The position numbers were made by a program, and so were the translations under genes. Shown here one piece after another: positions 1 to 64,000 of a stretch of 64,000 nucleotides of DNA (the stretch's first letter is position 1; the number at the start of each line of letters is the position of its first letter). The stretch is from Kushneria pakistanensis (GTDB taxonomy: Bacteria; Pseudomonadota; Gammaproteobacteria; Pseudomonadales; Halomonadaceae): NCBI RefSeq assembly GCF_014652795.1, contig NZ_BMZM01000001.1, positions 682,001-746,000 of the forward strand, given 5' to 3'. The notes under the pieces were generated by a model, which did not search any database, was not told the DNA's origin, and saw only the letters and a program-made list of their open reading frames with translations.

Positions 1-1902
1 GCCGAGAATGATCCACGTCATGGGATTGGTGAGCAGGGCGATTCCTGCCTTGCCGATGGCGCTGGCCATGAACAGGAACCCGCGCCCGGTGGCCAGCAGC
101 CCCTTGCTGAGTGCTGGCAGGATGCGACTGGTCAGCGAGTAGATTTTGCCGCCGAGGCCGCCGGTCTTGACGCCCAGCATGGCCAGCCCATAACGCACGG
201 TGACAATGGGGCCGAGCAGTGAGGCCAGCATGAGGGTAAGCGCGCCGCCTACAGCGACCAGTGCCGCGACACCGGCGGCGACCTTGGCGATGGTGCCGGC
301 GAGCTTAGGGTTTTCCTTGATCCAGTTGCCGACCGCTCGGGTGATGCTGGTAATCGACTGGATGAGGTCACGCAGGGCGCCATCATTGGTGTCGGTAATC
401 GAGATCCCGACTTCCTCCCACGCCGAGCGCAGGTTTTTGAGATCGCCACCGATGTTGTCGGCCATGACGCTGGCCATCTCGGCGTTTTCGCCATACGACT
501 TGCTGAGATTGTCGATCAGCTTATCCAGCTGGCCGCTGCTCATCTGGTTGACCAGTTCGGCCATGCCGCTGCCGGCCTCGGCACCGAACAGCTCCTGCAA
601 CGCTGCCTTGCGCTCGACGTTGCCCATGCCCTCGGTGGCCTTGTTGATGTCGCGCAGGATCTCCGGCATCGGGCGCATGTTGCCCTCGGCATCGGCGACC
701 TTGAGCCCCAGCTCATCCATGACGGCAGACGCCGCCTTGGTGGGCTTGGTCAGTCGGTCCATCATCGCGCGCATGGTGGTGCCGGCCTGACTGCCCTGAA
801 TACCGATGTTGCCCAGCAGACCGGCCATGGCGCCGGCTTCTTCCAGCGTCAGGCCCAGATCGGACCCGGCGCCGAGGTATTTCATGGTTTCGCCGAGCAT
901 TTCCAGATCGACGTTCGCACGGCTGGCCGTGCCGGACAGCACATCCGCGACGCGCTGCATGCCGCCGGCGGCCTCGACATCGATCTTGAATCCGCCGGCG
1001 ATGTTGGATGCGATATCGGCGGTGCGCCCCAGCTCGGTGTTATTGGCCAGCGCGAGGTTCAACACGTCACGCATGGATGCCTGGATCGCTTCGGCACTCA
1101 TGCCGGCGCGCAGCAGAAATTCCTGACCGGCGCCGACCTCGCCGGCACTGAATGCGGTCGAGCCGCCGAGATCGCGGGATTGCGCTTTAAGCGCCTTGAA
1201 CCGCTCATCGTCAGCCGTGAATCGGCCCACAGCCTGAACGGTACTCATCTGCTCGCCCCAGCCGATGCCGGGGGCCAGTAAACGACTGCCGGCGAATAGC
1301 GCACTGCCGCCGGTGGCCAGTCCGGTAAAGCCGGCGCTACGCATCGTATTCGCACGACCGAGGCCGCGCTGGTACTGATCCGCCGCCGCCGCTGCCTTTT
1401 TCTGAGCAGCGGTGATCTCGGTCATCTTGCGCTTTTGGGTATCGAGGGCGGTATTGGCCTGCCGGATCTTGTCGGCGAGGCGCTTCTCGCTACCGGTCAG
1501 ATCATCGGTGCTGGTACCGCCGCTTCTCAGGCTGGTACGCAGCTCTCCGAGGCGCCGGCGCTGATCGCCCAGCGTAGAGTTCAGGCGTTCGACTTCCTGC
1601 TGGGCTTTCAGAAAGCGATGCTGAAACTGCTGCGTCGGGGCGCTGGTGTTCTTGAGTTCGCTGCGCAGGTTGCGCATGCGCTCCTGCGCGCGGGCGAGCG
1701 CCTCGCTGTTGTCGCGCGTGGCGCTCTTGAGCTTTCGGAATGAGGACAGGTCGCGCTGCTGGCGTTCGAGCTGGCGTAGCTGCTCGCGTGATGCTTTCAG
1801 GGCTTCGGCGGTTTTGCCGCTGCCCTGGGTGATTTTCTTGAGTGGGCCGGTGGCTTTATCGACTGCGTTTAGCAGCACCTGCAACTTGAGATCGCGCGCC
1901 AT
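1..1902 (-). CDS. T: Phage tail tape measure protein, P2 gpT family (C-terminus beyond window)
   Basis: Sets tail length and is threaded through the tail tube before DNA ejection. The reading frame is open from the ATG at 1900-1902 to the left edge, giving 634 visible residues. The N-terminal third, after MARDLKLQVLLNAVDKATGP, is rich in Gln, Arg and Glu and looks like long coiled coil. The later visible part is Ala/Gly-rich with hydrophobic stretches, as is usual for tape measures. The start overlaps the 3' end of E' by 47 bases, as in P2 where T follows E+E'. The stop codon, and genes U and D, are outside the window. The family is assigned from position, size and composition. Confidence 0.88.
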   Translation of the reverse strand, partial: MARDLKLQVLLNAVDKATGPLKKITQGSGKTAEALKASREQLRQLERQQRDLSSFRKLKSATRDNSEALARAQERMRNLRSELKNTSAPTQQFQHRFLKAQQEVERLNSTLGDQRRRLGELRTSLRSGGTSTDDLTGSEKRLADKIRQANTALDTQKRKMTEITAAQKKAAAAADQYQRGLGRANTMRSAGFTGLATGGSALFAGSRLLAPGIGWGEQMSTVQAVGRFTADDERFKALKAQSRDLGGSTAFSAGEVGAGQEFLLRAGMSAEAIQASMRDVLNLALANNTELGRTADIASNIAGGFKIDVEAAGGMQRVADVLSGTASRANVDLEMLGETMKYLGAGSDLGLTLEEAGAMAGLLGNIGIQGSQAGTTMRAMMDRLTKPTKAASAVMDELGLKVADAEGNMRPMPEILRDINKATEGMGNVERKAALQELFGAEAGSGMAELVNQMSSGQLDKLIDNLSKSYGENAEMASVMADNIGGDLKNLRSAWEEVGISITDTNDGALRDLIQSITSITRAVGNWIKENPKLAGTIAKVAAGVAALVAVGGALTLMLASLLGPIVTVRYGLAMLGVKTGGLGGKIYSLTSRILPALSKGLLATGRGFLFMASAIGKAGIALLTNPMTWIILG

Positions 1903-2020
1903 GAGAGTCCTCGGGATTGGATCGCTTACGGGCGCGCTCGCGCCATTCCATCAGTTCGCGGATCGAGAAATCCGCGCAGTCGGTGGGGGTCCAGTGAAAC
2001 ACGATGGCCAGATCGGCCAT
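1856..2020 (-). CDS. E': Tail assembly protein gpE' (P2 GpE-type short ORF)
   Basis: A 54-residue ORF beginning MADLAIVFHWTPTDCADFSI and continuing with a Glu/Arg-rich RELMEWRERARKR stretch. This is the typical short P2 GpE-type tail protein: hydrophobic beta start, FHW, then a helix with WRERA. In P2 this frame is mainly expressed as the C-terminal part of a gpE+E' fusion made by -1 frameshifting. Here the frame is open upstream of the ATG back to the slippery site at 2080-2086, so the same holds. It overlaps the start of the tape measure gene. The internal ATG has no strong ribosome binding site, which also favours expression by frameshift. It is easily missed because it is short. Confidence 0.85.
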   Translation of the reverse strand: MADLAIVFHWTPTDCADFSIRELMEWRERARKRSNPEDSHGARSQVAGAAKRSR

Positions 2021-2046
2021 CGCGTCCTCAACGGATGAAGGGAGGT

Positions 2047-2367
2047 TTATGCGGCTTCGCCCTTCACCCGCTTCGAGACCAAAAAACCGGCGATCTCGCC
2101 GCCGAGCTGGACCAGATCGGCGGGGTCCATCTGGCGCGCTTCATGGTCGGTGAGGCTGGGCACTGACAGGCGCGGGATCAGTTTCATGATCGCGTCGGTC
2201 TGGAGCTGCAACACGTCGGAGAGATTGACGCCGCGCAGCTCGCCAGCGGTGGGCTTGCGCACGCTAATGCTGTCGATGGTCTGCTCGCCGCGAACGATGG
2301 GCGTATCCAGCTCGATGGCTTCACTGACGTGGGCGGTGTTGGTGGCTTTCTCTTTGGCCTGGGCCAT
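2047..2367 (-). CDS. E: Phage tail assembly chaperone gpE
   Basis: A 106-residue protein starting MAQAKEKATNTAHVSEAIEL and ending at the TAA at 2047-2049. It has the fold pattern of the gpE / Mu gp41-like tail assembly chaperones (short, with PIVRGEQTIDSISVRKPTAGE in the middle). I chose the ATG at 2365-2367 because it is preceded by GGAGAAAGACC, a good ribosome binding site, and because family members begin there. An in-frame upstream ATG at 2538 would add 57 mostly hydrophobic residues (see separate entry). Near its 3' end lies a T TTT TTG heptamer in the correct phase for -1 frameshifting into E', giving a fusion of about 170 residues. It lies between the tail tube gene and the tape measure, where chaperones of long-tailed phages are found. 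Confidence 0.88.
   Translation of the reverse strand: MAQAKEKATNTAHVSEAIELDTPIVRGEQTIDSISVRKPTAGELRGVNLSDVLQLQTDAIMKLIPRLSVPSLTDHEARQMDPADLVQLGGEIAGFLVSKRVKGEAA
2080..2086 (-). promoter_or_regulatory. Programmed -1 ribosomal frameshift site (T TTT TTG) joining E to E'
   Basis: On the minus strand the end of gpE reads GGT TTT TTG, i.e. a T TTT TTG heptamer in the zero frame (residues 95-96 of gpE). After a -1 slip the frame reads on without a stop through the E' ATG at 2018-2020 to the TAA at 1856-1858. That gives 96 plus 74 codons, a fusion of about 170 residues. P2 is known to use this same heptamer at this place. What is seen: heptamer, phase and open frame. What is inferred: that frameshifting occurs here. 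Confidence 0.85.
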
Positions 2368-2538
2368 GGTCTTTCTCCAGTTGATGCACGGCATTCGGGC
2401 GCCGCTTGCGATGAAATAAACGAGCGTTACAGGAATGCTCCATGACCAGCTGGGGTAGTCCTCGATCATGCCGATGACGTAGATCCACGACGCGACGATG
2501 GTCAGCAGGGCGCAGCACAGGCCACGGGTAGCATTCAT
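2368..2538 (-). other. In-frame hydrophobic extension upstream of gpE, possible small membrane ORF
   Basis: Between FII (ends 2553) and the likely gpE start lie 57 codons in frame with gpE, starting at an ATG at 2536-2538 with AGGA seven bases upstream. They encode two hydrophobic stretches (LLTIVASWIYVIG and SIPVTLVYFIA) separated by an acidic loop, as in a small two-helix membrane protein. There is no stop before gpE, so translation from here would give a 163-residue membrane-linked gpE. It could be a small gene that lost its stop, or simply non-coding. No family recognised. Confidence 0.35.
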
Positions 2539-2552
2539 GCGGTGATCCTTTC

Positions 2553-3065
2553 TCAGATGCCGAGGGCGCGGCGGCGCTTGGCCAGCCGGTCCTCGCCGTT
2601 GACCTTGAACACGTAGTTGGGGATATCGATCTCGATCTTGGTCGAGCCGTCGATCACCAGCTTGTAGTAGCTGAGCGTGGTGGTGACGCTGTGCTCGGTG
2701 TTCTCTCCGTTCTGGGCGTCGCCCATGTCGATCTCGGTGTGGCGCCCGCGCATGACGACCTCGACGGCGACCACTTCGTCGACATCGTCGCGCTCATAGC
2801 TGCCGGTCATGCGCAGCAGATCCGCGTCGAGTCGCGAGCTGCCGAAATTGTCGAACACACTTTCGACCAGACCGCCGACGGTCCACTGGCAGGTCATGAG
2901 GCCGTCCTGCCCCATGTCGATACCGACCGGTCCATCCATGCCACCGCCGCGCCATTCCTCGATCTTGCGGGTGAGGGTGGGCAGGGTGACGGACTGGATG
3001 ATGCCCTTGTAGGAATTACCGTTGCCGAACAGGTTCAAGCCCTTGAGTTTGTTGGGTAGTGCCAT
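2553..3065 (-). CDS. FII: Phage major tail tube protein gpFII
   Basis: Forms the inner tube of the contractile tail. The protein has 170 residues, the usual length for P2 FII (about 172), and starts MALPNKLKGLNLFGNGNSYK. The conserved core contains GMDGPVGIDMGQDGLM and, near the C-terminus, YKLVIDGSTKIEIDIPNYVF followed by a basic RLAKRRRALGI tail typical of the family. The ATG has CAGGAG upstream at good spacing. It lies 14 bases downstream of the sheath gene FI and is part of the FI-FII-E-E'-T operon. Confidence 0.95.
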   Translation of the reverse strand: MALPNKLKGLNLFGNGNSYKGIIQSVTLPTLTRKIEEWRGGGMDGPVGIDMGQDGLMTCQWTVGGLVESVFDNFGSSRLDADLLRMTGSYERDDVDEVVAVEVVMRGRHTEIDMGDAQNGENTEHSVTTTLSYYKLVIDGSTKIEIDIPNYVFKVNGEDRLAKRRRALGI

Positions 3066-3079
3066 GGTTTATCTCCTGC

Positions 3080-4261
3080 TCAGCCGGCGTTTACGCGGTC
3101 GGCGAAATCGGCCAGATATGAATCGGTGATGCGCTGCTGGAATCCCAGATCTTCCAGCGGGGGCACCGGCGTGTAGTCGTAATCGATGCGCAGCTTGCCG
3201 CCCTTGAGTGAGGTCTCATCGTTGAGTGCCTCATTCAGCCAGGCGTTGCCATCGACGATCAGGCCCAGCGCCTTGAGTTCTGAAAACTTGGCGTTGATAC
3301 CCTCGATGATGTCGCGGGCGAGGCTCGGGTGCAGGGGCTTGTCGACCGCCCACATATGGGCCTCGGCGATGGAGTCGGCGAGGATCTGCGCGGTGCGGGT
3401 GTAGTTCTCGAACGCGAAAAGGGACGTCGGGCCGGCGCAGGTGCGCGAGCCCCAGAAACGAAACCCGTCGCGCTGGATCAGGGTGGTGACATCCGCCGCG
3501 TTCAAAACGCCGGCGTCGGTGTTGGGGTTTTGCAGTGACCAGAACACGTCGGCGCTGATGCCGGTCACGCCGTTAACGGCGACGTTTGAAAGGGTCTTGT
3601 GCCAGCCGATCTCGCTGTCGATTTTGGCGCGCAGGCCGAGGGCGCAGGCGACGGCGCTGATGGTGGCCGTCTCGGCGGCGGTAGTGTCGAACGCCTCGAG
3701 CTCGGGCCAGATGATCATCAGCTCGCGAGCGCCGAACTGGTCGCGGTAAGCGGTCACGTCAAAGATCGTGGTGCAGTCGTGGGCGTAGCTGTAGACGAAC
3801 GCGCGCAGATCCTGCGCGATGCTGACCAGCGCCGTGGTGACGGCCTGATTATCGAGGCCCGGTGCGCCGAGAATGCGCGGCGTGACGCCGAGAGATGCGC
3901 TGGCCGAGAGCAGCGCCTGCGCGCCGGTGCGGCGGCCAGACTCGTCGACGGTGCCGATGACGTTCGCGGTGGTCTCGCCAGCGTCAGCGCCTTCTTCCAC
4001 ACGCACGGCGACGATGATGGGCTTGGTCTGCGACTCGATGGCTGTCAGCGTGCGGCGCAGGGTGCCTTGGGTGCCGGCCTTGCCAATAGCGGTCGAGACG
4101 TTGGTGATGAGCGTTGCACGATTGAGCGGGAACGCCTCGGGGTCGGCATCGGCGCTGGTGCAGACGATGCCGATGACGGCGGTCGAGACTGTGCGAATGA
4201 CGCGGGTGCCGTCGTTAATCTCAACAACGCGCACACCGTGGTGGTATTGGTCGAATGCCAT
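3080..4261 (-). CDS. FI: Phage tail sheath protein gpFI
   Basis: The outer contractile sheath subunit, 393 residues (P2 FI is 396). It starts MAFDQYHHGVRVVEINDGTR and carries family features such as the WGSRTCAGP segment in the C-terminal half and a DRVNAG end. First gene of its operon. The ribosome binding site is weak (AGGT, eight bases upstream). A copy of the shared late-promoter dyad lies at 4347-4365, 86 bases upstream of the start, so transcription is probably switched on with the other late operons by an Ogr/Delta-type activator. Confidence 0.96.
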   Translation of the reverse strand: MAFDQYHHGVRVVEINDGTRVIRTVSTAVIGIVCTSADADPEAFPLNRATLITNVSTAIGKAGTQGTLRRTLTAIESQTKPIIVAVRVEEGADAGETTANVIGTVDESGRRTGAQALLSASASLGVTPRILGAPGLDNQAVTTALVSIAQDLRAFVYSYAHDCTTIFDVTAYRDQFGARELMIIWPELEAFDTTAAETATISAVACALGLRAKIDSEIGWHKTLSNVAVNGVTGISADVFWSLQNPNTDAGVLNAADVTTLIQRDGFRFWGSRTCAGPTSLFAFENYTRTAQILADSIAEAHMWAVDKPLHPSLARDIIEGINAKFSELKALGLIVDGNAWLNEALNDETSLKGGKLRIDYDYTPVPPLEDLGFQQRITDSYLADFADRVNAG

Positions 4262-4346
4262 GTCGGTACCTGATCAGGTGAGCGGGCAGAATCGGTTCAG
4301 GGCTTCATGGTGTGGCGCGGGGCAGGGCAGTGCGAGCGGCGGGCGT

Positions 4347-4365
4347 TGTAAAATTAGGGTTTACA
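4347..4365. promoter_or_regulatory. Late-operon dyad, copy 1 (upstream of FI)
   Basis: TGTAA-N9-TTACA with perfect 5-base arms. Together with 16 bases on its FI-facing side it shares 23 identical bases with the copy at 9651. It sits 86 bases upstream of FI and 20 bases upstream of the plus-strand cargo gene at 4386. P2-family late promoters carry a TGT/ACA dyad near -55 that binds Ogr/Delta; if this is centred at -55, FI transcription would start near 4301. P2 spacing is, from memory, N12 between TGT and ACA, and here it is N13. The dyad is seen; the activator assignment is inferred. Confidence 0.7.
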
Positions 4366-4385
4366 TAAAGTCGAAGGATATGAGC

Positions 4386-5012
4386 ATGGAGCCAATGACA
4401 CAGGCATTAACCAAAGTCATGACTTGGGCAGCTCAAAAGGGCTATGAAAAATTTACTCTTGCTCGACTGGAGAGATTCTTGTCCCAAGCGGAACAGGGAG
4501 GTGTGACAGTTGATGAGCTTACTGATACAGAGCACCGATTTGCTCATTTCGTTTCTATGGTCAGGGCTCTGGAAAGCTGCTCAAACAATGAAATGGCTGA
4601 TTACTTGGCTGCCCTGATGATAGGTGGCGCACAGTCTGGAAACGCGGATAAAAAGCCTGACATTTTTCATGCCGTCTTGAATGGTTTGGGAAGCATGACA
4701 AAAACTGAGGTCAATATACTATTCAAGATGCATCGGCTAGAGCTTTTCGAAGACGCTCAGCCCGGTGGATATAAGGAGGATAAAGTTACCCAGTTAGTAT
4801 CCGAATGCATGAGCGATCTCGGAATTGATGAGGCTCTTCTGGCCGCCATACTCAACGGCATGATCAGAACCGGCTTCGTTACTCCGCCACCCTCTGGATA
4901 TGGTGGGCACGTGACTAGGAACAGTAATCTGCTTACTCAAAGCGCGAGAGATCTGTTCTTTTATATAGATTATTCGAGGCTCTCAAGACCCGGTGTGCCC
5001 GGGCCTTTGTAG
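4386..5012 (+). CDS. Prophage cargo (moron) protein of unknown function, Z/fun slot
   Basis: A 208-residue soluble, mainly helical protein with no signal peptide or membrane segment. It is opposite in strand to all flanking late genes and visibly more AT-rich, so probably a separate acquisition. Of two in-frame ATGs (4380, 4386) I chose the second because GAAGGA lies seven bases upstream of it. The second half has a helix LGSMTKTEVNILFKM, then LLAAILNGMIRTGFV, then LLTQSARDLFFYID. This order resembles the winged-helix-like end of Abi-alpha/DUF4393-type proteins, but that is only a weak resemblance by eye. In P2 the boundary between G and FI holds the phage-exclusion gene Z/fun. A role in superinfection exclusion is therefore plausible but unproven. 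It ends 10 bases from the end of G, tail to tail. Confidence 0.75.
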   Translation: MEPMTQALTKVMTWAAQKGYEKFTLARLERFLSQAEQGGVTVDELTDTEHRFAHFVSMVRALESCSNNEMADYLAALMIGGAQSGNADKKPDIFHAVLNGLGSMTKTEVNILFKMHRLELFEDAQPGGYKEDKVTQLVSECMSDLGIDEALLAAILNGMIRTGFVTPPPSGYGGHVTRNSNLLTQSARDLFFYIDYSRLSRPGVPGPL

Positions 5013-5022
5013 TGTATACGGC

Positions 5023-5607
5023 TCAAACGGTGACCAGCGCTTCGAGCTGATCGATAAAAGGCTGGACCGTTTCCATCATGTCGGCATCATCGGCGGCATC
5101 ACGGATCGCGGCTTTACCGGTGAGCCGGATGCGGCGCACGTTCTGGAGCAGATCCTCGGCGTGGGCGGCGGCCTCGGCGATCTGCTGGGCGGCGTCTTCC
5201 ACGCCCAAACCTTCGGCGGTGGCGTAGCTCTGGATCGACTCGGGCACCTCGGCGTCGGGATTGTTTCGGTAGTCGGCCAGTGCCTGGGCGACGAGCTGAT
5301 ACTCGGCATCGAGATACTGGCCGATGGATCGGTCGGATGCGCGGATCCGGTCGGCAGTGGCATCGATCCAGTTGATGGCCGCTGCTTTACGGACATCGAC
5401 CGGGTCAGGGTCGAGCGTGACCCAGCAGGGCTGACCGTCTTCGTTTGCGCCGCGCGCCTTGCCAACCGGCGGCGCGCCCGCAAACTCATTAAAGACTGAC
5501 TCGCTGACCTCTAGAGCATCATCCGGCAGGCTTCCAGATTTCTTATATCTGGAAGCCAATTCCAATGGGTAAAACGCGTTTGTTTTGGTGCTAAAGAGAT
5601 AGTTCAT
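5023..5607 (-). CDS. G: Tail fibre assembly protein gpG-like
   Basis: Probable chaperone for folding or attachment of the tail fibre. I chose the ATG at 5605-5607 (MNYLFSTKTNAFYPLELASR), giving 194 residues; an upstream extension runs into the fibre gene. The N-terminal MNYLFS-x-NAFYPLEL and the following segment on a residue-by-residue wall of polar helices are typical of tail fibre assembly proteins. The C-terminal two thirds are Ala/Glu-rich helix. It starts one base after the stop of the fibre gene and is the last gene of the V-G operon. These proteins usually co-vary with the fibre C-terminus. Confidence 0.82.
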   Translation of the reverse strand: MNYLFSTKTNAFYPLELASRYKKSGSLPDDALEVSESVFNEFAGAPPVGKARGANEDGQPCWVTLDPDPVDVRKAAAINWIDATADRIRASDRSIGQYLDAEYQLVAQALADYRNNPDAEVPESIQSYATAEGLGVEDAAQQIAEAAAHAEDLLQNVRRIRLTGKAAIRDAADDADMMETVQPFIDQLEALVTV

Positions 5608-5608
5608 A

Positions 5609-7156
5609 TCAGTACCCGATTGCGAGATAGCTATAAGTGGCCGTGTTACGTCCGCCGTTATACATATCGAAATGCGTCGTCTTCCTATCGCCCACGTTAA
5701 TCGGATTTCCGACGTCAGGAGTCGCAGTCCCATTTAGATACACGGGAAACACATGAAAGCACTGATTCGCAAAGGCGATAGGGAAACTCGTCGTCGCCCA
5801 CGACGTGCCCGGAACGGATGCAGAAAAACCCCATTGAACTGCAAGCCCACCGAGCCACGTCGGAAATACAATCCAACCGTTAGCACTAATGCGGTAACTA
5901 ACACCCCACCTCAATTTCTTGGGCGTGACTGCGGTAGCGTCATCAGTGCCGGCATTAACCTGCGATTGTGTCGCGACCCTCATCAAACCGAAAACACTCT
6001 CGGTTGCTTGCTTGATCCAGCCCTTTAGCGTTTTGGTCGTGACTGCCTTCTCGACCTCGCCTTTATCCACTTCGGCCTGCGTGGCCGCGATGGCGTTGAC
6101 AATAGTGTCAGGGTTAGCGGTGTGCGTGATCTCACCCCACTGCGTCCATCCCTTTCCGCGCACATATGAGCGCAGGAACATCCCAACGCCACCATCTGCG
6201 AATGCAATCTGGTTAGCGTAATCATCGGGCCGTGTGACCCAAAGCACGTAACCGTTGGGCACCGGATGCTTGCCCCTGAATGTGCCTGACTGATCGCCGC
6301 GCGCGTAATACAGGCCGAGGTTGCCTGTTGCGTCGACGTCATAACAGGGCCGGTCAGGTGCCGGGATGCCCCAGCCAAACGCGCCAACCGGCATCACGTT
6401 GCCCTTGTTCTCGCCAACCGCTTTACGCGATGCATCTCCCAGCAGTGCGAGCACATCCTGCACCGTGCCAGCGTCACCAAACACTGACAGCAGCTGATCG
6501 AGCGTGATCTGCCCGGCTTTATGCGCTTCCTTCTCCGCCCGGTGATCATCGAGCTGCGCCTTGCCACCGGCAGGGGTCTGGGCTGCTTTCGATTCTTCCC
6601 CCTTCCTTGACTCGGCGAGCGTTGCAAAGCGCACAAATCCCTTGTTTTTGGTATCGGCGTCGGGGTGATTGCGGCTTTTCTCATGCGCGGCGAGGGTGTC
6701 ATCGACGTACTTGCGCGAGGCCATCACGACGCTGGGGTCGATCCGCAGTGTTACCGCGCTGGTGTCGGTGACTTCCATCACGAATCTGATTGTTTGCGTT
6801 CGGGCGGCGCCTTCCGAGAGCTGCGGTTTATAGGTCTCGGGGTAATTGCCGTAGGCGATCAGGTTGCCATCGGTGTCGTAAAGCCCGACCTCACGGATGG
6901 TCCAGCCACCGACCTCGGCGGGCAGCACCTGCTCGACGACGGTCCAGTTCGGGTTATTCGGGTCGGTGGTGGTCTGGTTGATCGGGCCACGGCGCACCTC
7001 ATTGAACAGGCGCGTGACCGATGCGTCAGGTTTGGGCAGTTTGCCGCCGCCGTCACCGATGGCCATCTCGGCGATGGTCAGGGGCTGGCCATAGGCGATG
7101 GCATTGGCCAGCAGCCCCTGCCCGGTTTTGGTCAGCAAGGTAAAAAACTGGCTCAT
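5609..7156 (-). CDS. H: Tail fibre protein gpH
   Basis: Receptor-binding fibre, 515 residues (P2 H is about 669, so this is shorter). The N-terminal ~155 residues, starting MSQFFTLLTKTGQGLLANAI and including EVGGWTIREVGLYDTDGNL, form the baseplate-attachment domain of P2-like fibres (DUF3751 type). The middle has repeated KGFVRFAT and GLMRVATQSQVNAGTDD units of the collar/fibre-repeat type. The C-terminus (from about residue 430, with PTWLGGLAVQWGF and an end in SYLAIGY) looks like the gp53-like receptor-binding tip. It overlaps the I gene by four bases (ATGA). The tip would set host range. Confidence 0.92.
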   Translation of the reverse strand: MSQFFTLLTKTGQGLLANAIAYGQPLTIAEMAIGDGGGKLPKPDASVTRLFNEVRRGPINQTTTDPNNPNWTVVEQVLPAEVGGWTIREVGLYDTDGNLIAYGNYPETYKPQLSEGAARTQTIRFVMEVTDTSAVTLRIDPSVVMASRKYVDDTLAAHEKSRNHPDADTKNKGFVRFATLAESRKGEESKAAQTPAGGKAQLDDHRAEKEAHKAGQITLDQLLSVFGDAGTVQDVLALLGDASRKAVGENKGNVMPVGAFGWGIPAPDRPCYDVDATGNLGLYYARGDQSGTFRGKHPVPNGYVLWVTRPDDYANQIAFADGGVGMFLRSYVRGKGWTQWGEITHTANPDTIVNAIAATQAEVDKGEVEKAVTTKTLKGWIKQATESVFGLMRVATQSQVNAGTDDATAVTPKKLRWGVSYRISANGWIVFPTWLGGLAVQWGFSASVPGTSWATTSFPIAFANQCFHVFPVYLNGTATPDVGNPINVGDRKTTHFDMYNGGRNTATYSYLAIGY

Positions 7157-7788
7157 AGGGCCTCACTCATTGTCATGGGGTAGATGGTGATCGTGTCGAA
7201 CGCCTCGACCGTGGCGGCGTGATAGAGCGCGCCGGTGGAGAGGATGGAATCAGGGGTGTAGGGATACACGGTGGTGGTATCACCGTCGTAGGCGGCCAGA
7301 CCCACATAGAGCGGTCCGCGCGTCTCGCCGAGCAGATCCAGCCCGATGATGTGGCGCGTCAGCGGTTTGGCATCGAATACCAGCCGGGTCAGCTCGGTAT
7401 ACATCTCGTCGGTGATGCCGGTATCCAGCACACCGATGCGCAGGGCGAACGTGCCCGGCTCACCCTCGGGCACCATCTGCCACCATTCATCGACCTCCAG
7501 CAGATAGCCGAGCGGCTCGACGACGCGCCGCAATGCCGAAATCGTGCCCTTATGCGAATGGACGTAGTGCGCCGCGCGCACGACGCCACGCTTGGCGCTC
7601 TCGCTCCACGACGTGTCCCAGCGGTCGACCGAAAATGCCCACGCCAGATAGGGCAGCAGATGCAGCGGGCAGTCATCCGGGCTCATGAGCGTGCGCAGCG
7701 GTACCGGCATGCGCTCCAGATCGGCGAGCGCCTCGGCGGCGAGGCGCTCCAGCTGGGTACCGTTGGGCGGCAGCAGCCTACTCATCAT
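7153..7788 (-). CDS. I: Baseplate protein gpI
   Basis: Phage tail protein I, 211 residues, part of the P2 baseplate wedge. The N-terminus MMSRLLPPNGTQLERLAAEA and the PYLAWAFSVDRWD motif are diagnostic of the family. There are two adjacent ATGs (7788 and 7785); the second has the better distance to GGGGG, so the true start may be one residue shorter. It overlaps J by 11 bases and H by four, as expected for a translationally coupled baseplate operon. Confidence 0.94.
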   Translation of the reverse strand: MMSRLLPPNGTQLERLAAEALADLERMPVPLRTLMSPDDCPLHLLPYLAWAFSVDRWDTSWSESAKRGVVRAAHYVHSHKGTISALRRVVEPLGYLLEVDEWWQMVPEGEPGTFALRIGVLDTGITDEMYTELTRLVFDAKPLTRHIIGLDLLGETRGPLYVGLAAYDGDTTTVYPYTPDSILSTGALYHAATVEAFDTITIYPMTMSEAL

Positions 7789-8689
7789 TGCCCCCGAGCG
7801 TCAGGGTGACGCCGGTGCAGTGCGATGCCTGGCTGTCATCGAGCACGACATCGGCGGCGGGGCTGGTCAGTTCGACGCGCTGAACGCCTTCGACGTGCAA
7901 TGCGGCATAGACCGCTGACAGGCGGATATCGCGCCCGAGCCGGCGCTGCTCGGCGACGTAGGCCGCCGCCTTGGCGCGTGACGCGGCCAGAATCGGCTCC
8001 TGCTCGGGGCCGGGGTAGAGATAGAGCGTGGCCTCAATCGAATAATCGACGATGGTGGCCGACTGGACGGTGAGCCGGTCGCCGACCGGGCGCACGTCCT
8101 CGGCGGATAGTGCGGTCTGCACGATGTCGAGCAGATCCGGCGTGGCTTCGCCGGTGCCGAGCTGTGACAGCACGGTGACGACGGCCACGCAGGGGCTGGG
8201 GCTGACGGCGGTAGCATCGGCCACCCGGCCATCGGCTGAGAGGGCGTGAAATACGTAGGCCCCGGCCGGGCCGGCGACGCTTAGACCCTCGAAGGCCCGC
8301 TGCGCGCGCAGGCGCAGACGGGTATCGGTCTCATGGGTCGGCGGGACCGGCGGCACGGCGTCAGGGTCGCCGGGATCAATCATCAGGCGCTCGACGTTGA
8401 AATTCGCGGCGAGCTGGTCGAGATCCGCGCCGGTGGCGAACGCCAGCATGTTGGCGCGGGCGGCCTCGTTGACGCGCTGGCGCAGCACGACCTCGCGATA
8501 GGCGTTTTCCTGTAGCAGCTTGTTGAGCGGTTCGGACTCCAGCGCGAGCCGGGCTTCGATATCTGTGCGCTCGTCTTCGGGGTAGAGCGATACCAGCCGC
8601 GCCTTGCGCTCGGCGAGGATGGCCTCGAAATCGACGTTTTCGACAACGTCCGGTGCCGGCAGCTGGGAGAGATCAATCGGGCTACTCAT
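7778..8689 (-). CDS. J: Baseplate assembly protein gpJ
   Basis: Baseplate wedge protein J, 303 residues (P2 J is 302). It starts MSSPIDLSQLPAPDVVENVD and has the family pattern of a long helical N-terminal part with YREVVLRQRVNEAARANMLA, then GADLDQLAANFNVER, then alpha/beta modules. The start overlaps the W stop by four bases (ATGA). It works with W and I to form the wedge around the spike V. Confidence 0.95.
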   Translation of the reverse strand: MSSPIDLSQLPAPDVVENVDFEAILAERKARLVSLYPEDERTDIEARLALESEPLNKLLQENAYREVVLRQRVNEAARANMLAFATGADLDQLAANFNVERLMIDPGDPDAVPPVPPTHETDTRLRLRAQRAFEGLSVAGPAGAYVFHALSADGRVADATAVSPSPCVAVVTVLSQLGTGEATPDLLDIVQTALSAEDVRPVGDRLTVQSATIVDYSIEATLYLYPGPEQEPILAASRAKAAAYVAEQRRLGRDIRLSAVYAALHVEGVQRVELTSPAADVVLDDSQASHCTGVTLTLGGNDE

Positions 8690-9036
8690 GCATCACCCCT
8701 TAGCGGCACTGTCAGGTCGATGTTTTCCCCGGTATCGACGCGCCGCCCGGTGACGGTGAGCAGCAGGCGACCGGGGCGAGTGGTGTCGACGGTGCGCTGC
8801 ACCTGCATGACGCGCAGGCGGGGCTCCCATTTCATCAAGGCGACGACGGTGGCCGAGTAGGCGCGCAGAGCGGTTGCGCCGGTCAGCGGCTGGTCGATGA
8901 GATCCGGCAGCAGGCTGCCGTATTCGCGACGCATGACGCGCGCGCCGATGGGCGTGGTGAGGATGTCGGCCACGCTCTGGCGAATATGCTCGACGCCGGT
9001 CAGCGAGGCGCCGGTGTGGCGATCCATTCCGCTCAT
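8686..9036 (-). CDS. W: Baseplate wedge protein gpW (gp25-like)
   Basis: A 116-residue member of the GPW/gp25 lysozyme-like family of contractile tails. Key motif: IRQSVADILTTPIGARVMRREYGS, here shortened to its core ILTTPIGARVMRREYGS, followed by LPDLIDQPL. These proteins nucleate sheath assembly at the baseplate. It overlaps V and J by four bases each. Confidence 0.96.
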   Translation of the reverse strand: MSGMDRHTGASLTGVEHIRQSVADILTTPIGARVMRREYGSLLPDLIDQPLTGATALRAYSATVVALMKWEPRLRVMQVQRTVDTTRPGRLLLTVTGRRVDTGENIDLTVPLRGDA

Positions 9037-9578
9037 TGTGGCGTCCCCGAGGTATCCGAGCCGGATCTGACGCCGGTCGTCTTGTGATTGACCAGGCTGA
9101 TGCCGGACGCGATAGCGTCAGAATCGGTGGTGATGTTGTGGGTGACGTGCAGGGTGCCCTTGATCACGACCGGGCCGGTGACGGTGACGCCGGCAGGCGC
9201 GGTAATGGCCGCCGAGCCGGGCAGATCCGCGCGCAGATGGCTGGCCGCGTGGTCGTACTCGATCACGGCCCCATCGGGCAAACGTAAGCGGGTGAGGTTC
9301 GGGTCATCGCTCGCAGCGGGATGGGCGTTGCTGTTGATGGCGCCCAGCACCACGGCCCCGGCCAGCTCACCGCCGGGGGCCAGCAGCACGACCTGCTCGC
9401 CGATGGTCGGCGGGTTCCATGTGCGCGACTGGCCGGCGCGGGATTCGAGCCACGGCAGCCATTCGGTCAGCAGATCGCCGGTGGTGACGCGAACGCGCGC
9501 GGCGGCGTGATCGATCTCGGCGATGGTGCCGAGTCGGATCATGTTCTGCATGAGGCGGGCAAGTTCGACGGGATGCAT
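9033..9578 (-). CDS. V: Baseplate spike protein gpV
   Basis: Central membrane-piercing spike at the tail tip, 181 residues (P2 V is 211). The OB-fold domain is seen in RLGTIAEIDHAAARVRVTTG and the G-E-QVVLLAPGGEL segment. A beta-helical part follows, with APAGVTVTGPVVIKGTLHVT. I chose the ATG at 9576-9578, which has GGAG five bases upstream, over a GTG two codons earlier. The last residues lack an obvious HxH iron-binding pair of the apex type, although one NHKTT is present. First gene of the V-W-J-I-H-G operon, with the late dyad at 9651. Confidence 0.93.
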   Translation of the reverse strand: MHPVELARLMQNMIRLGTIAEIDHAAARVRVTTGDLLTEWLPWLESRAGQSRTWNPPTIGEQVVLLAPGGELAGAVVLGAINSNAHPAASDDPNLTRLRLPDGAVIEYDHAASHLRADLPGSAAITAPAGVTVTGPVVIKGTLHVTHNITTDSDAIASGISLVNHKTTGVRSGSDTSGTPQ

Positions 9579-9650
9579 CGGCACTCCGGGCGGTAAACGG
9601 GTATGCGGCTATCGTCGGCAGGTGCGTGGGCTGATGCGAGCGGCGGGCGT

Positions 9651-9669
9651 TGTAAAAGCGGGCGTTACA
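9651..9669. promoter_or_regulatory. Late-operon dyad, copy 2 (upstream of V)
   Basis: TGTAA-N9-TTACA, with 23 bases (9635-9657) identical to the copy at 4331-4353 and a right half almost identical to copy 3. It lies 73 bases upstream of the V start and 51 bases upstream of the plus-strand cargo gene at 9721. A centre at -55 would place V transcription start near 9605. Probable Ogr/Delta-type activator site. Confidence 0.7.
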
Positions 9670-9720
9670 GCGATACATCTTCTGGCCGATACCCATGTGG
9701 ACTTATGCATAGGATCCGTT

Positions 9721-10449
9721 ATGGAAGATCAGCTGATTTCACGTTATCGAGATATTCTGCTCGACACAGACTTCACGAGTCTGGAAGCAGAAAAGGCCAA
9801 CTATGCAGGGGTATTTCTACCGGTACCCAGCCCGGCCTTTGGGCAGTCAGGGTTCAAGCTGATGGTGGTAGGGCAGGAAACGCGCAGCTGGAACGGATCT
9901 CTCGAAAAGCTGCTGAAAGCGATAACGGATCAAACCTTGTCCGAGTATCTGACAGACGCCACGGGCAAGTATCTTGCCCAGCTGGAAACCCCACTTCAAA
10001 GTGCCTTCCGAAGCTTTCTGACAGGTAGCGAAAAGCGGCTCGGTATGATTGCCTCGGAAATCTACTGGGCCAATCTGCTGGCGTGCTCCTATCGTAAAGC
10101 CTCACCCCGAGGCCGCCCGAAAGCCGAATATGAAACGCTTCGTGCTCTTTCGAGCCAGTTGCTGGCCACGCAAATCAGGTTGCTTAAACCCGATGCAATT
10201 TTGTTTCTGACAGGTCCAAACCATGACAAAACCATCAAAGCGATGAGCGAAGAGCACTTCGCGGGATATCAGCATTCCCAGGTAGAGGTGCCGCGGCAGC
10301 TCTGGTTTTTTCAGATGAACGGTATTCCTTGCTGTCGTACGACACATCCGCGTTACCGAGCCGGCTACAAATACTGCATTGATGCCATTGAGACCATTGC
10401 TCAATTCAAGGAAACAGCATCGGGGCCCATGTCTATGCCGGCTTCATAA
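9721..10449 (+). CDS. Prophage cargo (moron) protein, possible uracil-DNA-glycosylase-like fold, orf30 slot
   Basis: A 242-residue soluble protein opposite in strand to the late genes. The ATG at 9721 is preceded by AGGATCCGTT, a good binding site. Visible elements are GFKLMVVGQETRSW near residues 40-55 (hydrophobic strand, then G-Q-E), IRLLKPDAILFLTGPNHDK near 155-175, and CRTTHPRYRAGY near 205. The layout (strand with a short polar motif, a middle strand KPDAILFLTG, then an HP-containing loop) recalls the uracil-DNA glycosylase superfamily, which has an N-terminal acidic motif and a late HP motif. I cannot confirm it. In P2 the S-V boundary holds orf30, a moron. It overlaps the end of S by six bases, tail to tail. 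Expression may come from the same dyad region as V. Confidence 0.75.
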   Translation: MEDQLISRYRDILLDTDFTSLEAEKANYAGVFLPVPSPAFGQSGFKLMVVGQETRSWNGSLEKLLKAITDQTLSEYLTDATGKYLAQLETPLQSAFRSFLTGSEKRLGMIASEIYWANLLACSYRKASPRGRPKAEYETLRALSSQLLATQIRLLKPDAILFLTGPNHDKTIKAMSEEHFAGYQHSQVEVPRQLWFFQMNGIPCCRTTHPRYRAGYKYCIDAIETIAQFKETASGPMSMPAS

Positions 10450-10899
10450 TTCCTTGCTCGACAAGTGATCCAGTAGTGATTGCTGTACGAGACTTCGGTC
10501 GTGATCGGTGAAACCCAGCAGCTCGCGCTGTTCGTACTGCACGCGCGGGCCGTTGATCGCGACGCGATCCCGCAGGCCGTACTGGTGGGTTTTGGCAATG
10601 CTGGCCACCTGTCCGAAAAAACCGACCTCGGCGCCATCGGTGCCGGTACGCACGCGCAGATATTTGGCGGTGCGCAGCTTGCCGAACATCGCTTTCCGCC
10701 TGATGGCGCCTTTTTGATCCTGTGACTTTCGCGGGGCGTAGCGGCTGCCGTCGGGATTCTTCTGCGCCTTGATGCGCTCGCGCTGGGATCGGCGCAGGTC
10801 GGTGGCCACGACGCGCGCCAGCCGGCGGCGTTCTTTCGCGTCCAGCTTGGCCAGCAGTGGCGCGGCCCAATCTTCCAGGCGCTCGATGTTGTCAGCCAT
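10444..10899 (-). CDS. S: Tail completion protein gpS
   Basis: Phage virion morphogenesis protein, 151 residues (P2 S is 150), needed for tail completion. It contains ATDLRRSQRERIKAQKNPDG followed by a Lys/Arg-rich stretch and VRTGTDGAEVGFFG, typical of the family, and HQYGLRDRV near residue 105. It overlaps R by eight bases and converges on the cargo gene at 9721-10449. Last gene of the O-to-S operon. Confidence 0.94.
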   Translation of the reverse strand: MADNIERLEDWAAPLLAKLDAKERRRLARVVATDLRRSQRERIKAQKNPDGSRYAPRKSQDQKGAIRRKAMFGKLRTAKYLRVRTGTDGAEVGFFGQVASIAKTHQYGLRDRVAINGPRVQYEQRELLGFTDHDRSLVQQSLLDHLSSKEL

Positions 10900-11371
10900 T
10901 GGCGCCCTCCGGCTCGACGTAGTCGCTCAGGTGCCGGTCGTTGGCCATGAGCTGCCAGCGGCGCGGGCCACAGGTCTCGATATCAAAGCGGGGCATGCGG
11001 TGGCTGATGTTGATCTGGCCGGTGTCGCAGTCACGTTTCGCCACGACGCGTTCGGTGATCTGGACGCGCAGAGCAAGATCCACGGCGTCGTTATTGAGGA
11101 TCTCGACCTCGAATTTAATCGCCTCGGCGGGCACCAGATCCGGCTGATAGACGGCGAGCCAGTCGAGCAGTGGGATCATCACGGTGTCGACGTCATCGGC
11201 AAAATCGGTCAGCACCAGCTGCGCGGTGAACGTGTAGCCGTGGGAAAGATTGGCGCCGGGGGCAAATTCGATAGTGCCGTCCTCGACGAACGTGAGCAGC
11301 TGGTCGGGGTCGCGCTGCAGGTGGGGCACGGCGTCGATCAGGTACTGGCGCAGGGCGGTGAGCTTTTTCAA
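10892..11371 (-). CDS. R: Tail completion protein gpR
   Basis: P2 gpR family, 159 residues, acts with S in tail completion. It starts KKLTALRQYLIDAVPHLQRD, with RDPDQLLTFVEDG, which is the usual pattern. The start codon is TTG (11369-11371), supported by a perfect AAGGAGG eight bases upstream; no ATG fits. The C-terminal part has PRRWQLMANDRHL. About 100 bases without a gene separate it from the lysis genes upstream. Confidence 0.92.
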   Translation of the reverse strand: MKKLTALRQYLIDAVPHLQRDPDQLLTFVEDGTIEFAPGANLSHGYTFTAQLVLTDFADDVDTVMIPLLDWLAVYQPDLVPAEAIKFEVEILNNDAVDLALRVQITERVVAKRDCDTGQINISHRMPRFDIETCGPRRWQLMANDRHLSDYVEPEGANG

Positions 11372-11473
11372 GGATTAACCCTCCTTTTGGATGATATTAA
11401 TTCTCATCCGTTAATGCGATATTTCTTATTCAAGGACTGGCTCTCACCGGGGCAACGCACATGGATGTGCTTT

Positions 11474-11731
11474 TCAGTTCCCTTCCTCATGACATGCAAT
11501 CACCGCATCGACTTCTGCAGCACACCGCGCCCAGGCGGCCTCGGTCTTTTCAAGCTGCAGGTGCAGCTCACCATTATTGATCGGATGACTCGCCGGTAGC
11601 GTGCAGGGCGTCGGGGTCGCGCACTGATTGACGATAAGCGGCGGCGCCAGTGACGGCGGAGCGCTGACGCAGCCGGATAACATCAGCAGGCAGGCGAGTG
11701 CCGGCCCATTCGCGGATCTCGTCGTTATCAC
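11474..11731 (-). CDS. lysC: Rz1-like outer-membrane spanin lipoprotein (LysC), nested in Rz
   Basis: An 85-residue lipoprotein in a different frame from Rz. It starts at a GTG (11729-11731) with AGGAG seven bases upstream. A short signal sequence ends in LACLLMLSGC, a clear lipobox with Cys at residue 21, and is followed by a Pro-rich segment VSAPPSLAPP as in other Rz1 proteins. Its first 158 bases overlap the end of Rz, the classical overlapping spanin arrangement. It would bind Rz across the periplasm and fuse inner and outer membranes at lysis. The choice of GTG start is from the ribosome binding site. Confidence 0.82.
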   Translation of the reverse strand: MITTRSANGPALACLLMLSGCVSAPPSLAPPLIVNQCATPTPCTLPASHPINNGELHLQLEKTEAAWARCAAEVDAVIACHEEGN

Positions 11732-12008
11732 GTTGCAGCTCCTGTATCTGTTCGAGTCGGTCGGATGCAGTTCGGGCCAGCTCGGTCTGCTGTTCGGCGA
11801 GCGCCCGGCGCTGCGATTCGAGGCGCTGGGCGTTTTCCCAGAGGGCATCGATCACGACCTGCCGGCGCTGGTTTTCCTGCTGGGCCGTATCGCGCTGCTG
11901 CTCGGCCTGATCGGCGCGAGCGTTGGCGGCGTTGCCGCGCTGCCAGAGTGCCCAGCCGCCGAGGGTGAGCCCGGCGATCAGGGCGCCGGTGATGATCAGG
12001 CGTTTCAT
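11574..12008 (-). CDS. lysB: Rz-like inner-membrane spanin (LysB)
   Basis: A 144-residue type II membrane protein. It has an N-terminal anchor (MKRLIITGALIAGLTLGGWA), then a long Gln/Glu/Arg-rich coiled coil to about residue 100, and a short C-terminal tail. I chose the ATG at 12006-12008, which overlaps the endolysin stop by four bases; a longer version would run back into the endolysin gene. The C-terminal part overlaps Rz1. It is the inner half of the spanin complex in the last step of lysis. Confidence 0.85.
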   Translation of the reverse strand: MKRLIITGALIAGLTLGGWALWQRGNAANARADQAEQQRDTAQQENQRRQVVIDALWENAQRLESQRRALAEQQTELARTASDRLEQIQELQRDNDEIREWAGTRLPADVIRLRQRSAVTGAAAYRQSVRDPDALHATGESSDQ

Positions 12009-12496
12009 ACGTCGTTTACTGCGTAGCGCAGGTTTTCCGCGACCCGGCGCGACCAGCCCTTGCCGAACGTGGGCCACGTCGAGAGGCGGGTATAAAACGC
12101 CTGCCGCTCGGCATTGAGCAGCACGATCAGCGATAGCGTGTCATGCCCGTTGATCGCGTCGAGCGTGATGGGCCCGACGATGCCGTCATCAGCGACATCC
12201 GCCGCGCGTTGCAGCATACGGATCGCGTTGCCGATACCGCTGTTCACAGCGATGTCGAACAGCTGGTACCCGATGGCGCCGTCGTACTGATCGCAGCGAG
12301 CGCGCAGCCAGTAGGCGGTCAGATAGATCTCGCGGGCACGCTCGCGGGTCAGATCGCGCATGTCACCTCGATAGCCGGCCTCGCGTGCGGTGCGTTTGGT
12401 GATGCCCCACCTAGTCTCGCCGCCCGGATCATTGGGGTGATTGACATAGCCACCCTCATGGCCGATCAGGCGCTCGAATGCCTCGCTGAATGTCAT
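12005..12496 (-). CDS. Endolysin, glycoside hydrolase 108 type
   Basis: Peptidoglycan-degrading lysis enzyme, 163 residues. It starts with FERLIGHEGGYVNHPNDPGG, where Glu14 in HEGGY is the catalytic glutamate of the GH108 (N-acetylmuramidase) family, followed by RWGITK. The C-terminal half carries the partner peptidoglycan-binding domain (DDGIVGPITLDAIN). There is no signal peptide, so release depends on the holins encoded just upstream. It takes the place of P2 gene K but is a different enzyme type from the lambda R-like P2 K. Confidence 0.93.
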   Translation of the reverse strand: MTFSEAFERLIGHEGGYVNHPNDPGGETRWGITKRTAREAGYRGDMRDLTRERAREIYLTAYWLRARCDQYDGAIGYQLFDIAVNSGIGNAIRMLQRAADVADDGIVGPITLDAINGHDTLSLIVLLNAERQAFYTRLSTWPTFGKGWSRRVAENLRYAVNDV

Positions 12497-12834
12497 GCGT
12501 TGACCCTCACGATGTGGGCGACGTTGCCGCGTGCGCGGTACACCAGCACAGCGCAGACGGCGAGCAGAATCACAAACGACCAGCTGATCGGCAGGCCGAC
12601 ATAACGCCCGGCGAGAATCTGGATCGCGAGCGTGCCGCTACCCACGAACAGCCCATAGGCCAGCCATGAAATGGGGCGGCGATAGCGCGCGCCCCGGCGG
12701 CGGTAGGTGAGCAGCCGGCCACAGATGGCCAGCGCGATGAACAGGGCCAGCAGGGTGGGCAGCTGCTGGGGCTGCACCATCATCCATGCGTAGTCCTGGG
12801 GGAGTGGGATCAGAAAATAGGTGCTGATGCTCAT
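12493..12834 (-). CDS. Phage holin, three-helix type
   Basis: A 113-residue membrane protein with three hydrophobic segments (about residues 25-42, 55-75, 82-98) and Arg-rich loops between them (TYRRRGARYRRP), ending in a positively charged tail. This matches the 3-TM putative holin group (DUF754-like) found in proteobacterial P2-like phages. It overlaps the upstream holin by one base and the endolysin by four. Having two holin-like genes in a row suggests one is the pore former and the other an antiholin or pinholin partner; I cannot tell which. Confidence 0.75.
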   Translation of the reverse strand: MSISTYFLIPLPQDYAWMMVQPQQLPTLLALFIALAICGRLLTYRRRGARYRRPISWLAYGLFVGSGTLAIQILAGRYVGLPISWSFVILLAVCAVLVYRARGNVAHIVRVNA

Positions 12835-13187
12835 TACTTGCGACCTCCCGGAAACAGACGGCTGATGTCGAGTTTCTTGACGCCCTCAATCACACGCAGC
12901 GAAAACGTGACCACGGCGACGGCGGTCAGAAATGCCGGCAGCGCGGTGGTGTCCCAGGTGGGGTAGAGGTGTTGGGCGAGCGTTGGCCCGGCGAGATATC
13001 CCATCATGATCGAGATCACCAGATAGCAGATCCGCTCGATGATGGAGAGTTCTCGGGCCGATACGACGAACAGCGACGCGCCGGCAAATGCTCCGATCAG
13101 GGCGCTGACGTCGACCCCGATCATGAGACTGGCCAGCGTTACCCCGACGGTACCGGCGGCGACAGCTGTAGTGGATGGTTCTGCCAT
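12834..13187 (-). CDS. Putative phage holin
   Basis: A 117-residue membrane protein: MAEPSTTAVAAGTVGVTLAS, hydrophobic segments at about 10-40, 50-70 and 80-97, and a basic C-terminal tail (KLDISRLFPGGRK). It resembles the putative holins that follow gene X in Pseudomonas and Halomonas P2-like prophages. AGGAAC stands four bases upstream of the ATG. It lies 18 bases after X and is coupled to the second holin. Confidence 0.78.
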   Translation of the reverse strand: MAEPSTTAVAAGTVGVTLASLMIGVDVSALIGAFAGASLFVVSARELSIIERICYLVISIMMGYLAGPTLAQHLYPTWDTTALPAFLTAVAVVTFSLRVIEGVKKLDISRLFPGGRK

Positions 13188-13205
13188 GTCAGTTCCTGTG
13201 CGTAG

Positions 13206-13415
13206 TCAATCCCACAGCTGCACGCGGGTGCGCTGCGGTTGTGTATTTATATCGGGCAGCGTGACCGGGGTTCCCATTGGCAGGATTGGCCCGAGGTCGC
13301 ATAGACCGGGGTTGGCTTTAAACACGCGCTCGATCACGCCATCGGTGCGCCCGTAATGCCGGTAGCAAATGTGATCGAGGGTGTCGTTTTGTTGCGCGCG
13401 AACGGTGCGGGCCAT
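13206..13415 (-). CDS. X: Tail protein gpX (LysM-like)
   Basis: A 69-residue tail protein X. The sequence ARTVRAQQNDTLDHICYRHY, GRTDGVIERVFKANPGL and the late LP-x-GTPVTLPDI segment form one LysM-like module, as in P2 X. It probably joins tube and baseplate or terminator. Its start overlaps the L stop (ATCA on the plus strand). P2 X has 67 residues, so the length fits. Confidence 0.95.
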   Translation of the reverse strand: MARTVRAQQNDTLDHICYRHYGRTDGVIERVFKANPGLCDLGPILPMGTPVTLPDINTQPQRTRVQLWD

Positions 13416-13885
13416 CAGATCAGTTCCACGGTCACATGCGGCCGGTCGAGGATCTCGCTGATCGCCCAGGACGCATCGCGGCGATAGCTCTCGCCGGCCT
13501 GCTCCTGCTGATCGCCCCGGTCGCGGGTGCTGGCCGTGGCGTCATAGTCGCGATACGCCTCGACGATGGCTGCATGAGCGGTCGCATACACGGCGCGGCG
13601 ATAGAGGGCGAGATAGATACCGGGCGGCTGCCAGCTCGGTGGCGTGACGTCCTGCACCTGCTGATGGCCGGCGTCGATCTGCCGGGCCTGCCAGTCACGC
13701 AGCACGCGATTGACGGTGGCCATGGCGGTGAGCAGGGCATCCTGCACGCGGGGTGGGGTGACGGTACCGTCGAGACGACGGACGTCGCGAAACTCGGCGG
13801 GATCGATGGTCGGCCAAAATCCGTTGTTCTGGATGGGCTCGGCGGCGCGGGCGCTGGCGTTGCCGGTAGGGGCGAAACTGCTCAT
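13415..13885 (-). CDS. L: Head completion protein gpL
   Basis: Head completion/stabilisation protein, 156 residues (P2 L is 169). It has a central FWPTIDPAEFRDVRRLDGTV and TPPRVQDALLTAMATVNR, typical of the family, and a C-terminal YRRDASWAISEILDRPHVTV. It follows M after about 100 bases without a recognised gene and overlaps X. Confidence 0.93.
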   Translation of the reverse strand: MSSFAPTGNASARAAEPIQNNGFWPTIDPAEFRDVRRLDGTVTPPRVQDALLTAMATVNRVLRDWQARQIDAGHQQVQDVTPPSWQPPGIYLALYRRAVYATAHAAIVEAYRDYDATASTRDRGDQQEQAGESYRRDASWAISEILDRPHVTVELI

Positions 13886-13987
13886 GGCGGCACCTCATAT
13901 TTAAAACAGGGGGTGGACGGTGATGCGGCGATGGGCTCATGACCCTGCGTTATCACCGTGCCCCCTGGACGTCGCGGGTCGACTCGG

Positions 13988-14707
13988 TTAGCCCGGCTTG
14001 GCGTTGTTGGGTTGCTGGTCCGGCGGACCTGCCTGATCCGGCTGGGCGGGCTGTTCTTCCGCCTGCTTTTTCAGTGCCTTGCTGATGCGGTCGATGTCCT
14101 GCTTAACCCCGACACGATCGTTGAGCTGATAGGCGCGCTGATAGTGATCGAGGGCGTCGCCCAGCTCGCCGCGTGCGCGGTAGCCGTTGCCGAGTACCTT
14201 GTGCAGCTTGGCGCGGATCTGATCATGCATGTCGGCGCCTTCGATCAGGCCATCGATCTCGATCAGGTCATCGAGCATCGAATCATCGTCATCGGCGAGT
14301 GCCAGCGCCTGCTCGGCGGATTCCTCGGCGAGGATTGCGGCAGTGCCGCGCTGGAACTGCTCGCCCGGATCGAGCTGGTGCTGCATCGCGTAGCGGGCAA
14401 TCGGCAGGGCGCCGGTGATGTCGCCCACATCGATGCGCCACAGCATGATGCGCATCAGCACTTCGTCCTCAGCGCCGCGCCCGGCGTTCAGTACGCCGTC
14501 GACGTACTCGGCGTAGTTGGGCAGGATCTCGCGCTTGATCTCGATCTTGCGCTCAACCGACTGGACGCTTTTCAAGCGACGGTAGTCCTCGAACAGCTGG
14601 GCGTGCATCAGATGGTAGGCATCGCCCTGCATGACCTGATCGCCGGCATCCGCCGCCGCTTGTGCGGCGGTGATGCGCTCGTAGTGTTTACGCAGCGGGC
14701 TGGTCAT
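13988..14707 (-). CDS. M: Terminase small subunit gpM
   Basis: Endonuclease (small) subunit of the P2-type terminase, 239 residues (P2 M is 247). It starts with MTSPLRKHYERITAAQAAAD, then YRRLKSVQSVERKIEIKREI and LPNYAEYVDGVL, the family signature. At about residues 185-215 there is a TPR-like hairpin (LGNGYRARGELGDALDHYQR), and the end is a Pro/Gln-rich tail. With gpP it cuts at cos and packages DNA. It overlaps the capsid gene by one base. Confidence 0.94.
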   Translation of the reverse strand: MTSPLRKHYERITAAQAAADAGDQVMQGDAYHLMHAQLFEDYRRLKSVQSVERKIEIKREILPNYAEYVDGVLNAGRGAEDEVLMRIMLWRIDVGDITGALPIARYAMQHQLDPGEQFQRGTAAILAEESAEQALALADDDDSMLDDLIEIDGLIEGADMHDQIRAKLHKVLGNGYRARGELGDALDHYQRAYQLNDRVGVKQDIDRISKALKKQAEEQPAQPDQAGPPDQQPNNAKPG

Positions 14708-15744
14708 CAGGCACCTGTCGAGCTGTCAGTGGCGTCGGCTTCCGGTGCATCGGCATGCGTGATGTTTTCGATCAGGCAGCCAAAGCCGTAATCCTCGACG
14801 ACGTAGGCTTCGTTCGACGACTCGAAGTTCTGGACGGCCTTGCGCTCGGGCTTGTCTTTCAGATAGCGACGGCGCGAGCCCTCCTGCCAGTAAATGGCGA
14901 GGTTATCCAGCGAGGTGATGAAGATGGTGCCGTCAGGCACGAACGGCACCTGCATGGCGTTCAGGCCACCGATCCGCTTCTGGGACATGATCACGTCCAG
15001 CGCCTGAGACTCAGTCGGCTGCTCCCAGCGATTGACCATGGGCAGATATTTGTCGGTCATGAGACGACGACCGACCAGCGCGACGAGATCAGTGCTGTCC
15101 TGGTACCACGGATCGATCAGCGAGCTAACGGCATCGAACACCAACGCATCGAGATTCTGGTATTCGCGGCCCTTACCGATGGTGACGTCGGCAGCCTCGC
15201 TGAACACGCGCGCGGGCGCGTTGTTGCGATACTGCTGGAGCCAGCCGACGTTGAGGTCTTGCAGCAGCGGGTATTTGGTGCGGTCGGTCTGTTTGGCCGC
15301 GTGGGTACCGTTGAACCCAACCATGATGCGGTCGAGCGCCTGTTGGCGAATGATGGCGTCGCGCACGCGGGCCTGAAAATCCGGAAATTTGGCCCACTGG
15401 TCGAGCTTGGCCCACTTGATGGCCGTATCGAACTCGGTCGACTCACAGCGGTAGTCGTGCTTTTCCAGCCCGGTGGGGTCGATGGGGTTACGGTCACGCT
15501 GATCGACATCGGTACGTGCCGCGATGGGGCCAGTGATCGTCAGTCCCAGCTTTTGGCCCACCAGATCGCGCACGCCGACCATGTTGATGCGGCTCAGAAA
15601 AGCGCTGGATTCCTGAATCTTGGTTTCAAGCGTCTGCTGCACACTCGGGTCGATGTCGAACGATGAGAACGCGTTTTCGGCACCGTTGAGCGTGGCGAGA
15701 CGCGCGGCATATTGGTTGAGCTGTTTGCGGGTTTCGTTGCGCAT
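14707..15744 (-). CDS. N: Major capsid protein gpN
   Basis: P2-family major capsid protein, 345 residues (P2 N is 357). The N-terminus MRNETRKQLNQYAARLATLN is the part removed on maturation in P2. Family segments: SRINMVGVRDLVGQKLGLTI, DRIMVGFNGTHAAKQTDR and NRWEQPTESQALDVIMSQKR. It lies between scaffold/protease O and small terminase M, the usual order. Confidence 0.96.
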   Translation of the reverse strand: MRNETRKQLNQYAARLATLNGAENAFSSFDIDPSVQQTLETKIQESSAFLSRINMVGVRDLVGQKLGLTITGPIAARTDVDQRDRNPIDPTGLEKHDYRCESTEFDTAIKWAKLDQWAKFPDFQARVRDAIIRQQALDRIMVGFNGTHAAKQTDRTKYPLLQDLNVGWLQQYRNNAPARVFSEAADVTIGKGREYQNLDALVFDAVSSLIDPWYQDSTDLVALVGRRLMTDKYLPMVNRWEQPTESQALDVIMSQKRIGGLNAMQVPFVPDGTIFITSLDNLAIYWQEGSRRRYLKDKPERKAVQNFESSNEAYVVEDYGFGCLIENITHADAPEADATDSSTGA

Positions 15745-15758
15745 GTTGTGGGCGTCTC

Positions 15759-16577
15759 TTAGCAGTCGGTTTCGATGGTGCCGTCGCTGCCGGTGGCCGG
15801 CGTGCGGGACTGGTGGCGTGGCGTTTTGTCGAGCTGGGCATACAGCTCGTCATGAGCGGTCTGGAGCTGGTCGTGCTTTGCCTGCAACGCGTTGAACTGA
15901 CCCGCGCTGGGGCGTTTTTCCAGTTCGGCGCGCAGGTCGGCGTTTTCCTGCACGAACAGGGCCATGGTCTGCTCGATGTCATCGCGCAGGGCGGCAAAGT
16001 CGCCAGTGGTCTGCTCGCGCTGGCGCTTGAACATGCCCCTGACGCGCTCGGCGAGGGATGGACCTTTGCTGTTTTCGGGTTCGTCGCTGCCGGCGTTAAA
16101 GTCGACCTCGACCGCCTCGCTGAACAGGTTTTCGGGGCGCCGCTTGCGACTGGTCAGCGGTGAGTCAGCCCCGGCGCCGGCGCTAAATTTCAGCATTGAG
16201 GTGCCCAGCGATGCCGGCGAGTCAGTAACGGCCAGCCCGACCAGATAGGCCTCGCCGGTATCTGAGAAATCCGGTTCGATTTCCATCGACGTGTATACCT
16301 TCTGGCGCGCCTTGTTCATCGCCTTCAGCTCGTCGGTCGGGTCGAGATCGGCGAAAAGCTGTAGCTTGCCTTCGTCGTTTTCCTCGGTTTTCAGCCCGAC
16401 GACATCGCCGTAAGCCTTGAAGGGGCTATCGGGCAGGATGCCCTTGATGTGTTCGAGGTTGATGCGGCAGCCGTATTTCTCGGGATTGAAATTGGCGGCC
16501 ATCTGTTCGAGCCATTTGCGCTCGATCTTGCGGCCATCGGTGGTGGCGCCTTCGGTTGCGATGCGATGCCAGGGCAT
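15759..16577 (-). CDS. O: Capsid scaffolding protein/protease gpO
   Basis: Scaffold with an N-terminal serine protease domain, 272 residues (P2 O is 284). I chose the ATG at 16575-16577 because GAGGA lies seven bases upstream and the protein then begins MPWHRIATEGATTDGRKIER like the family; a GTG ten codons earlier has no binding site. The motif YGCRINLEHIKGILPDSPFK (with the likely catalytic His) and VGLAVTDSPASLGTSMLKFS (with the likely catalytic Ser) are conserved. The C-terminal ~100 residues are coiled coil and act as scaffold. First gene of its operon, 83 bases below the dyad at 16660. Confidence 0.94.
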   Translation of the reverse strand: MPWHRIATEGATTDGRKIERKWLEQMAANFNPEKYGCRINLEHIKGILPDSPFKAYGDVVGLKTEENDEGKLQLFADLDPTDELKAMNKARQKVYTSMEIEPDFSDTGEAYLVGLAVTDSPASLGTSMLKFSAGAGADSPLTSRKRRPENLFSEAVEVDFNAGSDEPENSKGPSLAERVRGMFKRQREQTTGDFAALRDDIEQTMALFVQENADLRAELEKRPSAGQFNALQAKHDQLQTAHDELYAQLDKTPRHQSRTPATGSDGTIETDC

Positions 16578-16659
16578 TGAGTAATCCTCGGGGAACTGTT
16601 CGGGCACTGTATGGGCGTCAGGTTCCGCGCAGATCGGCCTCGGCTCAACGCGCTGGCGT

Positions 16660-16678
16660 TGTAAAAGTGGGCGTTACA
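16660..16678. promoter_or_regulatory. Late-operon dyad, copy 3 (between divergent O and P)
   Basis: TGTAA-N9-TTACA. The surrounding GGCGTTGTAAAAG and GGGCGTTACA blocks are nearly identical to copy 2. It lies 83 bases upstream of O and 68 bases upstream of P, so one dyad may serve both divergent late promoters. Centre at -55 would put the O start near 16614 (37-base leader) and the P start near 16724 (22-base leader). P2 has divergent late promoters at this same place. Confidence 0.7.
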
Positions 16679-16745
16679 AGCCGCGCCCCGATATAGGCAC
16701 TCGGCACGTCGGTACGCTGGCCGCATCACAACTGACGGCCAGACC

Positions 16746-18551
16746 ATGACTGCAAACCCACTAAATCCCGCTGAAATTGACGCGACGCTGGATAGCCCGG
16801 ACGCCGCGAAACTCTCCGCGCGCCATCTGTACTGGATGGGCTGGCGTGTCGGGCGCATTGCCGAGTTTTTGAACCTTTCCCCGAACACCATCAGCAGCTG
16901 GAAAGCCCGTGATAAATGGGATGAGGCGACATCGACCCAGCGCGTCGAGGGCGCATTAGAGGCGCGGCTGGTGATGCTGATCTCGAAAGAAGCGAAAGAA
17001 GGGCGCGACTTCAAGGAAATCGACCTGCTCGGTCGACAGATCGAGCGGCTGGCCCGCGTGCATCGCTATGAGGAAAGCGGCAAGGAGGGCGACCTCAATC
17101 CGAACATCGAGCGGCGCAACGCCGGCGAGAAGAAGAAGCCCGCGCGTAACGATGTCGGCGATGAGGGCGTGATCCAGATTGTCGAGGCGTTCGAGGCGTC
17201 GCTATTCGAGTACCAGCGCCACTGGTACCGGGCCGGCCAGCATGAGCGCATCCGCAACCTGCTCAAAAGCCGGCAGATCGGGGCGACGTGGTTTTTTGCC
17301 CGCGAGGCCATTGCCGATGCGGTAGAGACGGGCAAGAACAAGATTTTCATGAGCGCGAGCAAGGCGCAGGCGCACATCTTCCGCAACTACATCGTGCAGT
17401 TCGTAAAGGAGACGACCGGTGTCGAGCTGAAAGGCGACCCCATCGTGCTGGCCAATGGGGCCGAGCTGCACTTCCTCGGTACCAACGCCAAAACGGCGCA
17501 GGGCTATCACGGCGACACGTACCTGGACGAGTATTTCTGGATCGGGGGCTTTGAGCAGTTTCGGAAAGTCACCAGCGGCATGGCGATGCACAAGAAGTGG
17601 AAGCAGACCTATTTCAGCACGCCCAGCAGCATCGCCCATGAAGCCTATCCGTTCTGGACCGGCGAGCGATTCAACAAGCGGCAGAAGAAGGCCGACCGGG
17701 TCGAGATCGATGTGAGCCATGCGGCATTGGCCAACGGTGCCCGGTGCGCCGATGGCCAGTGGCGCCAGATCGTGACGATCAAGGATGCAATGGCCGGCGG
17801 CTGCGATCTGTTCGACATCGATCAGCTGCGTCTGGAGTACAGCGATGACGAGTTCGCGAACCTGCTGATGTGCGAGTTCGTCGACGACAGTCAGTCAGCG
17901 TTCCCGATGATGTCGATGCAGCGATGCCTGGTCGACAGCTGGGATACGTGGCGTGACTGGAAACCGTTTGCCGCTCGACCGTTCGGGGATCAGCCGGTGT
18001 GGCTGGGATATGACCCGGCAGGTGATGGCGAGGGCAGCGACGGGGCGGGGCTGGTCGTGCTGGCCCCGGCCAAAAATCGCAACGACCGGCACCGGATACT
18101 CGAACAGCATCGCCTTAAGGGCCACGACTATGAGGCGCAGGCCGATTACATCCATAAGGTGGCCCAGCGCTATAACGTTCAGTACATCGGCATCGACATT
18201 AACGGCATGGGCGACGCGGTGGCGCAGCTGGTCGCGAAGTGGTTCCCGCGCGTTGACCGGATTCGCTACACCCCCGACAGCAAGAGCGCGCTGGTCCGTC
18301 AGGCGCAGCACATCATCGACCGCGGTCGCCTGGAGTTCGACGCGCGCGACACGATCATCGCGCAGTCGTTTACGGCGATCCGCCGCGAGCTGACCGCAAG
18401 CGGTCGGCAGTTCACCTATGCCGCTGGCCGTAACGGCCAGACCGGCCACGCAGACCTTGCATGGGCAACCATGCACGCCCTCAGCAATGAGCCCATCGAC
18501 GTTCTCGCCGACGGCGAGCGCGGTGGCTCGATCATGGAGATTTACGGATGA
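16746..18551 (+). CDS. P: Terminase large (ATPase) subunit gpP
   Basis: DNA-packaging motor, 601 residues (P2 P is 590). The N-terminus has a helix-turn-helix (YWMGWRVGRIAEFLNLSPNT) for DNA or small-subunit binding. The ATPase region shows the Walker A-like KSRQIGATWFFAREA near residue 178 and the Walker B-like DTYLDEYFWI near 258. A nuclease domain follows, with WLGYDPAGDGEGSDGAGLVV. Transcribed away from O, in an operon with the portal gene, with a four-base overlap (ATGA). Confidence 0.96.
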   Translation: MTANPLNPAEIDATLDSPDAAKLSARHLYWMGWRVGRIAEFLNLSPNTISSWKARDKWDEATSTQRVEGALEARLVMLISKEAKEGRDFKEIDLLGRQIERLARVHRYEESGKEGDLNPNIERRNAGEKKKPARNDVGDEGVIQIVEAFEASLFEYQRHWYRAGQHERIRNLLKSRQIGATWFFAREAIADAVETGKNKIFMSASKAQAHIFRNYIVQFVKETTGVELKGDPIVLANGAELHFLGTNAKTAQGYHGDTYLDEYFWIGGFEQFRKVTSGMAMHKKWKQTYFSTPSSIAHEAYPFWTGERFNKRQKKADRVEIDVSHAALANGARCADGQWRQIVTIKDAMAGGCDLFDIDQLRLEYSDDEFANLLMCEFVDDSQSAFPMMSMQRCLVDSWDTWRDWKPFAARPFGDQPVWLGYDPAGDGEGSDGAGLVVLAPAKNRNDRHRILEQHRLKGHDYEAQADYIHKVAQRYNVQYIGIDINGMGDAVAQLVAKWFPRVDRIRYTPDSKSALVRQAQHIIDRGRLEFDARDTIIAQSFTAIRRELTASGRQFTYAAGRNGQTGHADLAWATMHALSNEPIDVLADGERGGSIMEIYG

Positions 18552-19621
18552 CCGACGTTACCGCAAAACCACGCCAGCGCGCCTATGCCCGATTCGAGCA
18601 GCAAGCCGCCGCACCAGCCCCGGCCTCGGCACGCCCCGAGGCGTTCACCTTCGGTGAGCCGGTGCCCGTCACCGATCTGGCCGATTTTCTCTATACCGGC
18701 TGTTGGATGGCCAATGCCCGGTGGTATGAGCCGCCGGTGGATCTGGCCGCACTGGCGAAAATGTACCGGGCGACCGCGCACCACGGCAGCGGGCTGCAGG
18801 TGAAACGCAACATCCTGACGAGGTCGTTCATTCCGCACCCGCTGCTGGGCCGGCAGGCGTTCCGCGAGCTGGTCACGGATTATCTGGTGTTCGGCAATGC
18901 GTATATCGAACGGGTCTATGGTCGGCTGGGTCGCCTGATCGGGCTGCGCCCGGCGCGCGCCAAATACGTGCGGCGCGGTACCGAGGAAGGGCATTTCTGG
19001 TGGGTGAGCAACTGGCAACAGCCGATCGAGTTCGAAGTCGATTCGATGATTCATCTGATTGAGCCGGACATCAATCAGGAGATCTACGGCGTGCCGGATT
19101 ACATGGGCGCGCTGCAGTCGATCATGCTGAATGAAAACGCGACGCTGTTTCGCCGGCGCTACTACCTGAACGGCAGCCATGCCGGGTTTGTGATGTACGT
19201 CTCTGACGCCGCGCAGAATCAGGAGGACATCGATGCGATGCGCGACGCGCTCAAGAACAGCAAAGGGGTCGGGAATTTCCGCAACCTGTTCCTGCATTCA
19301 CCTCATGGCAAAAAGGATGGGGTGCAGATCATCCCGATCAGCGAGGTCGCGGCGAAAGATGAGTTCGCCGGAATCAAGAACATCACCCGCGACGACACAC
19401 TGGCTGGCCACCGGGTACCGCCGCAGCTGATGGGGATCATCCCGAACAACACGGGTGGGTTCGGTGACATCGAGAAAGCGGCGCGCGTGTTCGTGGCCAA
19501 TGAGCTGGACCCGCTGCAGTCAGTGTTCCTGGAGATCAACGACATCGTGGGGCAGGAGGTGGTGAGGTTCAGACCGTATGAGCTGAGCGGGAATCAGCAG
19601 CAGGGCGATCCAGTCATGTGA
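18548..19621 (+). CDS. Q: Portal protein gpQ (PBSX family)
   Basis: Portal ring at the packaging vertex, 357 residues (P2 Q is 344). Recognised from YMGALQSIMLNENATLFRRR, GSHAGFVMYVSDA and the C-terminal HRVPPQLMGIIPNNTGGFGD segment, all conserved in PBSX-type portals. It is coupled to gpP and followed seven bases later by a strong terminator. It is the last phage gene before the cos-like site. Confidence 0.96.
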   Translation: MTDVTAKPRQRAYARFEQQAAAPAPASARPEAFTFGEPVPVTDLADFLYTGCWMANARWYEPPVDLAALAKMYRATAHHGSGLQVKRNILTRSFIPHPLLGRQAFRELVTDYLVFGNAYIERVYGRLGRLIGLRPARAKYVRRGTEEGHFWWVSNWQQPIEFEVDSMIHLIEPDINQEIYGVPDYMGALQSIMLNENATLFRRRYYLNGSHAGFVMYVSDAAQNQEDIDAMRDALKNSKGVGNFRNLFLHSPHGKKDGVQIIPISEVAAKDEFAGIKNITRDDTLAGHRVPPQLMGIIPNNTGGFGDIEKAARVFVANELDPLQSVFLEINDIVGQEVVRFRPYELSGNQQQGDPVM

Positions 19622-19627
19622 TCATCA

Positions 19628-19650
19628 GCCGCCCGATGGGCGGCTTTTTT
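19628..19650 (+). terminator. Intrinsic terminator after portal gene Q
   Basis: GCCGCCC-GAT-GGGCGGC followed directly by six T, seven bases after the Q stop codon. Perfect seven-base GC-rich stem and T-run, so a textbook rho-independent terminator for the P-Q transcript. A second GC hairpin (CCCCC-TAGC-GGGGG then GTTTTT) follows at about 19803-19823. Confidence 0.9.
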
Positions 19651-19838
19651 GTGTCTGCACGGCTATCTCGATTGAGACGGATTATTTTTAGCATTCGCAT
19701 GTGTCCACGCTATCCGTCCTGTATTGCCGCGTGCGCCTCGCTGGCGCTTTGCATCCTTAGGGCCTGGCTTTTCTGCGCCTACTCGGCAGGCGGCCAGCCT
19801 GCCCCCCTAGCGGGGGCGTTTTTACCTCACGGCGCGCC

Positions 19839-19857
19839 ATCGACTCCCCGCCCCGCC
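19839..19857 (-). other. Probable cos site (cohesive end) of the P2-like phage
   Basis: On the minus strand this reads GGCGGGGCGGGGAGTCGAT. From memory, P2 and 186 cohesive ends read GGCG(A/T)GGCGGGGAAAGCA. The first 13 bases agree with one difference, and the orientation relative to Q is the same as in P2 (cos end reading toward the 3' end of Q). The distance to the Q stop is about 220 bases, shorter than in P2. Direct support is sequence resemblance, orientation and position only. Confidence 0.5.
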
Positions 19858-20225
19858 TGCGCGCTAAATGGGTCGGTTTTATTGCACTCTTGCATCTGCC
19901 TTGGAGCCAGCCGTCCTGCGGGCCGCGCGGTGGTTTTTGCTACGGCTTTTCCCTTGCGATTTCTTGCATTTCAAACGTGGTAAGAGGCAAAAAGGGTGAG
20001 CAAAGAATCTTTTCTCAGGATTTGTACCATCAGTGTACCAACCGGCCTATGAACCCAGTCACAGCGCTCTTTGTTGTCCCATCCATCATCGGGGCAATGG
20101 AAAAACGACGCGCGGCGTCAGCGGCGTGAATCGGGGTGGTGGCAGGCATGACAGATGTTTTCCGGCGTTACAAAACGGTCTTCAGACAGGCGGCAATTTT
20201 CTCACAGCTTCGGGCATTCGCCCAA
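19858..20225. other. Prophage right junction region without recognisable genes
   Basis: About 370 bases between the cos-like site and the stop of the host DUF1415 gene. No credible gene is seen on either strand and no tRNA gene or tRNA 3' fragment. Near 19880-19975 there are repeated TTGCA-containing words (CTCTTGCATCTGCC, TTTCTTGCATTTC), which could be part of a packaging or IHF region. A GTACCATCAGTGTACC motif lies near 20024-20039. The attachment core should be here, but it cannot be identified without the left end of the prophage. Confidence 0.5.
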
Positions 20226-20792
20226 TCAGGACGAGGACGTGTCTTGATGGATGGCATCCTGTGTTTCCCGACACCACTGGGCGCCGTGCTCCCTGAGCAG
20301 TGACTGGTTGCGCTCGGGAATACGCTCGGGATGCGGGAAGCGTGCCAGCGCTGCCTCAAGACTGGTTTCGCGCAGCAGATGGAAGAGAGGAAAGGGGGAA
20401 CGGTTGGTGTAGTCCGCGGCATCTTCATGACCGGGCGTGGCCTGGCTGTCGCCGAAGAGATAGTCGGGATGAAAGCTTGCCAGCTGATAGACGCCTTCGT
20501 AGCCTTCGCTGATCATCAAGCGCTCGGCCATGTCGAGCTTGTCCAGAAAGGTGAAGAAATCCTCGGCACCGGGTGTGAGTACCAGCAGCGTGGTTTCCGT
20601 GCCCGGATCCTGATCAAGATGCTCACACTCTTCAATGACGGCCATGAGCAGGGCGGCATCGTCATTGGCATCCAGCTGGCGATAGCGAATACGCTCTCGT
20701 TCGAACTCGGCGGCCGCAAACGGACATAGATCCTGTGCCATGACCCAGTCCCTGACCCAGCGTCGGGTCGCCTCCAATGGGTTTATCGTCAC
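20226..20792 (-). CDS. DUF1415 family protein
   Basis: A 188-residue conserved gammaproteobacterial protein of unknown function, first host gene right of the prophage. The family core is seen in RWVRDWVMAQDLCPFAAAEF, then the ETTLLVLTPGAEDFFTFLD segment and GVYQLASFHPDYLFGDS, and finally FPLFHLLRETSLEAALARFP. The start is a GTG (20790-20792) with AGAG six bases upstream. Length is normal, so the prophage did not truncate it. No signal peptide or membrane segment, so probably cytoplasmic. Confidence 0.88.
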   Translation of the reverse strand: MTINPLEATRRWVRDWVMAQDLCPFAAAEFERERIRYRQLDANDDAALLMAVIEECEHLDQDPGTETTLLVLTPGAEDFFTFLDKLDMAERLMISEGYEGVYQLASFHPDYLFGDSQATPGHEDAADYTNRSPFPLFHLLRETSLEAALARFPHPERIPERNQSLLREHGAQWCRETQDAIHQDTSSS

Positions 20793-20805
20793 GATATGCT
20801 CTTTT

Positions 20806-20838
20806 TTAAAAGGAAAAGGGCCGACAACATGTCGGCCC
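20806..20838 (-). terminator. Intrinsic terminator after DUF6482 gene
   Basis: Minus strand: GGGCCGACA-TGT-TGTCGGCCC, a perfect nine-base stem at 20818-20838, followed by TTTTCCTTTT. It lies about 70 bases downstream of the DUF6482 stop and upstream of the DUF1415 start, so the two genes are separate units. Confidence 0.82.
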
Positions 20839-20909
20839 GAAAACGATATATTACGCTTGCATCACGCGATTTACAGCGCCTGAAAAAGCGTTTTTGACAG
20901 GCGCGCTGT

Positions 20910-21224
20910 TTACCAGGGCTGGCCTTCAAGGGTGATGGGCATCCGGTCATCGGCGGTTTCGGCCTCTGATCCCATCATTTCGTCATGCGCGACGCTGTGC
21001 TTGAAATAGATCGGTACGCCTTCCAGTCCACCCATGTCACGCAGCATGGTCTTGGCAGCATTGAGAGATTGCGGCGTCAGGATCGTGCCATCCTCGTTGA
21101 GCAGGGTGTCGGCCTCGCCCTGGCTGGTGATATGCACAGTGAAGATATCGCCTTCCATCGATTCGATGACGATTTCATCAATCTGCTGGGCATGCGCCTT
21201 CTCGGTCAATTCATTGAGCTTCAT
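20910..21224 (-). CDS. DUF6482 family protein
   Basis: A 104-residue acidic protein, MKLNELTEKAHAQQIDEIVI, with a beta-rich middle (ESMEGDIFTVHITSQGEADT) and the C-terminal EGVPIYFKHSVAHDEMMG segment. This matches the small uncharacterised DUF6482 family common in Halomonas and Pseudomonas. I chose the ATG at 21222-21224 (GAGAGG upstream) over an upstream start that adds only MPWRGRK. Function unknown. Single-gene unit with its own terminator. Confidence 0.75.
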   Translation of the reverse strand: MKLNELTEKAHAQQIDEIVIESMEGDIFTVHITSQGEADTLLNEDGTILTPQSLNAAKTMLRDMGGLEGVPIYFKHSVAHDEMMGSEAETADDRMPITLEGQPW

Positions 21225-21397
21225 CTTTCTGCCTCTCCATGGCAAAGCGGTGTAATACCTCTCTCACTGTAGTCTGTCTGGCCCGCGGGCTGTTCAATGG
21301 ATCGAAATTTGTCGACATACCTTTAGATATGCCACGTCACTTCATGAGGCGCGGGCTATGATGCAATGATCCTGCAGAAAGATTCGGAGGCATGGTA

Positions 21398-21592
21398 ATG
21401 ACTGACAAGAGCCCACCGCTGGAAGACCTCAAGGGCAAGGCCAAGGAGGCATGGGGAACGCTTGGCAATGATGACGCGTTGAGCGATGAAGGCGAAATCC
21501 AGCAGATTGCCGCCAGACTTGAAAAGGAGCAGGGCCTTGGCGCCGAGGAGGCTCAGCGTCAGGCCGAGAAGATCTTTCACGACCGACGCTGA
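21398..21592 (+). CDS. CsbD family stress-associated protein
   Basis: A 64-residue hydrophilic protein. The core LEDLKGKAKEAWGTLGNDDA with GEIQQIAARLEKEQG resembles CsbD-like small stress proteins (KGK-KE--G-LT/GDD pattern). Two in-frame ATGs are present (21392 and 21398); GGAGG lies seven bases before the second, which I chose. CsbD-like genes are often sigma-S or stress induced; nothing here shows that directly. Confidence 0.78.
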   Translation: MTDKSPPLEDLKGKAKEAWGTLGNDDALSDEGEIQQIAARLEKEQGLGAEEAQRQAEKIFHDRR

Positions 21593-21652
21593 ATGGCCAG
21601 CGTGTCTTGCAGACAGAACGCGCTGCAGGATGACGGCACACCCTGCGACGCT

Positions 21653-22117
21653 CTAGAGCCTGTGAAGCTCATCATTGTGCTGTGTGTCCAGCGGCTGAAA
21701 ATGCTCATCCACCAGCTGCAGCGTGCTGTTGTTTTCCATCAACAGATAAACAGGGGCATGCTCTTCATCGCCGCGGGCGGGATGCAACACATAGACCGTG
21801 CCGTTGCCGGGTACGGCATTGCCGCTGAGCACCTTCCAGTCGCCCTTGCGACGCTTCGTCTGGCCGTCATCAGGGCCGCCCTGGGGCGTTTCGGTCAGGT
21901 TGTAGACGCCGCCGGCACTGTCCGTACTGAAGTTCAGTGACAGCTCGGTTTCCACGCCGTCGCAGTTGTCGCACGGTAGAATGCCGCCATAGATCTGATT
22001 GGTGCCGGAACTGCGCTGTGACGAGCTGGTGGTGGCGTTGTCATGGCCCTGATCACAGCCGGCCATCAAAAGTCCCACAAGCGCCCCCGTCAGCGCCAGT
22101 ACGCTAAAACGTGTCAA
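21653..22117 (-). CDS. NlpE-like lipoprotein
   Basis: A 154-residue lipoprotein with signal peptide TRFSVLALTGALVGLLMAGC, lipobox LMAGC (Cys21). The mature part begins with a Ser/Thr linker and then YGGILPCDNCDGVETELSLN. This CxxC motif followed by G-x-x-T-x-L is the mark of the NlpE N-terminal domain, which links copper or surface stress to the Cpx response in enterobacteria. Only the N-terminal domain is present; E. coli NlpE is longer. The start is TTG (22115-22117), supported by AAGGAG seven bases upstream. No copper or cpx gene is adjacent. Confidence 0.8.
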   Translation of the reverse strand: MTRFSVLALTGALVGLLMAGCDQGHDNATTSSSQRSSGTNQIYGGILPCDNCDGVETELSLNFSTDSAGGVYNLTETPQGGPDDGQTKRRKGDWKVLSGNAVPGNGTVYVLHPARGDEEHAPVYLLMENNSTLQLVDEHFQPLDTQHNDELHRL

Positions 22118-22362
22118 AGTCGTGCTCCTTGCTGTCCTGAAGTCATCTGCCTCTGGCGGGTGCTCATGACCCTTCCTGCCAGTCTCATGAAGCCTAAACG
22201 ATCCGGTTGGTCATGTCTCTGTGACACTCTGGCGCCGGAAGAGCCGCATGATTCATGCCATACCGCGACGATGGTCCAAAAACTATTGTTGTTCATGGCG
22301 TTCAGGGCGAGAATCTCTTTGTTTTAGCTTAATTCAAATATGACATTGTAAAGGGATGGGAC

Positions 22363-23670
22363 ATGAAAAAGGGGTGGTGTTGCACGCTGGCGCTCATGAG
22401 CATGGGAATGACGTCACAGGGCTGGGCTGCAGGTGCCTTTGATCCCGACGGCGATTACATGTTCGGCGACTGGGGCGGCGTACGCTCGGATCTGGAGGCG
22501 CAGGGTGTTGCCTTTCAGCTTGAGCACATCTCCGAGATGGCCTACTCCCTTGATGGCGGTTTTCGGGATAAACATACCGGTCGCTATTCCGCTCAATGGA
22601 CGGCCGGTGCCAACGTCGATCTTGATCGTCTGCTGGGCATTCCCGATGCACGGTTTCAGTTCACCCTGACCAATCGCAATGGCGAAAGTCTGACCAACGA
22701 CGTCATCAATAATCCCGACAGCGTGGGCGTCTCCTCCAGTCAGGAGGTGTATGGACGTGGCAGCGTTACCCGCATTACCCAGCTTTGGTATGGTCAGTCC
22801 TACATGGATGATACCTTCGAGATCAAGGCAGGGCGCGTGCCGGTAGGCGATGACTTTGCGGTCTACGACAGCAATTTCCAGAACCTTTATCTGGGCAGCG
22901 GCGAACCCGGCAATCAAAACGGTGGCATCTGGTATAACTGGCCGATCTCCCAGTGGGCGCTGGTCGGCAAGTGGAATATTACCGATGAGCAGTACGCGCA
23001 GATCGGCTTTTTCAATCTCAACGAGGCCAACCTGGATCGTGATCATGGGCTGGATCTAAAGCACAGCGGCACCAGTGGCACCCTGATCCCGGTCGAGTAC
23101 GGATTCCAGCCCGAACAGGGGCTTAATGGACTGCCGGGCAATTATCGACTGGGCTATTACTACAGCAGCGCCGATGCTGATGATTACTCATCGCGCGACC
23201 TTGCCTCGGGTGCACAAAAGAGCCATCGCTACGGACTTTACTATGTCATCGATCAGCAGGTGACAAGCCGTGACGGCGATCGCGATCGTGGCCTGGGGGT
23301 GTTCAGCATGGGGACGTGGAACGATGGCGATACGGCTACCTTTGATCGCTATCTCTCGGCCGGGGTGACCTATACCGGACCGTTCGACGGCCGTGAGCAG
23401 GATGAGATCGGTCTTGGTCTGGCCTATGCCCACGTTAATGATGATTACGATGTGTGGTCACGATCAGGCAATGCGGCACTGGGCGGGTCGTCAGCGTCGG
23501 GCTATGTCCCGCGACAGGGAGAGGAGTACAACGCGGAACTTTACTACTCCCTGCAGGCCACGCCCTGGCTGGCCTTTCGGCCCAATCTGCAGTACGTGCG
23601 CCATCCCGGGGCGGACAGTGACGTGGACAATGCCTGGATCGCAGGTCTTTCAGTGCTGGCCACCTTTTAA
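22363..23670 (+). CDS. oprB: OprB-type carbohydrate porin
   Basis: Outer-membrane carbohydrate-selective porin, 435 residues, the usual OprB size. A signal peptide is present (MKKGWCCTLALMSMGMTSQG, cleavage near WAAGA). The mature protein starts with GDYMFGDWGGVRSDLEAQGV, the OprB signature. It ends with a terminal Phe (LSVLATF), as in outer-membrane barrels. The start has AAAGGGATGGGAC upstream. It stands alone, convergent with vsr, with no sugar ABC transporter beside it, so the substrate cannot be inferred. Confidence 0.9.
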   Translation: MKKGWCCTLALMSMGMTSQGWAAGAFDPDGDYMFGDWGGVRSDLEAQGVAFQLEHISEMAYSLDGGFRDKHTGRYSAQWTAGANVDLDRLLGIPDARFQFTLTNRNGESLTNDVINNPDSVGVSSSQEVYGRGSVTRITQLWYGQSYMDDTFEIKAGRVPVGDDFAVYDSNFQNLYLGSGEPGNQNGGIWYNWPISQWALVGKWNITDEQYAQIGFFNLNEANLDRDHGLDLKHSGTSGTLIPVEYGFQPEQGLNGLPGNYRLGYYYSSADADDYSSRDLASGAQKSHRYGLYYVIDQQVTSRDGDRDRGLGVFSMGTWNDGDTATFDRYLSAGVTYTGPFDGREQDEIGLGLAYAHVNDDYDVWSRSGNAALGGSSASGYVPRQGEEYNAELYYSLQATPWLAFRPNLQYVRHPGADSDVDNAWIAGLSVLATF

Positions 23671-23677
23671 TGCGTGA

Positions 23678-23705
23678 GCAGGGCGCTACTGCGGTGGCGC
23701 CCTGC
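23678..23705. terminator. Hairpin between convergent oprB and vsr
   Basis: GCAGGGCGC-N10-GCGCCCTGC, a perfect nine-base stem starting eight bases after the oprB stop and covering the vsr stop. There is no T-run on either side, so it is either a weak bidirectional terminator or an RNA 3'-end stabiliser. Similar perfect repeats lie between two other convergent pairs in this window (27310-27356 and 61527-61555). Confidence 0.55.
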
Positions 23706-24162
23706 GTTCACGTGGTGGCCGAGATGGCCACTCTTCAATATCTGCTCCGTGTTCGATCAGCGGCACAATCTCATGAAGTGCCGCAGGCATATGGCGCAAT
23801 CCGCACTCCCAGACGAGCACGGCGCGCCAGCCCATGTCATTGAGCTGTGCCAGCTGACGCTGATCGCGCATGACATTCCCCTCCAGCTTTTCCTGCCAGA
23901 AGGTTTTTCGCGTCGCCGGTGATGTGGCATAGAAGCAATGCCTGTGACGATGCCAGAAACAACCATGTACAAAGACAACACATCGATGACGCGGCAGAGT
24001 CAGGTCGGGTGTGCCCGGCAGGTCACGTCGATGCAGACGAAACCGATAGCCACAGGCATGAAGATAGCGCCTGATCAGAAGTTCCGGCTTTGTGTTCTTG
24101 CCCTGAATGCCCGCCATCATGCGAGAGCGTGTGGCAGCGTCAACAACATCGACCAAGGTCAT
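23686..24162 (-). CDS. vsr: Very short patch repair endonuclease (Vsr)
   Basis: Nicks DNA 5' of the T in T:G mismatches that arise by deamination of 5-methylcytosine. 158 residues. Family motifs: ATRSRMMAGIQGKNTKPELL at the N-terminus, PGTPDLTLPRHRCVVFVHGC with the catalytic Asp, then FWHRHRHC with metal-linked His/Cys residues. I chose the ATG at 24160-24162 (GGGAG upstream, short spacing) over a GTG five codons earlier with no binding site. Unusually, no cytosine-5 methyltransferase (dcm) is nearby, though Vsr normally serves one. Confidence 0.9.
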   Translation of the reverse strand: MTLVDVVDAATRSRMMAGIQGKNTKPELLIRRYLHACGYRFRLHRRDLPGTPDLTLPRHRCVVFVHGCFWHRHRHCFYATSPATRKTFWQEKLEGNVMRDQRQLAQLNDMGWRAVLVWECGLRHMPAALHEIVPLIEHGADIEEWPSRPPRERRAPPQ

Positions 24163-24222
24163 GATCTCCCGTTTCACGGATAGCAGAACATGGAGTGTAG
24201 GAGATCATGCCAGGGTCATGCG

Positions 24223-24852
24223 TCAGAAGGCCATGACTTTCATCGGCCAGATAGCGGGAATGAAGGCATGAAAGACGATCTTGTCGACATGTGTCCTCTC
24301 TTCAGGATGATGACTGTCGGTCTCGCCAAAAATATCCAGAATCATGTCGAAATCCTGTTCGAGTCTTTTAACCATCAGGCGAGCATTCCTTTCGACAAGA
24401 TAAAGGCCATTGCCGTCAAAATGGGAGCAGTTTCTTGCCAGCATCAGGGTGCCCTGCGGGCAGAAATCGAAGTGGCCAGGATGCTGAGGCGTCAGTAAAT
24501 AGTCATCTTTTTTTATCAGTGCATTGTCAATAAAGCCCATGGGAAAATGCGAGATCGGTACTGCATTGACACCGATCGTTTCGGGTGATGTCGTTAGTGG
24601 ATAAAGAGGAAGGGACAACAGCATGGCATGGCTGGCACCGGACATATCCCGGGCATTGCCCAGCAGGTAGGCAATGCTGCAGCGCAGTGCTCTCGCCAAT
24701 GGCTCCAGCCGCGAATGGCCGACACGTTTGATGGTGCCATTTTCCCAGTAGGAAATGGTGACATCTGAAACGCCTACACGACGGGCCAGCTCGGCCTTGC
24801 TTAGTCCACACTGCTCTCGCAATTTACGAATGCGCTCGCCCAACTCGTTCAT
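24223..24852 (-). CDS. XRE-family regulator with LexA/CI-like C-terminal domain
   Basis: A 209-residue transcription factor. Residues 1-60 are an HTH_3 domain: GERIRKLREQCGLSKAELAR, RVGVSDVTISYWENG, then RLEPLARALRCSIAYLL. The rest has the layout of an S24 (CI/LexA) domain, with GLYLVERNARLMVKRLEQ, including the Lys usually needed for autocleavage. However, the expected Ser-Met nucleophile motif is not visible; that region reads CPQGTLMLAR. It is therefore probably a non-cleaving, phage-repressor-like regulator. It lies outside the prophage, next to vsr and about 190 bases from lrgB. Target unknown. Confidence 0.8.
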   Translation of the reverse strand: MNELGERIRKLREQCGLSKAELARRVGVSDVTISYWENGTIKRVGHSRLEPLARALRCSIAYLLGNARDMSGASHAMLLSLPLYPLTTSPETIGVNAVPISHFPMGFIDNALIKKDDYLLTPQHPGHFDFCPQGTLMLARNCSHFDGNGLYLVERNARLMVKRLEQDFDMILDIFGETDSHHPEERTHVDKIVFHAFIPAIWPMKVMAF

Positions 24853-25043
24853 GCGTGCCTCACAGGTTTCATAAGCGAGCCAGCATATCGAGCTGGATGT
24901 TAAGTATGTTTAGTAGTTTGTCACCAATTGAACACAGGTACGATCAATGAATTTAATTATTTAGTGCTAAAACATTTTTTTGTAGGAGCAGGAAAAGGGG
25001 AACCCTTTATCAGGAAAAGATATCAGTAAAGGCTGATGCATTG

Positions 25044-25760
25044 TTACTGACCCAACCAGCCTGCCAGCCAGGGAAGCACAATGGCACTGAGCGCACCGTT
25101 AAGCCCCATGGCAAGACTTGCAAAGGCGCCTGTCTGTGCATCAATGCCAAAGCCGCGTGCTGTACCCAGGCCATGTCCGTTAAGACCGAGTGCCAGACCG
25201 ACAACGCGTGGGTCATGACAGCGCAACATGAGGGCCAGCGGTGGAATGGTAGAGGCCGCCAGGATACCGGTCACCGTGACAATACCTGCCGTCAGGCCGG
25301 GATAGCCGCCCAGCCCTTCCGAGACGCCAATGGCAATGGGTGTCGTAATGGACTTGGGTGCCAGCGAGGCAAGAATGTCGGGAGAAAGCCCCAGCGCCCA
25401 GGCGATGGCAAGCGTCGCCGCACAGGCGGTGATCGACCCGACAAGCAGGCTCACCGTAAGCGGGATCAGCAAGCGCTTGATGTGTTGGAACTGCTCATAA
25501 AGCGGAACGGCAAGCCCGACCGTCGCCGGCCCCAGCAGCAGTGTCAGCCAATGGGCGTCGAGATAGTAGGTGTCGTAATCGACCGGCAACACTGCAATGA
25601 AAAGTGCCAGCAGCAGGCTGCCGGTCAGCATCGGGGGAGCCCAGCTGGGGTAGCGCATCAGTCGATACAGGGACAGGGCAAGCATGTAGGCGGCCAGGGT
25701 CATCACAATGGCCAGTGCTGGCGTTGCCATCATCTCGCGGGCAAGGGTTTGAAGCGTCAT
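25044..25760 (-). CDS. lrgB: LrgB-family inner-membrane protein
   Basis: A 238-residue polytopic protein with about eight hydrophobic segments. Conserved LrgB parts: LLGPATVGLAVPLYEQF, SLAPKSITTPIAIGVSEGLGG (the family signature) and GLNGHGLGTARGFG. With LrgA it forms the holin/antiholin-like system affecting autolysis and, in several bacteria, pyruvate or glycolate-type export/import. I chose the ATG at 25758-25760, overlapping the lrgA stop by four bases. The longer frame starts inside lrgA. Confidence 0.92.
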   Translation of the reverse strand: MTLQTLAREMMATPALAIVMTLAAYMLALSLYRLMRYPSWAPPMLTGSLLLALFIAVLPVDYDTYYLDAHWLTLLLGPATVGLAVPLYEQFQHIKRLLIPLTVSLLVGSITACAATLAIAWALGLSPDILASLAPKSITTPIAIGVSEGLGGYPGLTAGIVTVTGILAASTIPPLALMLRCHDPRVVGLALGLNGHGLGTARGFGIDAQTGAFASLAMGLNGALSAIVLPWLAGWLGQ

Positions 25761-26125
25761 GACGCGCCTGCCGCATCGTCCCGGCGCTGCTGCCACCGCA
25801 CCATGGCTTGCATGGTCACAAGGGTGACCACACTGCTGATCAGTGTGCCCAGTACGATGGCAATCAAAAGCCTGAGCCAGTTATCGGTCAGCGTCGTGCC
25901 CAGAAAGAACAGGCCCGCGGCACTGGGCAGAATCAACAGGGTGAAATAATGAATCAGGTGGCCGGCGGCGACGCCCATCGAGCGTGAGGAGCGCCGGCGT
26001 ACAATCAGGACAAGAAAAAGCACCAGCATGCCCAGCACGCTTCCCACCACGGGCAGTGCCAGCACCGTCTGCAAAAGATTGCCGATGACCAGAAAGATCA
26101 TCAGCCACATGAACCCCTTTAACAT
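25757..26125 (-). CDS. lrgA: LrgA/CidA family holin-like protein
   Basis: A 122-residue membrane protein with four hydrophobic segments, starting MLKGFMWLMIFLVIGNLLQT. The PVVGSVLGMLVLFLVLIV region and the late DNWLRLLIAIVLGTLISSVV match the CidA/LrgA family. The ATG at 26123-26125 has AGAGG upstream. It forms an operon with lrgB (four-base overlap). It is divergent from qorA, with about 200 bases between them. No LysR-type cidR or lytSR gene is present here. Confidence 0.88.
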   Translation of the reverse strand: MLKGFMWLMIFLVIGNLLQTVLALPVVGSVLGMLVLFLVLIVRRRSSRSMGVAAGHLIHYFTLLILPSAAGLFFLGTTLTDNWLRLLIAIVLGTLISSVVTLVTMQAMVRWQQRRDDAAGAS

Positions 26126-26326
26126 CGCGGCCTCTGGAATAAGCAGTCCGATACTCTCTTGCTGGCAGGCAGCATCGGTCTGGCGGGTTGGGTCTTCAGC
26201 GCATGATAAGCTAATGATATAAGGGAGTGCAGTGACAAATCGTGCACGCCTTCTGGCATCAGCTCGCCAGTCATGGCGAATACTGACCGATTCTTTATTC
26301 CTGTCTTTTATTGGGGGCAATGGTTC

Positions 26327-27304
26327 ATGGCAAAACGCATTGAATTTGCAGAAACCGGCGGGCCGGAAGTGCTCAAAATGCGTGAATTCGAGCCCGGTGA
26401 GCTCGGGCCACAAGAGGTTCGTGTTACCAACTGGGCCATTGGTCTCAACTTCATCGATATCTACGTGCGTACCGGTCTCTATCCGGTGAGTGAGCTGCCC
26501 TCGGGGCTGGGCACCGAAGGGGCCGGTATCATCGAGGCAGTGGGTGAAGAGGTCACCGATTTCAAGGAGGGTGATCGCGTGGCCTACGCTACCGGCCCGC
26601 TGGGTGCCTATTCGACGCACCATACCCTGCCGGCTGACAAGGTCGTACTGCTGCCGGACAGCATTGGTTTTGATCAGGCCGCCGCTGCCATGCTGAAGGG
26701 ACTGACCGTGCAGTATCTACTGCGTCAGGTGTATCCGATCAAAAGCGGCGATACCTTTCTCTTCCATGCCGCAGCAGGCGGCGTGGGTCTGATCGCCTGC
26801 CAGTGGGCCAGAAGCCTTGGGGCACGTTTGATCGGCACGGTTTCCACTCCGGAAAAGGCGGCGCTTGCCCAAAAGAATGGTGCCTGGGCGACCATCAACT
26901 ACAGCGAAGAGAACGTGGTCGAGCGCGTACGAGAGCTGACCGATGGACAAATGTGTCCAGTGGTCTATGACTCGGTGGGGCGGGATACCTGGGAAACATC
27001 GCTGGACTGTCTGGCGCCGCGTGGCCTGATGGTGAGCTTTGGCAATGCGTCTGGCCCGGTGGAAGGTGTCAATCTGGCCATCCTGAACCAAAAGGGATCG
27101 CTTTTTGTGACGCGTCCCAGCCTTGCCGGTTACGCCAACACCCGAGAGCGTCTGGAGGCGATGAGCCAGGAGCTTTTCCAGGTAATGAGCAATGACAGTG
27201 TGCACGTCAATATCGGCTGTCGCTTCCGTCTTGATGAGGCCGGCGAGGCACAGCAGAACCTGGCCTCCCGCCGTACGTCAGGTTCGACCATCCTGATTCC
27301 CTGA
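26327..27304 (+). CDS. qorA: NADPH:quinone oxidoreductase (zeta-crystallin family)
   Basis: A 325-residue cytoplasmic enzyme that reduces quinones with NADPH. Motifs: GLNFIDIYVRTGLYP, the GTEGAG segment, then the nucleotide-binding AAAGGVGLIACQWARSLGAR, and RPSLAGYANTRERLEAMSQE near the C-terminus, all typical of E. coli Qor. There is no structural zinc motif, as expected for this MDR subgroup. I chose the ATG at 26327 (GGGGG upstream) because the protein then starts MAKRIEFAETGGPEVLKMRE like the family. Confidence 0.93.
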   Translation: MAKRIEFAETGGPEVLKMREFEPGELGPQEVRVTNWAIGLNFIDIYVRTGLYPVSELPSGLGTEGAGIIEAVGEEVTDFKEGDRVAYATGPLGAYSTHHTLPADKVVLLPDSIGFDQAAAAMLKGLTVQYLLRQVYPIKSGDTFLFHAAAGGVGLIACQWARSLGARLIGTVSTPEKAALAQKNGAWATINYSEENVVERVRELTDGQMCPVVYDSVGRDTWETSLDCLAPRGLMVSFGNASGPVEGVNLAILNQKGSLFVTRPSLAGYANTRERLEAMSQELFQVMSNDSVHVNIGCRFRLDEAGEAQQNLASRRTSGSTILIP

Positions 27305-27309
27305 GCATG

Positions 27310-27356
27310 AGGCTCACGCTGTCGGTCTTTGAACGCCTGCTTGCCAGCGTGAGCCT
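27310..27356. repeat. Perfect 12-base inverted repeat between convergent genes
   Basis: AGGCTCACGCTG (27310-27321) and CAGCGTGAGCCT (27345-27356), separated by 23 bases, between the qorA stop and the SDR stop. No T-run follows on either strand. It may act as a bidirectional terminator or as an RNA 3' end; the long loop is unusual for a terminator. Confidence 0.6.
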
Positions 27357-27358
27357 GC

Positions 27359-28123
27359 CTACCATTCGATGGGCGTATCGTTCCAGTCATAAAACGTCCC
27401 GCTGTCGTCAGGGGTGCGTTGATCCATCACCTGCAGCAGACGCTCGGCCACGAAGTCCGGCGTAAACAGCTTTTGCGCTGGCACCCTGTCCTGAAAGGGT
27501 CTGGAAAGCTCGGTATCCGTCGTTCCCGGATGCAGGCACAGCACGATGGCCTGCGGATTGCGGCGTCTGAACTCGATGGATGTCGTTTTCATCAGCATGT
27601 TGAGGGCTGCCTTGCTGGCGCGATAGGCGTACCAGCCACCCAGATCGTTATCCCCGATGGAGCCCACCCGCGCTGATAGCGTTGCCATGATGGCCGGATG
27701 GCGTGTCAGGCGATCCGCCAAGGTACTGATCAGCATGGCAGCTGTCGCTGCATTGACATGAAAGGCATGGTGCAGGGTGTCAAAGGAGAGCCTTTCCAGA
27801 CGTTTTTCCGGTGAAATGGCCACCGGTTGATCACTTTGTCCGTCGTGCAGCACACCGATGGTATTGAACAGCAGATGGATTGGTGTCTGATGCAGCCAGG
27901 TGCTCAGCGTTTCCAGGCCCTGCTCGGTCGTGACATCGGCTTCAACGATCTCCAGCCGATCCATGTCCAGCTTCGCATCTCGTTCAAGTCGCTCACGTTG
28001 GCGGGTGACGGCAATGATCCGCCCGGCACGAGGCTCCCGGGAAAGTCTTGCCAGCAGTGCCCTGCCGATGCCACCACCGCCCGTGATGACCGCTGTGTAT
28101 TGATCGGGAAGATGCTCGAGCAT
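27359..28123 (-). CDS. Short-chain dehydrogenase/reductase
   Basis: A 254-residue classical SDR. Cofactor-binding ITGGGGIGRALLARL near residue 14-28, then EADVTTE, FNTIGVLHD (in place of NNAG), ATLSARVGSIGDNDLGGWYA, and the catalytic YRASK (Tyr-x3-Lys) with a preceding Ser. The IGDNDLGGWYAYRASK form is that of the CsgA/YP-type SDRs with unknown substrates in marine gammaproteobacteria. It is 76 bases upstream of the cydC stop, on the same strand, but need not be linked. Substrate not assignable from sequence. Confidence 0.85.
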   Translation of the reverse strand: MLEHLPDQYTAVITGGGGIGRALLARLSREPRAGRIIAVTRQRERLERDAKLDMDRLEIVEADVTTEQGLETLSTWLHQTPIHLLFNTIGVLHDGQSDQPVAISPEKRLERLSFDTLHHAFHVNAATAAMLISTLADRLTRHPAIMATLSARVGSIGDNDLGGWYAYRASKAALNMLMKTTSIEFRRRNPQAIVLCLHPGTTDTELSRPFQDRVPAQKLFTPDFVAERLLQVMDQRTPDDSGTFYDWNDTPIEW

Positions 28124-28199
28124 GTCATGACTCGCCTGATGAATGAGGATCTCTCATCGGGTGACGAAAGATCCTTCAAGCGTAGCGGATATTGATATG

Positions 28200-29969
28200 T
28201 CAGGCCGGGCGCATCAGGCCGGCAAGCTCGGGATCAATGCGCCGGCACAATGTGGCCAGACGGCTATTGGCATTCGTCATGAGCTGGTCAGGCGTGTCAT
28301 GTTCTACCAGGCGACCCTCGTCGAGCATGGCGATGCGATCAAAGCATTCAAGCTGCGTTAGCCGATGGGTAATCACGATCAGCGTGCGTCCGCGGCAGTA
28401 GTCGCGAATGGCATTCAGAACCTGCTGCTCGGTGGCTTCATCCAGGCCTTCAGTGGGCTCATCAAGCAGCACGATGGGGGCCTGGCGTAGCAGGGCGCGA
28501 GCGATGCCAAAGCGTCTCAGCTGGCCGCCGGACAGGGAGCTGCCGCGCTCATCCGGAAAGCCTGACAGGCCGTCAGGCTGATGTTCCAGCCAGTCGCGCA
28601 GGGCCAGGGCGTCAAGCACAGCCATGATGCTTTCATCCGCGATGGTCTGGCCCATGGTCAGGTTGTCGCGGTAGCTGGCAGTGAAAAGATGCGTCTCCTG
28701 CTGGGCAACAGTGAACTGGGCGCGCAGGGTGGCCTCGCTCAGCTGATGCAGGGGAACACCGCCCAGCGTGATGGCACCATCATTTGGGGTCACGAAGCGG
28801 ATCAGGCTATTAAAAAGCGTTGTCTTGCCGCCCCCGGATGGCCCAATGATCAACAGATGCTCGCCTTCTTCTATGGTCAGGCTGACCGCGGACAGGGCGG
28901 CGGTGCCGGCATCAAAGCGAACGCTTAGGTCATCGATCGACAGGCGTGTGCCTTCAGGCATCTGATGTTCACCCGCTGCCGGAAAGCTGGTTTCTGACAC
29001 GCGCTCGCGGATGTCATCAAGACGTGCGGCGGCGCGTTGAATGCGCCCCAGGTGTTGCCAGGCCTGCGGCAGCAGGGCAATCGCCTCAAAGGCGCCCATG
29101 ACGGCAAGACCCATGAGGGCTACCAGTACCGGGCTCATGCCGTAATGGGTCACGGCCCAGCCTGCCATGCCCAGCACCCCCGTCAGCGTCAGGCCCAGCA
29201 GCGTATGGGACAGCAATTGTGAATTGCCCCATTGGCGGGCAAGCTGATACTCATGGGCATCCCGGGCATGTTCGCCTTTGATGAGGCTGTCGACCTCGCC
29301 ATGCCAGCGGTTGTAGATCATCAGCTCCGAGAGGCCATTCAATCGCTCCAGCAGCCGGGCACGCAGCCGGGTGTTGTCCTGCTGCCAGGCATCGGAGTGA
29401 GCGCGTCCGGCTCGCCAGGCAAGCCATGGACCCAAAAGACCCGAGATCAGCAGGGCAAGGGCGGCAAACATGCCGATGGCTGGTGCAAAGACACCGATGA
29501 CCACACCGCAGACCACAATCCCCAGCAGCGCCACGATGGACGGCGCCAGCACCCGCAGATAAAGGCCGTCGAGGGCATCAACGTCGGCGGTCAGACGCGT
29601 CATGAGCTCGCTTTCCCCGTGGCGCTGCAGCTGGGCGGGGGAGAGTGGTTCAAGCCTTTCATAAACATGGCGCCGCAGTCGTGACAGCAGGCGAAAGGTG
29701 GCATCGTGGGTGACCAATCGCTCGCCGTAGCGGGTGCCGGTACGTGCCAGGGCAAAAAAACGTACGCCGGCCGATGGCAGCAGATAGTTGAAGGTCTGGG
29801 CGGTAACCACGCTCAGGCCTGCCAACGCAGAGGCTGACAGGAACCAGCCTGACAGGGCCATCAGACCGATGCTGGAGGCAAGGGCGATCAGCTGCAGCGC
29901 GATCCCGATTCCCAGCAGCCAGGCCCAGGGTTTCATGAGGCGCAGATAGGGCAAAAGCTGTCTAAACAT
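28200..29969 (-). CDS. cydC: Thiol reductant ABC exporter subunit CydC
   Basis: Half of the CydDC heterodimer that exports glutathione and cysteine to the periplasm and is needed for cytochrome bd assembly. 589 residues: six-helix ABC transporter membrane domain (1-310), then ATPase. ATPase motifs: Walker A GPSGGGKTT, Q-loop AQQETHLFTA, signature SLSGGQLRR, Walker B IVLLDEP, and H-loop ITHR. I chose the ATG at 29967-29969 because it starts MFRQLLPYLRLMKPWAWLLG like CydC. It overlaps cydD by eight bases. No cydAB genes are nearby, so the oxidase is encoded elsewhere. Confidence 0.95.
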   Translation of the reverse strand: MFRQLLPYLRLMKPWAWLLGIGIALQLIALASSIGLMALSGWFLSASALAGLSVVTAQTFNYLLPSAGVRFFALARTGTRYGERLVTHDATFRLLSRLRRHVYERLEPLSPAQLQRHGESELMTRLTADVDALDGLYLRVLAPSIVALLGIVVCGVVIGVFAPAIGMFAALALLISGLLGPWLAWRAGRAHSDAWQQDNTRLRARLLERLNGLSELMIYNRWHGEVDSLIKGEHARDAHEYQLARQWGNSQLLSHTLLGLTLTGVLGMAGWAVTHYGMSPVLVALMGLAVMGAFEAIALLPQAWQHLGRIQRAAARLDDIRERVSETSFPAAGEHQMPEGTRLSIDDLSVRFDAGTAALSAVSLTIEEGEHLLIIGPSGGGKTTLFNSLIRFVTPNDGAITLGGVPLHQLSEATLRAQFTVAQQETHLFTASYRDNLTMGQTIADESIMAVLDALALRDWLEHQPDGLSGFPDERGSSLSGGQLRRFGIARALLRQAPIVLLDEPTEGLDEATEQQVLNAIRDYCRGRTLIVITHRLTQLECFDRIAMLDEGRLVEHDTPDQLMTNANSRLATLCRRIDPELAGLMRPA

Positions 29970-31752
29970 CGCGCATCTCCGACATGTCGATCGCGGTCGG
30001 ACGTGCCAGCGGCCCGCCCGGCGCGCGCAGGGCATCGAGCGTATCCAGCGCCTGTACATGCCCCTGATCGAGCATCAGAACCCGATCGGCCAGCGCCAGA
30101 AGTTCCATGCGGTGGGTCAGCAATATGACTGTACGGCCCCTGCAAAGGCGCGTCAGCGTTTCCATGACAAGCCGCTCACTGGCCTGATCAAGACTGGCGG
30201 TGGGTTCATCAAGCAGTACCAGTCGCGCATCGCGCAAAAAGGCGCGCGCCAGGGCAATACGTCGTGCCTGACCACCGGATACTGCACGGCCGCCTTCTCC
30301 CAGCCGTGTTTCAAGGCCTTCGGGAAGCTCTGTAAACCAGTGATGAAGTGCTGCCTGCTCCAGGGCATCAAGCAGGTCATCGTCACTTGCCTGAGCATTG
30401 GCCAGTCGAAGATTATCGGCCAGCGTGCCGGATACAATGACGGCCGATTGGCCTACCCAGGCGATCTGATGCTGCCAGTCATCGGGGCGAATGTCGGCCA
30501 GCGCGCGCGGTGGCTGACTGCCATCCATGACACTGACGCTGCCCGCCTCAAAATGCATGAAGCCCATCAAAATGTTGAGCAGCGTGGACTTGCCCGCACC
30601 GCTCGGGCCAATGACAGCCAGCATTTCGTTGGCGCGGATGTCGATGGTGACGTTATCAAGCGCTGCAGAGGAGCGTCCAGCGTAGCGTGCTGTCAGGCCC
30701 TGGAGGGAGAGTGCAAGGCTGCCTTCAGGCTGCCAGGCACCTTGCTCGGTATCGCGCTCAAATACGCGCCGGTTGAGAATCGGTATCAGGTCTTCAGCGG
30801 CGGCTTCTGCTTCGGCCCTGGCGTGGTAGTGAACACCAAGATCACGCAGCGGCTGATAGAACTCGGGTGCCAGAATCAGAATGAACAGGCCAATAAAGAG
30901 ATTGATGCCATGGTCATACATGCCGAAATGGAACTGGCCCAGATAGACAAAGCCCAGATAGAGCGCCAGAAGAGCAATCGAGACGGAAGCAAAAAACTCC
31001 AGCACGGTCGAGGAGAGAAAGGCCAGGCGCAGCACGCGCATGGTGCGGCGTCGGAAGCCTTCGGACACCGTGTGTACCTCCTGTGCCTGGCGCTTGCTGA
31101 CATCGAAAAGCTTGAGTGTGGAAAGCCCCTGTAGCGTGTCAAGAAAGTGTCGGCTCATGCGGCCCATTTCCAGAAACTGGTCTTCCTGACGTTTTTTGGC
31201 ACCGAGGCCCACCATCGCCATGTTCATCGGGATCAGCGGGCCGGTAGCAATCAGGATCAGGGCGGCGGCCCAGCTCAACGGCGCCACGGCGATCACGATG
31301 ATCACGGGAATAATGCCGCACAGCAGCATCTGTGGCCGATAGTCGGCATAAAAACCCTGCAGGGCATCGACCTGATCCCAGACACGGTTGCTCAGTGTGG
31401 CGCTATGCTGGCGCCGTGCCCACAGCGGCCCGAGGATGGCGATGCGCTCCAGCAGCTCCCGGCGTACGGACTGTCGTATTTCGATGCCGCCGCGGGCGCC
31501 AAAAATAGTGCGTGCCCGAACCAGCAGCCCACGGGCGATAAAGGCCGGTGGCAGTAGCAGCAAGGGCGTGACAAGGGAGGAGAAGTCGGCGCTGTCGATC
31601 ACCATGCGCTGTGCGATGGTGGCGATGCACCATGCCTGTACCAGCAGAATCAGTGTGGAAAGGGTGCCTGCAATCACCGAGAGTCGGGTCCAGCGAGCGC
31701 CTCGTTTGGCAGTGCGTTGCAGCCACTGGCGAGGTGTTTCATTCGATGCCAT
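29962..31752 (-). CDS. cydD: Thiol reductant ABC exporter subunit CydD
   Basis: Partner of CydC, 596 residues. Membrane domain with six helices (the first near residues 22-45), including FGARGGIEIRQSVRRELLER and QVDALQGFYADYRPQ, typical for CydD. The ATPase domain has Walker A GPSGAGKST, signature AVSGGQARR, Walker B LVLLDEPTAS and LTHRMELLA. TGGAG lies five bases before the ATG. First gene of the cydDC pair, divergent from gltX. Confidence 0.95.
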   Translation of the reverse strand: MASNETPRQWLQRTAKRGARWTRLSVIAGTLSTLILLVQAWCIATIAQRMVIDSADFSSLVTPLLLLPPAFIARGLLVRARTIFGARGGIEIRQSVRRELLERIAILGPLWARRQHSATLSNRVWDQVDALQGFYADYRPQMLLCGIIPVIIVIAVAPLSWAAALILIATGPLIPMNMAMVGLGAKKRQEDQFLEMGRMSRHFLDTLQGLSTLKLFDVSKRQAQEVHTVSEGFRRRTMRVLRLAFLSSTVLEFFASVSIALLALYLGFVYLGQFHFGMYDHGINLFIGLFILILAPEFYQPLRDLGVHYHARAEAEAAAEDLIPILNRRVFERDTEQGAWQPEGSLALSLQGLTARYAGRSSAALDNVTIDIRANEMLAVIGPSGAGKSTLLNILMGFMHFEAGSVSVMDGSQPPRALADIRPDDWQHQIAWVGQSAVIVSGTLADNLRLANAQASDDDLLDALEQAALHHWFTELPEGLETRLGEGGRAVSGGQARRIALARAFLRDARLVLLDEPTASLDQASERLVMETLTRLCRGRTVILLTHRMELLALADRVLMLDQGHVQALDTLDALRAPGGPLARPTAIDMSEMRDV

Positions 31753-31863
31753 GACGGCTCCATCGAGAGCGGGGACACAATATCAACAAAAATGCGCTCG
31801 TACGCACAGAGGTACTTCGTCGCAGCCGCACAGGACATGGGTCATGAGACGATGTGCGGCGGC

Positions 31864-31892
31864 TTAAGTGCGCGAGTCAGTTGGCGTATAAT
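31864..31892 (+). promoter_or_regulatory. Possible gltX promoter
   Basis: A perfect -10 hexamer TATAAT at 31887-31892, 33 bases before the gltX start. The -35 position, 17 bases upstream (TTAAGT), is poor. Transcript would begin near 31899. Confidence 0.4.
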
Positions 31893-31924
31893 AGTGACAC
31901 GTTTTCCAGCCAATGGCCGTTTTC

Positions 31925-33418
31925 ATGACTGTACGCACGCGTATTGCCCCTTCGCCGACCGGCGACCCCCATGTCGGTACTGCCTATGTGGCCCTTTTCA
32001 ATCTCTGCTTTGCAAAACAACACGGCGGCGAGTTCATTCTTCGTATTGAAGACACCGACCGGGTGCGCTCCACGTCCGAATCCGAGCAGATGATTCTGGA
32101 TTCGCTGCGCTGGCTGGGTATTGACTGGGCCGAGGGTCCGGATGTCGGTGGTCCTCATGGCCCCTATCGCCAGAGCGAGCGCGGTGACATCTATGCTGCT
32201 CATGTTCAGAAGCTTCTGGACAGTGGTCATGCCTTCAAGTGCTATCGCACCAGCGAAGAGCTTGACGAGATGCGTGAGGCGCGCAAGGCGCAGGGGCTTT
32301 ATACCGCGCTCAAGCCCGAGGATCTTTATCTGGATGACGGCGAGCATGCCCGGCGCGAGCAGGAAGGCTGGCCGCATGTCGTACGCATGAAAGTGCCCGG
32401 GGAAGGCAGCTGCCGTTTTACCGACATGTTGCGCGGCGAGATCGAGGTGGACTGGGCGCAGGTGGATGCGCAGATCCTGATGAAGTCGGACGGCATGCCG
32501 ACCTACCACCTGGCCAATGTGGTGGATGACCACCTCATGGGCATTACGCATGTACTGCGCGGTGAGGAGTGGATCAACTCGGCACCCAAGCACATTCTGT
32601 TATATGAATATTTTGGCTGGGAGATGCCGGCACTGTGTCACCTGCCGCTGCTGCGCAATCCGGACAAGTCCAAGCTTTCCAAGCGCAAGAATCCGACCTC
32701 GATCAACTACTACAAGCGCATGGGTTATCTGCCTCAGGCCGTCACCAACTATCTGGGCCGCATGGGCTGGTCGATGCCCGATGAGCGCGAGAAGTTCACC
32801 CTCAATGAGATGATGGCCAGCTTCGATATCCATCGCATTTCGCTGGGCGGGCCGGTATTTGATCTGGAAAAACTGACCTGGCTGAACGGGGTCTACCTCC
32901 GTGAAGATCTCGATGATGAGGCCTTCATGCGCAAGCTGATGCAGTGGGCCTTCAACGAAGAGTACGTGGGTAAGATTCTGCCGCAGGTCAGGCCGCGGGT
33001 GCAGACGCTCTCCGAGGTCATGCCGCTGGCGGGCCATTTCTTCTCGGGGCTGCCGAACCTGCAGGCCGAGCAGTTTGATGAGATGGGCATGACGCGCGAG
33101 CAGACGGTTCGACTGCTGCAGTTTCTGCTCTGGCGGCTGGAAAATGTTCGTGGCTGGGACAAGGAATCATTGCTGGCTGAGGTCAAGCTCTTGTCGAGCT
33201 ATCTCGAGCTCAAGATGAAAGCCTTTCTGGCCCCGGTGTTCGTTGCCGTGACCGGTAGTCAGACCTCAACCTCGGTCATGGATGCCATGGTGATTCTGGG
33301 GTCTGACATGACCCGGGCGCGTCTACGGCATGCGCTACAGGTACTGGGCGGCGTGTCCAAGAAGCAGGGCAAGGCGCTTGAGAAGGAGTATCGGGATCTA
33401 CCTGCTCATGATGCGTAA
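31925..33418 (+). CDS. gltX: Glutamyl-tRNA synthetase
   Basis: Attaches glutamate to tRNA-Glu. 497 residues, full length for a class I GluRS. The HIGH-like motif is [11 protein letters not shown] (residues 8-18) and the KMSKS-like motif is KLSKRKNP (near residue 250). The substrate-binding [10 protein letters not shown] segment is intact. I chose the ATG at 31925, giving [13 protein letters not shown]; four extra codons upstream are unlikely. It is followed by tRNA-Ala and tRNA-Glu genes on the same strand, so the enzyme and one of its substrates are next to each other, although the tRNAs have their own promoter. Confidence 0.97.
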
Positions 33419-33423
33419 TAGAC

Positions 33424-33452
33424 TTGACGATCGTCATATCCATCAGTAAGAT
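33424..33452 (+). promoter_or_regulatory. Promoter of the tRNA-Ala/tRNA-Glu pair
   Basis: TTGACG at 33424-33429, 17-base spacer, TAAGAT at 33447-33452, starting six bases after the gltX stop. The sequence after the -10 box is GC-rich (ACGCCCCG), as in stringently controlled stable-RNA promoters. The distance to tRNA-Ala fits a short precursor leader. Confidence 0.75.
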
Positions 33453-33496
33453 ACGCCCCGTTCCTGACCGCAGTCCTCTGCACAGGTCGGGGCATT

Positions 33497-33572
33497 GGGG
33501 CCTTAGCTCAGCTGGGAGAGCGCGACACTGGCAGTGTCGAGGTCAGCGGTTCGATCCCGCTAGGCTCCACCA
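33497..33572 (+). tRNA. tRNA-Ala (anticodon GGC)
   Basis: A 76-base cloverleaf. Acceptor arms GGGGCCT/AGGCTCC (one G-U pair), D arm AGCTCAGCTGGGAGAGC, anticodon loop CTGGCAG with anticodon GGC, T arm AGCGGTTCGATCCCGCT. The 3' CCA is encoded. It reads GCC (and GCU) codons. Confidence 0.97.
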
Positions 33573-33579
33573 CCTTTAC

Positions 33580-33655
33580 GTCCCATTCGTCTAGTGGTCC
33601 AGGACACCGCCCTTTCACGGCGGTAACAGGGGTTCGAACCCCCTATGGGACGCCA
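33580..33655 (+). tRNA. tRNA-Glu (anticodon TTC)
   Basis: A 76-base cloverleaf. Acceptor arms GTCCCAT/ATGGGAC, D arm CGTCTAGTGGTCCAGGACA, anticodon loop CTTTCAC with anticodon TTC, T arm AGGGGTTCGAACCCCCT, encoded CCA at 33653-33655. It is seven bases after tRNA-Ala, so surely the same transcript. It is the substrate of the upstream gltX product. Confidence 0.98.
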
Positions 33656-33732
33656 TTTCCTGCCTGAAGTATTTCAGCCCTTTATCACGTCACATGTCGC
33701 GATAAATTCGTTCCCGATGCCGTCAAATTTTT

Positions 33733-34020
33733 GTGCATCAGGGACTTGACACCATTCCAGATTGTCCACTGATTTTGGCTTTTACTGATCTGTCTTTCGA
33801 ACAGCTTCAGGAAAAGCGCCTATCTCATTGTTTTTATAAAAAACTCTTTATATTCAGTGGCTTATGGTTGGTTAAAAAATATCCAATCTGTCTGGAGCGC
33901 CCTGAATATGGCGATTTTGAGACCTTCTTCATACGTTATAAACAGGCTTATCCACAGATTGTGTGGACAATGAATGGTGCTTTTCGCAGTGGTGATATTC
34001 AATCTGATGTCAAGATATAA
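33733..34020 (+). CDS. Doubtful small ORF, hypothetical protein
   Basis: Open frame of 95 codons in the AT-rich stretch. The product would contain FTDLSFEQLQEKRLSHCFYK and LFIFSGLWLVKKYPICLERP. No clear ribosome binding site precedes the first possible start, and codon use is unlike the neighbouring genes. No family recognised. Probably non-coding or a gene remnant. Confidence 0.2.
   Translation: MHQGLDTIPDCPLILAFTDLSFEQLQEKRLSHCFYKKLFIFSGLWLVKKYPICLERPEYGDFETFFIRYKQAYPQIVWTMNGAFRSGDIQSDVKI
33948..33970. promoter_or_regulatory. Inverted pair of DnaA-box-like 9-mers
   Basis: TTATCCACA (33948-33956) matches the strong DnaA box exactly. After five bases (GATTG), TGTGGACAA (33962-33970) is the inverse of TTGTCCACA, also a good box. 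The pair forms a near-perfect inverted repeat in an AT-rich surrounding. A third weaker form (TTGTCCACT) lies near 33762. Binding is inferred only. Confidence 0.45.
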
Positions 34021-34072
34021 AAAGCATCAGAGGAGGGGGATAAAACACTTCGCAAGCCAGTCCAGTGCGCAT

Positions 34073-34100
34073 AAAAAAGGCCGTTAATGACGGCCTTTTT
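34073..34100. terminator. Bidirectional intrinsic terminator next to gltA
   Basis: AAAAAA-GGCCGT-TAATG-ACGGCC-TTTTT: six-base GC stem flanked by A-run and T-run, so it can work on both strands. It is 18 bases beyond the gltA stop and ends gltA transcription. On the plus strand it would stop transcripts from the tRNA region. Confidence 0.9.
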
Positions 34101-34117
34101 GCGTTCCGGGCAATCGC

Positions 34118-35407
34118 TTACTGATGACCGGGATAATCCCTTTGCGTGTAGCCCTTGTAGAGCTGTCTGGGACGGCCGATGCGGGTCCCGTTGGTAATCA
34201 TCTCATTCCAGTGCGAAATCCAGCCCGTCGTACGTGCCACGGCAAAGATGACGGTGAACATGTTCTTTGGAATGCCCAGCGCGCGCAGGATGATGCCGGA
34301 GTAAAAGTCGACATTGGGGTAAAGCTTGCGCTCGATAAAGTAATCGTCTTCCAGCGCAATCTGCTCAAGGCGCTTGGCAATCTTGAGCTGGGGGTCATCG
34401 CCCATGCCCAGTTCTTCAAGCACTTCATCACAGGTTTCCTTCATGACCTTGGCACGCGGATCGAAGTTTCGATATACCCGGTGGCCAAAGCCCATGAGAC
34501 GGAAAGCGTCCTGCTTGTTCTTGGCGCGATCCACAAAGCGCTGAATGTTCTCTTCGGACTCGTCACCGATTTCAGCCAGCATGTCGAGCACCGCTTCGTT
34601 GGCGCCGCCGTGTGCCGGCCCCCAAAGGGCTGCGATGCCAGCGCTAATGCAGGCAAACGGGTTGGCGCCGGTAGAGCCTGCCAGGCGCACCGTTGAGGTC
34701 GAGGCGTTCTGCTCATGATCGGCATGAAGCATGAAGATACGGTCCATGGCCTTGGCGGCCACCGGATTGATCCTGTATTCCTCGCAGGGGTTGCTGAACA
34801 TCATGTAGAGAAAGTTTTCAGCGTAATCAAGATCATTGCGGGGATAAACGAAGGGCTGGCCGATGTTGTACTTGTAGCACATGGCAGCCAGCGTCGGCAT
34901 CTTGGCGATCAGGCGGATGGCCGAAACCTGGCGGTCATGGTCCTGGGTAATATCCAGATTGTCATGATAGAAGGCTGACAGGGCACCCGCTACGCCACAC
35001 AGTACTGCCATGGGGTGAGCATCGCGCCGGAAACCCTTGAAAAAGTTGACGATCTGCTCGTGCACCATGGTGTGGCGCGAGACGCTTTGTCTAAAGGCCT
35101 TGTAGGCTTCGTCGTCAGGGATTTCACCATTGAGCAGTAGATAGCTCAGCTTGGTATGGTTGGAGTGTGTGGCCAGCTGTTCGATGGGATAGCCGCGATG
35201 AAGCAATACGCCGTTGGCACCATCGATATAGGTAATTTCGGACTCGCATGATGCGGTTGAAACAAAGCCGGGGTCATAAGTGAAGTAACCGTGGTCTATC
35301 AGGCCGCGGACATCAATCACATCAGGACCCGTCGTGCCCGAATAGATAGGCAGCTCGACGGGAGTCTCCAGGCCGTCGATGGTCAGTTGCGCCTTCCTGT
35401 CAGCCAT
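34118..35407 (-). CDS. gltA: Citrate synthase
   Basis: Condenses oxaloacetate and acetyl-CoA to citrate, first step of the TCA cycle. 429 residues, the size of the hexameric, NADH-sensitive proteobacterial type. Motifs: [40 protein letters not shown] (active-site His) and [20 protein letters not shown] (second active-site His, CoA region). I chose the ATG at 35405-35407 with GAGGAGG seven bases upstream. A good promoter is visible at 35472-35500. It is divergent from the sdh operon, the usual arrangement in gammaproteobacteria. Confidence 0.97.
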
Positions 35408-35471
35408 AAGGCCTCCTCGAATTATATAAAGTACTGTTCTATCAGGTATGTCCGCCAAATCTTGAGGGCCC

Positions 35472-35500
35472 ACTATTGAGCGGGTGCGACAGTTTGTCAA
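35472..35500 (-). promoter_or_regulatory. gltA promoter
   Basis: Minus strand: TTGACA (35495-35500), 17-base spacer, AATAGT (35472-35477). Perfect -35 and 4 of 6 bases at -10. Start site near 35465, leader of about 58 bases. The gltA-sdhC intergenic region is 384 bases and holds this promoter and the sdh promoter, back to back about 150 bases apart, leaving room for shared regulators such as ArcA or Crp (no clear site seen). Confidence 0.7.
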
Positions 35501-35646
35501 TTCAATGCATGCCCGGGCCCGAGCATGATGTATTTATTTCATGTAGCCGTAACAAAAAGCTTTTTTTAATGTGCATACGGCACGAATATAGCCCGTTTTT
35601 GCTCGAGTTTTGAGCTTTCCAAACGTTTACAAAAATATGCGTCAAT

Positions 35647-35675
35647 TTGTCATCCGCAGGGCGGGGACATATAAT
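35647..35675 (+). promoter_or_regulatory. sdhC promoter
   Basis: TTGTCA (35647-35652), 17-base spacer, perfect TATAAT (35670-35675). Five of six and six of six matches. Start near 35682, giving a leader of about 110 bases before the GTG start of sdhC. It probably drives sdhCDAB and possibly reads on into suc genes. Confidence 0.8.
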
Positions 35676-35791
35676 CAGTGGCCGCGCGACGGGCGATCCA
35701 TCGCCTGTCCAGGCGACCTGACCTGATGATAATCGAATCCTACCAAAAACTGCCCGTGGTCTATTCATGCGGGCCGGGAGAGAAAAGCGCC

Positions 35792-36190
35792 GTGAAGAGT
35801 CAACGACCCTTGTCGACTGCCAAGCGTCCGGTGAATCTGGACCTTTCAAGTATCCAGTTTCCCCTGCCAGCCCTTGTATCCATTTCGCACCGTGTATCAG
35901 GCATTTTGCTGTTTATCGGCCTGCTCTTTCTGATGTGGGCCTTTCAGGTGTCCCTGTCTTCTCCTGCCGGGTTCGAGGCCGTCCGAGAGGAAATGGCCCA
36001 TGGCTTTCTGGCCAGGCTGGTCCTGTGGGGGCTCTTGTCGGCACTGGGCTTTCATCTTGTAGCAGGCGTGCGTCACCTCATCATGGACATGGGGCATGGC
36101 GAAACACTTGAAGGCGGCCAGCGTGGGGCACAGCTGACCATCATCATCAGCGCATTACTGGTTGTTATGGCAGGAGTCTGGGTATGGTAA
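35792..36190 (+). CDS. sdhC: Succinate dehydrogenase cytochrome b556 subunit
   Basis: Membrane anchor of complex II, 132 residues, three transmembrane helices. The start is a GTG at 35792 (GGGAG 11 bases upstream), giving KSQRPLSTAKRPVNLDLSSI, like other gammaproteobacterial SdhC. Motifs: SISHRVSGILLF (quinone site Ser/Arg) and GFHLVAGVRHLIMDMGHG with the likely heme ligand His. A longer frame upstream has no family similarity. It overlaps sdhD by seven bases. Confidence 0.93.
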   Translation: MKSQRPLSTAKRPVNLDLSSIQFPLPALVSISHRVSGILLFIGLLFLMWAFQVSLSSPAGFEAVREEMAHGFLARLVLWGLLSALGFHLVAGVRHLIMDMGHGETLEGGQRGAQLTIIISALLVVMAGVWVW

Positions 36191-36531
36191 CCAACATTTT
36201 GAATCCGGGTCGCAATGGCGTGGCCGACTGGATGATCCAGCGTGCTTCTGCCGTTATTCTGGGGCTCTACACCATCTTTATGGTGGCGTATCTGATGTTC
36301 AACCCTGATCTGGATTATGCCGCCTGGTCAGGCCTTTTCAGTCATCTCTGGATGAAGGTATTCACGCTGCTGGCGCTTCTTTCCATTGCCGCCCACACCT
36401 GGGTAGGCCTCTGGATCGTGGCTACCGACTACATCAAGCCCGCTGCCATTCGTTTTGGCACGCTGCTATTCGTCATCCTGGCCCTGTTTGTGTTCGTGGT
36501 CTGGGGTGTGCAGGTTATCTGGGGAGTTTGA
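36184..36531 (+). CDS. sdhD: Succinate dehydrogenase membrane anchor subunit
   Basis: Second membrane anchor, 115 residues with three transmembrane helices (about 17-38, 58-78, 88-110). Contains [20 protein letters not shown] and [20 protein letters not shown]; the His in AAHTWVG and the D-Y in ATDY are the expected heme and quinone positions. Overlaps sdhC; sdhA starts one base after its stop. Confidence 0.94.
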
Positions 36532-36532
36532 C

Positions 36533-38305
36533 ATGACACAGTTACGTACCCTGACCTTTGACGCCATCATCATTGGTGGTGGCGGTTCCGGCCTGCGTGC
36601 AGCACTGCAGCTGGCACAGTCCGGTAAACAGACAGCGGTGCTGTCAAAGGTTTTTCCCACACGCTCCCACACCGTTTCCGCTCAGGGCGGTATCACCTGT
36701 GCCATCGGCAGTGCCGACCCGAACGATGACTGGCGCTGGCACATGTATGACACCGTCAAGGGGTCTGACTACATCGGTGATCAGGACGCCATCGAGTATA
36801 TGTGCAACGAAGGGCCCAAGGCCGTCTTCGAGCTTGAGCACATGGGGTTACCGTTTTCCCGTTTTGACAATGGCCGTATCTATCAGCGCCCCTTCGGTGG
36901 GCAGTCCAAGGACTACGGCAAGGGTGGTCAGGCGGCCAGAACCTGTGCGGCAGCAGACCGGACCGGCCATGCCCTGTTGCATACCCTTTATCAGAATAAC
37001 CTGAAAAACAATACGGTCTTTCTCAACGAGTGGTACGCCGTTGATCTGGTGCGCAACGCCAACAACGATGTGGTAGGCGTTATCGCCATCTGCATGGAAA
37101 CCGGCGAAACCGTGATGATCAAGGCCAAGGCCACCGTACTGGCAACAGGCGGAGCGGGGCGTATCTTTGCCTCCACGACCAATGCCCTGATCAATACCGG
37201 TGACGGTATCGGCATGGCTCTGCGGGCCGGCTTCCCGGTGCAGGACATTGAAATGTGGCAGTTCCATCCGACCGGCATTTATGGCGCCGGTACGCTGGTC
37301 ACGGAAGGCTGTCGTGGTGAAGGCGGCTACCTGATCAACAAGGATGGCGAGCGGTTCATGGAGCGTTACGCCCCCAATGCCAAGGACCTTGCCGGTCGTG
37401 ACGTTGTGGCGCGTTCCATGGTGCTTGAAGTACTGGAAGGTCGCGGCTGTGGCGAAAATGGCGATCACGTCATGCTCAAGCTCGATCACCTGGGCGAAGA
37501 CGTCCTCATGAAACGTCTGCCCGGTATTGTTGAGCTTTCTCGCACCTTTGCGCATGTCGATCCGGTCAAGGAACCGATTCCGGTCGTGCCAACCTGTCAC
37601 TACATGATGGGCGGTATTCCGACCAATGTGCATGGTCAGGCACTGACGGTTGATGCCGACGGCAACGATCAGGTCATCAATGGTCTTTTCGCCTGTGGTG
37701 AAGTGGCCTGTGTATCCGTCCACGGCAGTAATCGTCTGGGTGGCAACTCGCTGCTGGATCTGGTGGTCTTTGGTCGTGCTGCCGGCATGCACATCGAGGA
37801 AACCCTTAATCAGGGCATCGAGTACCTGGAAGCCTCGCAGTCGGATATCGACGGTGCCATGGCGCGTCTGAATCGCTGGAACGAATCGGGCAATGGCGAA
37901 ACGGTGCCCGAGCTCAAGCGCGATCTGCAGACCATCATGCAAAACAACTTTGGTGTTTTCCGCAAGGAAGACAACATGCAGGAAGGCGTAAGAAAACTTG
38001 AGGACCTGCGCGAGCGTATTGCCAATGCCTGGCTGCCTGACAAGTCAGACATGTTCAATACCGCCCGTATCGAGGCCCTTGAACTGGACAACCTGATGGA
38101 AGTCGCCGAGGCCACCGCCATTGCGGCCCTTGAAAGACGCGAGAGTCGTGGTGCTCACTCGCGTGAGGACTACCCCGATCGTGACGATGAAAACTGGCTG
38201 AAACACTCGATCTATCATCCGACGGAAAAAACGCTGACACAGCGTGATGTCAATTTTTCTCCAAAGACCGTCGACACGTTCCAGCCCAAAGTTCGTACCT
38301 ATTGA
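36533..38305 (+). CDS. sdhA: Succinate dehydrogenase flavoprotein subunit
   Basis: Oxidises succinate to fumarate with covalent FAD. 590 residues. FAD-binding [20 protein letters not shown] at the N-terminus, and the His that binds FAD in [12 protein letters not shown] (His46). Active-site segments [13 protein letters not shown] and [14 protein letters not shown] follow. I chose the ATG at 36533 (GGGGAG upstream), giving [20 protein letters not shown]. Confidence 0.97.
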
Positions 38306-38321
38306 TGAGGGGATGATCCAT

Positions 38322-39032
38322 ATGTCGACATTACAGGTCTCCGTTTACCGCTATAACCCTGAAAACGACGATGCGCCCTGGATGCAGGACTTCGAGATCG
38401 ATACGCAGGGTCGCGATCTGATGGTGCTCAACGTACTGCAGATGATCAAAGAGCAGGACAGCTCACTGGTATATCGCGCCAGCTGCCGTGAAGGTGTCTG
38501 CGGCTCTGACGGCATGAACATGAACGGCAAGAACGGTCTTTCATGCGTGACGCCGCTGTCGGAGGTTGTCAAAGACAACCGACTGGTGCTGCGTCCATTG
38601 CCGGGTCTGCCCGTCATCCGTGATCTGATCATCGACATGTCACTGTTTTACAAGCAGTACGAGCGTATTCAGCCTTACCTGCAAAATGACGAACGTCCGC
38701 CGGCCATTGAACGCCTGCAGTCGCCGGAAGACCGTGACAAGCTTGATGGTCTTTACGAGTGCATTCTGTGTGCCTGCTGTTCGACGTCCTGCCCATCGTT
38801 TTGGTGGAATCCGGACAAGTTCGTGGGGCCTGCCGGTCTTTTGCAGGCGTATCGTTTCCTGGCTGACTCCCGTGATACGCATACCCAGGATCGCCTGTCA
38901 GAACTGGATGATCCGTTCAGCGTATTCAGGTGTCGCGGCATCATGAACTGTGTCAACGTTTGTCCCAAGGGGCTCAACCCGACCCGGGCCATTGGCAAGA
39001 TCCGTGAAATGCTGGTGCGCAATACCGCGTGA
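38322..39032 (+). CDS. sdhB: Succinate dehydrogenase iron-sulfur subunit
   Basis: Electron transfer subunit, 236 residues. The 2Fe-2S cluster motif CREGVCGSDGMNMNG, the 4Fe-4S motif CILCACCSTSCPSFWW, and the 3Fe-4S/4Fe-4S end CRGIMNCVNVCPKGLNP are all intact. The ATG at 38322 is nine bases after GAGGGG; an ATG three codons earlier is too close. Last gene of sdhCDAB. Confidence 0.97.
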   Translation: MSTLQVSVYRYNPENDDAPWMQDFEIDTQGRDLMVLNVLQMIKEQDSSLVYRASCREGVCGSDGMNMNGKNGLSCVTPLSEVVKDNRLVLRPLPGLPVIRDLIIDMSLFYKQYERIQPYLQNDERPPAIERLQSPEDRDKLDGLYECILCACCSTSCPSFWWNPDKFVGPAGLLQAYRFLADSRDTHTQDRLSELDDPFSVFRCRGIMNCVNVCPKGLNPTRAIGKIREMLVRNTA

Positions 39033-39083
39033 TATACGGTTTTTGCTTAATATGACAGGCCTTGCTTGTTATCATTGAGTACC

Positions 39084-39109
39084 TGCTGTCGCCCTGCGGG
39101 GCGGCAGCA
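39084..39109 (+). promoter_or_regulatory. Hairpin between sdhB and sucA
   Basis: TGCTGTCGCCC-TGCG-GGGCGGCAGCA: eleven base pairs with one G-U and a four-base loop, 52 bases after the sdhB stop. No T-run follows, so it is more likely an RNA processing or stabilising element, or an attenuator, than a simple terminator. It splits sdh from suc messages. Confidence 0.6.
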
Positions 39110-39244
39110 TAAAGTCGAGTACGAGCTTCGACACTGGCCCGGTTGATTGGGTCAATGGTTATACAGCGCGATTCGTGATTTACATCAAGGTGGTCGCAAC
39201 GACTGCGATCACTGACCCCACCCCAGACCCAGGGTGATCGAGCG

Positions 39245-42088
39245 ATGCAAGAAGGCATAATGGAGTTGATGTGGCGTACCTCGCACATGAGCGGGAGCAA
39301 CGCCCATTACGTTGAAGAGCTTTACGAACAGTACCTTTCCGATCCTCAGTCTGTCCCCGATGAGTGGCGACAGTACTTTGATAGCCTCCCCGGCTATGAT
39401 GGTGGCCCCTCCCGGGACGTTCCCCTTGCCCCGATTCGCGATCAGTTCTATCACCTCGCCCGTGAGCGTCGTTCACTGGCGCCAGTGGCGTCAGGTGCTG
39501 CTGAAAATGAAGAAGCCAATCGCAAGCAGGTTCGCGTTCTTCAGTTGATTAACGCCTACCGGTTCAGAGGCCATCAAAAGGCCAATATTGATCCGTTGGG
39601 GCTGCGGGTTGCAGAAACCGTTCCCGATCTCGAGCTCTCCTTTCACCAGCTCTCCGATGCCGACATGGATACCGAGTTTCAGACCGGCTCCCTGTTCATA
39701 GGCAAGGACAGCGCGCCGCTGAAAGAGATCATTGAGGCGCTTGAGCAGACCTACTGTCGCTCGATTGGCTGCGAGTTCATGCATATCGTCAATACCGAGG
39801 AAAAGCGCTGGCTTGAGCAGCGGTTCGAATCGGTACGTTCCAGACCCGACTACTCGGCCGATATACGCAAGCATGTACTGGAGCGTCTGACGGCTGCAGA
39901 AGGGCTGGAGAATTATCTTGCCAGCCGGTATCCGGGCACCAAGCGTTTTGGCCTGGAAGGTGGTGAAAGCTTTATTCCGATGGTGGATGAGCTGATCCAG
40001 CGCTCGGGCAACTACGGCGTGCGCGAGGTCGTGATCGGCATGGCGCACCGTGGCCGTCTCAATCTTCTGGTCAACATTCTGGGCAAGAGCCCGAGTGAGC
40101 TGATCGACGAGTTCGATGGCAAGAAGATGATCGAGCATGGCTCTGGTGACGTGAAATACCACCAGGGTTTCAGCTCCAATGTCATGACGCCGGGTGGTGA
40201 AGTGCATCTGGCGCTGGCCTTTAACCCGTCCCACCTCGAGATCGTGACCCCGGTTGTTGAAGGCTCGGTACGTGCGCGCCAGGACCGTCGTGAAGACACC
40301 GAAGGCGATCAGGTATTGCCGCTGGTGGTGCATGGCGATGCTGCGGTGGCAGGACAGGGCGTCATCATGGAAACCTTCCAGATGTCGCAGCTGCGTGGCT
40401 ACAAGACAGGTGGCACGGTTCACATCGTCATCAACAACCAGGTCGGGTTCACGACCTCTCGTCGTGATGATGCACGTTCTACCGAGTACTGTACCGATAT
40501 CGCCAAGATGGTGCAGGCGCCAATCTTCCATGTGAACGGGGATGATCCCGACGCCGTCCTGCATGCCACCCAGGTGGCCATCGACTATCGTCAGCAGTTC
40601 AAAAAGGATGTGGTCATCGACCTCATCTGCTATCGCCGTCGCGGTCACAACGAAGCGGACGAACCCTCCGGCACCCAGCCGCTCATGTATCAGAAGATCA
40701 AGAGCCATGACAGCTCGCGTACGATCTATGCCCGTCGTCTGGTTGAGGAAGGCGTGCTGGACGAAGACGAGGTGAAGGGGCTGGTCGACGGCTATCGGGA
40801 AGATCTTGATAACGGCAACCACGTGGCCAATGCACTGGTTCAGGAGCCCAACAGCAACCTCTTTGTTGACTGGGCGCCCTATCTGGGGCATCGCTGGACG
40901 GGTGAAGCCGATACTTCCTTCGATCTAAAGCGGATGCAGGAACTGGCCACCAAGATGTGCGACATCCCCGATGATGTCGACACACAGCGTCAGGTGGCCA
41001 AGGTCTATGAGGACCGCCGCAAGATGGTGGCCGGCAGTCTGGGGATTAACTGGGGCTTCGCCGAAACTCTGGCCTACGCCACGCTGATCGATCAGGGGCA
41101 TCCGGTACGCCTGACGGGGCAGGATACGGGACGGGGTACCTTCTCCCACCGTCATGCTGTCGTGCATAACCAGAAGGACGGCTCGATATGGACGCCGCTT
41201 TGTCATCTCAAGCCCAATCAGCCGAGCTTCAAGATTTATGATTCCTTCCTGTCCGAGGAAGGCGCGATGGCCTTTGAATATGGTTATGCCACGACCACAC
41301 CCAATGCCCTGATTGCATGGGAAGCGCAGTTTGGTGACTTTGCCAATGGCGCTCAGGTCGTGATCGATCAGTTCATCTCATCGGGCGAAACCAAGTGGGG
41401 GCGCCTGTGTGGCCTGACCCTGCTGCTGCCGCATGGCTACGAAGGTCAGGGGCCGGAGCACTCTTCAGCCCGTCTGGAGCGCTTCCTGCAGTTGTGTGCT
41501 GAAGAGAACATGCAGGTCTGTGTCCCGACCACCCCGGCGCAGATTTTCCATCTGCTGCGTCGTCAGGTCATTCGTGGGCTACGCAAGCCCTTGATCATCA
41601 TGTCGCCCAAGAGTCTTTTGCGTCACAAGGATGCAACTTCCACGCTTGAAGACCTGTCCGATGGCCGCTTCCAGATGGTCATTCCCGATCAGGGCAAGCT
41701 TGAGGCCGAGCAGGTCAAGCGCGTGATCTTCTGCTCCGGCAAGGTCTACTACGATCTTGCGACATGGCGTGCAGAGAACGAGCGCTTTGACACTGCCATC
41801 ATTCGTATCGAGCAGCTCTATCCGTTCCCGGAAGAGTCACTCCTTGCTGCCATTGAAAACTATACCAACCTCGAGCGCGTGGTCTGGTGTCAGGAAGAGC
41901 CCAAGAACCAGGGTGCGTGGTATCAAAGCCAGCATCACATGCGCAAGGTGGCTGATCAGGTGAGCGCTGGACTGGGCAGCGAACTCGGCTTTGCAGGACG
42001 TGCCGAGTCAGCGGCGCCGGCAGCCGGGTACATGGCAGTGCATAGTGAGCAGCAGCGATCGCTGGTGGACAAGGCGTTCAACGGTTGA
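39245..42088 (+). CDS. sucA: 2-oxoglutarate dehydrogenase E1 component
   Basis: Thiamine-diphosphate decarboxylase of the oxoglutarate dehydrogenase complex, 947 residues. The ATG at 39245 gives MQEGIMELMWRTSHMSGSNA, the family start. Conserved: FGLEGGESFIPMVDELIQRS, VVIGMAHRGRLNLLVN, LAFNPSHLEIVTPVVEGSVR, the ThDP region HGDAAVAGQGVIMETFQMSQ, and QFGDFANGAQVVIDQFIS. A 7-base inverted repeat (CGATCAC at 39206-39212, GTGATCG at 39234-39240) covers the ribosome binding site, which could reduce translation. Confidence 0.97.
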   Translation: MQEGIMELMWRTSHMSGSNAHYVEELYEQYLSDPQSVPDEWRQYFDSLPGYDGGPSRDVPLAPIRDQFYHLARERRSLAPVASGAAENEEANRKQVRVLQLINAYRFRGHQKANIDPLGLRVAETVPDLELSFHQLSDADMDTEFQTGSLFIGKDSAPLKEIIEALEQTYCRSIGCEFMHIVNTEEKRWLEQRFESVRSRPDYSADIRKHVLERLTAAEGLENYLASRYPGTKRFGLEGGESFIPMVDELIQRSGNYGVREVVIGMAHRGRLNLLVNILGKSPSELIDEFDGKKMIEHGSGDVKYHQGFSSNVMTPGGEVHLALAFNPSHLEIVTPVVEGSVRARQDRREDTEGDQVLPLVVHGDAAVAGQGVIMETFQMSQLRGYKTGGTVHIVINNQVGFTTSRRDDARSTEYCTDIAKMVQAPIFHVNGDDPDAVLHATQVAIDYRQQFKKDVVIDLICYRRRGHNEADEPSGTQPLMYQKIKSHDSSRTIYARRLVEEGVLDEDEVKGLVDGYREDLDNGNHVANALVQEPNSNLFVDWAPYLGHRWTGEADTSFDLKRMQELATKMCDIPDDVDTQRQVAKVYEDRRKMVAGSLGINWGFAETLAYATLIDQGHPVRLTGQDTGRGTFSHRHAVVHNQKDGSIWTPLCHLKPNQPSFKIYDSFLSEEGAMAFEYGYATTTPNALIAWEAQFGDFANGAQVVIDQFISSGETKWGRLCGLTLLLPHGYEGQGPEHSSARLERFLQLCAEENMQVCVPTTPAQIFHLLRRQVIRGLRKPLIIMSPKSLLRHKDATSTLEDLSDGRFQMVIPDQGKLEAEQVKRVIFCSGKVYYDLATWRAENERFDTAIIRIEQLYPFPEESLLAAIENYTNLERVVWCQEEPKNQGAWYQSQHHMRKVADQVSAGLGSELGFAGRAESAAPAAGYMAVHSEQQRSLVDKAFNG

Positions 42089-42161
42089 ACGCCTGATCAC
42101 AGCTCAGGAACATGAGTGCCGCGATTGCCGGCTACCGAGAAGAGGATATTAAGGAATAATC

Positions 42162-43817
42162 ATGGCAACAGACATCAAGGCGCCAAGCTTTCCCGAATCC
42201 GTCGCGGAAGGAACCGTGGCTACCTGGCACAAAAAGCCGGGAGACAGTGTTTCTCGTGACGAACTGATCGTTGAAATCGAAACCGACAAGGTGGTGCTTG
42301 AGGTAGTGGCGCCCGCAGATGGTACGGTTGAAGAAATTGCTGTTCAGGAAGGTGAAGTCTGCCAGTCTGAACAGGTGCTGGGCCGTCTGGGCGAGGGCGG
42401 CAAGTCTGCGGCACAGGGCAGTACTGACAAGGAAGATAGTGCTGACGAGCAGGACAGGGAAGAAGAGGCATCCAGCAGCAAGTCTTCTTCCGACAAGCCT
42501 GCCGAAGCCTGTGAAAGCGGTGGCGAAAAGCCGAAAACTTCCGGTGCGTCGGTCGATGTCAAGGCGCCGTCTTTCCCGGAGTCCGTTCAGGAAGGCACTG
42601 TTGCCAGCTGGAACAAGAAGGTCGGCGATCCGGTCAAGCGTGATGAAGTACTGGCAGAGATCGAAACCGACAAGGTAGTGCTGGAAGTGGTTGCCCCTTC
42701 CGACGGTGCCCTGACCGAAATTCTTGCCGATGAGGGCAGCCAGGTGACCTCGGAGCAGGTACTGGCGCGCTTTGGCGAAGGCAATGGCGATGCTGTCGGT
42801 GCTTCTGCCGAGTCCCGCGGAGACGACAGCCAGGCCGAAATTGGCGATGCCAATGCCGAACAGGATGAGAAGGTTGGCGACAAGGTGCTGGCACCGGCAG
42901 CACGCAAGCTGGTGGCCGAGCATGACCTTGATGTCAACAGGATTCAGGGTACTGGCAAGGGTGGTCGTATCCTGAAGGAAGACGTACAAAAGGCCGTGGA
43001 TGCTGGCAGTGCCAAAAAGGGCGGCGGAGACAAGCCCGCCAGTTCCGGCAGCGCTTCAGGTGGCGCAGGGGTAAGTCAGAAGGCCGCCGCACCGGCAACT
43101 GCTGCCATTCAGGGTGATCGACCCGAGCAGCGTGTGCCCATGAGCCGCCTGCGTCAGACCATCGCCAAGCGTCTGGTACAGGCGCAACAGACAGCGGCCA
43201 TGCTGACCACCTATAACGAGGTGGACATGAGCGCGGTCATGGCACTGCGCAGCCAGTACAAGGATGACTTCCAGAAGGCGCACGACGTGAAGCTCGGTTT
43301 CATGGGCTTTTTCGTCAAGGCTGCGACCGAAGCCCTTAAGCGCTTCCCGGACGTCAATGCCTCCATTGACGGTACTGACATCGTCTATCACGGCTATCAG
43401 GATATTGGCGTTGCCGTATCCACGCCGCGCGGTCTGGTCGTACCGGTACTGCGTGACACGGACTCCATGAAGCTTGCTGATGTCGAAAAGACCATCGGTG
43501 ACTTCGGCAAGCGTGGCCGTGATGGCAAGCTGGGCATCGAGGACATGCAGGGCGGTACCTTTACCATCACCAATGGCGGCATCTTTGGCTCGCTGATGTC
43601 GACGCCCATTCTCAATCCGCCGCAAACGGCCATCCTGGGAATGCACAAGATTCAGGAACGTCCGATGGCGGTCAACGGCAAGGTCGAAATTCGCCCGATG
43701 ATGTATCTGGCGCTTTCCTACGATCACCGCATGATCGATGGCAAGGATGCGGTTCAGTTCCTCGTGGCCATCAAGAGTCTGCTCGAGGATCCTGCGCGTT
43801 TTCTGCTTGACGTCTGA
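42162..43817 (+). CDS. sucB: Dihydrolipoyl succinyltransferase (E2o) with two lipoyl domains
   Basis: E2 core of the oxoglutarate dehydrogenase complex, 551 residues. Most SucB proteins have about 400 residues and one lipoyl domain; here two are present. The first is at 1-85 and the second at about 130-210, each with [13 protein letters not shown] and its lipoylated Lys. They are joined by an acidic Ser/Glu/Lys-rich linker. Then come a peripheral subunit-binding domain ([20 protein letters not shown]) and the catalytic domain with [17 protein letters not shown] (HxxxDG). GGATATTAAGGA lies upstream of the ATG. The SYDHRMIDG and [11 protein letters not shown] forms and the genes around it point to E2o, not E2p. 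Confidence 0.95.
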
Positions 43818-43827
43818 GCTTGTTAAT

Positions 43828-43859
43828 CCCGCCCGGTCCTGTACCGGGCGGGCTGTTTT
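43828..43859 (+). terminator. Terminator-like hairpin between sucB and lpd
   Basis: CCCGCCCGGT-CCTGT-ACCGGGCGGG, a perfect ten-base stem, then CTGTTTT. It starts ten bases after the sucB stop. The T-run is interrupted, so partial termination is likely, lowering lpd and sucCD relative to sucAB. Confidence 0.7.
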
Positions 43860-43887
43860 GTCACGATCGCCAGCCGCGTGCAGGTGA

Positions 43888-45351
<1,464 letters not shown>

Positions 45352-45374
45352 TGCTTCGACATTGACGTTGAATC

Positions 45375-45398
45375 TCACTTCGACCGCGGCCGAAGTGA
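45375..45398 (+). promoter_or_regulatory. Hairpin between lpd and sucC
   Basis: TCACTTCG-ACCGCGGC-CGAAGTGA: eight-base perfect stem with an eight-base loop, 23 bases after the lpd stop. No T-run. A second GC-rich pairing (GGGG...CCCC, 45406-45434) follows. Probably an RNA-level element like the other hairpins of this cluster. Confidence 0.5.
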
Positions 45399-45470
45399 AT
45401 CGGGATGGGGTGACACGCCTTTGGCTGGCGCCCCATCAATCGAGTCCAATGCAACCAATGGCATGAGACG

Positions 45471-46636
<1,166 letters not shown>

Positions 46637-46637
<1 letters not shown>

Positions 46638-47509
46638 TGAGTATCCTGATTGACAAGAATACCAAGGTAATCTGCCAGGGCTTTACCGGCGGTCAGGGCA
46701 CGTTCCATTCGGAACAGGCCATCGAATATGGCACCAACATGGTAGGTGGTGTCACGCCGGGCAAGGGTGGTCAGACCCATCTTGGCCTGCCGGTATTCAA
46801 TACCGTTCGTGAAGCCGTTGACCAGACAGGCGCTGAAGCAACCGTCATCTATGTTCCGGCAGCGTTTTGCAAGGATTCCATCCTTGAAGCAGCCAATGCA
46901 GGGATCAAGCTGATCATCTGCATCACCGAAGGCATCCCGACGCTGGACATGCTTGACGTAAAGGTCAAGTGCGACGAGCTGGGTGTTCGCCTGATCGGTC
47001 CCAACTGCCCTGGCGTGATCACGCCCGGCCAGTCCAAGATCGGCATCATGCCCGGCCACATCCACAAGCCCGGCCGGGTGGGTATCGTGTCACGCTCCGG
47101 TACGCTGACCTATGAAGCGGTCAAGCAGACGACCGATCACGGTTTTGGTCAGTCTTCCTGTGTTGGCATTGGCGGCGATCCGATCCCTGGGTCCAACTTC
47201 ATCGATATCCTCGAGATGTTCGAGAAGGATCCGGCAACCGAGGCGATCGTCATGATCGGCGAGATCGGCGGTACGGCTGAAGAGGAAGCAGCTCAGTACA
47301 TCAAGGAGCACGTGACCAAGCCGGTTGTGGCTTACATCGCTGGTGTTACGGCACCTCCCGGCAAGCGTATGGGCCATGCTGGCGCCATTATTGCCGGCGG
47401 CAAGGGCACTGCGGACGACAAGTTCCAGGCGCTTGAGGCCGCAGGCGTTCGTACAGTACGTTCGCTGGCAGAAATCGGTGACAAGCTCAAGGAAGCTACC
47501 GGCTGGTAA
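46637..47509 (+). CDS. sucD: Succinyl-CoA synthetase alpha subunit
   Basis: Carries the phospho-histidine intermediate, 290 residues. Motifs: CoA-binding [48 protein letters not shown], and the active-site [17 protein letters not shown] with His247. Last gene of the TCA cluster, followed by a strong terminator 16 bases later. Confidence 0.98.
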
Positions 47510-47524
47510 GGTAGAGTTCCAATG

Positions 47525-47550
47525 AAAGGGGGCCATATGGCCCCCTTTTT
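47525..47550. terminator. Bidirectional terminator after sucD
   Basis: AAA-GGGGGCCAT-ATGGCCCCC-TTTTT: a fully palindromic nine-base stem with A-run and T-run. It ends the suc transcript on the plus strand and the convergent transcript ending at 47575 on the minus strand. Confidence 0.92.
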
Positions 47551-47574
47551 ATGTGCTTTTTTAAGACTGCCGAG

Positions 47575-48591
47575 TCAGGTATCTGGCTGCTTGTCAGCCT
47601 TGCGCCCTTCAAAAATCTTCTTCAACAGCGGGCGTCCGGCCATCAGCATGAATACTGGCGCACCTGCGATCAGGTAAAAATAGTAGGTCACGGCGCGCCA
47701 GATCAGTATGGCCGCTGCCGCGGTACTTTGTCCGACCATGGGCGCAAGCAATGCGGATGAGGAGAGTTCGGCACCCCCGGCACCTCCAGGCAGCAGCGTT
47801 AACTGACCGGCCGCCATGGCGAGCATCTGCACCAGAAAGGTCCATGCCCAGTCCAGATGCTGTCCCAGTCCGTAAAGCGTGACGAACAAAATGCTGTAGC
47901 GCACGATCCAGTGGACGATCCCCAGCCCGAAGGCCAGCGCCAGTGCCGAGCGGGGCAGTCTAAGGGTTTCGGCAAAGGCCTTTTTGAAGATCAGAATGCG
48001 CCTGGCCATGCTGTTTTGAAGCCGCGTGCTGACTTTCATTTTACTGAGAATCCTGCCGGTCACGATCAGGACACGGCGGTGGTAGCGTCCCATCAGGACC
48101 ACGCCAAGCAATGCCAGACACAACAGCGTCATCGGCAGCACCAGCATCCAGCCAAGCCGTGCATCGATGGAGCGGGTAATGACGTAGATCATCATCGCGA
48201 TCATTGAACACAGGAAAAATAGAAGATCGATGATCTGATCCACCGCAAAGACAGCGGTGGTCTGCGCCGGGCGAACGCCGCGTCGCGTCAGAAGGGCAAT
48301 CAGCGTCAGTGGTCCACCAGTACCGCCGGGGGTCGCGCAGATGGCAAATTCCGTGGCAATCACCGTGCCGGTGGCACGCATGAGTCCCATTTCGCCGGCG
48401 CGTCCAGCCAGTAGTACCCTGAGCTTGGCACCGTTGAGCACCCAGCACAGCAGCACCATACCCAGCATCAGGGCAAAAATGCCCGGCGGGAAGCCGGGCA
48501 GCAGGTGCAGCAGATCGCGGCCACCCAGTAGCACGGGGATTGCCAGAACGGCAACGAGGCCTGCCACCAGCAGCCAGAGTGTTCTTTTCAT
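47575..48591 (-). CDS. LPG-synthase-TM / UPF0104-type membrane protein
   Basis: A 338-residue inner-membrane protein with about eight transmembrane helices. Contains ICATPGGTGGPLTLIALLTR, then FAVDQIIDLLFFL and the late LTLLPGGAGGAELSSSALLA. The PGG-GG motifs with A/E are the signature of the lysylphosphatidylglycerol synthase transmembrane family (flippase-like, PF03706). There is no cytosolic aminoacyl-transfer domain, so it does not make lysyl-PG itself. It follows a DUF2334 protein and a glycosyltransferase on the same strand, suggesting a flippase-like role for a glycolipid made by them; that role is inferred. Confidence 0.8.
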   Translation of the reverse strand: MKRTLWLLVAGLVAVLAIPVLLGGRDLLHLLPGFPPGIFALMLGMVLLCWVLNGAKLRVLLAGRAGEMGLMRATGTVIATEFAICATPGGTGGPLTLIALLTRRGVRPAQTTAVFAVDQIIDLLFFLCSMIAMMIYVITRSIDARLGWMLVLPMTLLCLALLGVVLMGRYHRRVLIVTGRILSKMKVSTRLQNSMARRILIFKKAFAETLRLPRSALALAFGLGIVHWIVRYSILFVTLYGLGQHLDWAWTFLVQMLAMAAGQLTLLPGGAGGAELSSSALLAPMVGQSTAAAAILIWRAVTYYFYLIAGAPVFMLMAGRPLLKKIFEGRKADKQPDT

Positions 48592-48654
48592 GACGTTAAC
48601 TGATCAGGAAGTGGTTCATATCCGAACAGATATTCGCAAGGAGCGTTTACCCGT

Positions 48655-49434
48655 TCAGGATGACGAAGTCGCCGTGTTCTCTGGCGGGAAGCTCGATTGA
48701 CGGTGCAGCCAGCTGATCTTGGTCGTGGGCTGATATCCTTCATCAAGCAGGCGGCGGATCGTGTCGATCCAGTAGCGCCTTGAAATGTCATGGCGCATGT
48801 CGACCGGATGCAGTCCGAGTCGAATCAGTGGCTCATGTCGATGGCGTCGCCGGGCTCTCTCATTGACCACCCACGACATGCCGCGCCGCCAGCGACTGCG
48901 GGCACTCCAGACCAGCGAGGGCGCCTTGATGGCCGTATAGTCCGGCAGCCGATAAAGATGAGCCGGGTCGCTGGTATAGGTAAAGCCTTGCGTTTTAAGG
49001 GCGCGGCGCGCGCCTTCGCCCAGAAGCCATGCCGGGGCCACAAACCCATCCAGCGGCCAGTCCTGACGGCGAAAAAGCTCGGCGCCACGTTCCAGACGCT
49101 CAAGCGCCTCATCGTAGCCAATGGGGTAGAACTCACCTTCATAGGTATAGAGTCGACGCATGAAATAGTCGCGCGGCGTGCGAGGCGGTGGGGCATCATC
49201 ACAGTGATAAAACCCGTGTAGCGCCAGTTCATCACCGCGCGCCATGCGCTGATGCAAAAGACGCAGCATGCCGGCATCTTCAAAGGTATTGCTGCGATGA
49301 TGAAAGTCCGGTACGACCAGCCAGGTCATGGGAATCTGTCCCATGCCGTCGATCTGCTCGACAAAGGAGCGATAGTCAGGCCAGGTGGCAGGTGCAATGT
49401 CATGCAGTACCAGTGCAAATTCCCGGTTAGCCAT
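48655..49434 (-). CDS. DUF2334 polysaccharide-deacetylase-like protein
   Basis: A 259-residue protein without signal peptide. It starts REFALVLHDIAPATWPDYRS, where H-D is the metal-binding start of the NodB-like fold. WLVVPDFHHRSN, ELALHGFYH (second metal His pair) and GFVAPAWLLGEGARRALKTQ follow, as in the DUF2334 deacetylase-like family. The C-terminal part IRLGLHPVDMRH is also family-like. It overlaps the upstream glycosyltransferase by eight bases, so the pair is coupled. Likely acts on an amino-sugar glycolipid or polysaccharide precursor; substrate unknown. Confidence 0.85.
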   Translation of the reverse strand: MANREFALVLHDIAPATWPDYRSFVEQIDGMGQIPMTWLVVPDFHHRSNTFEDAGMLRLLHQRMARGDELALHGFYHCDDAPPPRTPRDYFMRRLYTYEGEFYPIGYDEALERLERGAELFRRQDWPLDGFVAPAWLLGEGARRALKTQGFTYTSDPAHLYRLPDYTAIKAPSLVWSARSRWRRGMSWVVNERARRRHRHEPLIRLGLHPVDMRHDISRRYWIDTIRRLLDEGYQPTTKISWLHRQSSFPPENTATSSS

Positions 49435-50566
49435 GTTGTACGCTCGCCGTTGCTGTCGTGCTGATACCCAGCAGTTCCTGATAATGATGTGTCACGCCCT
49501 GCACCACGATATTCCAGTCATGATGGCGCTCGACATGCGCGCGCGCCTTCTGGCCCATTTTTCTGGCGTCATTTTCAAACAGCGCAAGAATGCTTCGCAT
49601 CATGTCATCGCTGTCCAGCGGCTGACATAGCATACCGCAACCTTCCGGCACATTTTCAGCCAGTGCCCCGGCCCTGGTGGCCACGACCGGAATGCCGCAG
49701 GCCATGGCCTCAAGTACCACCAGCCCGAAGGTTTCCTGGGTGCCGGCATGCAACAGGGCATCGCTGCTGGCAAAATATCGCGCGATTTCGGCCGTCGGGC
49801 AGAAATGGTTGATCACCGTAACGTTATCCGGTACCTGGGTGGGCATCGAGGAGCCGACCAGCAGCAGGTGATAGGGCTGAGGGTCGCGACCGGCAAGCTT
49901 TCGCATCGCCTCCAGCAGGATATGAAGGTTCTTTTCCTGAGAGCCACGTCCGGCAAAGACCAGTAAACGGGTATCCTCGGACAGACCCAGTTCGGTCTTG
50001 ACGCTGTCATCGCGCAGGGAAGGGTGGAAGGTCTTTAGATCCACGCCCAGCGGCTGCACGCGAACATGATCGATGCCCAGTCCTTCCAGTCGTTGCGCCA
50101 TCACGTTGCTGGGCGCCAGTACCCGATCATAGTGGGCATAAAGCTTTTTGATATAGCTATTGATCAGGGGGCGAGACCAGTTACCCAGCCGGTTGCTGAT
50201 CATGGTCGGCAGATCGGAGTGATAAAAGGCGACCAGCGGAATATCAAGCTCGCGGGCACTGGCAATCGCCGCCCAGCCGACCGTATAGGGATCGCCTGCC
50301 TCGACAAGGTCGGGGCGAACATCACGCAGTGCGCGCCGCCACGGCCGCTGTGTCAGCGGAAAGCGATAACCGTTGCTGAAGGGCAGGGGGGCTGCCGGTA
50401 CGTTGACACGATGGTCGTCCGACTGGTGCGTATAAGCCTCGCCCGGTACCAGCAGCGTATGTCGAACATCAGCAGTAGCGTTCAAGCGACGACGTTTGGC
50501 ATCGAGATAGGTACGCACGCCACCACTGGATGGCGCATAAAACATGGTCATGTCGGCAATATGCAC
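49427..50566 (-). CDS. GT4-family glycosyltransferase
   Basis: A 379-residue GT-B enzyme. N-terminal acceptor half from HIADMTMFYAPSSGGVRTYL, with the family GGV loop, and AFYHSDLPTMISNRLG in the middle. The nucleotide-sugar half has LVFAGRGSQEKNLHILLEAM and the E-x7-E motif in HAGTQETFGLVVLEAMACG. I chose the GTG at 50564-50566 because AGGAGG lies about ten bases upstream; a TTG start 14 codons earlier has no such site. These features resemble glucosyl-lipid transferases made with DUF2334 partners. Donor and acceptor are not determinable. Confidence 0.88.
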   Translation of the reverse strand: MHIADMTMFYAPSSGGVRTYLDAKRRRLNATADVRHTLLVPGEAYTHQSDDHRVNVPAAPLPFSNGYRFPLTQRPWRRALRDVRPDLVEAGDPYTVGWAAIASARELDIPLVAFYHSDLPTMISNRLGNWSRPLINSYIKKLYAHYDRVLAPSNVMAQRLEGLGIDHVRVQPLGVDLKTFHPSLRDDSVKTELGLSEDTRLLVFAGRGSQEKNLHILLEAMRKLAGRDPQPYHLLLVGSSMPTQVPDNVTVINHFCPTAEIARYFASSDALLHAGTQETFGLVVLEAMACGIPVVATRAGALAENVPEGCGMLCQPLDSDDMMRSILALFENDARKMGQKARAHVERHHDWNIVVQGVTHHYQELLGISTTATASVQHG

Positions 50567-50749
50567 TACGCCGATACCTCCTCGAACCGCACGTATTTGA
50601 TCGGGCAATCCCTGGCTGCAAGGCGCAGGTCGCCATTAAGCGCCCTAGTATAATGTGTCAATCTGATGACTGCCGCGGTAACGGGTAACAGACTGTAGCC
50701 TGACGCCGAGGGTGACTGCCCACGCCGGCCAGCGGCGCGGGCAGATGGC

Positions 50750-52708
50750 TCAAGCGGGGCGTGCGACCAGTGAGCGTGTCTCTTCACGGGCTTCGATCAG
50801 CACGACACTTAGGGTATCCCCCAGGCGGTAACGCAGTTCGCCACCAATATTGATCAGGCCTTCCTTGTCATCGATGGCCACGGCGTCACGATCGGTATGC
50901 AGCATGGACGCGGGCACAAAGGCCGAGGCGCCGTTGGCCGGCAGCCGAACGCGCAGCCCGCCGCGACGAATATCAACGATTTCGCCTTCAAAGGGCGTCT
51001 CGTTGGTAACGGCATTGGCCAGATGGCGAACATAGAGCCAGTCCTTGACGTCACGCTCGGCCATGCGGTTCAGGCGCCGGCGCTCGCTCAAGTGATCGGT
51101 CACCGTCACATCGACAGCCTTGTCGTGCTCGGCGTCACCTCGCAGCACCTGCTTGATCAGGCGATGATTGATCATGTCGCCGTACTTGCGGATCGGTGAG
51201 GTCCAGGTGGCGTAGGCCGGCAGGCCCATGCCAAAGTGCGGTCCTGGAGCGGTCTGCATGACGCTGTAACCCTGGAAGCGGCGAAGGCGGGCATCAAGCC
51301 AGGCGTCCTGGCGCTCATCAAGGGTATGGCGCAGCGCGCGCCAGGCAGCGATATCGTTGAACTGCTCCTGAGTGGCCTCGACCGACTGGCTGGCCAGAAA
51401 GGCCTGCGCCTGCTCGGCCTTCTCGGTCGCAATACCCTGATGGACGTTGAAAATGCCATGGCCGACATGCTCGCTGAGCAGGTTGGCGCAGCAGACATTG
51501 GCCGCAATCATGGCTTCTTCCACCATGCGATGGCCGATGCGCCGTTCTTCGGTCACGATGTCCAGCACGTTGCCGGTCTCATCGAGGCGGAAGACATAAT
51601 CGGGCCGGTCGGCAAAGACCAGCGCATGCTGCTGACGCCAGGTCTGACGTGCCTGCGTCAATCCGGCCAGCGCCTTGATCTGCGCCTCGCCCTGATCAAA
51701 GTCCGGTGTCCACGAAGGCGTGGTGCCGGCGTCCAGCGCTTCAATGTAATCAGAGACCTGCTCGTAGTTCAGACGCGCCTTTGAGCGCACGGTGGCCGCT
51801 TCAAAGTGGTAGTCACCGATCACGCCGTCAGCGCCCACTTCAAGGGTGCATACCAGCGCCGGGCGGTCTTCATCCTGCTTGAGCGAACACAGATCATCGG
51901 CCAGCGGTTCGGGCAGCATGGTCACGTTCTGACCCGGCAGATATACCGTGAAGGCACGCTGACGTGCTTCCTGATCGACCGCATCTCCCTGTTCGACGTA
52001 AGCCGTGGGGTCGGCAATGGCGACCTTCATGCGGAAGCGGCCGTCACTCAGCGCCTCAACGCTGAGCGCATCGTCCATGTCGGTGGTAGTGGCGTTGTCG
52101 ATGGTAAAGAAGGGCACATCGGTCAGATCAGTGCGTTCAAGACCTTCTTCACGCAGGGGCCAGCTGTCACCGGCTTCCGGGGAGGCCTGTTCCAGCGCAT
52201 GACGCGCCAGTGTCACCCGCCAGGGGACCGAGGGATGATCACCGGTCGCAATCACCTCATCTATCTGGACAAAAAAGCCACGATCGTTTTCGCGCAGCGG
52301 GTGACGCAGCAGGTGCGCCACGATCCAGTCGCCCTCATTGAGTGTGCTCTCCTCGATACTGCGATGGGTGCGAGCACGCAGCGCCGTATTGATGGAGGGA
52401 TGATCGGGAACGACAGAAAGACGCCCGTCACGCTTTTTGACGCGACCAATGAAGCGGTTGAGGCCTGCTTCAATCAGGCTTTCCGGCTCGACACTCTTGC
52501 GTTCTTTCTCCTCGTTGAGCACGGCCTCGACACGGTCGCCGTGCAATACCTGCTTCATGGCGGGGGGCGGCACGAAAAAGGACTGGCCGTCGTCGGTTTC
52601 CAGAAAACCGTAACCCTTGTCGGTGGCCTTGATGACACCGGTCACACGGGGTGTTTTTTCACGGATCTGTTGCTTGAGCTGGGCGAGCTGGCTGTTGTTC
52701 GAGAGCAT
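50750..52708 (-). CDS. rnb: Exoribonuclease II (RNase II/R family)
   Basis: 3'-5' exoribonuclease for mRNA turnover. 652 residues; E. coli RNase II has 644 and RNase R over 800, so rnb fits. N-terminal cold-shock domain (TGVIKATDKGYGFLETDDGQ), then RNB catalytic domain with TIDNATTTDMDDALSVE (metal-binding Asp cluster), RRIGHRMVEEAMIAANVCCA and YATWTSPIRKYGDMINHRLI. A C-terminal S1 domain follows. I chose the ATG at 52706-52708 (MLSNNSQLAQLKQQIREKTP); the longer frame upstream looks non-coding. It has a weak ribosome binding site. Confidence 0.94.
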   Translation of the reverse strand: MLSNNSQLAQLKQQIREKTPRVTGVIKATDKGYGFLETDDGQSFFVPPPAMKQVLHGDRVEAVLNEEKERKSVEPESLIEAGLNRFIGRVKKRDGRLSVVPDHPSINTALRARTHRSIEESTLNEGDWIVAHLLRHPLRENDRGFFVQIDEVIATGDHPSVPWRVTLARHALEQASPEAGDSWPLREEGLERTDLTDVPFFTIDNATTTDMDDALSVEALSDGRFRMKVAIADPTAYVEQGDAVDQEARQRAFTVYLPGQNVTMLPEPLADDLCSLKQDEDRPALVCTLEVGADGVIGDYHFEAATVRSKARLNYEQVSDYIEALDAGTTPSWTPDFDQGEAQIKALAGLTQARQTWRQQHALVFADRPDYVFRLDETGNVLDIVTEERRIGHRMVEEAMIAANVCCANLLSEHVGHGIFNVHQGIATEKAEQAQAFLASQSVEATQEQFNDIAAWRALRHTLDERQDAWLDARLRRFQGYSVMQTAPGPHFGMGLPAYATWTSPIRKYGDMINHRLIKQVLRGDAEHDKAVDVTVTDHLSERRRLNRMAERDVKDWLYVRHLANAVTNETPFEGEIVDIRRGGLRVRLPANGASAFVPASMLHTDRDAVAIDDKEGLINIGGELRYRLGDTLSVVLIEAREETRSLVARPA

Positions 52709-53205
52709 CTCGTTAATCGGTTGGGGAATCGGGGGCCCACTATAAGGCCTCACACGAGCCGGTGAAAGAGGCACCCCTGGCCAGCAAGGCGTGGCAAGGG
52801 AAACGTGCCCTACCCAGTGACTGTCCGATGGGTTGGTTGTCGTCGGGCAAAATGATTCCCCTGGATGCCGGTGTATCACGCCATGGCAAGGCCAGAAGCG
52901 TCATGGCCGCACTGTCTCGCAAGGTGGCCGGAGGCGGTCCCGATACAGTTTTGCCTTTTCATCACTCTGTCGACGCTGGCGCAGAGTGACATACTCCAGA
53001 CCCGAGCGTTGCAAAGGCATCGGCAGGCGGCGTTCAATCCTGCCGTTGGCGCCAATGATCGATGTGGTCATCGTCAATGCCCCTTGTTTGAAAACAGGGC
53101 AACGCTGAAGATATGTGGGTATTCAGGTGGAGTTGTCGTGAGCGAATATCAATCATGGCGCCGTCAACGACGCAGGCTACACATGGGCAGACAGGAAAAC
53201 GGGCA
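52709..53205. other. Intergenic region between rnb and nagA
   Basis: About 500 bases between divergent rnb and nagA. A possible rnb -10 box (TATAGT on the minus strand, 52739-52744) lies 31 bases upstream of rnb. The nagA side holds a dyad at 53078-53101 and a possible 23-codon leader ORF at 53138-53209. No regulator gene (nagR, nagC or nagQ type) is present in the region or in the operon, which is unusual for nag clusters. Confidence 0.6.
53078..53101. promoter_or_regulatory. Imperfect dyad upstream of nagA, candidate operator
   Basis: TGCCC-CT-TGTTT-GA-AAACA-GGGCA. Two paired five-base arms on each side (TGCCC/GGGCA and TGTTT/AAACA) with a two-base bulge. It is about 105 bases upstream of nagA. 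It could bind a repressor or form an RNA hairpin; no known nag operator consensus is matched. Confidence 0.4.
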
Positions 53206-53209
53206 ATGA
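53138..53209 (+). CDS. Possible leader peptide overlapping nagA
   Basis: A 23-codon ORF with GTG start at 53138, preceded by GGTGGAG with five-base spacing. Product SEYQSWRRQRRRLHMGRQEN plus GQ, strongly basic. Its TGA (53207-53209) overlaps the nagA ATG (AATGA), so translational coupling is possible. No relatives recognised; may be chance. Confidence 0.3.
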   Translation: MSEYQSWRRQRRRLHMGRQENGQ

Positions 53210-54306
53210 CACTTGAAGGCAACATACTGACGCCGGAAGGGTGGTTCAGGGGCGAGTTGACCATCCGGCAGGGCCGGATCGCAGGCGTCAGCGGCACGCC
53301 GGTGGACCCCGAGGAAAATGACGCGCTTCGCATCATTCCCGGGTTTATCGATCTGCACGTCCATGGGGGCGGCGGCGCCGACTTCATGGAAGGTAATGAT
53401 GCGCTGGCCGTGCTGGCCCGGACGCACGCCCGGTTTGGGACCACCAGCCTTCTGGGCACCAGCATGACGGCCTCGCGCGAAGCATTGATTCACGCCTTTC
53501 GCGATGCCGGCCGCGTTGTGGCCGCGCCCCCTGCACAGGCCGCCGATATTCTGGGCATTCACCTTGAAGGCCCCTTTATCAGCCCGGATATGCTGGGTGC
53601 CCAGCCGCCCCATGCCCGACCCGGAACAATTGAAGCGTTTGACGAGCTCGACGCACTGGCGCCCATTCGCGTGATCACCATTGCCCCGGAAATCGAGGGA
53701 CACATGGCGCTGATCGAAACGCTGGCTGCACGCGGGGTCAGGGTGCAGCTTGGGCATACCGCCGCCACGCATGATCAGTGCGTTGACGCCCTTCAGGCTG
53801 GCGCCCGCGGATTCACCCATCTTTATAACGCCATGAGCGGGTTGCACCACCGCAAGGCAGGGGTTGTCGGCGCGGCGCTGGCCCATGGCGAGTATGCCGA
53901 GCTGATCGCGGATCTGGTGCACGTCGAAAAGGGCGCCCTGCTGGCTGCCAGGCGCGCCATACCACATCTTTACATGGTCACGGATGCCACGGCGGCGGCC
54001 GGCATGCCTGAGGGTGAGTATCGCCTTGGCGAGCACCGGGTGTTCAAGCAGGGCAATAGCGTGCGCCTGGCCGATGGCGGGCTGGCCGGCAGTGCCCTGA
54101 CAATGGATGTGGCGCTGCGCAATCTGGCCGGGCTTGGTCTGTCGCTGGCAGAAGCCTCCCAGCGTCTGTCGCTTTGGCCGGCACGTTATCTGGGCCTGAG
54201 TAATCGAGGCGTGCTCACGCCGGGCTACCGGGCCGATATCGTGACCCTGTCCTCACGTCTTGACGTCGAGCAGGTGTGGGTGGCCGGTCAAACCGTGATC
54301 GACTGA
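53206..54306 (+). CDS. nagA: N-acetylglucosamine-6-phosphate deacetylase
   Basis: Removes acetate from GlcNAc-6-P. 366 residues. Amidohydrolase motifs: IIPGFIDLHVHGGGGADFM (metal-binding HxH), ILGIHLEGPFISPDMLGAQ (metal-binding Glu), LGHTAATHDQCVDALQAGAR, FTHLYNAMSGLHHRKAGVVG, and MVTDATAAAGMPEGEYRLGE (catalytic Asp). I chose the ATG at 53206; a longer frame from 53113 has no family similarity at its start. First gene of the nag operon. Confidence 0.95.
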   Translation: MTLEGNILTPEGWFRGELTIRQGRIAGVSGTPVDPEENDALRIIPGFIDLHVHGGGGADFMEGNDALAVLARTHARFGTTSLLGTSMTASREALIHAFRDAGRVVAAPPAQAADILGIHLEGPFISPDMLGAQPPHARPGTIEAFDELDALAPIRVITIAPEIEGHMALIETLAARGVRVQLGHTAATHDQCVDALQAGARGFTHLYNAMSGLHHRKAGVVGAALAHGEYAELIADLVHVEKGALLAARRAIPHLYMVTDATAAAGMPEGEYRLGEHRVFKQGNSVRLADGGLAGSALTMDVALRNLAGLGLSLAEASQRLSLWPARYLGLSNRGVLTPGYRADIVTLSSRLDVEQVWVAGQTVID

Positions 54307-54356
54307 ACCGCTTGATGTCCCCTTTTCCTTTCTGGCCCTGAACCGGGAGAGCCGTC

Positions 54357-55376
54357 ATGTCATTGATGCGCGAAGAGGCGCTGAGTGCGCCACAACGAAT
54401 TGCCGAGCAGTGGCGCGTCAATCGCGACACCATGACGCAGCTGAGCGAAGTGCTGCGCCAGCGCTCGCCTCACAGTGCCATGACCGTGGCGCGTGGTAGC
54501 TCCGATCATGCTGCCGGCTATTTCGCTCGACTCATGATGCAGATGACCGGCAGGTCCTGTGCGTCACTGCCGCTGTCGCTGTGCACGCTGGATGACACGA
54601 CCTGGCAGCTCGGCAACACCCTGTCGCTGGCCGTTTCGCAATCCGGGCGCAGCCCCGATTTGATCGAGGCTCAGACGTCCCTGAAAGGCGGTGGTGCGCT
54701 GGCACTGGCGATGGTCAATGCCATGGACTCGCCGCTGGCCCGGGGCGCCGATCACGTCATCGATCTGCAGGCCGGTGAAGAAAGGAGCGTGGCTGCGACC
54801 AAAAGCTTTCTCGCTACGCTCTCTGCCAGTGCCTCCCTGATGGCGCACTGGCAGCGCGATCACGCCCTGCTGGAGGGGCTGGCAGCGCTGCCCGAGGCGC
54901 TGGATCGGGCCTGTCGCCTTGAGTGGAACAAGGGCGTAGAGATGCTGCGTGATGCTGACAGGCTTCTGGTCATTGGCCGTGGTGCCGGGCTGCCCATCGC
55001 ACAGGAAGCAGCACTCAAGTTCAAGGAAACCTGCGTCATCCAGGCGGAAGCCTTCAGCGGGGCCGAAGTGCAGCATGGGCCGATGGCGCTGGTGGGGCGT
55101 GACTACCCCGTGATGATTCTGGCCCCGGCCGGCAACGCACAAAAGGGGCTGATCGAGCTGGCCGATACCTTTCGCGACCGTGGCGCGCGCGTGCTGCTGG
55201 CGGCTGATGCCACGGTCGCCTCGCGTGATCTCACCATTGCCGATGCGCCCCATGAGGCACTGGCGCCACTTTGTGCCATTCAGAGCTTTTATCTGATGAT
55301 TGAGGCGCTTTCGCTGGCAACAGGGCATGATCCCGACCGCCCCGAATTTCTTAACAAGGTGACGCAGACACGCTGA
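54357..55376 (+). CDS. nagB2: SIS-domain glucosamine-6-phosphate deaminase (NagB-II type)
   Basis: Converts glucosamine-6-P to fructose-6-P and ammonia. 339 residues with two SIS domains, the layout of the isomerase half of GlmS. Motifs: TVARGSSDHAAGYFARLMMQ, LAVSQSGRSPDLIEAQ, EERSVAATKSFLATLSA, and the second-domain IGRGAGLPIAQEAALKFKET with EAFSGAEVQHGPMALV. There is no glutaminase domain, so it deaminates rather than synthesises. It is unrelated to the classical NagB and common in Shewanella and Alteromonas-type nag operons. GGGAG lies seven bases before the ATG. Confidence 0.9.
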   Translation: MSLMREEALSAPQRIAEQWRVNRDTMTQLSEVLRQRSPHSAMTVARGSSDHAAGYFARLMMQMTGRSCASLPLSLCTLDDTTWQLGNTLSLAVSQSGRSPDLIEAQTSLKGGGALALAMVNAMDSPLARGADHVIDLQAGEERSVAATKSFLATLSASASLMAHWQRDHALLEGLAALPEALDRACRLEWNKGVEMLRDADRLLVIGRGAGLPIAQEAALKFKETCVIQAEAFSGAEVQHGPMALVGRDYPVMILAPAGNAQKGLIELADTFRDRGARVLLAADATVASRDLTIADAPHEALAPLCAIQSFYLMIEALSLATGHDPDRPEFLNKVTQTR

Positions 55377-55438
55377 TGCCGGCGGCACCTGCTTGATGGC
55401 CGACAAGACGGCCATGACAACGACAACAGGACACTCTC

Positions 55439-58063
55439 ATGCCCGATACTGCTGATCCAGAGCCCGTGCAGACCCTGCTGCATGCGCCCATGAAAGCGGT
55501 GCTGGTGCCGCTGGATCAGGTGCCTGATCCCGTATTCGCGCAACAGACCATGGGCCCGGGCATTGCACTGGAGCCCCTGGAGGCACAGCTCTTTTCCCCC
55601 TGCGATGGCGAGATTGTCCATCTGGCCCGAACGCGCCACGCCCTGACCCTCAAGACCGATCAGGGCTGCGATCTGCTGATCCATCTTGGACTCGATACCG
55701 TTGACCTGGAAGGTGAGGGCATCACCGTTCACGTGGCGCCGGGTACTCGCGTCAGGCGTGGTGACCTGCTGTGGGATTTCGATGCGGATCTGCTGGCCTG
55801 TCGCGCGCTGAGCCTGATGACGCCCCTGATCGTGACCAGCAGCGATCAATGGCGCTGCGAACTGAGCAACGACACCCGGCCCGGCAGTGTCATTGAACGT
55901 GGCGCACCGCTGATGACGCTCATTGCCCTGTCTGCAGGCACCCCCGCCGGCGTGGTGGAAGGTGGCAACAGTGAATACCGCGAACAGGTAACCCTGGCGC
56001 TGGCGGCCGGGCTGCATGCCCGGCCGGCCGCGCGTCTTCGCGGTATTGCCCGACAGCATGGCTGCACCATCGTGCTGGAACATGGCGAGCATCAGGCCGA
56101 TGCCGCCAGCCTGACGGCCCTTCTGGGACTCTCTCTTCGCCAGGGAGATACGCTGGCCGTTATCGCGCGTGGCACGAATGCGGCAGCCGCGCTGGGAGAG
56201 GCGGCAGCGCTTTTGACCACGCCGGAGGCTGCCGAGGACGACCCGGCCCACGATGAGCTGTCCGAGGAGGCCTCTACGACCGTACCGGCAGGCGATGACA
56301 CCACCTGTCATGGGCTGGTGGCAAGCCCGGGGCTTGCCGTCGGGCCTCTGGTTCGCCTTGCGCATGCGCGCCTTGAGGTTGACGAAGACCGCGAGGAGAG
56401 CGCCGAGGAAGTCGGAAGCCAGCTGCAAGCGGCCATCAGGGCGCTTAATGACACCCTGGTCACGGATATCGAACAGGCCCGCGCCGAGGGCCGGCGCGAA
56501 GAGGCCGATATCTTGGAAGCGCATCAGGCGTGGCTGGATGATCCGGCCCTGCTGGGAGAGAGTCTTGGGCATATTCAGGCCGGGCGCAGTGCCGCCTTTG
56601 CCTGGCGCGAGGTGCTCGAGCAGCGCATTGCCGAGCTGCGTCAGAGTCAAAGCCAGCTATTGGCCGCAAGAGCCGATGATCTGCGCGATCTACAGACGCG
56701 GCTGGTAACACTGCTGGCGCCCGAGGCCGCTGTGGCCGGGCAGCTCGACATGGCACCAGGTGCCATCGTGGTGGCCGAAGAGATCACGCCCTCGCAGCTG
56801 CTGGCACTGGACCAGGTGGCGCCCGCCGGACTATGTCTGGCAGGCGGCGGGACGACCTCGCACGTGGCGCTTTTGGCGCGCGCGCGCGGTTTGCCCTGTC
56901 TGGCGGCCATGGGTGCCGGTGTGATGGAGATCATGGGTCGTCATGATGGGGCAACGGCCATTCTGGATGCCCAAAAGGGGGCGCTCACTTTCAGGCCCGG
57001 GCCCGAGCAGCTTGACGCGGTGCGCGAGCAGGTTGAGCAGGCGCGCGTGCGCGCCATTGTCGAGCGCCGAATGGCTCATGAGCCGGCCCGTACGCAGGAC
57101 AGCGTGCCAATCGAGGTATGTGCCAATGTCGCAGGTGTTGAAGAATCACGCGCTGCGTTTGAAGCCGGTGCCGATGGTATCGGTCTGCTGCGCAGTGAGT
57201 TCATTTTCATGGCGCGTCATGAGGCACCGGATCATGACACCCAGCGCGAGATTTACCAGCAGGTGCTCGACAGCATGGGGAGTCATCCGGTCATCATTCG
57301 CACGCTGGATGTCGGCGCTGACAAGCAGCTGAACTATCTTGCGCTGCCAGCGGTACCCAATCCGGCGCTGGGGACGCGCGGTATACGTCTGATGACGCGC
57401 CATCAGGATCTTCTCGACGTTCAGTTGCGCGCGCTGTTGTCTGTTACGCCACTGGAGCGACTGCATATCATGGTGCCCATGGTCACCGAGGCGGCCGAAC
57501 TGGTGGCCGTGCGCGAGCGCATCGAGACCCTGGCCCTTGAAATGAATCTTGAAAAGCGCCCTGCACTGGGGGCCATGATCGAGGTGCCGGCCGCCGCGCT
57601 GTGCGCCGATCAGCTCGCGCGTGTGGCAGATTTTCTCTCCATCGGGACCAATGACCTGACCCAGTACACCTTGGCGATGGACCGCGAGGACCCGGATCTG
57701 GCCGGGCGCGCCGATGTACTCCATCCGGCGGTACTGCGCCTGATCGACATGACCGTGAAGGGGGCTGCCGGGCGCCAGTGCCCGGTCGGCGTGTGCGGCG
57801 CCGCAGCAGGCGATCAGCAGGCCTGGGCGGCACTGGTGGCGCTCGGTGTGGAAGAGCTGTCGGTTGAGCCTGCGCGCGTCGCCGCCATCAAGGCCGGGAT
57901 TCGAAAGCTCGATCGGGCAGCGCTGTCACGGCAGCTGCGGGCATGGCTTGATGAACCCATCGACAGTGCCACGCTGCGTCAGCGCCTCGAGCAGTGGTTG
58001 AACGAGTATGCATCGACATCGATAACAACAACAGACAGAGGAGCATCACGCGATGCGATTTGA
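55439..58063 (+). CDS. nagF: Fused PTS protein EIIA(Glc)-HPr-EI
   Basis: An 874-residue cytoplasmic phospho-relay combining three PTS parts. EIIA-Glc-like domain (1-165) with His67 and the phosphorylated His82 in CDLLIHLGLDTVDLEGEG. HPr domain (178-262) with His193 in AAGLHARPAARL. Enzyme I (288-860) with VASPGLAVGPLVRL and the phospho-His475 in LAGGGTTSHVALLARARGLP, and the PEP-binding IGTNDLTQYTLAMDREDPDL. This fusion is like Pseudomonas NagF. It passes phosphate from PEP to the NagE EIIB. AGGA seven bases before the ATG. Overlaps nagE by 11 bases. Confidence 0.95.
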   Translation: MPDTADPEPVQTLLHAPMKAVLVPLDQVPDPVFAQQTMGPGIALEPLEAQLFSPCDGEIVHLARTRHALTLKTDQGCDLLIHLGLDTVDLEGEGITVHVAPGTRVRRGDLLWDFDADLLACRALSLMTPLIVTSSDQWRCELSNDTRPGSVIERGAPLMTLIALSAGTPAGVVEGGNSEYREQVTLALAAGLHARPAARLRGIARQHGCTIVLEHGEHQADAASLTALLGLSLRQGDTLAVIARGTNAAAALGEAAALLTTPEAAEDDPAHDELSEEASTTVPAGDDTTCHGLVASPGLAVGPLVRLAHARLEVDEDREESAEEVGSQLQAAIRALNDTLVTDIEQARAEGRREEADILEAHQAWLDDPALLGESLGHIQAGRSAAFAWREVLEQRIAELRQSQSQLLAARADDLRDLQTRLVTLLAPEAAVAGQLDMAPGAIVVAEEITPSQLLALDQVAPAGLCLAGGGTTSHVALLARARGLPCLAAMGAGVMEIMGRHDGATAILDAQKGALTFRPGPEQLDAVREQVEQARVRAIVERRMAHEPARTQDSVPIEVCANVAGVEESRAAFEAGADGIGLLRSEFIFMARHEAPDHDTQREIYQQVLDSMGSHPVIIRTLDVGADKQLNYLALPAVPNPALGTRGIRLMTRHQDLLDVQLRALLSVTPLERLHIMVPMVTEAAELVAVRERIETLALEMNLEKRPALGAMIEVPAAALCADQLARVADFLSIGTNDLTQYTLAMDREDPDLAGRADVLHPAVLRLIDMTVKGAAGRQCPVGVCGAAAGDQQAWAALVALGVEELSVEPARVAAIKAGIRKLDRAALSRQLRAWLDEPIDSATLRQRLEQWLNEYASTSITTTDRGASRDAI

Positions 58064-59759
58064 TCCGATGGGGGCGCTTCAGCAGCTGGGACGCTCCCTG
58101 ATGCTGCCGATTGCGGTATTGCCCATTGCCGGGCTGCTGCTGCGCATGGGTCAGCCCGACCTGCTGGATATTGCCTTTATTGCCCAGGCCGGCAATGCCA
58201 TCTTCGAGAATCTGCCGCTGATCTTCGCCATCGGGGTGGGCGTGGGCATCGCCGATGACAGCAATGGTGCTGCCGGCCTTGCTGGCGCGATTGGCTATCT
58301 GGTCATCACGGCAGTGCTGGCAGCCATCAACCCCGATATCAACATGGGGGTACTGGCCGGCATCATCGCCGGGGTGGTGGCTGGTCTCTGGTATAACCGC
58401 TGCAAGAACATTGCGCTGCCCGATTATCTGGCCTTTTTTGCCGGGCGGCGCTTTATTCCGATTGTGACCGGTCTGACCGCGCTGGCCCTGGGCTGGCTGT
58501 TCGGCATGATCTGGCCGCCGGTTCAGACTGCCATCGATCAGAGCGGGCAGTGGATGATCGACTCCGGCGAGCTGGGACTTTTTGTCTACGGCACACTCAA
58601 TCGACTTTTGATCGTGACCGGGCTGCACCACGTGCTCAATTCGCTGGTGTGGTTTGTCTTTGGCAATTTCGAAGGGGCCACCGGCGATCTTCATCGCTTC
58701 TTTGCCGGCGACCCGAGCGCCGGGCGCTTCATGACCGGATTTTTCCCGGTGATGATGTTCGGTCTACCAGCGGCGGCCCTGGCGATGTATCACACCGCCG
58801 TAAGAGATCAGCGCGCCCGGGTGGGCGGCATGCTTTTTTCGCTGGCACTGACGGCCTTTCTGACCGGTATTACCGAGCCGCTGGAATTCACCTTTATCTT
58901 CCTTGCGCCCGTGCTGTATGTGGTACACGCCCTGTTGACCGGGTTGTCGATGGCGGTGATGAGCTGGCTGGATGTCAGGCTGGGCTTTACCTTCTCTGCC
59001 GGCACCTTTGACTATCTGCTCTCCTATGGGCTTTCCAGTCGCGGCTGGCTGCTGATTCCGGTCGGACTGTTATATGCCCTGCTGTACTACATGATCTTCC
59101 GCTGGGCCATCGTGCGCTTTGATCTGAAAACGCCGGGTCGCGATGTCGTGATGCAGGCCGCGGTATCAGAAGAGGGCGAGGTGCAGGAGCGTGGCCCGGC
59201 CTTTGTCACGGCGCTGGGCGGCAGTGACAACCTGGCCTCGGTAGGCGCCTGTACCACTCGTTTGCGCCTGGTGGTCAGGGCGGTGGAGCAGATCGATGAG
59301 GCAGCGCTCAAGGGTCTGGGCGCCCGAGGCGTGCTCAAGCTCAAGGGTGGGCACCTGCAGGTCGTGATGGGACCGATCGCCGATGGTGTGGCCGAGGATA
59401 TCCGCACGGCGTTGCGCGCGCGTGGCAAGCCGGTGGAAGCGCCTGATGTTGCCCGGGCCATGGCACCGGCCGCCGAGCAGGAGACGCCCATACAGAGCAC
59501 TCTGAAGGATGCGGATCTGTCCCATTGGCTCGAGGCGCTTGGTGGCGTGGATAATCTGCGCTGCAGCGAGCTGGTGGCCCTGTCACGTGTGCGCCTTGAA
59601 GTGAGTGAGCCGTCAAGCATCGATCAGAATGCCTTGTCAGCGCTGGGAGTTGCCGGGGTGCAGCGCGTCAGTGATCACTGCCTGCATCTGGTGCTGGGCG
59701 AGCAGGCGTGGATTGTGGCGCAGCAGCTGCAAACGGAGATTCAGCGTCATGGCAGCTGA
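58053..59759 (+). CDS. nagE: PTS N-acetylglucosamine EIICB permease, with a second degenerate EIIB
   Basis: Transports and phosphorylates GlcNAc. 568 residues. The EIIC domain has about ten transmembrane helices (1-360), with GIADDSNGAAGLAGAIGYLV, LLIVTGLHHVLNSLVWFVFG and LTGITEPLEFTFIFLAPVLY. The EIIB domain (about 380-460) has LGGSDNLASVGACTTRLRLV, with the phosphorylated Cys. A second EIIB-like domain (about 485-565) follows, LGGVDNLRCSELVALSRVRL, where the Cys position is Ala, so it cannot be phosphorylated there. No EIIA is attached; the EIIA of NagF supplies phosphate. GAGGAG precedes the start. Confidence 0.93.
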   Translation: MRFDPMGALQQLGRSLMLPIAVLPIAGLLLRMGQPDLLDIAFIAQAGNAIFENLPLIFAIGVGVGIADDSNGAAGLAGAIGYLVITAVLAAINPDINMGVLAGIIAGVVAGLWYNRCKNIALPDYLAFFAGRRFIPIVTGLTALALGWLFGMIWPPVQTAIDQSGQWMIDSGELGLFVYGTLNRLLIVTGLHHVLNSLVWFVFGNFEGATGDLHRFFAGDPSAGRFMTGFFPVMMFGLPAAALAMYHTAVRDQRARVGGMLFSLALTAFLTGITEPLEFTFIFLAPVLYVVHALLTGLSMAVMSWLDVRLGFTFSAGTFDYLLSYGLSSRGWLLIPVGLLYALLYYMIFRWAIVRFDLKTPGRDVVMQAAVSEEGEVQERGPAFVTALGGSDNLASVGACTTRLRLVVRAVEQIDEAALKGLGARGVLKLKGGHLQVVMGPIADGVAEDIRTALRARGKPVEAPDVARAMAPAAEQETPIQSTLKDADLSHWLEALGGVDNLRCSELVALSRVRLEVSEPSSIDQNALSALGVAGVQRVSDHCLHLVLGEQAWIVAQQLQTEIQRHGS

Positions 59760-60639
59760 TGACATTCTATTGGTGGGCGTCGACGGTGGCGGTAGCGGCA
59801 CCCGGATGATGGCGCAGTGGCAGGGACACCGTGTTGAGGTCCGCGGTGGCCCCTCGGGCCTCGGGCTGGGTGTGCCCCGGGCATGGCACACGATCCTTGC
59901 GCTGTTGGAAGAGGCTCATCAGGCACTGGGGATAGCGCTGTCCACCGCGCAATGCCATTTGGCGCTGGGGCTTGCCGGTGCCAATCAATCGTCATGGCGA
60001 GAAGCCTTTTTACAGGCCGCACCGAAACTGGCGGGGTTGAGACTGGAAAGTGACGCCTTTACCACGTTGATCGGTGCTCACCAGGGGCAGCCCGGCGCGA
60101 TCGTCGCGCTGGGGACTGGCAGCATTGGTGAGGCGCTGCATGCAGACGGGCGGCGTGTGAGTGTCGGCGGCTATGGCTTTCCCTCGGGGGATGAGGCCAG
60201 CGGTGCCTGGCTGGGGCTTCGAGCGAGTCGGCACGCGCAGCATGCGCTGGATGGACGCACGGCGCGGGATGACTTTTCTCGTGCGTTGTGTGAGGCGATG
60301 TCGACGCTGTCACAAACGCCCGTCACTTGTGCCGCGACCCTGACGAACTGGCTCTCCAGTGCTGATCAAACCCGTTTTGCGGCGCTGGCACCGGCGGTCC
60401 TGCGTCATGGCGAGCACCCGGTAGCGCAGGCGTTGTTGCATCAGGCAGGGGAGGATATTGCCCTCATGTATCAGGCACTGGACCCCGGCGCCAGGCTGCC
60501 CCTGGCGCTTTGTGGGGGCCTGGCCCGCGCGCTTGAAGGCTGGGTGCCTCGAAGACTTGAACGGTCGCTGGTCAGCCCGCAGGGCAGCAGCGTCGAGGGG
60601 GCGCTATGGCTTGCAGGCGAGCAGTGCACATTATCGTAA
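59749..60639 (+). CDS. N-acetylglucosamine kinase-like ATPase (BadF/BadG family)
   Basis: A 296-residue sugar kinase. Phosphate-1 motif LLVGVDGGGSGTRMMAQW, LALGLAGANQSSWREAF, phosphate-2-like GAIVALGTGSIGEAL, and GGYGFPSGDEASGAWLGLRA, which matches bacterial GlcNAc/GlcN kinases of the BadF/BadG family. It would phosphorylate GlcNAc (or glucosamine) arising inside the cell, complementing the PTS route. I chose the ATG at 59749 (overlap with nagE of 11 bases). GlcN versus GlcNAc specificity cannot be told. Confidence 0.85.
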   Translation: MAADDILLVGVDGGGSGTRMMAQWQGHRVEVRGGPSGLGLGVPRAWHTILALLEEAHQALGIALSTAQCHLALGLAGANQSSWREAFLQAAPKLAGLRLESDAFTTLIGAHQGQPGAIVALGTGSIGEALHADGRRVSVGGYGFPSGDEASGAWLGLRASRHAQHALDGRTARDDFSRALCEAMSTLSQTPVTCAATLTNWLSSADQTRFAALAPAVLRHGEHPVAQALLHQAGEDIALMYQALDPGARLPLALCGGLARALEGWVPRRLERSLVSPQGSSVEGALWLAGEQCTLS

Positions 60640-60643
60640 TCCA

Positions 60644-60669
60644 GGCAGGCGCTATAATGAGCGCCTGCC
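60644..60669. promoter_or_regulatory. Palindrome with TATAAT in its loop, upstream of HAD gene
   Basis: GGCAGGCGCT-ATAATG-AGCGCCTGCC: a perfect ten-base stem, starting five bases after the kinase stop and 31 bases before the HAD start. The word TATAAT (60653-60658) lies across the loop, so the -10 box of a promoter would be inside the palindrome. No clear -35 and no T-run. It could be an operator over a promoter, or an attenuating hairpin. Confidence 0.5.
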
Positions 60670-60700
60670 ATGCCGGCTTTTACTGCGTACAGGAGATTGC

Positions 60701-61498
60701 ATGACGCCTCATCTGATCGTGACCGATCTGGATCGAACGCTGCTCAACGCCGACCATGGCCTTGATGACATTACCCTTGAGACCTTTCAGGCGCTTGAGC
60801 GCGAGGGGCATCATCTGGCCATCGCCTCGGGACGTCACTATCAGGATATTCGCGAGGTCAGGCGCCAGCTTGGGGTCAACGCGCATATCATTTCGGCCAA
60901 CGGTGCGCATCTGCACGGCCCGGATGATCAGTTGGTTCATGAGATTCTGGTACCGCAGGATATTGTCAGAACCCTGCTGGAGATCGATGTTCCAAACGAG
61001 GTGCGCGTTAATCTCTATACCAATGATCGCTGGCTGATCGATGCGCCCGAGCCGATGCTGCTGGCCTTTCACGAAAGTACAGGCTTTACCTATGACGTGG
61101 TCGACATGTCACAGGTTGATGGTCATCACGTGGGCAAGGTGCTCTTTATCGGTGATGCCGGGCTTCTCAAGGCGATCGAGACGCGCATTCGCGCCCATTA
61201 CGATGACCGTACACACATCACCTATTCGCTTGAAAACTCGCTGGAAGTGATGGACCGGGAGGCCTCCAAGGGGCAGATGCTGACCCGTCTGGCCGCACAG
61301 CTTGATATACCGCTATCGCGCACCGTGGCCTTCGGTGACAACCTCAATGATACCGACATGCTGCAAAACGCCGGGCAGGCCTTTGCGATGGGCAATGCCC
61401 ACCCCGAGCTTTTGACCCGCGCGCCCAAGGCCGAGCTGATCAGGGCCCACACCGAAGCCGGTGTTGCCGTAAAGCTGCGCGAGCTTTTTGCACTCTAG
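60701..61498 (+). CDS. Cof-type HAD-IIB sugar-phosphate phosphatase
   Basis: A 265-residue cytoplasmic phosphatase. HAD motif I LIVTDLDRTLLNADHGLDDI (Asp9 and Asp11), then LAIASGRHYQDIREVRRQLG, a C2B cap, motif III DREASKGQMLTRLAAQLDIP (Lys) and motif IV VAFGDNLNDTDMLQNAGQAF. Matches Cof/YbiV-type enzymes acting on sugar phosphates. AGGAG lies six bases before the ATG. Position just after the nag operon suggests sugar-phosphate housekeeping, perhaps of excess GlcN-6-P, but that is inference. Confidence 0.9.
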   Translation: MTPHLIVTDLDRTLLNADHGLDDITLETFQALEREGHHLAIASGRHYQDIREVRRQLGVNAHIISANGAHLHGPDDQLVHEILVPQDIVRTLLEIDVPNEVRVNLYTNDRWLIDAPEPMLLAFHESTGFTYDVVDMSQVDGHHVGKVLFIGDAGLLKAIETRIRAHYDDRTHITYSLENSLEVMDREASKGQMLTRLAAQLDIPLSRTVAFGDNLNDTDMLQNAGQAFAMGNAHPELLTRAPKAELIRAHTEAGVAVKLRELFAL

Positions 61499-61526
61499 TC
61501 TCGAGGGATCAGCCTTTTCATGTGAG

Positions 61527-61555
61527 AACGTCTGAGGCGACAGACCTCAGACGTT
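61527..61555. terminator. Hairpin between convergent HAD gene and ycjF
   Basis: AACGTCTGAGG-CGACAGA-CCTCAGACGTT: perfect eleven-base stem covering the ycjF stop codon (61547-61549), 28 bases after the HAD stop. Without a T-run. Same style as the hairpins at 23678 and 27310. Confidence 0.6.
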
Positions 61556-62650
61556 GTCCGCTCTTCCCTTGCCCGCCTTGCCGTCATCGACCCGCTTCAT
61601 TTGCTGCCAGAGCTGGCGGCGCAGATCGGAAAGCTTCGGTGCCCGGTCATCTTCAAAGGGCAGAGGACGCAGCATTTTCAGGGTGCGAATGCCCAGTCTT
61701 GCGGTCAGCAGGCCACTGGCCATGCCCTGGCCGGCGCGGCTGGACAGGCGGCTGGCCAGATTCATCGACAGAAGGTCCATGCTGACTTCGGTGGCCAGTT
61801 CACTGGCACCGGCGAACGCCATGTTGGCCAGCACAGCACGAAACAGGCGCAGGCGACTGGCATAACCCAGCTCCAGACCATAGAGCGCGGCCAGACGGTC
61901 GATCATGCGCAGATTGCGCCAGGCCATCAGGCCCATATCGATCAACGTCACGGGACTGATGGCCACCAGCAAAGCCGTTTCGCTCGACATGCGGGTGATC
62001 AGCCGGCGGGCGCTGGCATCACGCGGCGCCAGCACATAGTGACCGAAGAGGTCACGGGTCTCGCGGGCATTGTGGTGCGCCTGATGCGCCTGCAAGAAGT
62101 CCTGCCAGTGCGGGTCGCGGTTCCCCAGTCCCATCTGCTGGCGAAGGCGATCGCATAGCGCCTTCATGCGATCGCCATCCATCTGCGTATCCATGATGCG
62201 GGTGTCGATGTCCTCGCGCAGGCGTGCGTGTCGGCGCAGCCGCTTGAGGCGAAAGAGTTCTTTGGTCAGGGAAGTGCCGGCCAGCGTGACAACACCCAGC
62301 CCCAGCACACTCCAGGCACCGCTGACCCAGTCACCACCGAACCAGGCATTCTGGAAGGTCTCGACGGCCTGAACCCCACCCATGATCAGCGTGCCCGCCA
62401 GAACGCTTAGAAGCCCCCAGCGACGCTTTTTAGGCTTTGCCAATGCGTGATCCAGGGCACTGTCGATCTGCTCGGGCGGCGCTTCCTCTTCCAGTGGGTG
62501 ATGTACGCTATCGAGCTGATAACGCGCACCGGGGGCCGGGTCTACCGGCACAAAGTGCTGTTCGAAGGCAGGAGCTTCAGGCGCCGTTGTCTTCTTGGCA
62601 GTGGCATCATCCTGAACATCAAAGCGCCTGCCGGGACGTGGGTCATTCAT
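61547..62650 (-). CDS. ycjF: YcjF-family inner-membrane protein (DUF697)
   Basis: A 367-residue membrane protein, acidic N-terminal region to about residue 75, then two transmembrane helices near 77-100 and 107-130 (WGLLSVLAGTLIMGGVQAVE). The C-terminal DUF697-like region contains AISPVTLIDMGLMAWRNLRM. The TIGR01620-type layout is that of E. coli YcjF. It overlaps ycjX by four bases (ATGA). The pair belongs to a heat- or envelope-stress regulon in enterobacteria; molecular function unknown. Confidence 0.9.
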   Translation of the reverse strand: MNDPRPGRRFDVQDDATAKKTTAPEAPAFEQHFVPVDPAPGARYQLDSVHHPLEEEAPPEQIDSALDHALAKPKKRRWGLLSVLAGTLIMGGVQAVETFQNAWFGGDWVSGAWSVLGLGVVTLAGTSLTKELFRLKRLRRHARLREDIDTRIMDTQMDGDRMKALCDRLRQQMGLGNRDPHWQDFLQAHQAHHNARETRDLFGHYVLAPRDASARRLITRMSSETALLVAISPVTLIDMGLMAWRNLRMIDRLAALYGLELGYASRLRLFRAVLANMAFAGASELATEVSMDLLSMNLASRLSSRAGQGMASGLLTARLGIRTLKMLRPLPFEDDRAPKLSDLRRQLWQQMKRVDDGKAGKGRADNV

Positions 62651-64000
62651 CGCAGCTTGTCTCCCAGTAGCCAGTCCAGCGCGCTATCCATGCGAATATG
62701 GGGCAGGGCTTCGCCCGAGGTCTGAGGTGCCGGCCTGAAGGCCGTAAAGTCAAATCCCTGACGCTGCCAGAAATCGGCATCCGGCAGACGCGGGGGCACT
62801 TCACCGGGAAACATCAGTACTTCTTCACCCGATTGTGTCGTGCCCTTGAGCGCTGGATGACGCTTGCCTTCATGCTCGACCGTGCGTGCCTGGGTGGCGC
62901 GAATGGCGGCCAGTGATAACGATTTGACCGGAATATCGGCGTAACGCAGATCCCGCAGCGGTTCGGCCATCAGGGCCTGCACCAGGGACAGCAGGTTGTC
63001 ATGCTGTTCGGGGGTGACGTGATCGGCCTTGGTGGCAGCAATTGCCAGCCGGTCAATGCGCGGATTGAAAAGCCGTGACAGCAGGCTTCGGCTGCCGTAG
63101 TCAAAGCTTTGCATCAACGTGGCGATGGCGTGGCGCAGGTCATCGAAGACATCGGGCCCGGCATTGAGGGCGGAGAGCACATCGACCAATACGATTTGAC
63201 GATCAAAACGGCGAAAGTGCTGACGGTAAAAGGGGCCAATCACGGTGCGCTTGTAGTGCTCAAAGCGCCGCGCGAGTGTCTGATAGTTACTGTCAGCCGG
63301 CAGCTCGGCCAGTGCTGCCGGGTCGCCCAGCTGTTCCAGCGGCCACGGGAAGAACTGCAGTACCGGCGCGCCATCAAGTTCCCCGGGCAGTAGAAAACGC
63401 CCCGGCTGCACCCATGTGTAGCCACCTTCATTGCGCGCGGTGTTAAGCGAGCGGGCATATTCGGCGCTGATGTCGGCCAGTTGTTGCTCATCGGCCGTGC
63501 CGGCCGGGTCCAGGGCACTGACCTGGTTTAGAAAACCTTCGGCAAAGCGACGTCGGCGCCCCGTGAGCTGGGCACTGAGCGCTTCACACCATTGATGATA
63601 GCTCTGACGCAGCATGGGCAGGTCCAGCAGCCACTCACCGGGGTAGTCGATCAGATCCAGGGTCAGGGTGCGCTGCTCGCCCAGGAAATGGCGGCTGTTG
63701 GTGCGACTCTTGTAGCGGATCAGTAGACGAAGCTCGCTGATGCCGCGGGTCGCAGGGGGCCAGGCTGGCGGCGTTCCCTCAAGGGCGGCCAGTGCCTGAT
63801 CGTAGGGAAAGCGGGGCACGGAAAGATCCGGCTGGGTCTGGCGCTGGGCGCCCAGCAGTCTGCCCTCGCGGGCACAGTTCATCATGTCCAGCCGGGCATC
63901 CAAGCCTGCATGACGCAGCTGATTGACCAGTGAGGTCAGAAAGGCGGTCTTGCCAGCGCGCGACAGTCCCGTGACCGCCAGGCGCACCTGTCGGTCAAGG
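62647..64000 (-). CDS. ycjX: YcjX-family P-loop GTPase-like protein (N-terminus beyond window)
   Basis: The frame is open through the right edge, so the first residues (about 20) are missing. The first visible residues are LDRQVRLAVTGLSRAGKTAF, with the P-loop GLSRAGKT. Further: LLIRYKSRTNSRHFLGEQRT, LDLIDYPGEWLLDLPMLRQS (Walker B-like, D-Y-P-G-E-W typical for YcjX), and RLAIAATKADHVTPEQHDN (TKAD, a G4-like motif). 451 residues visible. Partner of YcjF downstream. An internal GTG near the edge should not be taken as the start. Confidence 0.93.
   Translation of the reverse strand, partial: LDRQVRLAVTGLSRAGKTAFLTSLVNQLRHAGLDARLDMMNCAREGRLLGAQRQTQPDLSVPRFPYDQALAALEGTPPAWPPATRGISELRLLIRYKSRTNSRHFLGEQRTLTLDLIDYPGEWLLDLPMLRQSYHQWCEALSAQLTGRRRRFAEGFLNQVSALDPAGTADEQQLADISAEYARSLNTARNEGGYTWVQPGRFLLPGELDGAPVLQFFPWPLEQLGDPAALAELPADSNYQTLARRFEHYKRTVIGPFYRQHFRRFDRQIVLVDVLSALNAGPDVFDDLRHAIATLMQSFDYGSRSLLSRLFNPRIDRLAIAATKADHVTPEQHDNLLSLVQALMAEPLRDLRYADIPVKSLSLAAIRATQARTVEHEGKRHPALKGTTQSGEEVLMFPGEVPPRLPDADFWQRQGFDFTAFRPAPQTSGEALPHIRMDSALDWLLGDKLR

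Follow-up and report, generated by a model that had tools for sequence, protein, structure and literature searches.

Two accessory-gene sites at late-operon boundaries of a P2-like prophage in Kushneria pakistanensis

The Z-region and orf30 have been described as variable loci of P2-like phages (PMC3091744), and for a second defence-enriched locus of these phages three selected defence systems are presented together with fun (PMC9519451). In the P2 record, fun(Z) occupies the G–FI gap and Orf30 the S–V gap. Both genes are antisense, and activator sites are annotated at pO/pP, pV and pF. The Ogr-type site of P2 is described as a dyad, TGT-N12-ACA, before the P, O, V and F operons (PMC3931495). 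The tin/old (TO) hotspot near cos is likewise reported as a fixed seam where P2-like phages carry accessory defence genes (PMC9122126), but it sits elsewhere, between replication gene A and portal Q.

We analysed a 64,000-nucleotide stretch of Kushneria pakistanensis DNA (the window), in whose P2-like prophage two low-GC plus-strand ORFs, 4386–5012 (208 aa; cargo 1) and 9721–10449 (242 aa; cargo 2), lie between late operons. Cargo 1 is flanked by the tail sheath gene FI (3080–4261, minus strand), the first gene of the F operon, and the tail-fibre assembly gene G (5023–5607, minus strand; possible earlier start, to 5733), the last of the V operon. Cargo 2 is situated between the baseplate gene V (9033–9584, minus strand), the first of the V operon, and the tail completion gene S (10444–10899, minus strand), the last of the O operon. 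Pfam confirms the identity of all four flanking genes. The GC content of cargo 1 and cargo 2 is 47.7% and 52.1%, respectively, versus 62.5–63.4% for the late operons. A terminator-like stem is found where cargo 1 and G converge (4989–5003, plus strand), possibly by chance, as the stretch has 2 versus 0.6 expected.

The preliminary description had placed two plus-strand cargo genes at late-operon boundaries, equated the slots with the Z/fun and orf30 loci of P2, and had each gene end beside or over the last gene of the previous operon, all of which holds. In a P2-type late region these loci are defined by their exact placement at G–FI and S–V, which both seams share; 10 nt separate the end of cargo 1 from the G stop (5023), and cargo 2 runs over the S stop (10444), with an overlap of 6 nt. 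The further statement that both genes start right beside a dyad is correct for cargo 1, the ATG of which is 20 nt away, and looser for cargo 2 (51 nt). The G–FI slot resembles P2 fun(Z) in place, antisense orientation, variable cargo and the adjoining FI activator site, but host family and cargo differ, and fun starts 293 nt from its activator site. The S–V slot resembles P2 orf30 in place, antisense orientation and a start near the activator site (14 nt in P2), whereas P2 Orf30 is annotated as hypothetical and cargo 2 is UDG-superfamily-like. A tblastn search of P2 proteins against the window gave no match of fun to cargo 1 at E ≤ 1e-3, and Orf30 did not match cargo 2.

Both boundaries were compared in 67 related prophage loci. 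The G–FI seam is filled in 52 of 63 assessable loci and the S–V seam in 13 of 60 (4 and 7 of the 67 are not assessable), with a filled/empty threshold of 350 nt and gene calls made by ORF-length heuristics. The 114 cargo ORFs fall into 67 clusters and include many unrelated genes; 3 of the 52 filled G–FI loci have no ORF of at least 75 aa. Among the relatives the content is therefore variable or absent, and the flanks of both seams are conserved, as is characteristic of the Z/fun and orf30 loci and as the preliminary description had anticipated. Pfam families in the 107 scanned ORFs (seven short or doubtful ones were omitted) include AAA/AbiEii-like, D12 methylase, HEPN, toxin-antitoxin and acyltransferase families, among the 25 of 28 families listed. 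It should be noted that the census leaves out strong FI places at G568:C16, G420:C5, G613:C8, G501:C19, G508 and G544, weaker or partial FI matches, and L199 (G008, FI 34% identical). Doubtful cases are L282, with a G match inside its "slot", and a few gaps of 400–620 nt; the alignment rows of L288 (A7) and L238 (A8) have their ends trimmed off.

Since the slots of relatives are filled by varied, unrelated genes or are empty, the data support cargo rather than structure. Both genes do lie within the tail region, and some slot ORFs of relatives run parallel to the late genes, as would be expected of late structural or assembly genes of the phage. Nevertheless, we regard such a role as extremely improbable: the genes are missing or replaced in four prophages of the same genus, whose FI and V are 74–94% and 69–87% identical, respectively, their GC content is low, and relatives of cargo 2 are present on 18 plasmid records. 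By the ORF-length heuristic, the cargo ORF closest to the dyad faces the late operon head to head, as previously claimed, in 42 of 49 G–FI and 8 of 13 S–V loci. It is parallel to the late genes in 7 of 49 and 5 of 13 loci, respectively, and those ORFs are thus possibly expressed late.

The dyad, TTGTAAAA-N7-TTACA, is present in exact copies at the F promoter (4346–4365; core TGT-N13-ACA at 4347–4365), at the V promoter (9650–9669; core 9651–9669) and, with no cargo, between O and P (16659–16678), where P2 has the common divergent site pO/pP. These are the only sites in the window at up to 3 mismatches (shuffle mean 0.29; 3 reached in 0 of 100 shuffles). The O/P copy is absent from the preliminary description. 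The positions at O/P, V and F agree with the late promoters of P2, with a spacing of N13 here versus N12 in the P2-type dyad. The dyad is very probably a late-promoter activator site, to which an Ogr-type protein presumably binds; the genome has a single Ogr_Delta gene, approximately 10 kb left of the window (G000:C1:671697–671837; PF04606, 51.1 bits, over the cut-off). In the census, a TGT-N12/13-ACA match precedes FI in only 30 of 67 loci and V in 32 of 67, so the dyad rule is true of part of the group; the match at −168 in L188 is probably other than the FI site of that locus.

The F and V copies are part of a block of 23 identical bases (4331–4353 and 9635–9657; 0.01 expected at up to 3 mismatches), which the preliminary description took for a control element that belongs to the slot and co-regulates the cargo. 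In keeping with this idea, transcription both ways from P2 pO/pP depends on one activator site, with annotated starts 55–56 bases from its centre. However, the O/P copy has no cargo, and empty boundaries retain the dyad at a similar frequency to filled ones (6 of 11 versus 24 of 52 at G–FI; 24 of 47 versus 8 of 13 at S–V). The spacing from late gene to dyad is near-fixed, whereas the cargo starts 8–232 nt from the dyad (24 of 26 values). Also, 15 of the 23 shared bases are on the late-gene side of the dyad (4331–4345, towards FI; 9635–9649 in the V copy), and the P2 spacing would put a reverse start within cargo 1 (around 4411, with the ATG at 4386) and within P2 Orf30. Co-regulation of the cargo by the shared block is therefore highly unlikely, and we abandon the notion that the slot brings its own control element.

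Instead, both seams are very probably the classical sites at which P2-like prophages carry accessory genes (morons), with a dyad that serves the late operon and cargo that is read separately. Foreign genes, most of them oriented against the late transcripts, would be tolerated in the gap that separates the end gene of a late operon from the activator site serving the next late promoter. The empty S–V seam is minimal, with the S stop commonly within the dyad: S ends ...TGTAA within the dyad in L173, L175 and L177, three loci of the same genus with an empty S–V seam, and the S stop coincides with dyad bases 3–5 in 14 of the 24 empty S–V boundaries that have a dyad match. Because of this overlap, an insertion must fall between the S end and the dyad; it would leave dyad and late promoter whole and supply S with a new stop. 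The terminal codons of S in our prophage are unlike those of relatives with an empty S–V site. The dyad would act for the late operon via the Ogr-type activator of the phage, and the cargo would be transcribed separately from the opposite strand, most likely in the lysogen, where it probably serves competition with other phages or host change. We infer both the expression of the cargo in the lysogen and its protective role; no sigma-70-like promoter was found before cargo 1 or cargo 2, and lysogenic expression is thus not predicted by the sequence.

The distance of only 20 nt between dyad and cargo 1 ATG means that any cargo 1 promoter lies on or behind the dyad. The shared element might hence act negatively on the cargo: with a cargo promoter on or directly next to the activator site, induction would turn the cargo off through the late activator and polymerase. 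Short gaps are also seen in L198, L240 and L241 (13–22 nt) and for P2 Orf30 (14 nt). However, we see no promoter at the start of cargo 1, and 11 of the 26 measured dyad–cargo distances are at least 79 nt, so overlap of promoter and dyad is no rule. We consider this switch possible but rather unlikely, and keep to accessory sites with separately read cargo.

Cargo 1 is mostly helical, and its C-terminal half is weakly winged-helix-like. It has no assignment in Pfam, PHROG, PADLOC or NCBIfam, a fold search with a model of modest confidence (pLDDT 71.5) gave no confident match, and no plasmid relative was found. Viral-contig scans with the single cargo 1 or cargo 2 protein as query gave no relative. 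The family is tied to the G–FI slot, where 9 of its 12 Halomonadaceae hits are located. Our best guess is that cargo 1 acts in exclusion as a single protein, with its winged-helix-like end used for sensing or DNA binding. An origin from Abi_alpha (PF14337) was considered and rejected, as none of 10 family members matches PF14337 at E ≤ 1 and hhalign against four Abi_alpha members gives a probability of <1%; L313, a remote relative of cargo 1, matches PF14337 weakly (E 0.016, below the cut-off), whereas cargo 1 itself does not.

Cargo 2 looks like a remote member of the uracil-DNA-glycosylase (UDG) superfamily, with a conserved E in the motif VGQE. Its Pfam UDG score is 18.7 bits, under the curated cut-off of 24.3, and 5 of 8 family members have a UDG match at E ≤ 0.1. 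The family profile matches UDG 4zbx with an E-value of 7e-4. In Foldseek, the first 26 rows are all UDG, SMUG1 or UdgX, with a best E of 0.024, none at or below 0.001, for a low-confidence model with a pLDDT of 53.0. PADLOC gives one match only (E 0.032). A viral-contig scan with the cargo 2 alignment found one relative, L204, and the phage records contain no cargo 2 match. The neighbours of 6 of the 18 plasmid relatives form no consistent defence island. Brig1 and Brig3, antiphage DNA glycosylases, are likewise UDG-superfamily products of accessory genes (PMC11078745, PMC13160076); the best structural match reported for Brig1, an S. tokodaii UDG (4ZBY is the entry modelled), is also the first-ranked entry for cargo 2 in our fold search. 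Base excision from foreign DNA is the most likely activity of cargo 2 in view of its superfamily, and a Brig-like antiphage role is plausible.

Taken to its furthest, the argument would make the seams self-silencing defence sockets, in which the dyad covers the cargo promoter so that the cargo is on in the lysogen and off late, and which hold a slot-loyal exclusion family (cargo 1) and an antiphage glycosylase (cargo 2). We judge this full combination improbable.

The slots themselves are already known from the P2 Z-region, orf30 and the published second P2 defence locus. Our analysis adds P2-like prophages of the Halomonadaceae to those with accessory loci at Z and orf30 and counts their filled and empty seams. 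It gives the insertion point at base level, in the gap from the S stop to the activator dyad of the late promoter, and corrects the idea of a shared repeat as cargo regulator. It also flags two uncharacterised cargo families as candidates for phage exclusion. If our reading of cargo 2 as a DNA-repair-type enzyme is true, it may guard the host against other viruses.

In the left part of the window, the late genes of a P2-like prophage of a Halomonadaceae bacterium are arranged mostly along the minus strand. Pfam identifies the sheath FI, the fibre assembly protein G, H, the baseplate proteins V and W, and S; a tblastn search using proteins of P2 and of the window places T to Q at 289–19618. Two genes run against this order on the plus strand at seams between late operons: cargo 1 (4386–5012) between G and FI, and cargo 2 (9721–10449) between S and V. 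Their GC contents are 47.7% and 52.1%, respectively, versus 62.5–63.4% in the surrounding operons. In the P2 record, fun(Z) is antisense between G and FI and adjoins the pF activator site, Orf30 is antisense between S and V and adjoins the pV site, and a third activator site is common to pO and pP. Dyads representing putative Ogr-type activator sites occupy the same three places in the window (4346–4365, 9650–9669 and 16659–16678). The cargo sites thus correspond to the P2 Z/fun and orf30 loci, as the preliminary description had proposed. The spacing of the dyad differs, being TGT-N13-ACA in the window and TGT-N12-ACA in the Ogr-dependent P2 late-promoter consensus (PMC3931495). The genome contains one Ogr_Delta gene, ∼10 kb left of the window.

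Sheath matches were found in 74 of 250 genomes, and 67 Halomonadaceae prophage loci, the window included, were taken for a census. Of the loci that could be assessed, 52 of 63 have a filled G-FI seam and 13 of 60 a filled S-V seam; 11 loci, including the window, have both. The 114 cargo ORFs of at least 75 aa form 67 clusters (46 singletons and 21 with two or more members), three of which are common to both seams. The late operon and the cargo ORF nearest the dyad are arranged head to head at 42 of 49 G-FI seams and 8 of 13 S-V seams. Within the 10 genomes of the window's genus, five prophages (window included) have an FI of 74% identity or more. All five have a filled G-FI seam, with cargo from five different clusters, and S-V is filled in two of them; this count excludes a distant sixth prophage (G008, 34%) and a second sheath locus in the window's genome. 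The head-to-head arrangement and the variable cargo previously suggested for these boundaries are therefore borne out among relatives. The second sheath locus (L002, G000:C6:25958-27070) is a distant contractile-tail locus with 30% identity.

It had also been suggested that the 23-base dyad block shared by the FI and V copies is a control element built into the slot. This is not supported: the dyad is not a part of the slot. The third copy, at O/P, has no cargo, and the dyad is present at empty seams. In the census, a match is found at 24 of 52 filled versus 6 of 11 empty G-FI seams, and at 8 of 13 filled versus 24 of 47 empty S-V seams. In viral contigs, TGT-N12/13-ACA precedes V in 77 of 80 loci (69 judgeable: 26 filled, 43 empty) and FI in 60 of 80, at −85 to −119. 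In the census, the dyad keeps a nearly fixed distance from the late gene (−91 to −110 for FI in 29/30; −65 to −108 for V in 32/32). Its spacing from the cargo start ranges over 8–232 nt for 24 of 26 measured cases; two further values are negative, probably through start miscalls. Fifteen of the 23 block bases fall on the late-gene side of the dyad, and in the same genus an almost identical block occurs where the V seam is empty (L173, L177). The presence of this dyad type before FI in only 30 of the 67 census loci counts against a general rule. The other 37 lack TGT-N12/13-ACA at the usual place; in two of them (L188, L189), a different repeat, GGTGTNAG ... TTTACACC, was seen by eye upstream of FI and may serve a diverged activator.

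At empty S-V seams of same-genus prophages, the S sequence is ...GGGCTGTAACGCCCG...TTTTACAACG, with the stop codon at dyad bases 3–5; 14 of the 24 empty seams that have a dyad show this arrangement. Where the seam is filled (13 loci), S stops at least 674 nt from V and clear of the dyad. Since the stop lies inside the dyad when the seam is empty and away from it when filled, cargo enters between S and the dyad and leaves the late promoter whole. One filled seam (L248) still has an S ending in TGTAA, like an empty seam.

P2 late transcription starts ∼55 bases from the activator-site centre (P2 record). With this spacing, transcription in reverse from the dyad would begin ∼6 nt before the ATG of cargo 2 and inside cargo 1, so activator-driven expression of full-length cargo 1 is unlikely. 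With only 20 nt between dyad and ATG, the promoter of cargo 1 would have to lie on or behind the dyad. From this geometry, an off-switch for cargo 1 by occlusion would be possible. No sigma-70-like promoter was found before cargo 1 or cargo 2.

The cargo 1 profile matches 12 of 275 Halomonadaceae genomes, nine of them at G-FI in P2-like prophages. The three elsewhere are a gene with no P2-like gene within 10.5 kb (L311), a 50-residue remnant (L312) and a remote relative (L313). Four named genomes with relatives belong to Halomonas (three) and Vreelandella (one). One of 50,697 phage records, vB_BpuM-ZY1, has a relative, also at G-FI. The family thus shows a strong, though not exclusive, link to this seam. 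The cargo 1 model is helical (pLDDT 71.5), with weak, non-significant matches to winged helix on the C-terminal side. Searches of Pfam, PHROG, PADLOC and NCBIfam assigned cargo 1 to no named family. A membrane-protein-like ORF lies beside cargo 1 in two prophages (L202:2999-3859, L203:3217-3996); its family has eight members in G-FI seams, and those tested gave no noteworthy Pfam or PADLOC match. The deposited host of phage vB_BpuM-ZY1 (L084, OR820920.1) is Bacillus pumilus. The phage's sheath shares 76% identity with that of the window, the other cargo 1 relatives are known from Halomonadaceae, and its endolysin is described as grouping with a Halomonas lysozyme (PMC11448403); the assigned host should be checked.

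Cargo 2 occurs three times in the P2-like census loci, always at S-V. Relatives beyond the census were found in five more of 390 genomes of the order, in a single viral contig (L204) and in 18 plasmid records. No P2 late gene was found around the five (17 kb each) or around the contig relative, one of these having an integrase match only. The plasmid relatives (e.g., L315, L317) are stand-alone genes annotated 'hypothetical protein' in many bacteria, and two of six inspected are near transposases and toxin-antitoxin genes. The Pfam UDG match of cargo 2 is sub-threshold (18.7 bits; cut-off 24.3), and five of eight family members match at E ≤ 0.1. The profile matches S. tokodaii UDG (E 7e-4), and the best fold matches of a low-confidence model are UDGs. 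Cargo 2 falls in PHROG 29550, where its function is given as unknown. The UDG-superfamily proteins Brig1 and Brig3 are reported to act against phages that carry modified bases (PMC11078745, PMC13160076), and a Brig-like role would be plausible for cargo 2.

The slot idea is already in print. PMC3091744, crediting Nilsson and Haggard-Ljungquist 2007, names the TO-region, Z-region and orf30 as three places in P2-like phages that very commonly hold genes foreign to P2; PMC9519451 describes fun and three defence systems, selected experimentally, at a second locus of P2-like phages enriched in defence genes, and PMC9122126 treats the cos-side hotspot. Among the titles listed in literature searches, none concerned G-FI/S-V seams in Halomonadaceae, the S stop inside the dyad, or the cargo 1 or cargo 2 families; PMC11131426 refers to a P2-like Halomonas phage on shape alone.

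A two-gene unit with a HEPN protein as its second gene occupies the S-V seam in one locus (L195:7589-8829) and the G-FI seam in another (L233:11137-12305), so some cargo is common to both seams. Pfam families in 107 cargo ORFs include, among the 25 of 28 families listed, DUF1508, Bro-N, acyltransferase 3, SGNH, HEPN, toxin-antitoxin parts, D12 methylase, sulfatase, levansucrase and an AAA/AbiEii-like ATPase; PADLOC (25 of 68 listed) gave, beside weaker matches, a single methylase and a single AriA (PARIS)-like ATPase. The seams thus carry defence-type, stability and host-change genes, together with many unknowns.
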